A stretch of DNA of 64,000 nt, taken from the NCBI GenBank assembly GCA_003024785.1, contig PUQB01000140.1:344090-408089 (forward strand). The letters are read 5' to 3'. The position numbers and the translations under genes are program-made. The notes under the pieces are model-generated. The model did not search any database. It saw only the letters and a list, made by a program, of their open reading frames with translations, and was not told where the DNA came from. Numbering within the stretch: position 1 is the first letter of the stretch; each line of letters opens with the position of its first letter. This DNA is from Selaginella tamariscina (lineage: Eukaryota; Streptophyta; Lycopodiopsida; Selaginellales; Selaginellaceae). Below are positions 1 through 64,000 of the stretch, piece by piece.

Positions 1-552
1 CTCCAACGGCCCTGATCCTCCATCCGATACACCGATAGCTGAGAGGGACGTATTCGGCAATGTACGTTATCCAAACATTACAAGTCAAGCGGCACGGAGC
101 ATCGTCAACTTGATCAGGGGTCCTCACAGTGATGCGTGGGTTTTTGACTACTGCACTAGGGGGTCCGTCTTGAAGGAGTGTTACCTTCGGGATACATGTG
201 TGTTTGCCGTTGAAAAGGATAAGACCATGGTTAAGGACCTGAACAAGTGGATAGAGAGGTTCTCAACTGACTACCCCAACAAACGATACAGGAGTATTTG
301 AGAAAGTTCCCTCCCGATAAGTGCGATAGTTCTGAAGACGAATCTGATTCAATGTTGGAGTCTGAGGACGAACTTCAATCAGATATTAGACCGGAAGTTA
401 TCTCGAGGAATACAGAACATTCACACACTCCATTACCTATGGAAACATCAACAGAAGATACGGAAGATCTTGAACCATCTCACAAGCGGCCTAGACCTTC
501 TTCGCCTCACTCAGAAGGTAATAGCGAAGAAGAATTGTTAATGAGTTCTTAA
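1..552 (+). CDS. C-terminal end of a ParB-like/methyltransferase-like protein, copy A (cut by window start)
   Basis: This is the 3' end of a gene whose fuller copy lies at 29,080-32,204; the two are nearly identical at the nucleotide level. It covers a region resembling the SAM-binding motif I of N4/N6 DNA methyltransferases (VFDYCTRGSVLKE, about 139-178) and an acidic, Ser-rich tail with a KRPRPSS basic patch, ending in ...EEELLMSS. The reading frame changes between the methyltransferase-like part (to about 300) and the tail (298-552), so this copy is interrupted or mis-sequenced. Canonical glycines of motif I are not all present, so enzyme activity is doubtful. An FCP1-like gene follows in the same direction, as in the second copy. 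The start of the gene lies outside the window. Confidence 0.6.
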
Positions 553-753
553 AGTGACGAATAGTTGTAAATAAGTGTAACATAAGGCATTTTTGTATAT
601 TTCGTTTATATTTGTACAGAAAATAAATTCTCAAGGATTAATGAAGCTTTTAATTCAAACATGGGTCACACATTAACAAGGTAAATAATATACCTTGATA
701 ATTATAAGGTCAGCTAATTATCATTTTGCAGATGTAATGAAACAGTTGAGAAC

Positions 754-2009
754 ATGGATTTTCAACATTGCCATGAGGTGAGAGAGGGGTTTGGCGAAAA
801 TTTCTTGTGCCACATGTCAGAATGACAGAGTTCATGCAGGAAATGGATAATAATGCAACTCAAAACATCGTTACCATGGGGACCACTTCAGTTTTTTCAT
901 CACCATTTCTATTGGCTTCCATCCGAAATCACTTTCTTCAGCGCCTGCAATATCTGAATCTTGTAAGGATGATGTACAATTAAATGATAAAGAGATAGGC
1001 AACGATATAGTGTCAACAGATAAATGTGAAAGGGAGCAAACAAGTGAGTTGCAAAGTATTCAAGAGGCAACGCTACCCCATGTTACCTATGGCCATATTT
1101 GTTGTTGGATGTTAATGGTGTTCTGCTTCATCGACAAAGGCCCGAGGATAGGAAAAAGGAAATCAAACAAGGAGATTTCATTCCTTGTCATGGTAAATTT
1201 CAATATGATATTATTTTTCGTCCAGGGTTGAACCGTCTCTTTCAAAAGCTTAAGGAGATGGGTACACTTGTGGGGATTTGGTCATGCATACAGATTCACA
1301 ACTTGACACCGCTGCTGAATTTGCTTAAAAACATTGTAGTGTTGCAGAAGAGGTGATTCGTAAAGATTGGATTTTTGACTAGCGAATGTGTTATAAACCT
1401 CTCGAATTTCACAATATAGGAAAGGAAAGCAAGCCATACTTCTTCAAGAATGAAAGATTAATTGGGCTTCATAGGGAGATCAGTCACTCAAGGATAATGA
1501 AGAATGCACATATCTTAGTGGTAACGACTCTCCTCAGAAGGCTATGCTCAACCAAAACATTGATTGTATTCATCCAATCACTTTCAATCCATATTCTGAT
1601 ACTGATATTATGGATGAGCTAGTGAATTACTTGAATACGTGTCTCAGAAAGAAGAATTTCGAAAACTTTTATGAGCAGTATCCACCGTATCAAACATTTC
1701 CTGAAGCTTTTTTTCTCATGATTTTGAGTTTTATAAAATGAAGGATAGCAACCGGGCGCTTTATAATATTATTCTTAAGGAACGTCATTCTTTAGACAAG
1801 CCTTTATGCAGACCTGGTTTATTACATCTTATGTATTAACAAGGATGGCAACTTCCAATTGCATTCGTGAGAGTGTAAGGTGGTGGCAACAACATCAAGA
1901 TATTGACCAAAATGATTCGATTAATCCGGAGAGTGATGATTTAGACAAAATGAGGAAATTTCTCTGTATGGTTAGGAAGAAAGTATTTATAAATAAATTA
2001 ACATGTTGA
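754..2009 (+). pseudogene. FCP1-like HAD phosphatase, copy A, frame-disrupted
   Basis: The sequence parallels the longer-framed copy at 32,420-33,653. Exon 1 (754-777) encodes MDFQHCHE, followed by a short intron ending at 828 and a long second exon. The HAD/FCP1 (NLI-interacting factor) signature LLDVNGVL is at about 1,102-1,125, followed by the conserved FRPGL segment and a Trp-rich C-terminal part (VRWWQQHQD). Several small indels and one stop split it into at least five overlapping frames, so it is either a decaying duplicate or affected by consensus errors. FCP1-like proteins dephosphorylate Ser/Thr, but the second Asp of the DxD catalytic motif is Asn here, a change also seen in a group of plant HAD proteins. 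Family call is firm, function is inferred. Confidence 0.65.
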
Positions 2010-4971
2010 TAAGGAAATGATTTCATTTGTAATTATGTTTGATAATATTTTTTAATTATTGTAAACTATTTTTAGAACGAAGAATAATATAAATATTCTA
2101 AGATATTTTAGGAATATTCCTTACTAAGTAAGGTTATTGAAGGATTAATTTATTAGTTAATTAATATTTAAGGCTTAATTACATATTAATTAAATAATTA
2201 ATTAATAATTAAAACTTAAGTATTAATTAGTAATTTACTTTATATTCCCATTTTCACATATCATGCCCACTTTAGTTACAACGTGCATACAAGTTACATA
2301 TGTGTCTAAACACATGTTTGCCTCAAAATTTGTGACTAGGTTTTGTGACATCATTTCGCTAGGGCTTGTCACCATTATGGTTTCCTTAATATTAAGGGTT
2401 TCCTATAGCATTGGGTTTTCCATCGTTGATTTATTGATTGGGGTTTCTTTTAATATACCATTTGGGTCTCTTAATTTTGTCATTGGGTTGTCATAATCTC
2501 GTCATGGAGGTGTCTAATTGGATTTTTCGCCATCGATGGTTTGGTAAATTTCACCATTGGGGTTTGTTATCTCGTATTGATTACTTTAGTAGTTTTTTGT
2601 TGCACTTCCACAATTACATCAACTCCATAGTGGAGCAAAAGGTAAATATTGTTCCATTATCTTAGGATATAGCTCAATTTCTAGTAGAAGCATGGTAAAA
2701 AACATCTCGATCTATGGAAAATTTGAATATTCCTTCCCGCGTGCGAGATTTGTTGATCCGGTGATGCTTATTTTTCAAAATGAGAATAATCTCATTCAAA
2801 AATATATTTTTTTGTTAACACGAAGAAATCTTCTTTTTGGTTGAAAAAAAAATATTTTAAAGAACCAGATGCTTCTTGTTCGAGACAACATCTAGGACAT
2901 TGGTAACTATCAAACGAGATGCTTTTTTATTCAAATTTTATTATTAAACCAATGTTACTATCAGAATACTGGAAACAATATGTGATTTAGAATAATTGGC
3001 ATGGTATTCTACATTCTTATAGAATGAAATGTTTCTTGTTAATTATCTGATCCTGGGAATAACACATGATTTAGGGAATGAGGTTCAAAATGATAACCAT
3101 TTTTCCCATGTTTATGTTACCGAGAATGCGATTGTTGTTTACATATTAATAAACACATTAATTATTTTGAACAAGATGCTTCTGGTCGGAATTTTAGAAA
3201 TTTCGATATTAAAAGTTTGTATTTAATCTAATCTATATTTTAAACATATGCAATTCATATGTATTTTGTTTGCATTTTCCTTTTGAATAATGAAATGATT
3301 CTCGTTTAGTAATTCTTTTACTAGGAGTCAATGGTAATTTCTTTGACATGCATTATTAGTCATGCGATAAGTCCATTTTCACAATAATAATAATAAAGAG
3401 ATGCATCTCATTCTTACATTTAAATGATTCAATTTTGTCACACAGACTGCTTTATTTCATATTTTCATCGTGAGGTAAGATTTATCATGTTTCTTACCTT
3501 AGGTTATACAACTCATGTCGTATTAGTTGCCATAAAATTTGTGTGAAGTCTCTAGTCGTTTATAAACACTCATGCATGTAGATTATTATCATTTGCACAA
3601 TCCAAATCTAAAAAATTAATTATTTTTGCCTTCTATAAATATGACTCATCTTCCAAAAGTAAATTGCATAACTTTATTTATTATTAATTTATTTTATTTT
3701 AAATTTATATACAAAGTATATTAACATTAAAAACCATAACCCAAGAACCACAATAATTCATTTAAATTTATAAAAGTGTATATGCAATCTTTTATAAATT
3801 TATATTTTCTAATTTTTATTTTAAATAATGAAAAGGTAAAAAATAATTATGTATATGAAAATATGAGTAATAAATATAATTATGAATTGATTTATAAATT
3901 ATGTTTATTTTAAAATGCAAATGTATATAAAACATAGTAAAAGTCTAAACTCTGCATTGTCGAGGAAATACTAGTTTATCATATATAAAAGTGACATGCT
4001 TTATTAAAACATATTCACTAGTAGAGCTAGTACACTTTGTAGTTTGTTCAATTAGAATAAAGTCTAGACTTTCATTAACTTTTATAAACATATGCATTTA
4101 ATAATTAATATAATTAATATATTAACTAATAATAAAGATAATACTAGTATATTCATATTCCAACATTAATAATTTTTAACATTTGTTTGTTTAAAATAAA
4201 GCTACTAGATATAAAGTTATAAAAGATTATATATACACTTTTATAAATTGAAATGAAATATTATAGTTCTTGTTTTATGATTTTTTAATGTTAATATCAT
4301 AAAATTAAAATTAAAAAATAATTATCAAAGTAAAGTTATGTAATTTACAGAAAGATTAGTCATACTTACATCTGGGGGGTTCACTATTAATATAAGTATA
4401 ACCTAAGGTTTAAAAACTACCCCACCTTATAAGGAGTAAACTATATATAGTGACCATGCACCTTATAAATATTTTCTTAAGAAAATATTTAAATGTAATA
4501 CCCGGTACCTTATATATTAGTAATATATTTAATAAAAACAACCCTATTCTTACTTATACACACACTTTTTCTTCCCTTTCCTAGATGTTGAACACTCTAA
4601 GATGAAGTCGTTGAATTGTTGCTTGCTATGATTTGTAAGAGCGTACTTATGAGTCTGAGGATGTAAGTCAATGGTGCAAGTCTTATAAGTTGTAGATATT
4701 CACCAACATGTTGTCTAGCAAGTCATATGTGTATCATGTAGTTCTAGCTTAATTAGTCTTACATTCATTGTAATATGCAAGGATGAACTCGATCTTTCCA
4801 GCTAGTAAATCTGTTAAGTCCAAAGATTCTATGCTTTCTCTCCAAACTCTTCCATTCTTGCTATGCATGCTTTTTTTTAAAAACATTTTCTTCAAACCAA
4901 CAAGCAATATTTGAGCCTATCCCAATGGTTTAGCAGCAGTCATGTGTCTGTCCCAATTGTAAGAGCAAAGC

Positions 4972-5538
4972 CTATACTTTACCCTTGTCAACCTGCCCTT
5001 CGACAACCCAAGGATTGTTATTAAGTTGTGAAACCAATGTTCCTTTGCAAACAACCTTGTCATCAACTAGAATGTCGTTGTCGTGACGTAAAGCTTGTTC
5101 ATCATGGTCAAGAACTTCATCAAATGTAAGAAGTAGAAATAAGTCTTCGTCAATTGCTTCCCATGTTTCATCTCTAACCTTTTCGTTTCCTGCTTGTTGG
5201 ATCTCATCAGACTCGTCTTGGTCGGTCACTTTTAATGATGATTGAAATTCTTGCTGATGGAAATCTTCAAAGTCCCAAGGCCGAGACCACCATTCGTCAT
5301 TAGAAATGATTCCCACTTTTGAACATAAACCTTGCACATCTGAAAATCCTTCCCATTCAGCCTTCATCATGATGATTTCCTGTTTAATACACCAATTTGA
5401 TACTCTACTATTCGATGTGCTTTCTAACATATCCACTGCATCATAATATCTTTCATTGCTGATCATCCCTCCGACTTTAGAGAAAAAGTTCTGTGTACAA
5501 TCTGAATATGTCTCTAATAAAGGACATGGCATATCCAA
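4972..5538 (-). CDS. Unrecognised 188-residue ORF in the left arm of the inverted repeat
   Basis: An open frame of 188 residues on the minus strand, acidic, with a Trp-rich patch (DEWWSRPWDFEDF, around residues 80-92) and a DKVVCKGTLVSQLNNN segment near the C-terminus. I do not recognise the family. Degraded versions occur in the right arm (5,845-6,520, plus strand) and in the third copy (36,940-37,740, minus strand), so it is part of the repeat and not a single-copy gene. Compared with those two, this copy lacks a short internal stretch near 5,390-5,412. It may be a captured host fragment or the residue of an element-encoded protein. It is open but probably not functional. Confidence 0.35.
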   Translation of the reverse strand: MDMPCPLLETYSDCTQNFFSKVGGMISNERYYDAVDMLESTSNSRVSNWCIKQEIIMMKAEWEGFSDVQGLCSKVGIISNDEWWSRPWDFEDFHQQEFQSSLKVTDQDESDEIQQAGNEKVRDETWEAIDEDLFLLLTFDEVLDHDEQALRHDNDILVDDKVVCKGTLVSQLNNNPWVVEGQVDKGKV

Positions 5539-6416
5539 ATGTTTATCACGAAAGAACCTACTTACAAATTGTTAGAAAGAAACTACTTACAAATTGTTAA
5601 AAATAATTTGCATCACAAACGCAAGACAAATTTGGTTGCTTAATAAGTAAAATGACGTAATGACAAGAAATCTGTATGTCCAAACATCCCGTGACTGATG
5701 AAGTTCTTTGTTATATTGTTCTTATCCGTATCTGCATAGACAAATCACAAACACTAGAGCTTATGTTAGAATAAATCAATGACAATTGTCGAGGAAGATC
5801 TTGAGATTGGGTCCTATATATCAAAGTCCTATATCCTATATATATTAAAGTCGGAGTCGGAGGATGATTACAATGAAATATGTTATGTTGCAGTGGATAT
5901 ATTAAAAAGCGCAACAGGTTTGAATCGAATAGTAGAGTATCAAACTCTTGGTGTACTTAAGTTTCCAAAGGCTCATCTAAAACAAGAAATCATTTGGGGA
6001 AATTGGAAGCTTTTGGGGGACAAGTTACTAATGATTCAACATGCAACTTGGAGGCCTACTCCAACATCAAGACTGATGATCTCATGATGAAGGTTGAATG
6101 GGAAGGATTTTAAATGCGCATTTCTGATGATGAATGGTGGTCTCGGCAAAGAATTTCCATCAGCAAGAATTTTAGTCGTCATTAAAAGTAACCGGCCAAA
6201 ACGAGTCTGATGATATCTAACAAGTAGGAAACAAAAAAGAGATGAAACATGAGAAGCAATTGACAAAGACTTATTTCACTTCTAAACTTTGTCATACATT
6301 TGATGAAGTTCTTGACCATGATGAACAAGCTTTATGTCATGACACACAACATTCTAATCGATGACAAGGTTGTTTACAAAGGAACACTAGTTTCACAACT
6401 TAATGGTAATCCTTGA

Positions 6417-6953
6417 TTGTCGAAGGACAAGTTGACAAGGGTAAAGTATAAGCTTTGTTGTTACAATCAGGACAAACACATGACTGCTACTACAACCATT
6501 GGGATAGGCTCAAACATTGCTCGTTGGTTTGAAGAAAATATTTTTGAAAAAACAAGACCAAAACATTGTGCAAAGAAGACAAAGCTTATTCGGTACATAG
6601 GAAGGATCTTGAGCATGCATAGCAAGAATGGAAGAGCATGGAGAGAAAGCAGAGAATGTGTGGACTTAACATATTTACTAGCTGGAGAGATCAAGTTCAA
6701 CCTTGCATATTACAATGAATGTGAGACAATTGAAGTTGGAACTACATGATACACATATGACTTGCTAGACAACATGTTGGTGAATATCGACAGCCTTAAA
6801 AGGACTTGCACCATTGACTTACAATCCTTAGACTCAGAAGTACGCTCTTACAAATCACAACAAGTAGCAATTCAACGACTTCACCTTAGAGCGTTCAACA
6901 TCCAGGAAAGGGAAGAAAAAGTCTTGCGTATAAGTAAGAAAATATATTACTAA
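6417..6953 (+). pseudogene. Right-arm continuation of the unrecognised repeat ORF
   Basis: Two adjacent open segments (6,417-6,749 and 6,762-6,953) continue the protein seen in the left arm past its KGTLVSQL region. Visible stretches include TTIGIGSNIARWFEENIFEK and a Lys/Arg-rich part, then a piece rich in Leu and Gln that resembles coiled coil (LDSEVRSYKSQQVAIQRLHL). The same stretch is recognisable but broken in the copy at 36,480-36,960. No family recognised. It shows that the repeat once carried a longer coding sequence than the 188-residue frame. Confidence 0.35.
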
Positions 6954-9205
6954 TATATAAGGTATCGGGTATTACATTTAAATATTTTTAAAAATATATA
7001 TTTATAAGGTATATGGTCATTATATATAGTTTACTCCTTATAAGTTTTAAACCTTAAGCATGCACCATGGTTTATACTTATATTAATAGTGAACCCCTCG
7101 GGATGTAAGTACGATTAATCTTCCATAAGTAAATTACATAACTTTATTTTGATATTTATTTTTTTAATTTTAAATTTATGAAAACAAGATCTATAATATT
7201 TCATTTCAATTTATAAAAGTGTATGTATAATCTTTTATAACTTTATATCTAGTAGCTTTTTATTTTAAATAAACAAATGTTAAAAATTATTAATGTTGGA
7301 ATATGGGTATACAAGTATTATCTTTAATTATTAATTAATTTATAAATTATATTAATTATTAAATGCATATGTTTATAAAAGTTAATGAAAGTCTAGACTT
7401 TATTCTAATTGAACAAACTACAAGTGTATTAGCTTTAGTGAATATGCTTTTATAAAGCATGTCACTTTTATATATAATAAACCCATATTTCTTAGTAGTG
7501 TAGAGTCTATACTTTTACTATATTTTATATACATTTGCATTCTAATAAATATAATTTATAAGTCAATTCAAAATCATATTTATTACTCATATTTTCATAT
7601 ACATACATTATTATTATTTTACCTTTCATTATTTTAAATAAAAATTAGAAAAAAATAAAGTTATAAAAAATTACATGTACACTTTTATAAATTTAAATGA
7701 ATTACTGTGGTTTTTGTGTTATGGTTTTTAATGCTAATATATTTGTATATAAATTTAAAATAAAATAAAATTAATAATAAAGTAAAATTATGCAATTTAC
7801 TTTTGGAAGATGCAAAAATAATTAATTTTTAGATTTAAATCGTGCAGATGATAACAATTTACATGCACGAGTGTTTATAAATGACTGGAGACTTCATACA
7901 AATTTAGGACGACTAATAGGACATGGATTGTATAACCCGAGGTAAGAAACATGATGAAGAACTATATGCAATTATGAAATAAAAATAATGTATGCAATCT
8001 GAAGTAATGTAGCAATATGTGTGACAGAATTGAATCATTTAAATATAAGAATGAGATGCATCTTGTTATCATTATTATTGTGAGAATAGACTTATTGCAT
8101 GACTAATAATGCTTGTCAAAAAAATTACCCTTGACTCTTAGTAAAAGAATTACTAAACGAGAATCATTTCCTTATCCAAAAGGCAATGTAGGCAAAATAC
8201 ATATTAATTGCAAACATCTAAAATACAGATTAGATACAAACTTTTAATTAATATCGAAACTTCTAAAATTTTGACAAGAAGCATCTCGTTCAAAATAATT
8301 AATGTGTTTTATGTTAGTCGTTCTAATATGTAAACAATAATTGCATTGTCGGTAACATAAACATGGCAAAATGGTTTTTATTTTGAACCTTATTCCCTAA
8401 ATCATGTGTTATTCAAGATCAAGTAATTAAACAAGAAACATCTCGTTCTAGAAGAATGCAAAAATACCATGCCAATTATTCTAAATGACATATTGTTTCT
8501 AGTATTTTGATATTAATAACATTGGTCTGGCAAAAAAATTTGAAATAAGAAGCATCTCGTTTGAGAGTTATTGATGTCCTAGAGGTTGTTTCAAACAAGA
8601 AGCATTTGGTTCTTTAGAATATGTTTTTTTCAACCAAAAAGGAGATTTCTTTGTGTTATCGAAAAAATGTATTTTTGAACGAGATTATTTTCATTTTGAA
8701 AAACAAGCATCACCATATCAACAAATCTTGCACGTGAGAAGGAAAATTCAAATTTGCTTGACAAGAACATAGAGGGTCCACAGAGTTAGATGCTTTACCA
8801 TGCTTCTAACAAAATTAAGCTATATCGCTAAGATAATGGAATAATATTTACCTTCTGCTTGGTGTAATTGTATAAGTGAAACATAAGAACTACTAAAGCA
8901 ATCAAAGACGAGACAACAAACCCTAATGGTGAAATCTACCAAACCACCGATGGCTAAAAATTCAATTAAACACCCTAATGACGAGATTATGACAACCCAA
9001 TGGCAAATTAAGAATCCCAAATGGTGTACAATCCAATTTACAAAGATTTAAAGAAACCCTAATCAATAAATTAATGATGAAAAACCCAATGCTATACTAA
9101 TATAAGAAACCATAATGGCGACAAGCGAAAACCTAGTCACAAATTTTAAGGCAATATGTGTGCAGACATGTGTTTAGATGCATATGTAGCATGTATCCAT
9201 ATTAA

Positions 9206-12200
9206 CATAACGTAAAATTTTCAAAATGATTTGGGAATAATTCAAATGACAAATACCTTGACATGGCAAGTAGATTGATGGTGAATTTATGTGCTAGTTA
9301 ATAGCACCAACATCGATAAGGTGACATAATAATTAGAAGCATTATAGCTTGATGAAGAATATGTAAGTATTGACATACCATTGAATTATAAAATAAATTA
9401 GAGTACAACAAGTAGAGTAGACTTTAATGATATAGGAATAATTTTAATGTGAAAGGATTGATATGAATAATAGATAATTAATGATCAATGAATTGTCAAA
9501 ATTTAGTTCACTAAGCTACAATAATGATAAGTTTGCGCAATCTAAAGCGTTGGTGAAGTAACGATGACTACATTTGTATTTCAAACAAACAAGAATATCA
9601 ATAAGTACGGAAAAATTCTGTGTATAAGGAACGACGAACACCACAACTAGGTTTTTGTTCAATCCCTTGTTCTTTAACAACATCTTAAAAGCAAATTACT
9701 ATCATTGGCAACATCACATAAGTTATATTAATTAAATGTTTATGTGCATAGAATGAAACTCATCTCATGATTCCATTCACATAAAACATATATCCTTAAA
9801 ATATTCTATTTAATAAAAAAATATTATATTACAGATACATACATGCATTTGAGACAAGAATAGTCTCGTTGGTTATTCCATTAAACTCAAAATTGTATAA
9901 CTTTAATTATCTTATTAATTAGAACATTCTTGTTATGTATTTCCTTAATTATAATCACTTGAACAAAGTGTTTTTTCCAGACATGCTTTACGAAACAATC
10001 TCGTTACACTATTCATTTTTGGTTTAACGAGATTAGTGTTGTTCAACACATGAATATGTCTTTTAAAAGTTATGTCTCATTCCATTAAAAGATGTATCAA
10101 CCTAGATAATGTATAACGAGAATAATCTTATTAACCTATTTGATTTCTTAATGAAAATGGTCTCGTAGATGATTTACCACAAAATTTATATAAAACAGCT
10201 CTTGACATGATTTTAATTTACCTTTTTCAGAAATAATGACATTTTGTAGAATTGACTTTGTGAAATTGACTCATCATGGAGGAAGTGGTAACGATCGACA
10301 ACATTGTATCTCTAAATCTTTTCATTTTATACATTTGACACATAACAATGCTACATAAAGGTTTTGCAAGTCTTTCTTGCTGTAACCACAATTGACTTAA
10401 ATTGCACCACAAATGTCTTGTTGCTTGGTCTTTGTTTAAGTTAAAGGTGTTTGGGTCTTCTTGAACAATGTGTAAGTTCACATGGTGTAAAGCTCTCCTC
10501 AACCTCTCATTATGATTCACAAAAGAATTACATGGATAAACATTGAGGTGGTGCTACTTGACGAGAATGGTGCGTCAATTGTTAATGGGATTGTAATTGT
10601 TATACATTCAAATGAGTCAACTGGAAACAATACTTTTGGATGGTTCGAAATTGTTATTTCATTAACATTTGTGCATGATCTAACACTCCAGCTTTTAAGT
10701 GGAAGACTTATGTGATGACACATAGATAAATTTGTGTTCATATCGGATCATAAGTCATTATATCAATAGGAAAAGAATGCATGAGATGTTCATATCGGAT
10801 CATAGGTCATTCTGTCAATAAGAAAAGAATGCATGAGATGATTCAATGCCAAGCAAATGTCTTTTTAACCAAAGCTGACCAAGTAAGAAAAGGCATTGTC
10901 AAATGTTATAATGTTAAATGCTAAACAAACAATAAACATGGTCAACATTATACATAAGTGAACATAAAAAAATGGCATCAAAGATTATATAAATGAACAA
11001 CCTTGCTAAAGAAGCAATTATATCTTACTTACAGAGCTTGCAGGCAAAAGAATACCAGAAACAGATTCTTATTCCCTCGAATGCACGAAAGTCAATTCAT
11101 ATGCAAATCAAAAAAGCTTCAAACAACATTTGTATTTTTCCTTCGTGGAAGAAAAATTATGATAAGCCTAAAAGAAAACTTTGAATGTTTAAGTTTTTAA
11201 AAATATATTATTTTACTCCATGTGAGAAAAACACAAACAAATTGGTCACCTATCCCAATGAATACATAAAAAGACTAGTTAGTAATAATTATTGTGTCAA
11301 ACAAGATGGATTTCTTATGATATAAGAAACTTATTTCACAATTAATTCATTACAGCTTTTTTTAATTCAATTAAAAAGTTAATTAATAAAACATATTCGA
11401 TAATTCCATGAATATCCTTAATATTTATGTTAATTTAATTTATTTAAAAACAATCTTGTTTTTTGCCATTGTGGTCATATTTTGCCATTATTGATATATG
11501 GTTTCAATCTAGATAGTGGTTTGAGTGTGTTGTTAAGAAGGCATCACAAATAAATAATTATACTATAGGTTTGGTGATAAGTGATTATGAGGTTGGACAC
11601 AATTTGAATTTTATTTAAGTTTGAAAATTGTATTTTATTTTAAGATATTAAAATTTAAAATTTGTTACGAACTTCACAAACATATACATTTTAACATGTC
11701 AAGTTAAACACGTGAAAAAATATTATTTCATATAATTTATAATATTTGTTTACATTATAAATATTAAACTTTCATTTTAAGAGCAAAAATAAAAGGATTT
11801 GTTTGTTAAGATGCTTCATAATTATAAGTGATAAGCTTACAAAAAATGTCATGTTAAAAATAAATTATAAAATAGTTGGTAGGTGAACCTCCAATGCTAA
11901 CACCTTTTCAAACTTAATATAAAATAACTCACATACTAAATATATAATAATAGAAGTTTATTAATGTAACCCAATAAAATAGTACATGCCATAAATTAAT
12001 TTTTTATAAGTTTTTTTTTTAAAATAAAAAAGGTTTTTTCGAGGTTCATCATGGAGTTTTTGTAAATTGTAATCAATTCAAATTTTTAATTTATATATAG
12101 CATTTATGATAGCTAATAATGTTAAGAAATGTTGCCCACTATAGAAGAATCTATTATATACTCTATTTAAATTCAACAAAATAATTATTACCCAAAAACA

Positions 12201-12429
12201 ATTTACTATACATAAGGTGAAAGCTCCATGTAAATGACATATTCAGTTAAATAAATAATCCAAACTTTTATTCTTTCATGAGTCGATTACTTAGTTAAGT
12301 AAATTGTATAATAAAAATTTTTTTAATTTAATTTCATGTTAGACTATTTACTGTAAAAAATTCTACCTATCTAACTTAGGTGTGACCAAATATGCAAATT
12401 GTAATTAAATTGGGCATGATATATGAAAA
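9206..12429. other. AT-rich intergenic DNA without a recognisable gene
   Basis: The stretch between the inverted repeat and the inverted phosphatase fragment is AT-rich with many short A/T runs. A less AT-rich island at about 10,227-10,741 carries open frames on both strands (97 residues minus, 67 plus), but neither resembles a known family and both lack a convincing exon context. A short local duplication (CATATCGGATCATA...GTCA) occurs at about 10,739-10,835. Confidence 0.5.
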
Positions 12430-13425
12430 TGAAAATATAAAATAAATTACTAGTTAATAATTAAGTTCTAGTTATTAATTAATTTTTTAATAAATACATA
12501 TTTAAGTCTTAATTATTTATTAATTAACCAATTAATCATTAATTAATGCTACTTAGTGTTAATAAAATCATTTTTATCATTACTAGAAAATATATCTTTG
12601 CACTAATATGCAATAAAGAAATGAATAAAAAATAATGTTCATGTCAATATACACTTAATAAACATTACAATTTGAAATACATAGAGAGAATATTTATATG
12701 ATAAAACAATTAATATATTCTAGCAAGATATTCATAAAGTAAAGAATATTTAAAAATATCTTTGAATATTTATAATTTTGAGTTGTAAAAATATTTAAAT
12801 AATAAAAACATAATTAGAATCATTTCCTTATCAACATCTTAATATTACTTATCAACATCTTAATCTATTTGTAATTACTTTCTCTTTAATCATACAGAGG
12901 AAACTCCTTATTTTATATAATTATCACATCACTTTCTAAATTAATCAAATCATTCTGATTAATATCTTTATATTGTTGCTACCACATAACACTCTCATGA
13001 ATGCAATTAGGAATTGTCATCCTTATTAATATGTAATTTGTGATAAGATTAAGAGTGCATATAGGTTTATTTAAAAAATGAAGTTCCTTAATAATAATAT
13101 TATAGAGTTTTGGTTGTTTCTTCTTTAATTTATAAAACTTAAAATCATAATAAAGAAAAGCGTTAGGGTATGTTTTATATAATGAATATTATTTGTAAAA
13201 GTTTTCAAGATTGTTTTTTTTAAGACGTGTCTAATTAATTCACTAGCTCATCCATGGTATTAATATCAAAATATAAATTAAAAGTAATTAAATGAATACA
13301 AGCAATAATGTTTTTGTTAAACATAGCCTTTAAGAAGAGTCACATACCACTAATATATGTGCATTTTAATTATCCTTAACTGATTAATTCTTAATAGAGC
13401 CCAATCGATGTTTCATTCTGTTGAC
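12430..13425 (-). pseudogene. FCP1-like phosphatase fragment, copy C, inverted and decayed
   Basis: Read on the minus strand, 13,425 to 12,430 follows the phosphatase copies at 1,450-2,240 and 33,100-33,900: the ATGGATGAGCTAGTGAATTA segment, the ACAAGGATGGCAAC-like segment, the Trp-rich C-terminal region and the AT-rich 3' flank all line up. It begins inside the gene, so it is 5'-truncated. Most differences on the sense strand are C to T and G to A, leaving the copy far more AT-rich than the other two. That pattern is expected of long-methylated, silenced DNA. There is also an extra segment of about 150 bp in the 3' flank (about 12,600-12,780). It is clearly non-coding now. Confidence 0.75.
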
Positions 13426-13444
13426 ATATATTTACATTTTAATA

Positions 13445-14785
13445 TATCTAATAGTATAATTAACTTAATTAATTGAGATTAATAAAATAGTACTACTATT
13501 ATTATTAACAAAAAAATGACGACTTTTGAAGAATAATTAAACAACATTAAAACCTATTTAAATTTATTTTTTTTTAAAAGGCGAAGGGTTATTCAATCTC
13601 CCGCATTTTAGAGCAGACAGTTTGGCGCTCAAAATGAACGGATTGGATAAAGCCACATTTCTGAGTTAACAGCATCAGCAGTTCTTATTGAGCACGTGGA
13701 GGTTAAAAACCTCTAGAATCGTGAACAGACTGCAGGGGTTGGAGCGTTGCGAGATGGACGACAAGGGCAAAGGCAAGCGGCTATTAGAAGCCAAAAATGG
13801 CATGGAATTCGCAGCTCGTCACGCCAAGTACCAGTATTCTGAATGAATCATTTCTCGCGGTTTATAAGAAAAATGATATCTCATCCGCATTTTCTCGCCA
13901 TAATATTTGATGGGTTTCAAAATTCACTGCAGAAACCCAGGAAAGCACCAAGATCGATTGAGGCGCAGGCCATATGGAGACTCGTGTATGTGTGTGTGCG
14001 TGTGTATGTCCATACGTCCATGTGTTGTCATGCATAAGGAATTCGATTTCTTCCTGTCTTTAAATGCTGTAACTAAACATGAATACATAAACATATATTG
14101 ATCGTCCTTCACTCGAAGTGCCTATCTCAAGAATGGATATATACAAAATCTTGCTCTACCCATGCTTTAAATGCCGTAACTAAACATTCACTGTTGACAA
14201 GTATATGTCATAATATTATTTGCTTTAGATCCAACGGTTTCCAATTGGTTCCACCAGTTATTCTGCATGTCATATCTAAATAGGTAATGTGTACCATTGT
14301 AATGCCTAGTGAAGAAGAAGTACTACAGAACCAACCATACACAATGATTTCTACATTTTTTGTATCAGTTGCAATTTTTAAAATCAAATTGTCTTTTGCT
14401 AATGTCGTGGAGTATAGATAAAGCTTTTGAGTCTTGTGTTAAGGATGAATACCACTTTATCTAACGATTCATCATAGCCCAGTGCAAAGCTACTTGAGAC
14501 ATATACTGCATTGTATAGTCATCGAGGACGGGTCTTTCAAAGGTTGTATGCCACTACGATCAAGCGTGTACACAAGAAGCATAAAATAACGAATCCTTTA
14601 AAAACTTGTATGTTATAAACTTTATAAACAAAGATTTAATGTCTGGATTGATTATATAACTTAGAACGTCACTTCAAGTTTGTTCACTAGTTACCACATC
14701 ATAAACCCAAAGTGGATTGCCCTGTAATTGTACAACCAACCAAGTTTATGTTCTAAATAACCAGTCACTTCATCTTTCCAGTTAT
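13445..14785 (+). repeat. Duplicate of the promoter and first two exons of the methyltransferase-like gene, copy A
   Basis: The block matches 34,944-36,300 almost throughout and 40,087-40,700 (the intact gene start) over its first 600 bp. It contains a G-box CACGTG at 13,693-13,698, an ATG at 13,754 followed by MDDKGKGKRLLEAKNGMEF, a damaged first donor site and an exon-2-like segment at about 13,930-13,985. No later exons of the gene are present. Downstream, 14,040-14,785 carries two related stretches (TTTAAATGC(T/C)GTAACTAAACAT at about 14,059 and 14,167) shared only with copy B. It is an orphan promoter that could start transcription but cannot make the enzyme. Confidence 0.8.
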
Positions 14786-16019
14786 AACACACACAACAAT
14801 GAAAACTTAGTACATCTCTATCATCTAGATAGCTTTTATTCATCCTTTTAGAGTTAATATAAAAGTATGTATAAGAAATATTCCATAGAATATATATTAC
14901 ATCAAAAATATTCTTGAAGAATATTCTTTATGCTTTTATCAACTAAATTAATTAATATAATAATTTTAACTTATAATGTTGAAAGAATAGAGGTAGTCTA
15001 CCATTATAAAATTATTTTTTTAAGTTTTTTAAGTTAAAAGTATATGTGGAGCTTATAAAGGGGATTGAATTAAGTCTTAAATATTTTTGTTTAATAAATA
15101 AATAATTGGAAGCATTGTTCCAATGAGTTAAAACAAGATATACAATAACAGTAAGTTTAACACATTAATAACATTATTTTTCAAGATTACTGTACACTTC
15201 AAAAGTTAACTCATAATAATCCTAAAGTTTATGTGAAGTTAACACAATTTTCTTTTAAATTAAGATATAAACTTGAGTATTTAAACATTATAATAAATAA
15301 TGAATATATAAGCCTCTTTGTGGTTGGTTGGTCATAAAATTTTAAAGGTATACGATGAAACAAAATAAATATTAATAGAAAGTGAATTAAACATACAAGT
15401 TAATCGTAGAAAGAGGTGTTTGGTAAGATAAAGTGAATAAAATGTACTTAAGATTCACAAAATATTTTCTCATAAATTGCTTAGTATATTTTTATATTTA
15501 CATATATTACTTTTAAAACATATATATATATTTTGTATATGATATTAAGAATGAAACAAAATAAAATAAGAGGTTACTCATTTTTTAATAATTTCCAATA
15601 GATTTTTATTTTCAAATTTGTTTAATGAAAATCAGGTGGGGTGATCAAAACTTAGCAAACAGACTTTTAAGGCATTTTTTAAAATATTTATGTAAAATTT
15701 AATTTAGTAATAATGAATAATATAAATTATTAATTTAATAATAATAATATAAATTATTAATTTAAGACTGTCAAAATCTTCTTAGTATTAATTGTGTTAT
15801 TGGGTTAGAGTGGGCACATTTGTAAGGCACCACTCTAATGGTGATAAGAGTTTAAGTCTATGACTTTAGGTTTGAGTTTACATTAATAAGGAATATATTT
15901 TATTTTTAGATATGATCAATTCTAAATTCGCACAAACTTAAAAACAAGAGAATTTGTACATAAATTTAAGTTTAACAAATGCTAAAAGCGTAAAAAAATA
16001 TTAAAGTAATAATATTAGG
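14786..16019. other. AT-rich intergenic DNA including one copy of a dispersed repeat
   Basis: About 14,868-15,160 is repeated in direct orientation at 19,082-19,345, with the shared stretch TTTTTGTTTAATAAATAAAT. A following piece (about 15,140-15,365) is similar to 33,950-34,080, with the shared stretch AACAGTAAGTTT. The rest is AT-rich with no recognisable coding sequence. Confidence 0.6.
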
Positions 16020-18960
16020 TTTGTGAGAGTTCGGAATATAGAAATGGGTATATTCATTAGTTGAGAACCCTAACTTATATACAAGAAATAATTGGTCCAG
16101 ATTGAAACAATCCGACGGTTATCAAAATCTACTACATTAATATAGTATGTGCACATGCAGCCGTACATGTGGATCTTACATCATCCCCTCCTCTTGGAAT
16201 GATGTAAGTTGCTTAGGGTTCTCTTGTATATGGGCCCGGATCTGGAGGAGGAGGCACTGGTGATTTGTAGGTGGCATAACTTGTTCCTGTTGCACAAAAC
16301 GCTTCAATTGTTGCACATGTACAATCTCTAGAGGATCGGGTTGAATGTTGTGCTGAATCTCATAAACTTGCGGCCCTACTTGCTGTAGCACTCGATACGG
16401 TCCTTTCCACTGAGGAAGGAGACTCTTAACTAAACCACGTACTGTAAGCTTGAGAAAACGAACCAACACTAGTTCCTCAACCTTGTACTTCGCATGAGGA
16501 CGATGGTGCGAGTTGTAGTGTTGTTGTTGTCCTACTTGTACGCGGCCTAAGTGTTCTGCTGACTCCACACGAACGAATGAAAGAATGCTTGTCAGATACC
16601 GATCCCATGACCTAGCATCAGCAGCTCGTGGTAATCGAAAGGCAAACCCAACTCTGTTGGCAACACCGAGTCATGGCCATATAAGAGCTTATATGGGGAA
16701 GTACACATACTTCACGATCATCCCTTTGAAAGTTCTGACAAGTTGTTCCACCAAACCATCTGTTTGAGGATGATAAGCACTTGTGAACGTGTGGCGTATC
16801 CCTAGTTGAGACGTTAAAACATGAAATGCCTCAGCCATAAATGCAGGACCATTATCTGAGAGAATTTGCTCCGGACAAGAATGCTGAAACACGACCCGAT
16901 TAAGAAGAAACTAACCAACGGCAGAAACAGTCACACTAGCAAGAGCACCAACTTTTACCAACGAGTTAGGTAATCAGAAGCAATAATAACATACTTGTTG
17001 CCAGCAGTTGACCGCGAAAAAGGTCTTATCAAATCAAATGTCACCAACTCAAACGGACGAGAAACTGCAATTGACTCCAACCGTCCTTCCAAAAGCACAC
17101 GGGGAGTATTGTGAACTTGGCACCACACACAGCTACGCACATACCGAATCACATCTCCTCGCTATCTGGCCAATAGAAAGATCTGCACAGCTTCTCCATT
17201 ACATGACGATGTCCCATGTGCCCGCCAAGAATAGGAGAGTCATGGTAAGCATGGAGAAACCGTGGAATGAAGACTGAAGGCACCACCAATCACAAATGAT
17301 CATCTGGATCAGTCCCCACAAAATAAAGAAGGCTGTCCTAAAGGCAATATTGCAAATGTAAATGCCTGAAAGGCAAGTCATCAGCAAGTGATGCATGATT
17401 CTCAAACCCATCATGAAGCCTTCGAATCTATGGCTCAACCTTTTAAGCTTCCGAACTTCATCCAAAGACGGCAAATCTAACTCTGCATTTGTGGACACTA
17501 AACATCAAGCACAGTAACTGCTGATGGTACGGAATCTTCGTCCAAAAAGTCCACTGATGCTGGAACAACTGGTTCCTCTGGAGCAAAATAAGTGAGAGAA
17601 GGTGGAAGAGGAGCCCGAGAAAGAGCATCAGCATCAACCATGGAACTTCCTGGGCGATGAACAACTTCAAAGTTGTAAATTTGAAGTTTCAAGGCCCACC
17701 GAGCAGTACGACCAATCAAATTCTTCCGCTTTAGCAACGAAATGACTGCTGCATGATCGCATTCCAACAACATCCGTGAACCATGCAAGTAGGCATGGAG
17801 TTTCTCAAAACCCAAACTGCTACTACACTCCTTTTCTATCGTGGAGTAATTCACCTGTGCTGGTTGCAATGTACGGCTAATGTACGCAATGGGATGCCGT
17901 TGGCCAGGAACACTCGTACTCTCTGCATCAATACACCATTGAGACCGATGTCAGAAGAATCTACACGCAAGATGAAAGGACGAGTGTAATCCAGGTACGC
18001 CAAAACTGGAGGAGTCGTCAACAACTCTTTGAGATCTGCAAATGCCTGCTTGCAATCCTTAGACCAAACAAAAGAAGTCATTAACGACTTCAACAACGCC
18101 TGCAACAGTGTGATCTACAAAATGACCCAGATATTACCTTGCCCAAGAAAGCGTTGCACATCACTCACACACTTCGGCATAGGGAACTTCAAAACTGCAA
18201 CTAGTTTGTCAGGATCGACTTGCAAACCTTCACGTGAAATGCAATAACCTAGATAAGTGGTGTCCTTAGATCCAAACACACACTTAGACGGCTTCAACTT
18301 CAAACCAACTTCCCACAGCCGATCCAAAACCTTGCGTACATCACCGACATGCTCCTCCCACGTTCCATTTGAATGGATTAAAACATCATTGATAAAGTTG
18401 GCAGTCACCTCCGGCATATCGTAGAGAACCTCGTCCATCATACGTTGGAAAGTTGCTGGAGCATTGCTCAAACCAAAAGGCATCACCAAGAACTCGTACA
18501 GGTAAATGGGTCTTGGAAATGTACATGTTAGCCATCAGAATTTGTTAATATCCAGAGGCGAGATCTAACTTGGTGAACCAACAGCTTCGCCCAATCGATC
18601 CAAAAGGTCTACAGTATGAGGAAGTGGGTAAACATCTGAAATAGTTACATCATTTAATGGGCGATAGTCAATGCAGAATCGAATACTCTTATCTGGCTTT
18701 GTCACAAGATGAAATTAGCATGCCCAAGGACTTCGAGATTTTCAGATAACACCTTTCTTCAATATTTCTTTAATATTCGCTCGTAAGATCTTGAGCTCCT
18801 TTGGTGACTGACGCCGCACAGGTACCTTGATCGGCCTAGCATCCCAGTTGAATAGGGTGGCGTGTTGCAATCTTGGCCCCAAATGACAAGTCAAATTTGA
18901 AAAGATCAGCATACTCCTTGAGTTGATCAACAATTTACAGCACGATGATCATATGATGGA
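16020..18960 (-). mobile_element. Broken Ty3/gypsy LTR retrotransposon remnant
   Basis: Minus-strand pol pieces appear in the order expected for Ty3/gypsy: reverse transcriptase (about 18,933-18,115, with the FGLSNAP region), RNase H (about 18,105-17,498, ending near VDADALSR), integrase (about 17,150-16,690, with FDLIRPFS and SDNGPAF regions) and the integrase C-terminal tail (16,568-16,176). A purine-rich tract lies at about 16,178-16,195 and is followed by what looks like an LTR remnant at about 16,020-16,177 with a TATA-like stretch. Gag, protease and a second LTR are not seen, so the element is truncated at its 5' end. It is a fossil with roughly six to ten breaks and looks old. With one LTR visible its age cannot be estimated from LTR divergence. 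Confidence 0.85.
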
Positions 18961-19081
18961 TTTAGAGAAGAAAAGGAAGAGCATGAAGGAAAATGGTTGG
19001 AAATAAGGGTGAAACAAAAGTGATAAAAGCAGAGGTGAAAGCAAATGAATGAAGTGGAATAAAAGTAAGAGGAATGGAAGA

Positions 19082-19345
19082 AAGAATATATATTACAATA
19101 TAATATAAAGAATATTATTTATGTTTTATTAATTAAATTAATTAATAAATAATTTTAACTTATAATGTTGAATATCAAATTATTTTTTTATTTTTTTTTA
19201 AGGTCTTTAAGATAAAAGTATATGTTGAAACTTATAAATTAAGTTTTAAATATTTTTGTTTAATAAATAAATAATTCGAAGCATTTCTGTAAGTCCTTTT
19301 ACTACCATAAAATGTTCAATGAGTAAAAACAAGATATATGCAAGT
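19082..19345. repeat. Second copy of a dispersed AT-rich repeat
   Basis: It matches 14,868-15,160 in direct orientation with moderate divergence. The pair brackets the retrotransposon remnant, but the copies do not have LTR-like ends and are separated from the element by unrelated sequence. An independent repeat family is the more likely explanation. Confidence 0.55.
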
Positions 19346-19982
19346 TGTAACTAAATGGGCATGGCTATAGTCCCATTTCCTAATAATTAGCAATTTTAGC
19401 TATTTAATTAGCATTTTCTAATATTAAAGGAATATTCTTTAGAATATATGTTTGAAAAGAGAATATTCTTTAGAATATTCTATTTTGTATTCTACCCTTT
19501 AATAAATTATAGCATTCATTGAACAAAAATTAATAACATTATAAAAGTAGAATGTATTAAATTATATAATATATTGCCTAATATAACAATTAAGGAAGAG
19601 CATAAGAGGTACATTATATAAATATTGATGTTGTTATTAAAATATTAATATTTAAATATAACATTATTAATTAAAAATTTGTAGTAGTAATAATATAATA
19701 TAAAATCCTATAATAATATAGTCAATCTTCCATATCATTTTTTAAATTTATATAGTTAAGTATACAATTTGGTACTATTATTAAAGAGTTTATAATAATT
19801 ATGAATATTAAATATATGATATTTTATAATTTTGTAATTGCTTTAAGCTTCAGAAAACATACATTCCCTTGCAGTTTTGTTAATCGTGACTTTATCAACG
19901 CTTCTTGACATCCACCCATATCGAATGGATTTAACATTTATAAAACATGCTGGGTCTTTTTGATTGGGAGACCATGTTTTCT
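19346..19982. other. AT-rich spacer
   Basis: Very AT-rich DNA with several GAATATTCT-type short repeats (about 19,430-19,490). The part next to the DUF7869-type gene (19,840-19,982) is somewhat less AT-rich and could be its 3' UTR. Nothing else is recognised. Confidence 0.5.
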
Positions 19983-22971
19983 CTAGGCATCCATTATATC
20001 TTTCGCTCTCCTTCTCGTGTCGCCTTTTTTGTGGTTTGAACCATGCAACCTTAACAATACTTTTTTTGTGATTACTTCAGGTGTGTCGATAATTTGACCC
20101 ATCCAAATAGGCTGATTATATGACGCATCTGGAGTAATGAGAACCATCATTAGTTTTTGAAGATCCTTGCAGCAATCAAAGTATGCTTTAGGTTTTTGGT
20201 TCCTTTGTCCAACAAAGTGTGGGGTTTGCACTTCCACATCACTACTGGCTTCTATGTCGTCTATGCTCAGTGATGTCATTTCAATCTCCTCTCGCCACCT
20301 TGTTTTAGGCCAGAAAGGGTGTTGCAATTCTGTACTTGTGACAGTAGGCCCTTCCAACTCTCGAACAACAGTCTCCCAATAGTTGACCACATGCTTATAT
20401 AGTTCTGAGTAACCAGTTGCCTTATCAGAATTCTTTGGCATCGATTTTTGAACCCATGCCACATATTTTTTGATGCCATCAATAATAACCTCTTGTTCCT
20501 TGAGCTGGGCACTCAATGGAATAGGGTCTGGTTGTCCTTCTGGGAGAAGTGGCTTTCCATCCTCTCCACTTTTGAAGAGCATTAAGCCCTCTTTCGGTAA
20601 CCACTCCTGCTCTGATGGCCGTAACTTGTACTGCATAATAGGTATACCATCTCGTATGGAGAAAAAGAATTGTAGCGGCACAAGGTGACCAACTAAAGAA
20701 TCACTCCCTTCTTTTATATACTCCTTGAGAAATTTTTTGAAGTCTGGCACCTCAGTCACAAGCAAAGCACAACTTTTTTTGGAGATGCAATTTTCAAAAA
20801 GATTCATCATATGCGGTAAGGTAAGTGCACTTGTCCTTTTTGTAGAGTTGGAGACCTTGCTGAAGAACGCATCAATATCTTCATGAGTGTGACCAACCAT
20901 AAGGAAACTGAGCGTGATTGTTTCAAACACACCTTTGGCAACAAGCATTGACAAGTATGCTAGCACATATCTAGAAAATAAAAGTAAGTATGAGCTTGAG
21001 AAACCCTTAAGTAAAATGATTTACCTATTTTTGTTCTCGCCTGCACAATTATCCATCTGTAAAAGCAAATGACGAGGAAGCTTATTTGATGTTGAGGACA
21101 CATGTACACTATTTGAGCTAGATCCCTCCACTGAACCAGAACTCTCAACAGGGCCATCTTTTTTGTGCAGGCTGTTGACAATGCCTCTCATATTCCCAAG
21201 TAGCCTCAAGTGCAGATGTGTTCATGAGAGCATTATGTAAAGGTTGAAGGTGTTGTTTCTTCACTTTGAGATCACTGATAGGACTTGTCTGTGAGTGGGC
21301 TTCAAGGTTTCTGAAACACATGGCTAACGACCCAATAGTGAAATTGGAGTCGCTAGACCAATGTGGAAGTGAAAAGTGTCCATATGACTCACAACCGTGT
21401 CCATGTGTTAGCACACCTGTCAATGAAATCGGAAGTTTCATGACATTTCCAAGGCACTTTGGTGTTGCAAAGAGCTTTGGAATGCTGGTCTTTGAATGAT
21501 CCATCTTGTCATGGATCAAGCACAGGTACTCTGATGGGCGTGACACAGAAAGCATGCGGTGTGCATAGTACTGAGACCGGCAAGTTTGTTGTGCAATCAT
21601 GTGGGCCTCCATCTTCCTTTGAATGGTAGTGATCTCCACCAAGGTTTTTGCACAAGCCTCTGCAGCCTTCAATGATGTACAAGTGTCACACTTAGAAAAG
21701 CTAGAGTGTTTTGCAATCTCCACATCCTTAAAATGAGTATTCCATATGTTGTTGAAGGTACCAGTGCAGATTGCTTGGAGCCCCATCAAACTGAGGCACT
21801 TGTTCACATGTTCACACAGTTTCAATTGAGTGTAGATTGAAGGCAAAACCTTGAGATTTTCCCTGACCCCTGCATTTGTGGTTCGGCATTTGTGAGGCAT
21901 CCTGTCTGCATTTGCTTCCACAAAAGCCTTGAGTATCTCTATGGCTGCCATGATGTGAGAGCGGGTTTTGACCAAGCGAGTGTTCCCATGAACTGAGGTT
22001 CGCGCTCCATCTAGCCACTCATCCCTCCGACGGTAGAACGTGGTCTTTGGGATCCCGTATATACTGTACCAAGCTTTGAAGCAGATGGCCACCTTATTAA
22101 ATACCATGGATGTACTCTGATAACCTGTGTCCGAGGCCATTCCATCAATACACCCAGTTAGTGCAGCATATACAAACTCATGCCTTTGCTTTTGGGTGAG
22201 CATACGAAAGACATGTCTACATTGGGTAATTTCATTCCGGTCTGCCATCTGACAACACTTCTTCTTGCAACAGTCAATCGTGGAAATGCTCGTAACACTT
22301 TCGGAAGATGTAGGATCCATCTTTACCCTCTTGCTGAAACTTGCAGGGGAAGATCTACAACCCATGAATCGCCTTTTTCTTACAATAGGACCAATGCAAG
22401 GAACCTCTTCAAATATGAGTTGTTCTTCCGGGTTGTTATTATTGAAATCCAACCCAGAATATGTTGAACCATCTTGCCGTCTTAATTCAGATGTTCGCCA
22501 CCTCACGAGGGATCCAGGATACAATGTGCCATTAGGTGAAACCTCTGTCACAACTACACCCACGAAGTCGGACCCTAGTTTCTCTTCTGACACTGCTTCC
22601 ATTGGATTTATAGCTGTGATGATGCCTCTTCCGACTTCAATCTCACGAAGAAAGAGAATCACCTCATCCATCACAGCAGGCAAGCCATCATCTGGTAAAC
22701 TCGTGCTACTATTTGTTTGTGACTCTGCATATTCTGTGTCAGCCTTGACTTCATCCAAATTCCACAATACAGGAGAACCCTCCTCAAATTCCATTCCCAG
22801 AACCTCAACATGCTTGTAAATGGTGTTCACCCATACGTACACACAAGATCCTTGGGCAATATTGTGACATGATGCATTATTATCTCGAACTTCCACAGTT
22901 CCAGTGCCAACTATCTCGTTGTTCCGAAGAAGACATACTTTATCTCCAGTATTAAACATATTGTCCTGCAC
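19983..22971 (-). CDS. DUF7869-type transposase-like protein (RNase H-like fold) with an N-terminal BAH-like region
   Basis: Two large minus-strand exons (22,971 to about 21,020 and 20,966 to 19,983) flank a short intron. Exon 1 starts with a region resembling a BAH domain (FNTGDKVCLLRNNE...), then a Cys-rich segment (CCKKKCCQ), a possible helix-turn-helix part (YGIPKTTFYRRRDEW), a Cys-containing segment and the acidic motif IHDKMDHSK. Later come LQMDNCAGENKNR and VGHTHEDIDAFFS, the conserved core of DUF7869, arranged like the D...D...D/E catalytic residues of RNase H-fold transposases. A one-base shift near 21,200 separates the first and second parts. The first Met overlaps a good splice acceptor (TGTGCAG before GACAATATG), so the true start may lie in an upstream exon. 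Function is inferred; terminal inverted repeats were not found. Confidence 0.6.
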
Positions 22972-23113
22972 ATAAATAATTGTATTATTTATGATATCTG
23001 TTTATGCAATATTTCTAAGAAATCTGAATTACGGTTACTTAATAATATGCATATGCAATAATACATAATTATGTTTAGAGATAATATCTCATGTTTGATT
23101 AATACAACTGATG

Positions 23114-23742
23114 GGCGGGATTAATCCCGCCCACGAATCCCTCCGACGAGGAACGGTCGGCGGGATTAATCCCGCCGCCGACTCAACCCCTTCGGAGAGA
23201 GTCGGGATTAATCCCGCCTTGGACTCCCTCCGACAAGGAAGAGCCGGCGGGATTAATCCCGCCGCCTCTTCCTCCTCGGGGGAGTGGCGGGATTAATCCG
23301 CCGACTCTCCCCGAGGAGGAGGGCGGGATTAATCCCGCCGACTCTTCCTGTCGGAGAGGAGTCCGGCGGGATTAATCCCGCCCACAATTCTTACGACGGG
23401 AATGGGTGGCGGGATTAAACCCGCACATAACTCTCTCCAAAACTATGATTTCAAAGAGATCTCGGGATAAATCCTGTCCCCAAATCCTTAAAACAGGAAG
23501 TGGTGGCGAGATTAATCCCGCCACCCCTTCCCTGCCTCCTAAAATGGTTGGCGGGATTAATCCCGCCGACAACTCTTTCTAATAAATTCTGGTAACTCTT
23601 CATCAGTTGAGAAGGTTATCGGCGGGATTAATCCCGCCACTCTTTTTCAGTGGCGGAGAAGCATTGCCCGAGAGATGGTGGCGGGATTAATCCCGCCACC
23701 TCTTCGAAGAGGCGAAAAAGAAATGGCCGGATTAATCCGCCG
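23114..23742. repeat. Palindrome array 1 (GGCGGGATTAATCCCGCC, about 14 units)
   Basis: Perfect or near-perfect copies of the 18-bp palindrome start at 23,114, 23,159, 23,201, 23,246, 23,286, 23,322, 23,365, 23,408, 23,505, 23,550, 23,621, 23,680 and 23,726, with a degenerate one near 23,461. Start-to-start distances are mostly 36-59 bp. The spacers are related to each other (CTC(C)GACGAGGA-like) but not identical. The array lies directly upstream of the minus-strand DUF7869-type gene and may sit in its first intron. GC content contrasts sharply with the AT-rich surroundings. Confidence 0.9.
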
Positions 23743-23907
23743 CCCCGGTTAACCTAGAATATTAAGTTAAAAGGATATTTAAACGGGATAAATCCCTAAC
23801 GGAATATATTATAATCCTAATGCATTCCTAAACCCCTAAATTGTAATTTTAAGAGAGAATGTAAGAGAGTGAATCTTTATAAGTATTTTTAAATTTGTTT
23901 ATAATAC

Positions 23908-24096
23908 TTACTTGTAAACAGCACTGAAGGCGCCGTGCTTTCCTATAAAGAATAGCACCCAATTTAATCTCGCTCCTGAGATGATCACTATGAAGAAAAA
24001 AGAAGATCTAAAGAGTGAAAAATACAGAAATGAAGAAACCCTTGCCGGAGAAAGAACCAGATCTGAATTTGAGTGGGAAATTAAATGCATTTTCAA
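23908..24096 (-). other. Possible upstream exon of the DUF7869-type gene
   Basis: On the minus strand this stretch ends in GTTTACAA followed by GTAAGTATT, a near-perfect donor site, and the DUF7869-type exon at 22,967 starts just after a good acceptor. If these are joined, the intron would be about 950 bp and would contain the whole palindrome array 1. The open frame here (62 residues) is hydrophobic in the middle but not recognised, so the exon may be untranslated. No transcript evidence is available. Confidence 0.3.
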
Positions 24097-24179
24097 ATTT
24101 ACATGTCAGACCGACAATACATATGTCAGAAATTCAAATTTTTTAAAAAGAACAAAAATAAAATTTAAGATGAGTTGAC

Positions 24180-25320
24180 ACAAATATCCGACACTCTGAC
24201 ATATATACTCTCCAGTTCCAATGAGTATTTTAAAATTGCATTTAATGTTATTCAAGTGATTCAAGCTGTTTAATATTACGAAATTTTAGACTATATTCTA
24301 CATTCTTAGTATTCAAGTATATTTATATTATATATATATATATATATATATACTTATACAATAAATAAATTGATATATTATTATGTATCATTTAAAATAT
24401 ATTCATAGTCTGTTTATTATTATTATTTTCTTAATTACTCGAGTATTTAGTTTTCATTTCCTAGTATCAATGGGATATTCTTTAATATTTTATTAATATT
24501 TGAAGAATATTCTAATATTAAACCTGATTATCATAATTAAATTAGTCTTGTTCTTAATTATTGCAGTAATTATTCTACATTTGTATATATTAATGGGATT
24601 TTCTCAATTAATTTGTTATTATTTCAAGAATATTCATGTGTTAAACCTTATTATCAATATTAAATTAATACACACTATGAACATATTTTAAATTATACAT
24701 AATAATACATCATTTTATCTAATATATAGTCATTATAGTTTTAAATATATATTAATATCATTTCCTTAATTACTTGAGTAATTAATCTTCTTTATATTAA
24801 TGGGATATTCTTTATTATTTTCTTATTATTCCAAGAATATTCCAATATTAAACATGATTATGATAATTAATTTAGTTAATTATTTGAGTACTTAATTTAC
24901 ATTTGTATATATTAATGGGATTTTCTCAATTAATTTCTTATTATTTCAATGTTAAACCTTTTTATCAATATTAAATTAATATATATTATTAAAACTATAT
25001 ATGGCTATATATTAGATAAAATCATATATTATTATGTATAATTTAAAATATGTTCATAGTGTGTTTATTAATATTATTTTCTTAATTATTCGATGTTTGT
25101 TTTGCACACATATATAAACACAATCATAAATTTACACACGCATTACAAGAACTTACAAAAACACATATGCACACACATGCACAACCCTAAACCAAACTGA
25201 AGAAATATGTTGCTTCTTTATTGAAAACATCATGTTCAACGCATGTATGATATATGTACTCAATCTGTGTGTATGTAACACATTGAATTTACATGTGTAA
25301 TATTTATATTAAGCTTGTTG
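24180..25320. other. AT-rich spacer with local repeats
   Basis: AT-rich DNA without genes. Variants of ATTAATGGGATATTCTTTA/ATTAATGGGATTTTCTCAATTAATT recur at about 24,467, 24,590, 24,798 and 24,913, together with TTTCAAGAATATTC-like stretches. The spacing (about 120-210 bp) suggests an old tandem array. Confidence 0.5.
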
Positions 25321-25325
25321 GGAGC

Positions 25326-25860
25326 AAACCCTAAACCCTAAACCCTAAACCCTGTGTATACATGTGTGTACAAAAATAATTTTTCAACACTCTCTCTTCA
25401 CACCATGCATGATCCATCCTAAACCCTAAACCCTAATATGTAACACAATTTACTCATGTAATATGTATGTATGTCTGTGTGTATACACGTGTGTATGTAT
25501 ATATGTGTACTCTGTATGTATATATGTGTACTTTCTGTCTTCTCTCATACATACACACCATGCATGATCCATGTTAATATGTACTGTCTCTCTTCTCTCA
25601 AACATACACACCATGCATGATCTATAATATGTACTCGGTCTCTCTAATATTATGTACTAATATGTATGTATGTCTGTGTGTATACACACCATGCATGATC
25701 CATAATATGTACTGTCTCTCTTCTCTCATATACTATGTATGTATATCTGTGTATAATATGTGTAAGTAACACTCTTTTCTCTCATACATACACACCATGC
25801 ATGATCCATCCTAAATCCAAAACCCTAAACCCTAAACCCTAAACCCATGTAATATGTATG
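25326..25860. repeat. Interstitial telomere-type repeats within a CATGCATGATCC minisatellite
   Basis: Short runs of AAACCCT occur at about 25,326-25,353 (four units), 25,420-25,436 (two units) and 25,820-25,846 (about four units). Between and around them a longer motif recurs: CACACCATGCATGATCCAT followed by sequence such as TAATATGTACTGTCTCTCTTCTCTC, at about 25,401, 25,557, 25,607, 25,686 and 25,792. The CCCTAAA unit is the plant-type telomere sequence. The mixed arrangement suggests the telomere units were amplified as part of a local minisatellite. Confidence 0.75.
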
Positions 25861-26179
25861 TATGTCTGTGTGTATACACGTGTGTATGTATATATTATGT
25901 ATATAATATTGCAATGTGTATGTATGTATTGATACACATGAAACTTTAACACTCTCGTGGACACACACATGTTAAATCCCTGCATGATTTATATTTTTGG
26001 GGTGTATGTGATACACCCACGCACACGCGCGCTAATAATATAATGAAAGAATATTCGTTTAGGGCGAATCTATATTTTATTCTTTTTAGGGTTTAAGTAT
26101 ATTCTCAGGAATATTCTATTAGGGTTAATATATATATTTAATTCCTTTAGGGTTTAGGTATATTCTTAGGGTTTCAAGA

Positions 26180-27159
26180 GGCGGCGGCTGTGCACACAGG
26201 TGAGATCTGTGTGTGTGTGTGTGTGTGTGTGTTATGTATGTATGTATATATGTATAGGAGTGTGCGTATAATTTATTTATTAGTTTTATCTCTCGCACAC
26301 ACACGCACACTCCTGTGTATGTATATGTGTGTGTGGGTGTGTGTTTGTTTATCTGTATGATTTTATTTGTTTCGCTCACACACGCATACACACGATATAC
26401 ATATACACATATATATATACCTATATACATATATACATACATATATTATGTGTACCAGTATCTAAATTTTTTTTTTTTGATCTATCTCTCCCACACACGC
26501 ACACTGCTTTCACACACCACACACACACACACATATATATATTATATTATATAATATATCATGCATATTAACAAATAGTATACAACACTAGTTTATATAT
26601 ATGCTTATATATTCATATGGGTTATATATCTATATACACACTATATATATGTGTGTGTTATCTGTATAATTTTATTTATTTATTAGTTTTATCTCTCGCA
26701 CACACACGCACACTCCTGTGTATGTATATGTGTGTGTGTGTGTTTGTTTATCTGTATGATTTTATTTGTTTCGCTCACACATGCATACAACAATATATAT
26801 ACACATATATATACCTATACATATAATATACAACACAGTTTATATATATGCTTATATATTCACAGACTCTTCTCTTTTTCTATGGATATATATCTATATA
26901 CACACATATATATGTGTGTGTTTATCTGTATAATTTTATTTATTTATTAGTTTTATCTTTCGCACACCACGCACACTCCTGTGTATATATATGTGTGTGT
27001 GTGTGTTTGTTTATCTGTATGTTTTATTTGTTTCGCTCACACGCATACACGATATACATATACACACTATATATACCTATGTACACACATATTATGTGTA
27101 CCAGTACTGTATAATTTTATTTATTTATCTATCTCTTGCACACACACGTACACTCCTAT

Positions 27160-27216
<57 letters not shown>

Positions 27217-27280
27217 TATATATGTGTGTATTTTTATCTGTATAATTTTTTTATTTATTAATTTTATCTCTCGCACACAC
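26180..27280. repeat. Dense TG/CA and TA microsatellite tract with internal duplications
   Basis: The tract is composed of (TG)n, (CA)n, (TA)n and (TACA)n runs. A composite of about 300 bp, including TATCTGTATGATTTTATTTGTTTCGCTCACAC-like sequence and TTTTATCTCTCGCACACAC, recurs at about 26,270, 26,670, 26,930 and 27,240. Many open frames cross it on both strands, but they are composed of repeated Cys/Val/Thr/His codons and are not credible proteins. Confidence 0.75.
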
Positions 27281-27295
27281 GCTAAGCCCTCGAGC

Positions 27296-28781
27296 GGCGG
27301 GATTAATCCCGCCGCTATAGGTTTATGGCCTCGGCGGCGGGATTAATCCCGCCGCTATATGGTTGGGCCATGGCGGCGGGATTAATCCCGCCGCCGAGGC
27401 CCCTCACGCAGGCCATGGGCGGCGGGATTAATCCGCGCTCTTTGGTTTGTCCTAGAGCGGCGGGATTAATTTCGCCGCCCATAGCCTGCGTGAAGGCCTC
27501 GGCGGCGGGATTAATCCCGCCGCTCACCCATGCCCTGCACGGAATGCGGCGGGATTTATCTCGCCGGCAATGGCCTGTGTGAAGGCCCTAATGGGCGGAT
27601 TAATCCCGCCGGATTCGCGCAGGCATTTACAGGGGATGGGCGGCGGGATTAATCCCGCCGCTCATGAGGCTAACCGAAAAGCATGCATGAAAACCTGCAC
27701 GGAAGGCTAACCGAAGAGCCTACATGACATGTCCTGCGCGTAAGGCGGCGGAATTAATCCCGCCGCCCAGGGATTCACGCAGGACATGAACGGCGGGATT
27801 AATCCGGCCCCACGCTCATGCCCTCCGCCGCTCAGGCACTTCCGCAGGATATAAGCGGCGGGATTAATCCCGCCCCCACCCATCCCTGTTCAAAATGCCG
27901 CAGCCAATATATATGTGTGAGCGCATGATTTACGAGAGGGCGGCGGGATTAGTCTCTCCGAACCTTCATTACCCGATGGCGGGATTAATCCCGCCACCCT
28001 TCTTTTTTTCCTCCATTGGTATGTTGAATCAATCCCGACTAACTCTGTCTGAGACGGAGAAGGTTTACAAAATACCAATGGAGGGAACTGAGAAGGGTGG
28101 TGGGATTAAATTCACCATCCCTTACATGGTGGGCGGGATTAATCCCGCCGCGTACGCATGCCCTGCGCGAATCGGGCGGGATTTATCCGCCGCCATTGGC
28201 CTGCCTGAAGGGCCTAGGCAGCGGGATTAATCCCGCCGGACGCCAATTCCCTGCGCAAAATCGGGCGGGATTTATCCGCCGCCATTGGCCTGCCTGAAGT
28301 GCCTAGGCAGCGGGATTAATCACGCCCGATTCCGCGCCGGGAATTGGCGTCCGGCGGGATTAATCCCGCCGCATAGGGATCGAGTGAAGGCCCTGGGCGG
28401 CGGGATTAATCCGCCGAGTCTTCAATGCCTGTTGGAGGAATGAATCCCGCCACCCTTCGCTTTTTCTCCATTGTGTGAGTCGGACCAATCCTAAACTTCT
28501 ATCTGAGACGTAAAAGGTTTTCAACATACCAATGAGAGAAATTGGGAAGGGTGGGAAAATTCATTTAACCATCACTTACATGGTGGGCGAGATTAATCCC
28601 ACCCCCTTTCTGGAGTTACTGAAGGGGTGTGAGAATAAATCCTGCCCAGTTCTCTCTGAGACCGAGAGAAGGGTGGCAAGATTAATTCCGCACTCCCGTT
28701 CAAGGCCTCCAGAAAGGTGGCGAGATTAATCCCGCCCACTCTTTCAGGAGGCATTGAAGGGGTGGCGAGATTAATCCCGCC
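27296..28781. repeat. Palindrome array 2 (GGCGGGATTAATCCCGCC, about 27-30 units)
   Basis: Perfect or near-perfect palindromes start at 27,296, 27,336, 27,375, 27,459, 27,504, 27,594, 27,642, 27,747, 27,792, 27,857, 27,978, 28,132, 28,175, 28,220, 28,264, 28,309, 28,363, 28,399, 28,586, 28,719 and 28,764, with degenerate ones between. Spacers carry recurring phrases such as GGCCTGCGTGAAGGCC and CCATGCCCTGC. From about 27,975 some spacers resemble each other in a longer pattern (TTTTTCTCCATTG ... GAGACGGAGAAGG). The array ends about 300 bp before the first recognisable exon of the ParB-like gene at 29,080 and is immediately preceded by the microsatellite tract. Confidence 0.9.
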
Positions 28782-29079
28782 GCACCTTCCATGTGAATAT
28801 ATATGTGTATTAGTATATATAAGTTGCATATCTCATTTATTTACTTTTATCATCATATTATAATATTTCGAGAAAAGCTAGGAATCTATGTAAAACTGTC
28901 CAGAGCTCACATTTTGGTGGTTCTAAACGAATGTTATCTTTCTTTTGCACTAGCACAAATGTGAGTTTCGGACAATTAATTACGTCTACTTCTCTCTGTG
29001 TATTATTTTTGTATATTCGGGTTTATACAAGGTGTGTGCGTTTTATATGATTTGTATTCATAGTGTATTATTTTGCAGA

Positions 29080-32000
29080 AGGACGATTTGATCAAACAAG
29101 GAGATCGAGTCATTAGTATGAGTCGTCGTAAAAATTCTGGGTAAGAATTAAAACAAAATCTGTTTACTCGGATACTTGAACTAATCATTTTTGTATTCAG
29201 ATGTGGAATTGAGGTGACATTAAAGACAAGAGCAGGAGAAGAGATGGGCAGGGGGATTCTGGAATCAACTTGGCCATATTTTAAGATAAATGGGAAGCGC
29301 ATTGGAGCAACCATGGTTGCTGTCAAATTAACCTCTGTCACATCTCATGGACAAGCAAAACAATGGAAAGTAGATTCGCTAGTCAAGCACCCGAAAGCAG
29401 GCTGCGAACCCAGATTGGACGATGCTCGACATATGCCTTGTTCCATCCAATGTCACGTTCTCGGATCCAGAGGTCGTCAGTTACAACATTAATTTCGGGT
29501 GGTTTTGTCGACTTGTGGATAATGACGTTCACGTGTTCACTAATGATGTTGACCTTGGAGTTCTTCTTCAACTCAACGAAAGCCCATCTATGGAGGGGAT
29601 CCATCTGGATGTCTACTTCGAAGATCTTCAGACTCATCGAGTAGGTGTATTGTCAGGAGATATTGCTTCACAATACAGAAAATCAGCAAGTGGAGCAATC
29701 TTCCCTCTTCACATTGAAGAAGAACACAGCGACATCATAAGGAGATTGAGAGGGTGGCTCGGTCTCAGGTTCTCTACAGATCACGTTCAATTTGCTTAGG
29801 AAGCTTTGGGAGCTGGAAGAGTGTGCCGAGAACACTAGAACAGCTGCAGTCGGGGATCACACATGTTGATTCGGATCGCAAAAGAAAATCATCAATCGTT
29901 TTGTCAGCTGCACCTGTGGCATCTCATGCTGCAATAAGTCACAAGGAAATGATGTTGGATGATAAGATTTATCCTTGTAGGGTTAAATATTGCAGCGTCA
30001 ACCCAAACTTCAATTACAGGCCACTCAACCAGGAACGTGTAGCTGAGCTCATGGAGAAGATGAAGGACGACAATTCTTATACCGTTCCACATAATGCTGT
30101 TTTGTGTCCATACTATGAAAGAAGGAAGGGCGCTGACAAAGTCTGGATCACAACACCAGAACAACTCATGAAGATTCAGACGGAGAATAAAAATCTATCA
30201 AGTACTACATCATTAGTGGCCAGCACACAATAACGGCAGCCCAACGACTTCTCGAGAACACAACAAAGGAACGATGGCAACAAAACTTTCCGAGCATACC
30301 CGTGAGAAGCTGACAAAAAGATCGGCGTTTTTAGCTAAGCCGAATCTCACAATCGAGCAGTACCATAAGTTATCGGCGGAATGGGACGCTGCCGACACCA
30401 ACCACTACAACAGCAAAATATGGGAGAAGTTTAAACACACGCGAGCCGTGTGGGAATCTCTTCAGCGACCACAAAGAGCTACCGCAGGGAATACACAATC
30501 TGCGGAATACCGGGTAAGCAAATTGTTTGGGCGGGATTTATCTCGCCGGTATATTAATCTGTCTTTTTCCTCAGAGAGTTGAAGAAATTGCAGCAGTTGA
30601 TTTTGCCCAGGTGGGCGGGAAGGAAACATCCTTTCTGATGATGTTGATTTCTTGCCCCGAAGATAGGATCTTTGCCAAATGGTTGGGGATTATGGAATCC
30701 TTTTCAAAAGGAACACTGAAGAAGAAGCAGACAAGTGAAGGGGAGCCCTCAGAAAAGTCTGCAAAGAAACCCAGTAAGACGCCGAAGGCTAAGTCTGTTC
30801 AATCTACAAAGGATGTAGACAACGATTTCAAGCTCACATGGTTGAAGCCTTTAAATGGAACAACGATGGAGGAGATGGAAGTCTTGGCTGATTTGGTGAT
30901 CGATGGCAAACTACAAATTAATAACAGCAGCCCAACCTCTCCTTTTCATCTCAAGGCAATGGAGTTGAAGACGGTCAGGCATTTCAAGGAGTGGTTGGGA
31001 ATACACTGCCACAAACTGGGTTGGACCTCGACTTCAACATATGAAGAGGTCAGCAAATATTTGCATGTGACGAACGATGATATGCTTGTCGAATGGGTGA
31101 ACCAATCGGAAGATCTAGGCAAGAATCTATTGCACGCCAACGCCAAAAAGGAGAACATTGGGATGACGCCTTCTCTTATGGCAGTCCTTCAGCAGCGGAG
31201 AACCGAATTGAACCTTATAAAGGAGGATGCTACGAATCACGACAAGCCCTACAGATGTTTGTTGTTAGATTCGGAGACTTTATGGGGTAACATCACTGCT
31301 TGTAGGAAACCGTTTCAATTGTTCGTGATGGATCGGCGGGTGTCAAAAAATCTTTCGACAGATAGGGCACTAGAGGATCTGGTGGAGAAACTTAGCCGTG
31401 CAAGCATATACATAGAAGGTATTTATTATTGAATTCATGCTTGCGCTCTTCACTGATACCTACTTTTTCAGGTATTTATTTCTTGATTCTTGCTCATGTC
31501 ACCGATACTTTTGCCTTCGCCTTCGCCAAGAAGAATAGACATCGTTGGACAGGATTTTATATGAACGATGCTAATCCCAAGTGCATTGATACCGTTGTTC
31601 ACTTGGTTGTTAGGAATGCGCCAAACAATTTCAAGCTTCCAAATGACTGGCCAGGCATCTGTTTGCACTCCAACGGCCCTGAACCTCCATCCGATACACC
31701 GATAGGTATGAGTGACGTATTCGGCAATGTACGTTATCCAAACATTACAAGTCAAGCGGCACGGAGCATCGTCAACTTGATCAGGGGTCCTCACAGTGAT
31801 GCGTGGGTTTTTGACTACTGCACTAGGGGGTCCGTCTTGAAGGAGTGTTACCTTCGGCATACATGTGTGTTTGCCGTTGAAAAGGATAAGACCATGGTTG
31901 AGGACCTGAACAAGTGGATAGATTGGGTCTCAACTGAGTACCCCAACGATCCATAAAGGCGTATTTGAGAAAGTTCCCTCCAGATAAGTGCGATAGCTCT

Positions 32001-32204
32001 GAAGGTGAATCTGGTTCAATCTCGGAGTCTGAGAACGAACTTCAATCAGATATTAGACCGGAAGTTATCTCGAGGAGTACAGAACATTCGCACACTCCAG
32101 GACCCATGGAAACATCAATAGAAGATGCAGAAGATCTTGAACCATCTCACAAGCGGCTTAGACCTTCTTCGCCTCATCAGAAGGTAATAGCGAAGAAGAA
32201 TTGA
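29080..32204 (+). CDS. ParB-like/degenerate N4/N6-methyltransferase-like protein, copy B
   Basis: Several exons, with introns at about 29,141-29,200, 30,513-30,575 and 31,419-31,471, encode an N-terminal region of unknown type, then a ParB/sulfiredoxin-like segment (from LNQERVAELMEKMKDDN near 30,024 to YYIISGQHTITAAQRLLE near 30,200-30,253), a Lys-rich linker, and a region laid out like a beta-class DNA methyltransferase. There the motif IV position reads FQLFVMDRRV (about 31,315-31,345) where active enzymes have DPPY, and the motif I-like segment VFDYCTRGSVLKE follows at about 31,808. The ParB motif usually ends GxxR; here it is GQHT. Both active sites look lost, so a DNA-binding or structural role is more likely. 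An acidic tail ends the protein. The frame is interrupted a few times. The first exon is uncertain. Confidence 0.55.
30529..30550. repeat. Single copy of the GGCGGGAT...CCGCC palindrome in an intron of the ParB-like gene
   Basis: GGGCGGGATTTATCTCGCCGG is a slightly degenerate palindrome of the same family as arrays 1-3. It lies between a likely donor at about 30,513 and the acceptor before 30,575, so it is inside a 60-bp intron of the ParB-like gene. Confidence 0.75.
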
Positions 32205-33943
32205 TAATGAATTGATAGAGTGATGAATAGTTGTAAATGAGTGTAACATAAGGCATTTTTGTATATTTCTTTTATATTTGTACAGAAAATAAATTCTCAA
32301 GGATTAATGAAGCTTTTAGTTCAAACATGGGTCACACATTAACAAGGTAAATAATATACCTTGATAATTTTAAGGTCAGCTAATTATCATTTTGCAGATG
32401 TAATGAAATAATTGAGAACATGGATTTTCAGCATTGCCATGAGGTAAGAGAGGGGTTTGGCGACAATTTCTTGTGCCACATGTCAGAATGACAGAGTTCA
32501 TGCAGGAAATGGATAATAATGCAGCTCAAAACATCGTTACCATGGGGGCCACTTCAGTCATCATTTTTATTGGCTTCAGTTCCGAAATCAATTTCTTCAG
32601 CGCATGCAATATCTGAATCTTGTAAGGATGATGTACAATTAAATGATGAAGGGATAGGCAACGAGATAGTGGCAACGGATAAATGTGAAAGGGAGCAAAC
32701 AAGTGATTTGCAAAGTATTCAAGAGGCAACGCTATCTCATGTTACTCATGGCCATATTGTGTTGTTGGATGTCAATGGTGTTCTGCTTCATCGACAAAGG
32801 CCCGAGGATAGAAAAAAAAATCAAACAAGGAGATTTCATTCCTTGTCATGGTAAATTTCGATATGATATTATTTTTCGTCCAGGGTTGGATCGTCTCTTT
32901 CAAAAGCTTAAGGAGATGGGTGCGCTTGTGGGGATTTGGTCATGCATGCAGATTCATAACTTAACACCGCTGTTGAATTTACTTAAGAAACATTGTAGTG
33001 TTGCAGAAGAGGTGATTCGTAAAGATTGGATTTTTGACCAGCGAATGTGTCATAAACCTCTCGAATTTCACAATATAAGAAAGGAAAGCAAGCCATACTT
33101 CTTCAAGAATGAAAGAATAATTGGGACTCATGGGGAGATCAGTCGCTTAAGGATAATGAAGAATGCACAGATGTTAGTAGTAGACGACTCTCCTCAGAAG
33201 GCTATGCTCAACCAAAACATTGCTTGTATTCATCCAATCACTTTCGATCCATATTCTGATACCGATATCATGGATGAGCTAGTGAACTACTTGGATACGT
33301 GCCTCAGAAAGAAGAATCTCGAAAATTTTTGTGAGCAGTATCCACCGTATCATACATTTCCTGAAGCTTTTCTTTCTCGTGATATTGAATTTTATAAAAT
33401 GAAGGATAGCAACCGGGCGCTTTATAATATTATTCTTAAGGAACGTCAGTTTTTAGATGAGCCTTTATGCAGACCTTCTCTTATCACATCTTATGTATTA
33501 ACAAGGATGGCAACTCCCAATTGCATTCGTGAGAGTGTTAAGTGGTGGCAACAACATCAAGATATTGACCAAAATGATTTGATTAATCCGGAGAGTGATG
33601 ATTTAGACAAAATGAAAAGATTTCTTTGTATGATAGAAAGAAAGTATTTATAAAAAATTAACATGTTGATAAGAAAATGATTTCATTTGTAATTATGTTT
33701 GATAGTATTTCTTCATTATTGTAAACTATTTTTAGAATAATATGAATATTCTAAGATATTTTAGGAATATTCCTTACTAAGTAAGGTTATTGAAGGATTA
33801 ATTAATTAATTAATTAATATTTAAGGCTTAATTACATATTAATTAAATGATTAATTAATAATTAAAACTTAAGTATTAATTAGTTAATTTATTTTATATT
33901 CCCATTTTCACGTCATGCCACTTAAGTTACAACGTGCATATAT
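31670..33943 (+). repeat. Segmental duplicate of 1-2,290
   Basis: From CTCCAACGGCCCTGA at 31,670 (window base 1 in the other copy) to ACAACGTGCATA near 33,943, the sequence runs parallel to 1-2,290 with few substitutions and small indels. The true left edge of the duplication is beyond the window start. At the right edge copy A enters the giant inverted repeat and copy B enters other AT-rich DNA. Confidence 0.9.
32420..33653 (+). CDS. FCP1-like HAD phosphatase, copy B
   Basis: Exon 1 (32,420-32,443, MDFQHCHE) is preceded by a likely 5' UTR intron (32,346-32,398); exon 2 (32,495-33,653) completes the protein. Domains in order: a low-complexity N-terminal part, then the FCP1/NLI-interacting-factor phosphatase domain with LLDVNGVLLHRQRP (about 32,764), FRPGLDRLFQKL (about 32,878), LLKKHCS..., VVDDSPQKA (about 33,180) and a C-terminal WWQQHQD region. 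HAD phosphatases use the first Asp of DxD as nucleophile; the second is Asn here, as in a subset of plant proteins, so activity is uncertain. The frame shifts in an A run at 32,811-32,819, two bases shorter than in copy A. This is the best-preserved of three copies in the window and is paired with the ParB-like gene. Confidence 0.7.
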
Positions 33944-34943
33944 GCACTATAACAGTAAGTTTGACACATTGATAACATTATTTTTAAGATTTAATGTAGT
34001 AATATAACACTTCAAAAGTTAATTTCATAGTAATCCTAAGCCTCTCTGTTGGTTAGTCATAAAATTTTAAAGGTTATAATATGAATTAAAAGTAAAAGTA
34101 CAAAATAAATATAATATACTTATGTTAAACTTATCTGAATTTTTTAAATTGTGGTAATTTTAAACACAACTATATTAATACTTTTCATATTAAATTCTAA
34201 TCATGTCATAAGGCTGTCAAACAGGAAACTTGGAATTAAGTTAAGTAATATATTGCATATAGAAGATAAATATAAAATATAAAAGCAGTTAATACATCTT
34301 TATTCAAATCCAACTAAAACTTTCGACTGTGGTGGAATTCAATTTCATTAGTTTAATTAAAATTATAAATAACTCATATTTCTTTAAGAATAATATTTAG
34401 AATGATATAGTCTAAAATATTGTTTCTCATTATTGATACAATAGTAAATAAGGTGATACCTTGGGTAAACCATGAGTACTTAGTCTAAGTTGAGAATTAG
34501 TTCTTTAATTATAAAATTAAATTTCTAACATAATACACGATCTAGGTGAATAATTTGGTTTACTAGGACAGAACTACAAGTAAACATGGGCATTCCAACG
34601 GTTAGTTTTCACAATCTTTCTTAATCACAGTTAATTAAGTTAATTATTTAAATGATTTTATATGCATTTAGAGGATATAAATTCAAATTTAATGCATTTC
34701 ATTTATTACATGGTATGCTATATATAACTGCTTTTTCAAATACATGTTTTCCCTTAGTTTTTAATATTTATTAATTAATTAAATTTTAATTAACCATTAA
34801 TAGAAAAATGAGGCTGGAATGTGAAACCGTTCCCGTTTCAACAAGATTACACAAAATTAAATTATTAAATCTTAATCAACATTAACAGTTTTAAATTTTA
34901 TTATTGTAAGGTTGTCCATTAAGTGTATCTATAGACAATAAAT
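33944..34943. other. AT-rich spacer
   Basis: AT-rich DNA with no recognisable gene. About 33,950-34,080 resembles 15,140-15,365 (shared AACAGTAAGTTT and CATAAAATTTTAAAGG), so a dispersed repeat is present in part. Confidence 0.5.
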
Positions 34944-36300
34944 TAATATTAATAGTATAATTAACTTAATTAATTGTGATTAATAAAATAGTACTACTAT
35001 ATTATTATTAAAAAAAATGACGACTTTTGAAGAATAATTAAACAACATTAAAACCTATTTAAATTTATTTTTTTTAAAGGCGAAGTTATTCAATCTCCCG
35101 CATTTTAGAGCAGACAGTTTGGCGCTCAAAATGAACGGATTGGATAAAGCCACATTTCTGAGTTAACAGCATCAGCAGTTCTTATTGAGCCACGTGGAGG
35201 TTAAAAACCTCTAGAATCGTGAACAGACTGCAGGGGTTGGAGCGTTGCGAGATGGACGACAAGGGCAAAGGCAAGCGGCTATTAGAAGCCAAAAATGGCA
35301 TGGAATTCGCAGCTCGTCACGCCAAGTAAGTACCCAGTATTCTGAATGAATCATTTCTCGCGGTTTATAAGAAAAATGATATCTCATCCGCATTTTCTCG
35401 CCATAATCTTTGATGGGTTTTCAAAATTCACTGCAGAAACCCAGGAAAGCACCAAGAATCGATTGAGGCGCAGGCCCATATGGAGACTCGTGTATGTGTG
35501 TGTGCGTGTGTATGTCCATACGTCCATGTGTTGTCATGCATAAGGAATTCGATTTCTTTCCTGTCTTTAAATGCTGTAACTAAACATGAATACATAAACA
35601 TATATTGGTCGTCCTTCACTCGAAAGTGCCTATCTCAAGAATGGATATATACAAAATCTTGCTCTACCCATGCTTTAAATGCTGTAACTAAACATTCACT
35701 GTTGACAAGTATATCTCATAATATTATTTGCTTTAGATCCAACGGTTTCCAATTGGTTCCACGAGTTATTCTGCATGTCGTATCTAAATAGGTAATGTGT
35801 ATCATTGTAATGCCTAGTAAAGAAGAAAGTACTAAGAAACATACACTGATTTCTACATTTTTTGTATCAATTACAATTTTTAGAATCAAATTGTCTTTTG
35901 CTATTGTCGTGGAGAGTATAGATAAAGCTTTTGAGTCTTGTGTTAAGGATGAATACCACTTATAACGATTCATCATAGCCCAGTGCAAAGCTACTTGACA
36001 CAATACTGCATTGTATAGTCACCGAGGATGGGGCACCAATTGGTCTTTCAAAGGGTTGTATGCCACTACGATCAAGCGTGTACACAAGAAGCATAAAATA
36101 ACAAGTCCTTTAAAAACTTGTATGCTTATAAACTTTGTAAACAAGGATTCAGTGTCTTGATTGATTATATAGCTTGGAACGCACTTCAAGTTTGTTCACT
36201 AGTTGCCACATCGTAAAGCCACAGTGGCTTGCCCAAAATTGTAACCAACCAGCCAAGTTTATGTTCTAAATAACCAGCCACTTCATCTTTCCAGTTACAA
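34944..36300 (+). repeat. Duplicate of the promoter and first two exons of the methyltransferase-like gene, copy B
   Basis: Nearly identical to 13,445-14,785 and similar to the intact gene start at 40,087-40,700. It keeps the G-box CACGTG (35,191-35,196), the ATG at 35,252 (MDDKGKGKRLLEAKNGMEF...), the donor GTAAGTACC that copy A has lost, and an exon-2-like segment near 35,446-35,500. Later exons are missing. It ends at CCAGTTACAA where the third copy of the inverted-repeat arm begins. Confidence 0.8.
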
Positions 36301-36529
36301 TAGTCATACTTACATCCGGGGGGTTCACTATTAATATAAGTATAAACCTAAGGTTTAAAAACTACCCACCTTATAAGGAGTAAACTATATATAATGACCA
36401 TGTACCTTATAAATATTTCTTAAGAAAATATTTAAATGTAATACCCAGTAATATATTTAATAAAAACAATCCTATTCTTACTTAATACACCAAACTTTTT
36501 CTTCCCTTTCCTGGATGTTGAACACTTTA

Positions 36530-36612
36530 TGGCCAGCCGACGACATTGAGTGCACGTCTCCTTCCTTGGGAAGCCAAGGACTCGGAGGCCACGGCTCCTT
36601 GTCCTTGGGCAG
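36530..36612. repeat. GC-rich insertion with CCTTGGG(A/C)AGCCAAGGACT palindromes
   Basis: Compared with the left arm at about 4,585-4,600, this copy has roughly 83 extra bases between GTTGAACACT and GATGAAGTC. The insertion contains CCTTGGGAAGCCAAGGACT and CCTTGGGCAGCCAAGGACT, each a CCTTGG...CCAAGG hairpin, separated by CGGAGGCCACGGCTCCTTGT. It is unlike the AT-rich host repeat. Confidence 0.75.
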
Positions 36613-37077
36613 CCAAGGACTTGAGATGAAGTCATTGAATTGTTCCTTGCTATGATTTATAATAGCATACTTTTGAGTTTGAGGATGTAAGTCAGTGGTG
36701 CAAATTTATAAGGTTGTAGATATTCACCAACATGTTGTCTAACAAGTCATATATGTATTATGTAGTTCTAACTTCATTAGTCTTACATTCATTGTAATAT
36801 GTAAAGTTGAACTTGATCTCTCCAACTAATAAATCAAGATTCTTTGCTTTCTCTCCAAGCTCGTCCATTCTTGCTATGCATGCTTGTTTTTTAAAAACAT
36901 TTTCTTCAAATCAGCAAGCAATAGTTGAGCCTATCCCAATGGTTGTAGCAGCAATCATGTGTATGTCCCAATTGTAAGAGCAAAGCCTATACTTTACCCT
37001 TGTCAACCTGTCCTTTGACAAATAAGGATTGCTATTAAGTTGTGAAACCAGTGTTCCTTTGCAAACAACCTTGTCAC

Positions 37078-37258
37078 AGAGGGCCTGCGTGAAGGGCGGT
37101 GGATTAATCTCGCTGCCCATGGCTTGTGCAGAGGGCCTACGTGAAGGGCAGTGGGATTAATCTCGTCGCCCATGGCCTATGTGGAGGGCCTGCGTGAAGG
37201 GCGGTGAAATTAATCTCGCCGCCCATGGCCTATGCAGAGGGCATGCGTGAAGGGTGGA
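37078..37258. repeat. Palindrome array 3, inserted in the repeat arm
   Basis: Three and a half units of about 52 bp carry diverged palindromes (GGCGGTGGATTAATCTCGC, GGCAGTGGGATTAATCTCG, GGCGGTGAAATTAATCTCG) between CCTGCGTGAAGG and CCATGGCCTATG spacers that also occur in array 2. The left arm of the inverted repeat has no such sequence at the matching point (about 5,060-5,065), so the array was inserted after the arm was copied. Confidence 0.85.
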
Positions 37259-38018
37259 ACTAAAATGTTGTTATGTGACGTAAAGCTTGTTCATCATAGT
37301 CAAGAACTTCATCAAATGTAAGAAGTAGAAATAAGTCTTCGTCAATTGCTTCCCTATTTCATCTCTAACTTTTTTTTTTTCCTGCTTGTTGGATCTCATC
37401 AGACTCGTATTGGCCGGTCACTTTTAATGATGATTGAAATTCTTGCTAATGAAAATCTTTAAAGTCCCAAGGTCGAGACCACCATTCATCATTAGAAATG
37501 ATTCCCACCTTTGAAACATAAACCTTGCACATTTGAAAATCCTTTTTGTTCAGCCTTCATCATGATGATTTCTTATTTTAGATGAGCCTTTGGAAAGTAC
37601 ACCAAGAATTTGATACTTTGCTATTCGATTCAAACTTGTTGTGCTTTCTAACATATGCACTGCATCATAATATCTTTCATTGCTAATCATTCTTCCACTT
37701 TAAAGAAAAGTTTTGTATACAATCTAAACATGTCTTTGATAAAGGACATGGCATATCCAAATGTTTATCATGAAAGAACCTACATATAAATTGTTAAAAT
37801 TAATTTGCATCGCAAACACAAGACAAATTTGTTTACTTAATAAGTAAAATGACGTAATGACAAGAAATCTATATGTCCATAAACGTCCCGTGACTGATGA
37901 AGTTCTTTGTTATATTATTCTTATTCATATCTGTATAGACAAATCACAAACACTAAGCCTATGTTAGAATAAATCAATAACAATTGTTATGGAAGATCTT
38001 GAGATTGGGTCTTATATA

Positions 38019-40086
38019 TGAAGGATTTTTTTTACCATAAAGAAGAATCCTGATAATTAAAGGTTAGGAAAAAATGCAAGAAAAAACATGAACGCTCGTC
38101 TAAATAGAAACAAAAGGAAGTGAAATCTTCGTTCTTAAAGAAAAAAAATAAGTTCGACATATTATTGTTGACTCAATTATTATTATTGAAAACATTAACG
38201 AAATTGATTTAGTTTTACATAAGATTGAATATGTAAAAATCATATGTTTTATTACTTTTAAGTGCATGGGTGTGTGTTGTTTTCTTATTAATTCATTTAT
38301 AGAGCTAAGTTTAATTGAGAGTACATTGAAAATTTGGATAAATATATAACGTTTTGTTCACAATATTCTAATTGTGTTTTAAAATCCATGTTGAAACGGG
38401 ACCTCGTTTTGATTATCATCTTTCAATATAAATTAATTTGTTGAGTTACTATATGTGTGTGTGTGCGCATGAATAGCTAAATAATATAGGTACACAATAG
38501 TTTACGTGCAAGTAAAAATAGAATATAGAAAATAAATAAACCGTATATGTCTAGCCGTAGATGTACATCTATTCTTATATACAACCGTATGTTTATGCAT
38601 TCCATGTGCGGGCATGTTAAAACGATATTAAACGTGGATACATAAACTGCGTGCGCGTGTGTGAGCAATTTTAATGGGTTTCCTTGGCATATTTTCGTTA
38701 TTGATTTAAAAGAAATTGTCTTTCAATTGAAGCGCTATGTCTAACCTTAAGTATACTGTACTAAAGATTATGGATAAGGAACATTAATATTAAAAAATTT
38801 AAAGTAACCTTTTCATGAGAAATTCATTAATATTCAAATTTTGTTTTTAAGTAATCTTTAATATTCTATAAAGTATAAAATAGTCTTTAAAATACTTTTT
38901 ACACGATGGTTTATATAATTGTGCTCTCAGTACTATTTGTTGTGTAGGTATGTAGCTTAAGTAGATATCTTGTCTTTTAAGTACTTTTATAATTTTAACT
39001 TTCTAATGTTTAAATTATCTCTTAAAGTACGTGTGTTTATAAATTATTTCAAGCGACTAATAAAATGCATGAAATAATAAGAAGTTTTAAAATTTAAAGT
39101 ATCTACATATGCAATAAACCCACATATTCAATAACTTTGAATCAAATACATCACAATAGACAGTATGATAACTGTATTCTACAGTTATCACTACAACCTT
39201 GTAAGATCCGACGTTTGAATCAACGTGCAAAGAGATGGTATAATTAGTGCAGTTTAAATATGATAATACTATGTCTAGAGTAGGCAAACAAACCCAAGTT
39301 AAGGGGTTCCCACCGCCAGACCACGTACTCCAGCCTTGTTATCCCACAACTTGGCACACACCAGCCCGTTCGAACATGTTTCGAACACATACCTATGATC
39401 AAAGATGAAGTAACCAGGTAATGATAAGCCTTTGATATGCTTGGTCAAGGGGTTCCATACATCAATTGATCTATAGTTCTGTAAGAGAATCAACTCAAAC
39501 TGGTGGATCTTCACAAGGTGAAATCTTGGTTAAGAACCATAATCATTGAATTCCATACTTTCCAAACTTCTCATTAGAGTCTGAGCATTACAATGACAAA
39601 GAATGCTTGAAACTACATCAATTAAATAACATTTTAGAATCAATTGTTCAAACAACATAACATAACATGTTTCAACAATACTTCAACTCTGGAATGTTAA
39701 CATCCGTATTAAGGCTTTTTAAAATTAGAATGTTAACATAAATTTGTATTAGAGTTTTGTTGTGTAATACATTTTTGCCCAATGCAAGTAAAAATAGAAT
39801 AAATAATATAGAAAAAAAAACTGTATATGTACATCTATATACATCCATATATTTATGCATTTCGTGTGTGGGAAGAATGTCCAATATGTTATAACAGTGT
39901 AATATGTGTGTAAGTATGTAGCTTATATAGATATCTTGTCTTTTAAGTACTTTGATAATTTTAACTTTCTAATGTAAAATTATCTCTTAAAGTATGTGTG
40001 TTTATAAATTATTTAAATAATTTAAGCAATCAATAAAATGCAAGAAATAGTAAAAAGTTTAAAATTTAAAGTATAACGTTAAATTA
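38019..40086. repeat. AT-rich spacer with a local direct duplication
   Basis: Two stretches at about 38,505-38,635 and 38,940-39,110 recur in the same order and orientation at about 39,780-39,870 and 39,905-40,080. Shared marks are GCAAGTAAAAATAGAATA and GATATCTTGTCTTTTAAG. The duplicated part brackets an F-box-like fragment and ends where the promoter of the methyltransferase-like gene begins. Confidence 0.65.
39087..39540 (-). pseudogene. F-box-associated domain fragment
   Basis: Two minus-strand frames carry FRSIDVWNPLTKHIKGL-type sequence (the visible form is YRSIDVWNPLTKHIKGLSLP), SNGLVCAKLWD, and then GSYKVVVITVEYS...VYCDVFDSKLLNMW. These are the typical 'CNGL..., VWNP.T..., YKVV..., VYDS...W' motifs of plant F-box/kelch-associated proteins. 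The F-box itself is missing and the frame changes between the two pieces, so it is a truncated relic. In plants this family recruits substrates to SCF ubiquitin ligases. Confidence 0.55.
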
Positions 40087-40399
40087 ATTAATATTAATAG
40101 TATGATTAACTTAATTAATTATGATTAATAAAATAGTACTACTATATTATTATTAAAAAAAAGACTAGTTTAAACTTTAAATAATATTTAAACTGCATTA
40201 AAAACTAGCTAAATTAAAAAAACATAAAGACAAAAGGGTTCCTCATCTCCCGCATTTTCAAGCCAACAGTTTGGCGCCCAAACGCACGGCTTGGATAAAG
40301 CCACATTCATGAGTTAAGAGCATCAGCGGTTCTTATTAGGCCACGTGGAGGTTAAAAACCTTAGGATAGTGAAAAAGACTGCAGTCGGAGCGTTGCGAG
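40087..40399 (+). promoter_or_regulatory. Promoter of the methyltransferase-like gene with a G-box
   Basis: This stretch is conserved with the orphan copies at 13,445 and 34,944. It contains CACGTG at 40,342-40,347 and a GC-richer block (about 40,245-40,399) that probably includes the 5' UTR. G-boxes are bound by plant bZIP and bHLH factors. Conservation in all three copies supports its being the promoter core, though a shared origin explains it equally well. Confidence 0.55.
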
Positions 40400-41876
40400 A
40401 TGGACGATAAGGGCAAAGGCAAGCGGCGATTAGAAGACAACAATGGAATGGAATTCTGCAAGTAAGTACCCAGTATTCTGAATTCATCATCTTTCCTCGT
40501 TTTCTAAGAAAAATGATATCTTATCCGCATTTTCTCGCAATAATCTTTGATGGGTTCTCAAAATTCACTGCAGAAACTCAAGAAAATACAAAGATCGATC
40601 GAGGAGCAGGCCCATATAAAGACTCGTGTATGTGCGTGTGCGCGTGTTCTTATATGTATGTGTTGTGTGTATGTGACTTCGATCTTTTCCAAATGATCTG
40701 TAACTAAAGAATCGTTTGCAGGCAATAGAAACGGAAGACGCATATGAGACACTAGAGGTATCTAAATAAATAAATCTATATGCTGGGTCTTCTCCATAAT
40801 CTACACATCTCTGAAACTGCCTATCCTTCAGTTGTGTAGAGATAGGAGAGCTTCAGAGAGCTCACGGTTTTTAGATATTTTTTAATTTCTAAATATAAAT
40901 ATGATATATATACATATATTGGTCAGGATTGGTCATCTTTTCCTGCACTCCCTCAAAAGTTAGAATGTGGATTGTATGCAGGAAGAAGAGAAGGAAGAGG
41001 TAGAAGAAGTATTGGTAAAAGACGAGGATGGAGAAGAAGAAGAGGAAAGGAAAGAAACAGCCGAGGTACACACACACACACACACAATGCATCCGAGGTT
41101 CACACATACACATACAAACACTTTGTGTAAGTAATCTAAATCATGGTTCTTTTATAAAAATTTTTTAATAATTATTGTATATAAAGAAACGTATATTCTC
41201 AATATCTAGATTCGGACCATATATATACATACGTGATAATAACTTAATGAACTATATACCTTGTATACACTACAATTTTTAAATGATTGATTTTACATAT
41301 ATAAAGAAATTTTACACCTTTTAAAATGGAAACATAAATTATTAATTGAATTTATTGAACTATTAGAGAATCTCGTACTCCATTTTTAATATTTAACAAT
41401 TAGATACTCGCAGTTTAATAATCTTCAGAGAATTTCGTATTCCAAAACCAAGTTGTGATCATCACATTTGTATGGCTTTAAAAATCTCTTATTTTGCAGA
41501 AGAATTTCCCACATATTCTGATGGTAAACAAGGTCATTTTTAAAGACCGTGGAGTTCACGTCATAGACACCACCGACTTTGGTGACGAAGTCTCTGATGA
41601 GGAAGACTATGGCAACAATGCAAGAGTTGAGATGCGTAAAATGGTATTCAGCAGCTCACCAGACGACACAGAAGGCACGCTGTGTTCTCGTGAACGGAGG
41701 GTGCTGCGTGCGTGTGTGTGTGTGTTCTTGATTTATATATCTTTTTGTAGAGTTACTACTGGAGAAGCTTAAGGATCACTATCAAAGAGCGTTTATAGCG
41801 GCTCTAATGATGGGCATTTCCCCTCCACTTGAGACTAAGGTAGCGTGCGAGTGTTATATATATATATATATATTAT

Positions 41877-41937
<61 letters not shown>

Positions 41938-41996
41938 CCAGGACATGTGTGTGTGCGTGCGTGCGTGTGTATAATATAACCAATGAACGCACGTAG

Positions 41997-42067
<71 letters not shown>

Positions 42068-43198
42068 AGAGACATATACGTACGTGCGTTGATTGGTTAT
42101 ATTATGTACAAACATACATGTTTTTCTGCAGCGGGTGTTGCTTATTGGACTGGGAGCAGGTCTATTGGCGACGTTTCTCCATCGCTACTTACGAATGGAT
42201 GTACATGTTGTGGAACTGAACCCGGTTGTTCTGCAAGCTGCAAAAGCGGCATTTGAATTTGATGATCGAGCCATACGTGTAAGTTCACACGCACACACAT
42301 GTACATACGTCTTTCTGCATACGTCTTATGAGGAGTGTTGGGTTTCTAGTGTATTATCGCGGACGGATTGGATTTTGTCCATAGTTATCGAGGGGAGAAA
42401 TTTCATTCTGTAATTGTTGATATTACCGCTGTTGCCAATGTTAGAGGTGGTCAAATCAGGTACGTAACAACGCGCACGCACGCGCACGCGCACACACACA
42501 GAGACATCTTATTTTCATTTATGCAGCTTTCTGGGAGAGCATTTTCTGAATGGCACCCGTAGAATCATCCGAGACGATGGTATAACTATTACATATATTA
42601 AATAAGGCCCTCTAGTTTTATATAATTATTAAACTGACTTTCTAGTTTATATAATTCTCAAATTAGCCTTGAGTCATTAATCACTATATTTAAACATTAA
42701 ACAAATATATTTATCATTTGTGTTTGTATGTGTATATATTTTAACATTAAACAATATATTTATCATTTGTGTTATATATTTTAAACATGTAGTAATAAAT
42801 TTGACTCGTAACTAAAGGGTCAGCTTGATAAGTATATAAACTAATTTGATTAATAACCTTCATACATTTGTAGGTGTCATAATTATGAATATTGAACCTG
42901 AAGGGCCGGAGTTTGAGAGAGCAATCAGGAAGATTGAACGAGTAAACTATATATTATATATAGTTTTATATATTTACTAAGTTATAAAATGCTTTGAAGT
43001 GTACAAGAAGGTGTATTACACGCCCGAGATAACCAACAGCGTGGCCTTTGGATGTAAGGAAGAATCAACGGCTGGGAGATGAAGGAGAGATTTAGAGAAA
43101 ATTTGCCCGACGGCCAAGATGAAGTCAACTGGTCAGAGTTTGATGCTCATAACTGGTTTTGTTTCCACAAGGAGACCAGGAGGGTCACACGGATATAA
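40400..43198 (+). CDS. Spermidine-synthase-like/METTL13-like SAM methyltransferase
   Basis: Eleven exons are supported by GT-AG sites: 40,400-40,461; 40,574-40,627; 40,722-40,757; 40,982-41,065; 41,500-41,707; 41,751-41,839; 42,132-42,278; 42,350-42,459; 42,527-42,579; 42,874-42,941; and from 43,008. Exons 1-4 encode a Lys/Glu-rich N-terminus. The SAM-binding core is VLLIGLGAGLLATFLHRYL with VHVVELNP (42,135-42,230), followed by CIIADGLDFV and FHSVIVDITA, as in the spermidine-synthase-like domain of METTL13-type protein methyltransferases. The strict frame ends at 43,082, but one missing base would extend it to 43,198 (ending RRVTRI). Substrate is not readable; METTL13 relatives act on eEF1A. 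Neighbouring NOC4 is convergent, with 3' ends under 200 bp apart. Confidence 0.75.
41878..42107. repeat. GA and CT/TA microsatellites inside a short inverted repeat
   Basis: An intron of the methyltransferase-like gene contains (GA)n at 41,881-41,935, (TC)n at about 42,000-42,031 and (TA)n at 42,032-42,066. TATAACCAATGAACGCACGTA (41,979-41,999) is the inverted partner of TACGTGCGTTGATTGGTTATA (42,084-42,104), so the CT/TA tract sits in a hairpin loop. Confidence 0.8.
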
Positions 43199-43372
43199 GT
43201 GGCATATTCGTGATGATCTATGTTTCTATACGCCTAGAATGAATATAAAGGTTTCTATATACACACAGGCATTGTAGTGAAAACCATTGATGTGTGTGTG
43301 GAGAGAGAGAGTGTGTGTGTGTGTGTGGGGAGAGAGAGAGAGAGAGAGGCATAAATATTAAGCTTACCAAGT

Positions 43373-45310
43373 TTACACCACTTTAGTCTTCTTCAATGCG
43401 GGACTCTCTAAATCCGATGTGAAGCTCCATTCTGCAAACTCGTCCTCGTTTTCTTGGAACAACTTGGCTGGGACAACCTTGTAGTATGCTAGAGGAACCT
43501 GTTTCAATCTTCTCTTTGTCTGCAGTTTGATAGCTAGTTAGAAACATGGTGTGTGTAATATATACTAACATCTCTCTAATACAGTGAAGCTTTTACTATC
43601 TCTCTCTCTCTCTCCACACACACACACACACAGAGCAGATATATGACTAACTTCCTCATTGAAGATTGTTGAATAAGACCCCGAACTAAAGTCGCTGATT
43701 TGCACTTCGGTGGTTTTAGCTCTTACTGTAAGATCCGTTTCCAGTGTACTTACGAATCTGATAATACGACACAAGTTAGACAGCAACAACTTATACATGT
43801 GAGGGATGCATATTATTCATAATAAGATGGATATTTTTTTGATATGAGAGAGAGGTCTGTGAATGCGTGCTTGTATACACATGTATATCTTGCGTGTATA
43901 AAATCTCACATACTCACCTTGAAACTGCAGGGAATAGTGCCTCCGAAGACTTTCTATTTCCCACAAAGAGCTCTCTGGAGCACTTTTAAATTATAAACAA
44001 TATTCAAATGGGACATTTATGTTATGGTTAGTATTAAAGGATATTAAAGCTTTTTACCGAGAGCATGACATTCTGATGTCTTCGTTTCATTAACAAGAAA
44101 AGGATCTTTCCCAAGGCCAGCTTCACCATTTTCAGCTTTTTCTCGTGAAACCTGGAGTTAGCAAAGATTAAATCATAAATCACGTGTGTGTGTGTGTTTG
44201 CGTGTGCGTGTGCTGAGGTAGTAAGATACAATTAAATGAATTAACATATATTACCCGATGCACAAGGCAGTTTATAGACGGATGACGTCGAAGAAGATTG
44301 TGAACCATCGCTATTACTAACAGTGCTCCAGCCGGTGATAAACATAGGGATAGACGGCTTAACTTTTGCAAATGCTGCTGCTAAGTACGCAGGTATGAGT
44401 GGTGATTTCAGGCAGGTGTCCATTAACTGCAAAAAAACAGCATTAATTTTATATTATCATGCATGTGTATGCATGTATATACACAAAAATTTCATGTGGA
44501 GTTACATGTCAACACATCCATGGCATATATGTATATTTCATATAATAGACTATGCTGTACATAAATTAACCTCACGCTGTCATTTGTTATATGCTTGTAT
44601 GTATAGGATACACATGCATACATACCTCAAAAAAGCGAGAACGGTATTTAGTGAAGAATATAGACGGTTCCAGTAAAGAGTAGAGCTTATCGTAGAATTC
44701 CGGGTACTCTAAACCGTATTTTGTAATTAGAATATATAGCCCATCCAGGGATAATACACTGTAGAGTCCTCCGATGTCATATGACTTGGTAAGAAAGTCG
44801 CTGCTTAGAAAAGAAACATAAGTTAATACGGAAAAATTATACAACATCATGTATGAAGTAAGTATTTACGTTATGTACGTTTATTCATATGTATCGAGAG
44901 TATTAGGAACCTTAAATGTATTGGATTTGACAATGTTGGTATAACAACCTTCGACATTTCTGAAAGGACCTGCAACGATAGCCTTCATATATATATGAAC
45001 ATATAAAAACCTTTAATAAAAAAAATAGTGTGAAAAGTAAGAAGCATTTTATTTATTAAGCATTATAAATAAATTTTGGTATTGGATTTTTATAGGCCGA
45101 TTTATTCTATATAACCAACAATGCGTCGAGTCATTAATTTGTATAAATATTCTTACAAACTATCCCATTTACATATACGCACATACATGTACACATACTT
45201 TATATATCCAACCTTTTTATATACGTCCAGAGGGAGTGGGAGCTGCAAGAAATTTAACCAGAGCTTCTTGACTTTTGCTTTCATGCGTTTGATATTTGCC
45301 TGCACAAAGA

Positions 45311-45352
<42 letters not shown>

Positions 45353-46907
45353 CTGTGTGTTGTGTACAAATAAATGGCAACTTACTTCTGTTTCCGAAGT
45401 TCCTTGAGCCAATTTAGTAGCTGCAGAAGTATTGTAAGTCCGTATGTGCGTGTGCGTGTGTGTGTAAAGAAAAGCATTCTTACTCTGTTTTAGTGTCTCT
45501 TGTATAAAAGGTGACAGCCGAGAAAGAATACCATAGATATTTCGTATAAATGTATGAACACTACCATAACAGAATCCGTTAGATACCGTAAGTGTAATAA
45601 GAAAAGCTAATAGCAATAATAACATGAATAACAAACCTTGTGCCAGTCTTAGATTCTTTGCCATCATCATCGCTAGACAATGAATCCAAACCTGTATACA
45701 GTAAAATTATACATGCAATTAAAGAGTGTCTTGTGTATGTATGTACATACATATATAGTAATCCTCATGCACATTCTAATATGTATATAGCAGAATACAA
45801 TCGCACCCGTATATACAACTCATAAAAATAATAAATACCTCTCTGAACCTTTTGAAGGCGCAAATTTACAAGCTTATTGAGGTTGGTCACGGTAAAAATG
45901 CTGGAAAATAAGAGTGAAATCACCAAACACACTGAATATAAACATATACTTTACCAAACGTTTGCCTCCCTACAATGTTCCGTTGCAAGCGTATCAAAAA
46001 TGTTTTCATTGACATGTCGACTACCAGCCTGGTCAACATAATCACATATAAACTATCTCGTAATCATATAATCCAAACACAGACACACGCATATACACAT
46101 TAGCGCATTATCATTGACAAGATTTACCAGTGCCTCACAAAACTTGAAATAGATACGGTTGTCCAGATGACCTCCATTTGCTTGCAGGAGCTCCATCAAT
46201 GCATCCAGTGCTGCATTCTACACAAATGGTTAGCCTCTGGCTGATAAGCATCTATCTGCATGTTCTGTGTGTCACAATAACACACAAAACCAGTGTGTGC
46301 TTAATAGTAGAAATATAAAATAATGTAGCAACTCACACATATCTTACCATGTACATTCTATAACATAGTGTACGCATCACCATTTAGTTATGTACCACTA
46401 AACATATTAAACCAAAATGTTGTCCATTTTGTCATAATCGCATCTATACACATGGATATGTATCTACTAAATGAATACATAACGTGTTGTTGAAACACAC
46501 AACAACTGTAAGTGCGCGCGGGAGCGGATTGTCTTAACAGTAAGAAATATATCCATATAAACACAAAGTCAAGCACTGTACGTATGCGTATGTACCTGGA
46601 GGCGAGACTCTCCACTCCCAACAGCGCATTTGATCAGACTCTCTGTGAATTCATCATACTTATCCTTGAGCCAGGTTCTGTAGATACCTTCAGGAGTCTC
46701 TGATTCAACCAAATTCTTTGATTTGCCCAGCAATCCCTCAGACGAGAGAAGGGGGAGGAAGAACGCCTGCAAGCAGCGCACTGCTTCAAAGAAGCATTCC
46801 ACAGACGCCGCCGAGGACAGAAGCGATAGGAGAGTAGAGCAATTGTTGACATTTGCCCGAGAAACAAGCAGCGCCTTCCCCAGCGCCCTCACCTCCTCCA
46901 CCTTCAT
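43373..46907 (-). CDS. NOC4: NOC4 nucleolar complex protein
   Basis: About a dozen minus-strand exons from 46,907 (ATG, exon 1 46,596-46,907, 104 codons) to the stop at 43,373-43,375. NOC4-family hallmarks: IKRMKAKVKKLWLNFLQLPL with DVYKK (about 45,215-45,300), LSNPIHL, DFLTKSYDIGGLYSVLSLDG and LYSLLEPSIF (about 44,640-44,815), HNLLRRHPS (about 44,290), SSLWEIESLRRHY (about 43,930-43,975), DFSSGSYSTIFNEE (about 43,665-43,705) and the C-terminal RRLKQVPLAYYK. NOC4 works with NOP14/NOC family partners in 40S ribosomal subunit assembly in the nucleolus. Two small indels are visible, an A run near 44,355 and a C run near 43,935; restoring four Cs in the latter gives the family sequence and the correct splice phase. 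Telo-boxes stand upstream. Confidence 0.88.
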
Positions 46908-46912
46908 CTAGC

Positions 46913-46945
46913 AAACCCCTAAACCCTAGATCTCATAAACCCTAA
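46913..46945 (-). promoter_or_regulatory. Telo-boxes in the NOC4 5' region
   Basis: AAACCCTA occurs at 46,921-46,928 and 46,937-46,944, with a near match at 46,913-46,920, just upstream of the NOC4 start codon on the minus strand. Telo-boxes near the start are typical of plant ribosomal-protein and ribosome-biogenesis genes, which fits NOC4. Confidence 0.65.
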
Positions 46946-47147
46946 TCATGACTAATATTCTAGGCATATTCCCATATGAACTCACACACGCACACACACA
47001 CACACACGACATGTATAAACTTCGAAGATTGAAATTCAATAGAGAAAGCTTAGGTAAACGAAACAAGCAGGCCATTATTCGTACTTTACCATCTAGTGCT
47101 CTGTAAAGAAAAACAAACAAATGCATATCAGTACGTATTATACAGAT

Positions 47148-47185
<38 letters not shown>

Positions 47186-47566
47186 CATGTATAGTTTTGA
47201 ACAAGCTTCAATGCTGGTGTGTTTAATGTATGAATATATTACTGAATACGTAAAAATTAATGATATTGTATATACGGACTACATTGTGTTTGTAGTACTA
47301 GTGAGTTTTAATGTGTAAATATTATATAAATGAATATTTAAGGTATTCTTTACTAGTGGATATATTCGTAAAACATTGACGCATGGTAGTGTGTGTGTGT
47401 ATTCACAAGTCTATTGACACACACACACACAGATTATATATATATATATATACATATTGTGTGTGTGTACTGCTAGTTATATACATCAGATTTATCTGGG
47501 TCATCTCATTATACTTTATAGGTTTTGATGCTAAACATCGTATATATTATAACATAAGATCTTACT

Positions 47567-47790
47567 TGTGGGTAGAATCCTTGTTGATCTGCTTGAGGGC
47601 ACCATCCGTGGCCGTGCTTTTTCGGGCGCGAAGATGAAAGGGCTGTGAACCGCGAGCTACCCACAATCAGCATCGTCCCCAATCCGGCAGCGCAAGTCCG
47701 ATTTATGACCGAATTCAGCGAAGATTTAATCGGCGCGTACACGAACAATCCGAACACGCGAGGCCTGTTCGCCGGCATCCTCTTTCTCAC
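47567..47790 (-). CDS. Unrecognised GC-richer exon encoding 74 residues
   Basis: Minus-strand ATG at 47,790 opens 74 codons (MRKRMPANRPRVFGLFVYAP... to ...DQQGFYPQ) and ends at a good donor (CACAA then GTAAGATC). Its base composition is clearly richer in G+C than the flanks, which suggests real coding sequence. Codons downstream would have to come from small exons between 47,500 and 46,950; one candidate follows TTTCTTTACAG at about 47,104. I do not recognise the protein; the segment AAGLGTMLIVGSSRF faintly recalls SpoU-type RNA methyltransferases, but too weakly to name it. It may share a transcript with NOC4 or be separate. Confidence 0.35.
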
Positions 47791-47879
47791 AAGAACCCTA
47801 ATCTGTTATCCCCCGCATGGGATTCGAACCTGTCACCCTTGCGTGCCCTAGTTCCAGGGATTTCGAACCCCTACCTAAT

Positions 47880-50033
47880 ACAAATTTCAAAATATGAACT
47901 TCCGGCCATTTCTACTGTCGCGTCTCCTTTACATTTATATATGGGAACGTTAGAAAGTTTATTCACAGGGTTAAATACAAGTGTACATTAAAACATCTTT
48001 AAGGATTTTATATAAACTACTTTTTTCCTTCTGCTAAGATCAAGCATCGCTTCGTGTCCGAAGAAGAAAGTGATTGATTGAGACCTTTACGGGTTTAGTC
48101 TTTTGCTCAGATACTGTCTCAAGCTTCAATTTACAAACCACAACTCACAAGTACACACCAAAGTAAAGAAGCAAACATAAATAAACGAGACTAAACCATT
48201 TTGTAGCAGATGCCTAAAGTAGCTCCATAATAACTACTATAGCATACCATATACACATCCACCAAGATCAGAAATTGAATGCCCAAGGATATGCCCAACA
48301 TGCATTAGTATAACCACTTATTGCAAACACACAAACCTTTATGTAAACAAGAACCATCGTTGCAGTTGCCCTCTTAGAAGATACCCATTAAACCTTAGAG
48401 CAATCCCTCGCAAACTCTATAAACAAATGCCCATCAAAGAGGAATAACATGTACTAAAATAACCATACTCGTTTTCAAGCATGGGAACCTCACGCTTGGG
48501 GTGTGCTAGGCTCAACGCACACACCGACAGCCATAAATGGTGGCTCCTTATCACCTCAAACATGAAGCTGCACTTCCACTAGTAACTCAAATCCCGGGAA
48601 GTCGACTCAAATAGATGCCATTACTGAAACAGCAAAAAGGCAATGAAACACAAAACGCAAATGCCTGAACCTAAAGTTAATAATTCCTTCTAGGTGAATC
48701 AACTATGCACCCAACCAGCAACACGTATTCGAGGTTTTTAATCACTAACCATTTAACATAGGCCCATAGGCAGTGCCTAACCCAAGTAGTGAACTAATCA
48801 AGTGCATATGTTGTTATTACGAAGTTGCCACACCTCTTTGCCCATTCACTACAAGTGCCATAAGAAACAACTAGTGTTGCAAGGAACACAACCATCAACG
48901 TACACATACATGCAAATGCCTGAACCAGTAAATTACATAACTTCTTATAGGCAAACCAATCAAACACCCAATCAGCAACATGTCACTCGGGTCTCCAGTC
49001 CTCTGACCTTTCAGCACATGCCCGTAGGTAGGTGGTGACTAACCCAAGCAACGAGCCAATCAAATGCATTTGATGTTACCATCCAATTCGCCACACAAGT
49101 CTCCCTCTACATTTATATACATACTAGGAGTAATTTGTGTTTAAACTTCTAGCCCTAATTAAATCCAGAGAATCGAACCTACTGTTCAGAATTTTATAAT
49201 TTAAACTTCCCGCCATTTACTTTTTGAATGGAATCTTCCAAAAGACCCGTGCTCGAAAGCAACATAGGAATTGTTATCAAACACAAAACAAACTTCGATA
49301 AAATACATATTTTTTTGTTTATTAACTTGTCAAATGCAAACATTTCAGTATAGTTTAATATCGTATGTAGAATCATTACATATACAAAGATTTGGTTTGT
49401 TAAATCATCCGTGTCAAGCCATCTCCTTTAGAATGCAACAATCCAGCTAATTAAATATTCCTAGATATGTTGTACTCCACTTATATACACAACGTCATAG
49501 TGTGCGGTGGCTAAACACTTAAAAAAAAAAACCTAATTAGGTATGACGTTTAGGAAGCTAGGCAATTTTGACATACTGTCGAACAGTCCTTATTGGATAG
49601 GCACCTACTGAGTGGACCAAATGATTCCAAAGCTAAGCACTAAGATCTGTGTGTGATGTGTGCACGTGTGTGTGCGTGTGTATATAAATACACATATACA
49701 TTATGAGTGGGCTTGAAGACGTGGAGCTTGTTCAAGTCTAAGGACACCACTAACAGATGAAAAACGATGTATTAAAAGCCATTCGGATTGTGACTCTCAA
49801 CCAGGCACAAAGAGACAAGCCGAAGTCTCCATTCTCTGGCTCCCCTCCTTGAGTGAACCAGTACATATCCGGGAATAAATAGTTTAATATAAACAAAGTG
49901 TATTACTAATATACAGCGTCAACAGAGAGATGAACCAACTGAAAACTACAGACAACAACATAAAACCTGCATGTCAAGTGGTGTATATATAAATACAATA
50001 GTGCCACTGATATTTAACATTTGGGATATAACA
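47880..50033. other. Intergenic region with an imperfect tandem duplication
   Basis: About 48,655-48,840 is repeated at 48,910-49,100 (shared features: CAAATGCCTGAACC, ACCCAA(C/T)CAGCAACA, CATAGGC/CCGTAGG, TAACCCAAG, TCAA(G/A)TGCAT). Short stretches at 47,900 and 49,205 also match (AACTTCC(G/C)GCCATTT). No gene is recognised. The last few hundred bases are the probable upstream region of the peroxidase. Confidence 0.55.
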
Positions 50034-51191
50034 ATGACTCCCTTGGTGATCTTGTTGGTGACGCTTTTCATGTTTACTTCGTGTGTCGATGGACAGCTGA
50101 AAACAGGTTACTACGCTCAAACGTGTCCCAGTGTTGAAGAGATTGTCAAGGCGGGCGTTGCGGAAGCCGCCAAGTCCGATGGGAGGATGCCAGCGTCTGC
50201 TTAGACTACACTTTCACGATTGTTTTGTACAAGTAAGCTACATTACTCGTAATATGTACACATATGTATGTCCATAGATGTACAGGGTTGTGATGGATCA
50301 GTTCTACTGGACGACACTCTACGTTTCAAGGAGAGAAGACTGCTGGACCGAATAACAAACTCTTTACGGGGCTTCGAAGTTATCGATGCAATCAAGACCT
50401 CGCTAGAGAGCGCTGCACAGGAGTAGTTTCCTGCGCGGATATTCTCGCACTGGCAGCACGGGACTCTGTTGTCATAGTAAGTATGACATTATATGTGCGT
50501 ACATATTGACATGTGTTTCCCCATAGAGCGGAGGCCCTACATGGGAGGTTCCGTTGGGAAGGAGGGACAGCACCGTAGCAAGCTTTGGTGGCGCCAATAA
50601 CAACCTACCAAGGTTTACTTCGGATGTCAATGGGCTCATCAAATCCTTTACAGATGTTGTCTCCAAGCCGAAGACATGTTCACACTTTCTGGTATGTATA
50701 GAATGTAGATAAGGCGGCACACACACGTGTACACGTTGTATGCAGGAGGACACACAATTGGCCATGCCAGGTGTCTTGCATTTGGTACAAGATATTCAAT
50801 GACAGTGGAACAGGAAAGCCAGATCCCACTATAAAGACCCAGTTTCCTCGTAGCATTGCAAAGTAAGTTCCACAGGGAGGAAGTTTAAACACATTGCAGC
50901 GTTGGATGCAACCACGATTGCACAATTTGATAATCACTATTACCTTAAACCTGGTTGCTGGTAAAGGACTCCTTCATTCTGACCAGGTAAGTTTACATTT
51001 TTACTAATTTAATATTTTTATTTTTTTTAAAATAAAATTTCCAAATAGGTTTTATTTAATACTGTTGGAGTTGCTAGAAACTTTGTAAAGGCATACAGTG
51101 CAATCAATCCAAGTTTTTTAGCAACTTTGCAGGATCAATGGTTAAGATGGGTAAATTAAATCCATTGTTAGCTCCTAATGGAATCGTTTAG
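50034..51191 (+). pseudogene. Class III secretory peroxidase, frame-disrupted
   Basis: Six exons with intact GT-AG sites (50,034-50,232; 50,286-50,476; 50,527-50,691; 50,746-50,862; 50,900-50,986; 51,049-51,191). The protein starts with a signal peptide (MTPLVILLVTLFMF...) and the family N-terminus GYYAQTCPSVEEIV. In separate frames follow the distal heme motif LRLHFHDCFVQ, GCDGSVLLDDT, VVSCADILALAARDS, the proximal motif GGHTIGHARC, YYLNLVAGKGLLHSDQ and a C-terminus ending LAPNGIV. These enzymes use H2O2 to oxidise phenolics in the cell wall. About five to six one-base indels interrupt the frame, more per kilobase than in the neighbours. All catalytic residues and splice sites survive, so consensus error remains possible. 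Confidence 0.8.
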
Positions 51192-51599
51192 AACAAACTG
51201 TAGAGTTCCAAGGTGATTTATTCACCAGTTGAATATATACATTTATACTTTAAATTAAATTATGTGATAAAAGGGCTCCATTAATTAATTTATTTAAAAG
51301 AAAAAAACTAAATAAATTGTTATACATTTGAATACACTAAATGTTTACTTAAATTCTTAACTTAGCAATTGGTATATACTGTGGATAAAAGTGGTAAAAA
51401 ACTGGAGGTTATGATGTGTATACGTCTCTTTTTGTGTTTGTGTTTGTGTGCGCGAGAGAGAGAATGTGCTAGAATTTTCGGTGTATACGTATAGAAACAA
51501 TAACCACACATTTGATGTGTATACGTATACACATACAATACGTATACACGTCATTAGAATTTCCAGGTGGAATCGAACCGGGGAAGCGGGAAACGTAAA

Positions 51600-51968
51600 A
51601 AAAGGGAAAGAAATAAGGCCCGTTTCACACTAAGGCGGGAGAAAAGGGGCCCTATAGTCTTTGTAGTTTGGGGAAGAGGAGCGATGGCCACCATGCTTTA
51701 CTACTACTACTTAGCCACCCCCAAAAGGCCCACCTGCCCAAAATGTCGCCCCCCCTGGCCCTATTCCCTGTATTAGGGCTCGCCATGCTTCTCGAGCTCT
51801 CCTAGGGCTATGGCTGTGGCTAGGGTTTCCTTTCGCTCCCGTCCTTCGCTTATGGCTATGGCGCTCTGAGCGTGCTTGCGTCTTACATTGCCGATGATGC
51901 ACCAGCAGGTACGTATATAATCTCCAATTGCCTCCCATTCATTTCTTCTGGAACAGTGAGGATTGAGA
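51600..51968 (+). promoter_or_regulatory. INO80 promoter/5' UTR with a leader intron
   Basis: A GC-richer stretch with a telo-box in reverse (TAGGGTTT at about 51,817-51,824) precedes INO80. A likely donor (CAG then GTACGTAT at 51,909) and acceptor (GGAACAG ending 51,956) define a short 5' UTR intron of about 48 bp, which would put the start codon at 51,969 twelve bases into the next exon. Confidence 0.55.
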
Positions 51969-61493
<9,525 letters not shown>

Positions 61494-62106
61494 CATAGTT
61501 AATGGAACGTGCTACTGTGGCCGAGTACATATATTGTGAATACTGTAGCCGAAGTAGAAGATTTTGAAGGATTTATCGACCCACCAATCAGAACCAACTC
61601 GTAAGTTTTGATTTGGTGGTTTGTATGAACTTAACATAATTAAGCAGTTAGTTTTGCTTTAAATCTTAACTAGATGAGACAGAATATACTCTGTCTCAGA
61701 TTTGAACTATATGTGCTGTTTCTACATTGTATGTTCTTCTGTCTATGTAGTACTATAATACATGCATTAAACTATTAAATAACTTAAAATGCGTGTGTAT
61801 ATATTTATAGTACATGCATTTGCATGCATGATAGCTACTTTTCAGCAGAATCTTTGATTACGAAGGGTTTATAATCTATATAATACAATACAATATTTGT
61901 TTGCTTTTTCAGAGCTCCCTTTCATAGAATCCCGTAAGGGTTAAGGGTACATTCAAAAGGTGAAAGGGCGAATCATGCATTTATGGGAACAGGGTGAAAG
62001 GACAGGGATTATGGATCAGCTAGGAATATAACACCTTTCTTGCATTGATACTTTTTAAGGGTAGGAGATAATGATTCAGTAGTTATAAAGGGCAGAAAGG
62101 GCAGTC
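61494..62106. other. Gap between INO80 and the LEA2 gene
   Basis: It probably holds the INO80 3' UTR, which may contain another intron: AACTCGTAAGTTTT at about 61,598 looks like a donor and TTTTTCAG at about 61,915 an acceptor. The last 190 bp are the leader of the LEA2 gene. No separate gene seen. Confidence 0.4.
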
Positions 62107-63352
62107 ATGGCCAGGAGGAAACGACATGACAATGGATGCTACAGACTCTGCTGTTTAATACTGATAGCTATTGTGATTATTGTTGGGTTGATTCTGCTGG
62201 TTATATTCCTTATATTGAAGCCGGAGAAGCCCGATTTCTCACTGGAGAATGTGCGCGTTGTTTCGTTTAGAGTCGATCAGCCGCCACCGCTGACTACGAG
62301 TGGATTTGAGGTGTTCTTGTCCATGAATCTGGAGCTCACTCTTGCTGCACACAATCCCAACAAGGTGCGTGCGTGTGCGTGTGCGTGTGCGTGTGTGTGT
62401 GTTGAGAGAGAGAGAGAGTTATATATAATATATTAAATCGAATTTGTGAACCAGTCTGGATCGCACTGCAATTTCCTGCACAATATAATGTATGTGTGCT
62501 TATTTCTATGATATAATAGTATAAAAATACTTTAAAGATGATATCTATATATCTTACATTTTCACGCCGTATGTAGAGGACGTATCTTCACACACATATA
62601 CATGTATGTATGTATTCCTGTATTTTATTACCCAGTTGCTATTTGTTTTATAATATATATATATATATATAGAGAGAGAGAAGAGAGAGAGAGAGAGAGA
62701 TGTACATATTTGCACATGCACATATACATAATCTATTCTGCTGGCCCCATACATTTCTTTGTCTATATCTGATATGAATATCTATGTTTCACTGTTGTGT
62801 TTGTAACTGTAGCATGGATATGTACCATGCATTTTTGTCTTCACACATGTGGGTACTTCAAATATATATTAAACCGTGAACTCTTTCTTAATTAGGTGGG
62901 GATAAGATATTCTACAAGTCGAATATTCATCTACTACAGGGAGAATCCAGTGGGACTAGCAATCGTTCCCGCCTTTTATCAACCTGCCCATAGCAGAACC
63001 ACCGTCGATGCAACTTTAATTGTCAGCCGTGTAAATCTGCTCCAAGTGGACGCTTCAGATTTGCTTAATGAGGCTGTTAATGGCAATGTTCGTCTTGTTC
63101 TTAGAGGCAAAGTGCCTGCTCAGGTTACCATCCTTGGAGTAGATACTCCTCGTGTGCAGGTATATTCTTTTATCTACTAGTATGTATGTAGACCGACTGT
63201 GTGTATTTTGATGGCTTATATGTATATATAAGTAGCTAAATAAACACATGATATATGTGCAGGTGGAAGTCATATGTGAAATTGCGGTAAATCCTAAGCA
63301 GGAACAGCTAGTTAACAAACAGTGCGGTGTGAAAGACGTTGGTTTTAACTGA
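62107..63352 (+). CDS. LEA2/NHL (NDR1/HIN1-like) membrane protein
   Basis: Three exons in one clean frame (62,107-62,364; 62,896-63,159; 63,263-63,352) encode 203 residues. A short basic N-terminus (MARRKRHD) precedes one hydrophobic segment (residues 12-38, LILIAIVIIVGLILLVIFLI), then a LEA_2-type beta-sandwich with FSLENVRVVSF, LTLAAHNPNK, the IFIYYRENPVG strand and VRLVLRGKVP near the end. This is the usual layout of plant NHL proteins, anchored in the plasma membrane with the LEA2 domain outside, linked to defence and stress in studied members. The NPN motif marks the first exon end. It is the only multi-exon gene of the right-hand block with no visible indel. Confidence 0.88.
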
Positions 63353-63465
63353 AGGTCAGTTTGTTATACGGCCTTTAAATACATTGTTTTTTATATTTAA
63401 ACGTAAAAGTGAAAATGAATACAAGTTAATTTTTAAATACAAAACTCTTCTCTCCTCTCCCTCCC

Positions 63466-63522
<57 letters not shown>

Positions 63523-64000
63523 CAGACACACACACACACACACGCATGCATGTACATATATATTGAACTGATATATATAAGGAAGACTGGCTGTCGAAGC
63601 GTAATAAAATACATGAATATTGTTATATATGCATATACATACATGTGTGTGTTTGAAGATACGTATCTACATATAGTGAAGACAGAAAAACACACACACA
63701 TACAGCTAGTGTATTAAATGAAGTATACATTATATATATATATAATCATTTGCATAATGAATAAGATGACGGTTTAGGCACACAGTTGTATATGCGCCTA
63801 TCTCACACATACATTTCTCAAAATCATGTTTAATAATGTAAAGATAATTAAAATATGAAATCAAAAAGTTAAAACTTATATCCACCGAAAATTATACCAC
63901 ATATATACTCTTACCTAAGCAATATTTACCTGCATCAAAAGAGTAGAAACAGCGTATTGTAAATATCATAAATACTCTCTCTCTCTCTATAATACGCACG
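63353..64000. other. Right-edge intergenic DNA
   Basis: AT-rich sequence after the LEA2 stop with a CT/TA/GA/CA composite microsatellite at about 63,465-63,543. No gene recognised up to the window end. Confidence 0.5.

Follow-up and report, generated by a model that had tools for sequence, protein, structure and literature searches.

VANDAL transposons and other Mutator-like elements create long target site duplications (TSDs) of 9-11 bp, the TSD of Sola elements is 4 bp, and CACTA/En-Spm elements combine a TSD of 3 bp with terminal inverted repeats (TIRs) beginning with CACTA or CACTG. In the latter group, an element protein binds reiterated, often inverted short sites, the TnpA subterminal repeats. 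GC-rich palindromes of alternating orientation are clustered in the REP/BIME elements of bacteria, and the spacer between inverted repeats flips in the hairpin-loop small inversions of chloroplast DNA. VANDAL elements carry a short motif in dense tandem repeats within noncoding DNA, both in intron sequence and in the region upstream of a gene, and the number of repeats varies from copy to copy (PMC5735166, PMC10398659). The target repeats of VANC21 occupy intron and upstream positions, and the motifs in them reportedly all point the same way (PMC5735166); the domains given there for VANC-type proteins are DUF1985/DUF287 (PMC5735166, PMC10398659). Sola is listed among the superfamilies of plant DNA transposons in PMC9033089. 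The literature searched for the present study contained neither the 18-mer palindrome described below nor a mention of DUF7869, nor did any title or abstract start suggest the transposon in question; the one match to the 12-bp core of the palindrome is unrelated by title.

The window, by which we mean the whole stretch of 64,000 nucleotides that was analysed, contains two arrays of the palindrome (Table 1). The original prediction had put the number of copies at more than 40, and 41 palindromes (14 and 27) were indeed counted when indels were allowed, about one being expected by chance: Markov sequences of the same composition yielded a mean of 1.2 and a maximum of 3 in 10 trials. When up to three substitutions were accepted, 36 matches were found in the window, 35 of them within the two arrays (shuffle mean 0.01). 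Outside the two arrays, there is a copy at 30,530 and a three-unit array with a 53-bp unit at 37,077-37,254. The most common spacers are 25-28 nt long, resulting in a unit of about 45 bp; the predicted start-to-start spacing of 36-71 bp is thus typical, but incomplete, since gaps of 97, 105 and 154 occur as well. The description of the arrays as GC islands in AT-rich DNA also holds, with a GC content of 0.56-0.57 vs 0.27 in the inter-array DNA (24.0-27.2 kb). The assembly-wide count that had been proposed as a check revealed 46,888 sites in 300.7 Mb at up to one mismatch (control 0). The first base flanking the palindromes deviates from within-array shuffles (22/41 vs 15.7, p 0.018); an extended palindrome with covarying flanks was rejected, as no deviation is seen beyond this base (p 0.21-0.51). 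A nested MITE with a TTAA or TA duplication at the palindrome centre was likewise discarded, because the arrays start and end with whole palindromes, and the lone palindrome at 30,530, which is also spanned by an open frame in copy L066, speaks against this model as well.

Table 1. Position and strand of the features of the transposon, its palindrome arrays and related sequences in the window
Feature	Position	Strand	Basis or remarks
Complete TIR DNA transposon, 14,602 bp	19338..33939		encloses both arrays
Left TSD	19334..19337		ATAT; flanks transposon
Left TIR	19338..19363	+	ATGCAAGTTGTAACTAAATGGGCATG
Right TIR	33914..33939	-	84.6% identical to left TIR over 26 nt
Right TSD	33940..33943		ATAT; flanks transposon
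Gene A, DUF7869 protein, candidate transposase	19983..23001	-	Pfam match and homologues P0001-P0005
Putative gene A 5' intron	22966..23911	-	contains array 1; donor/acceptor contexts
Array 1	23114..23741		14 palindromes (GGCGGGATTAATCCCGCC or variants of it); spacers almost alternate in orientation
Inter-array stretch	23742..27295		putative gene A 5' exon from 23,912 up, then AT-rich with microsatellites, (AAACCCT)n
Array 2	27296..28781		27 palindromes; spacer family around CATGGCCTGCGTGAAGGCC, both orientations
Gene B, orphan, putative exons	29079..31956	+	exon boundaries by eye
Lone palindrome	30530..30547		within gene B, putative 61-nt intron (by eye)
NLI-interacting-factor-like phosphatase ORF (PF03031)	32670..33653	+	Pfam; carried by transposon
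Second transposon copy, right part	1..2288	+	93% identical; TIR at 2262-2288
Empty paralogue of window insertion site	14887..15369	+	probably other LTR of the Ty3/gypsy element entered
3-unit array, 53-bp unit	37077..37257		same type, outside transposon; polarised insertion in duplicated segment

Comparison of copies placed both arrays, as internal modules, within a 14.6-kb TIR transposon, of which about 4,100 ends are recognisable in the assembly. Four copies (L061, L062, L064 and L070) have the left end in common and the right end recurs in L078 and in the window's second copy, with unrelated flanks in both cases, and the match begins exactly at 19338 in 10/10 DUF7869 loci retrieved. TIRs of 26-27 bp define 4,103 such ends assembly-wide (control 0). 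All 11 elements examined end in ATGCA...TGCAT; 10 of them were selected by a pattern containing TGCA, so that the outer A/T alone is independent evidence. A 4-bp TSD flanks 6/11 elements, compared with 0/110 mismatched pairings, and the paired ends of the other five lack a TSD match. One exact empty site was provided by a nested insertion, the joined flanks of which, 89 bp in length, align with 100% identity to the element of the window, and the empty paralogue of the window's own insertion site is probably the other LTR of a Ty3/gypsy element that the transposon entered. The 46,888 palindromes per 4,103 ends correspond to 22.9 per two ends, and the window's element has 24 at up to one mismatch; the abundance of the palindrome in the assembly therefore agrees with how many copies of the transposon there are. 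The arrays keep their position and the order of their spacers across copies, the sequence at the outer array boundary is also shared by two compared copies, and the arrays adjoin the gene 5' ends in copies that hold both. Identity to the window is 95-99.6% among the ten gene A loci with the best scores, and judging from this similarity, the family has probably been amplified recently. A free-standing plant satellite or minisatellite is not supported: the arrays belong to a single family of TIR transposons, with one further small array lying free of the element at 37,077.

The gene A protein carries the motifs HDKMD, QMDNCAGENKN and GHTHEDID, and acidic, DDE-like motifs appear to be conserved by eye; a sequence relative was not found in the PDB. 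The frame is broken near 21.1 kb in the window copy, and the same stretch is open in five other copies. Among 11 copies searched, the putative intron donor context (28 nt) is exact in nine and the acceptor context (23 nt) in seven. No MULE model matched the ORFs of gene A (E up to 0.001) or the homologues P0001 and P0002 (E up to 1), all of which matched DUF7869 instead. A match to PF03017 (TNP1/En-Spm) in P0001 (E 6.6e-4) reached 19.9 bits, below the curated cut-off of 21, and was not found in P0002. In a search of this genome for other DUF7869 families with a different palindrome, the best 10 of 150 scored sequences (4,249 candidates) all belonged to the window's transposon family. Gene B is oriented divergently to gene A and lies downstream of array 2. 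Profile and homology searches yielded no family or homologue for it, and no Pfam family was found for its three ORFs at 0.001; its N-terminal part (P0006) gave a single, chance-level PH match in Pfam at E up to 10. VANC-type domains (DUF1985/DUF287) were not found in the gene B ORFs at 0.001 or in P0006 at 10, and a confident DNA-binding domain was seen in neither gene. A motif seen by eye in P0006 had raised the idea of a ParB/Srx-like protein; this candidate was rejected, as Pfam, NCBIfam, PHROGs, PADLOC and the PDB gave no ParB match, and PF02195 had no hit at E up to 10 in the genome that harbours the element. No homologue was found for the phosphatase-like ORF.

The original prediction stated that the palindrome is much better conserved than its spacers, which proved correct within arrays. 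Pairwise identity there amounts to 0.87-0.90 for palindromes and 0.52-0.53 for spacers of up to 35 nt (shuffled 0.45-0.47), and in seven arrays of four copies, palindromes reach 0.88-0.96 vs 0.59-0.68 for spacers in the better orientation (shuffled 0.50-0.54). Between copies in the genome, the statement fails: the ratio of palindrome to spacer substitutions is 1.13 (95% 0.76-1.65) among copies of the window's subfamily (I-I) and 5.4 among those of subfamily II (II-II), so that spacers and palindromes are equally well conserved when homologous positions of different copies are compared, an outcome that had been named as a refutation if it applied genome-wide. Between subfamilies, the ratio is 0.78 (95% 0.64-0.98), the palindrome changing somewhat more slowly, and array 1 of subfamily II has the same palindrome with different spacers in plain tandem. 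Since the palindrome is conserved within arrays, yet changes like the spacers between copies, its conservation belongs, as far as these alignments indicate, to the source lineage of the transposon; and because it evolves no more slowly than the spacer within subfamilies, a selective function must be long-term and act at the level of the lineage. Within the palindrome, change is lowest in the AT core (1.8%), a pattern that a bias towards C-to-T mutation of G and C could also produce. C-to-T transitions are more frequent in CHG (9.1%) than in CHH (4.3%) and CG (3.0%) contexts, with copies of one unit counted repeatedly; for this reason, the CHG excess was not taken as a methylation scar.

A recognition protein acting on the palindrome, one of the causes originally proposed, appears plausible, and by analogy to the VANC targets we favour the reading that the palindromes are recognised in cis by a dimeric protein that the element encodes. 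The conservation of palindromes over spacers within arrays, the little-changed AT core, the uncompensated stem changes described below and the retention of one palindrome beside other spacers in subfamily II all speak for a binding site. The palindrome would be a two-fold-symmetric binding site, reiterated for avidity, and the binder a dimeric product of gene A or gene B, which would control or de-silence the transposon's own promoters, as VANC does on the VANDAL target repeats. Selection would be confined to the source lineage that still transposes, and inserted copies would decay neutrally. Growth and turnover of the arrays would come from tandem duplication and from events between two palindromes, inversion or fold-back, that flip the spacer and regenerate the palindrome. 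More tentatively, the family may represent a new DUF7869-based lineage with an independent VANC-like self-recognition, in which a dimer on tens of intron and promoter sites would keep the chromatin open; a palindromic site would then allow spacer inversion to reshuffle the array with no loss of sites.

The strongest alternative, which we nevertheless consider rather unlikely, regards the arrays as passengers, that is, as a hairpin-prone minisatellite in which the palindrome is kept only since rearrangements and short conversion tracts start and end there. Such arrays could grow by slippage, fold-back and tandem duplication, and spacers do flip at palindromes: their orientation changes in 18/18 arrays tested. 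Nearly alternating orientation and lag-4 higher-order repeats also occur. The ends of the spacers are weakly complementary (first two bases 34/68 vs 26.3 expected, p 0.02), and the rate of change of the palindrome is not lower between copies of one subfamily. The array fragment at 37,077, which is absent from two paralogues of the duplicated segment, was moreover inserted with no clear TSD; a Helitron origin of this insertion was dropped after inspection by eye, as fitting termini were not found. However, unconstrained palindromes would drift like spacers, yet at an equal per-copy rate they remain 94% identical to their own consensus and the spacers are near chance. A passenger would also require conversion confined to about 18 bp, and the constant place of the arrays beside the gene 5' ends is difficult to reconcile with it.

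It is improbable that the palindromes act as structured RNA, with hairpins of the intron or leader affecting splicing, or feeding or misleading a small-RNA pathway. Array 1 does lie in a putative transcribed intron, each unit is palindromic, and the weak complementarity of spacer ends would fit; however, stem changes are uncompensated (36 one-sided vs 2 two-sided in 315 pairs; 1/38 changed base pairs compensated in the 35 of 41 palindromes that are 18 nt long), so what is preserved is not the pairing as such. Conservation is better at the loop positions ATTAAT than in the stem, the folding energies of 34 spacers are close to those of shuffled sequences (mean z about -0.2, minimum -2.6), and no Rfam match was found at gathering scores. 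Still less probable is a host satellite or an independently mobile, BIME- or GC-cluster-like palindrome that is present in the transposon by chance: the polarised insertion at 37,077, outside the element, agrees with it, but array position and spacer order are common to copies of one transposon, and palindrome stoichiometry matches the TIR count. Besides the window, about 0.25 Mb was examined, mostly chosen for palindromes or element matches; among 12 regions picked regardless of palindromes, two contain them, both inside element sequence. Least probable of all is bacterial contamination or kinship to bacterial REP elements. Exact matches to the 18-mer were found in 49 bacterial contig stretches and in a single viral contig, but they are mostly isolated hairpins whose surroundings, inspected by eye, do not resemble the spacers, with at most four relaxed matches per stretch and no palindrome array seen in the bacterial stretches examined, and the window itself carries Ty3/gypsy-type RNase H and integrase pieces as well as peroxidase and SNF2 exons.

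If an element-encoded dimer does bind the palindromes, self-recognition through tandem motifs, as described for VANDAL elements, would have a second and independent example, and such self-recognition, if true, may be how the family came to occupy about a tenth of the genome. The odd repeat thereby becomes a dissectable system, a large transposon family with reiterated palindromes beside both divergent genes, which would permit a direct test of whether such arrays let plant transposons escape silencing. It is also an example of constraint that is visible within the arrays of a source lineage and absent between inserted copies.

By the tests made, the transposon is neither a VANDAL nor a CACTA element. 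The resemblance to REP/BIME clusters noted in the original prediction extends to the layout, in that spacer orientation flips in the arrays, but not to kinship, the palindromes here lying inside a DNA transposon of a plant-like genome and the bacterial matches being single or few hairpins in flanks that look unrelated. Flipping of the spacer between palindromes is also shared with chloroplast small inversions, from which the locus differs in being nuclear, arranged in tandem and present in very many copies. With CACTA/En-Spm, it has the reiterated short sites and the sub-cut-off TNP1/En-Spm match in P0001 in common; however, the TIR is ATGCAnGTTGTAACT instead of CACTA or CACTG, the TSD comprises 4 bp, and the arrays are located about 3.8 and 5.2 kb from the transposon ends rather than subterminally. 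The likeness to Sola concerns the length of the TSD. Unlike VANDAL elements, the transposon has a 4-bp TSD, another TIR and a DUF7869 protein in place of a MULE transposase, and its motif is an 18-bp GC-rich palindrome with flipping spacers, with no VANC-type domain recognised. Nevertheless, tandem motifs are found upstream of a gene and in a putative intron, as in VANDAL elements, whose copies likewise differ in motif number, and this layout of the arrays agrees with the proposed parallel to the VANC targets.

The two arrays of GGCGGGATTAATCCCGCC described in the original prediction were confirmed at the places listed in the table, with 35 matches at up to 3 substitutions and 41 with indels. 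When indels are allowed, 14 copies of the palindrome and its close variants fall in array 1 and 27 in array 2, and about 1 would be expected by chance. The array unit of about 45 bp consists of the 18 bp palindrome and a spacer of mostly 25-28 bp.

Features of the window (window coordinates)
Feature	Position	Strand	Remarks
Older diverged TIR	12392-12418		3 mismatches
Ty3/gypsy-type element	14887-19337		LTR-like repeats
Empty paralogue of the insertion site	about 14,887-15,225		
Transposon	19,338-33,939		contains both arrays
Terminal inverted repeats (TIRs)	19338-19363, 33914-33939		core GTTGTAACTAAA
Gene A	19983-23001	minus	DUF7869 match
Array 1	23114-23741		
Interstitial (AAACCCT)n	25326-25353, 25810-25846		between both arrays
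Array 2	27296-28781		upstream of gene B
Gene B	29079-31956	plus	exons putative
Isolated palindrome copy	30,530		
Phosphatase-like ORF	32670-33653		NLI-interacting-factor/CTD-type phosphatase domain; downstream of gene B
Degenerate array	37,077-37,254		3 units

Both arrays belong to a DNA transposon. Among the regions read, 8 selected for palindromes and 12 selected irrespective of them, several copies contain both arrays, separated by about 3.0-3.9 kb, and the sequences at the outer array boundaries equal those of the window in both copies printed (n=2). Similarity to the window extends well past the arrays and stops at about 19,338 on the left (regions L061, L062, L064 and L070) and, on the right, at 33,940 (in L078 and in a further element copy within the window). 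The ends are inverted repeats, ATGCAnGTTGTAACTAAArTGGGCATG. Ten facing-end pairs, 13.9-15.0 kb apart, were chosen among the TIR matches listed in the assembly and fetched, and the window's copy was added. A 4-bp direct repeat adjoins ATGCA...TGCAT in six of these 11 elements (TAGA, CTAT, ATAA, TGGT, CGTT and ATAT) versus 0 of 110 mismatched pairings; it is absent beside the other five end pairs, where some ends perhaps stem from rearranged or nested elements. One of the six elements with such a target site duplication (TSD) is nested in another copy, and the joined flanks with a single ATAA match the window's element at 89 of 89 aligned bases. The window's insertion has an empty paralogue, which probably represents the second LTR of a Ty3/gypsy element. 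Furthermore, of 4,249 candidate DUF7869 loci 150 were scored and the ten best of them fetched; in all ten the match starts at exactly base 19,338 (identity 95-99.6%). The shared ends, TIR, TSD, empty site and common start thus define an element of 14,602 bp.

The transposon is inserted in one of the LTR-like repeats of the Ty3/gypsy-type element. The older TIR adjoins a 75% identical phosphatase-gene relic, and both are the remnant of a related older element. (AAACCCT)n, the plant-type telomere repeat, occurs inside the transposon. The degenerate array is an insertion, as it is missing from the corresponding position of two paralogous segments (identities 92.7%, 86.1% and 87.7%; the more distant segment serves as outgroup). 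By eye, neither a TIR nor a clear target duplication accompanies it, so fragments of arrays may also be mobile as filler DNA.

In the assembly (300,702,823 bp in 1,391 contigs), the palindrome occurs at 46,888 places at ≤1 mismatch, and the reversed-pattern control gave 0. At 13,143 places, two 14-bp pieces (the palindrome minus its outer four bases) are spaced 24-30 nt. A search for TIR ends, using a pattern with the first base omitted and one extra N, found 4,103 at ≤2 mismatches (control 0). This amounts to 22.9 palindromes per two ends (from 46,888 and 4,103), and the window's element has 24 at ≤1 mismatch; the abundance of the palindrome is thus explained by the copy number of the element. 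Element sequence was found in three of the 12 regions picked irrespective of palindromes (12,009 of 100,614 bases, 11.9%), and about 2,050 full-length elements would equal 10% of the assembly, both being rough estimates.

The product of gene A has five homologues of 28-37% identity. HDKMD is common to gene A and all five, and a DN...NKN motif and GHTHEDID are shared with both long homologues, P0001 and P0002; these motifs suggest a DDE-like transposase. The N-terminus of P0001 resembles the TNP1/En-Spm transposase family with a score just below the cut-off, and this resemblance is absent from P0002. A profile search found no PDB relative, and an NCBIfam scan of P0001 and P0002 gave nothing relevant. 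The reading frame of the window's copy is broken near 21.1 kb, and the same stretch is open in five other copies. Array 1 seems to lie within a putative 5' intron of gene A. Of the 11 copies searched, nine carry an unaltered 28-nt donor context and two differ from it by one change; the 23-nt acceptor context is unaltered in seven, differs by one change in two and was not found in two. Gene B has no recognised domain, and a homologue search with its middle ORF gave no match. By eye, one stretch of its product (L066:442-1875, minus strand; NPNFNYRPLNQERVAELMEKM ... INGQHTITAA) resembles ParB/sulfiredoxin; ParB proteins bind palindromic sites. This identity was rejected, as it found no support in any profile search run. 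The phosphatase-like ORF, an unusual passenger for a transposon, yielded neither a homologue nor a PDB relative.

Within seven arrays of four copies, identity is 0.88-0.96 among palindromes and 0.59-0.68 among spacers in the better orientation (shuffled 0.50-0.54). For homologous units of different copies (10 sequences, with L060, L064, L075 and L078 left out), the palindrome/spacer change ratio is 1.13 (0.76-1.65; 271 unit pairs) in subfamily I, to which the window's element belongs, 5.4 (3.5-9.6; 43 unit pairs) in subfamily II and 0.78 (0.64-0.98; 146 unit pairs) between the subfamilies, which were defined by us after the pairwise rates had been seen; the unit pairs share copies and were restricted to spacers of 60% similarity or more, a filter that makes spacers appear better kept. 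Indels, counted outside these ratios, are fewer in palindromes within subfamily I and between the subfamilies and more frequent within subfamily II. Conservation within arrays, together with palindromes changing as fast as spacers between copies, argues that the palindrome, and not the spacers, was kept over the longer history of the source lineage, and that clear constraint is absent from inserted copies.

Spacers within one array are mutually related in both orientations. Among 741 spacer pairs, a strong direct relationship was seen in 20 and a strong inverted one in 25, whereas a shuffled set gave 1 at a closely similar cut-off. Ten fetched sequences, the window among them, provided 18 arrays with 8 or more usable spacers. 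In all 18, the best-orientation assignment exceeds all 30 shuffled sets, and far exceeds a head-to-tail arrangement; these arrays have much common history and are not independent cases. Spacer orientation nearly alternates in array 1 of subfamily I, some arrays contain higher-order repeats of four units each, and array 1 of subfamily II displays plain tandem growth. In the cleanest flip in the window, the spacer at 28,327 is an inverted copy of the spacer at 28,238, and the surrounding spacers keep their direction. Such flips would result if the DNA between adjacent palindromes were inverted or copied by fold-back.

Our preferred reading is that the arrays offer reiterated candidate binding sites to a dimeric, element-encoded protein, which would act on the element's own promoters. 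The main rival explanation, which retains some probability, is that they are an unselected, hairpin-prone passenger, and inserted copies indeed appear to lack clear constraint. Stem changes are one-sided in 36 cases versus two-sided in 2 among 315 pairs (35 palindromes without indels), and the AT core is the least changed part of the palindrome, a pattern that a DNA-binding site fits better than a hairpin. The quiet core could also be caused by a C-to-T bias.

The same 18-mer is found within a longer palindrome in Bacteroidales/Prevotellaceae MAGs (L013, L021-L023, L026, L027, L033, L035, L037, L039, L049 and L050). In 10 of these 12 stretches it lies at most about 80 bases from a contig end, beside AATAGTCAAAAGTGTTGA-like sequence, a setting that looks like the end of a multicopy bacterial element. 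The TIR core also forms part of the replication-terminator (Ter/Tus) sites of E. coli, most likely by coincidence. Membership of the element in the VANDAL group was ruled out, since neither the TSD, the transposase nor the VANC-type domains agree with it. Nevertheless, the closest precedent for the binding-site reading is VANC21 of VANDAL21, whose motif is tandemly repeated in introns and in an upstream region of that element and varies between copies (PMC5735166; PMC10398659).
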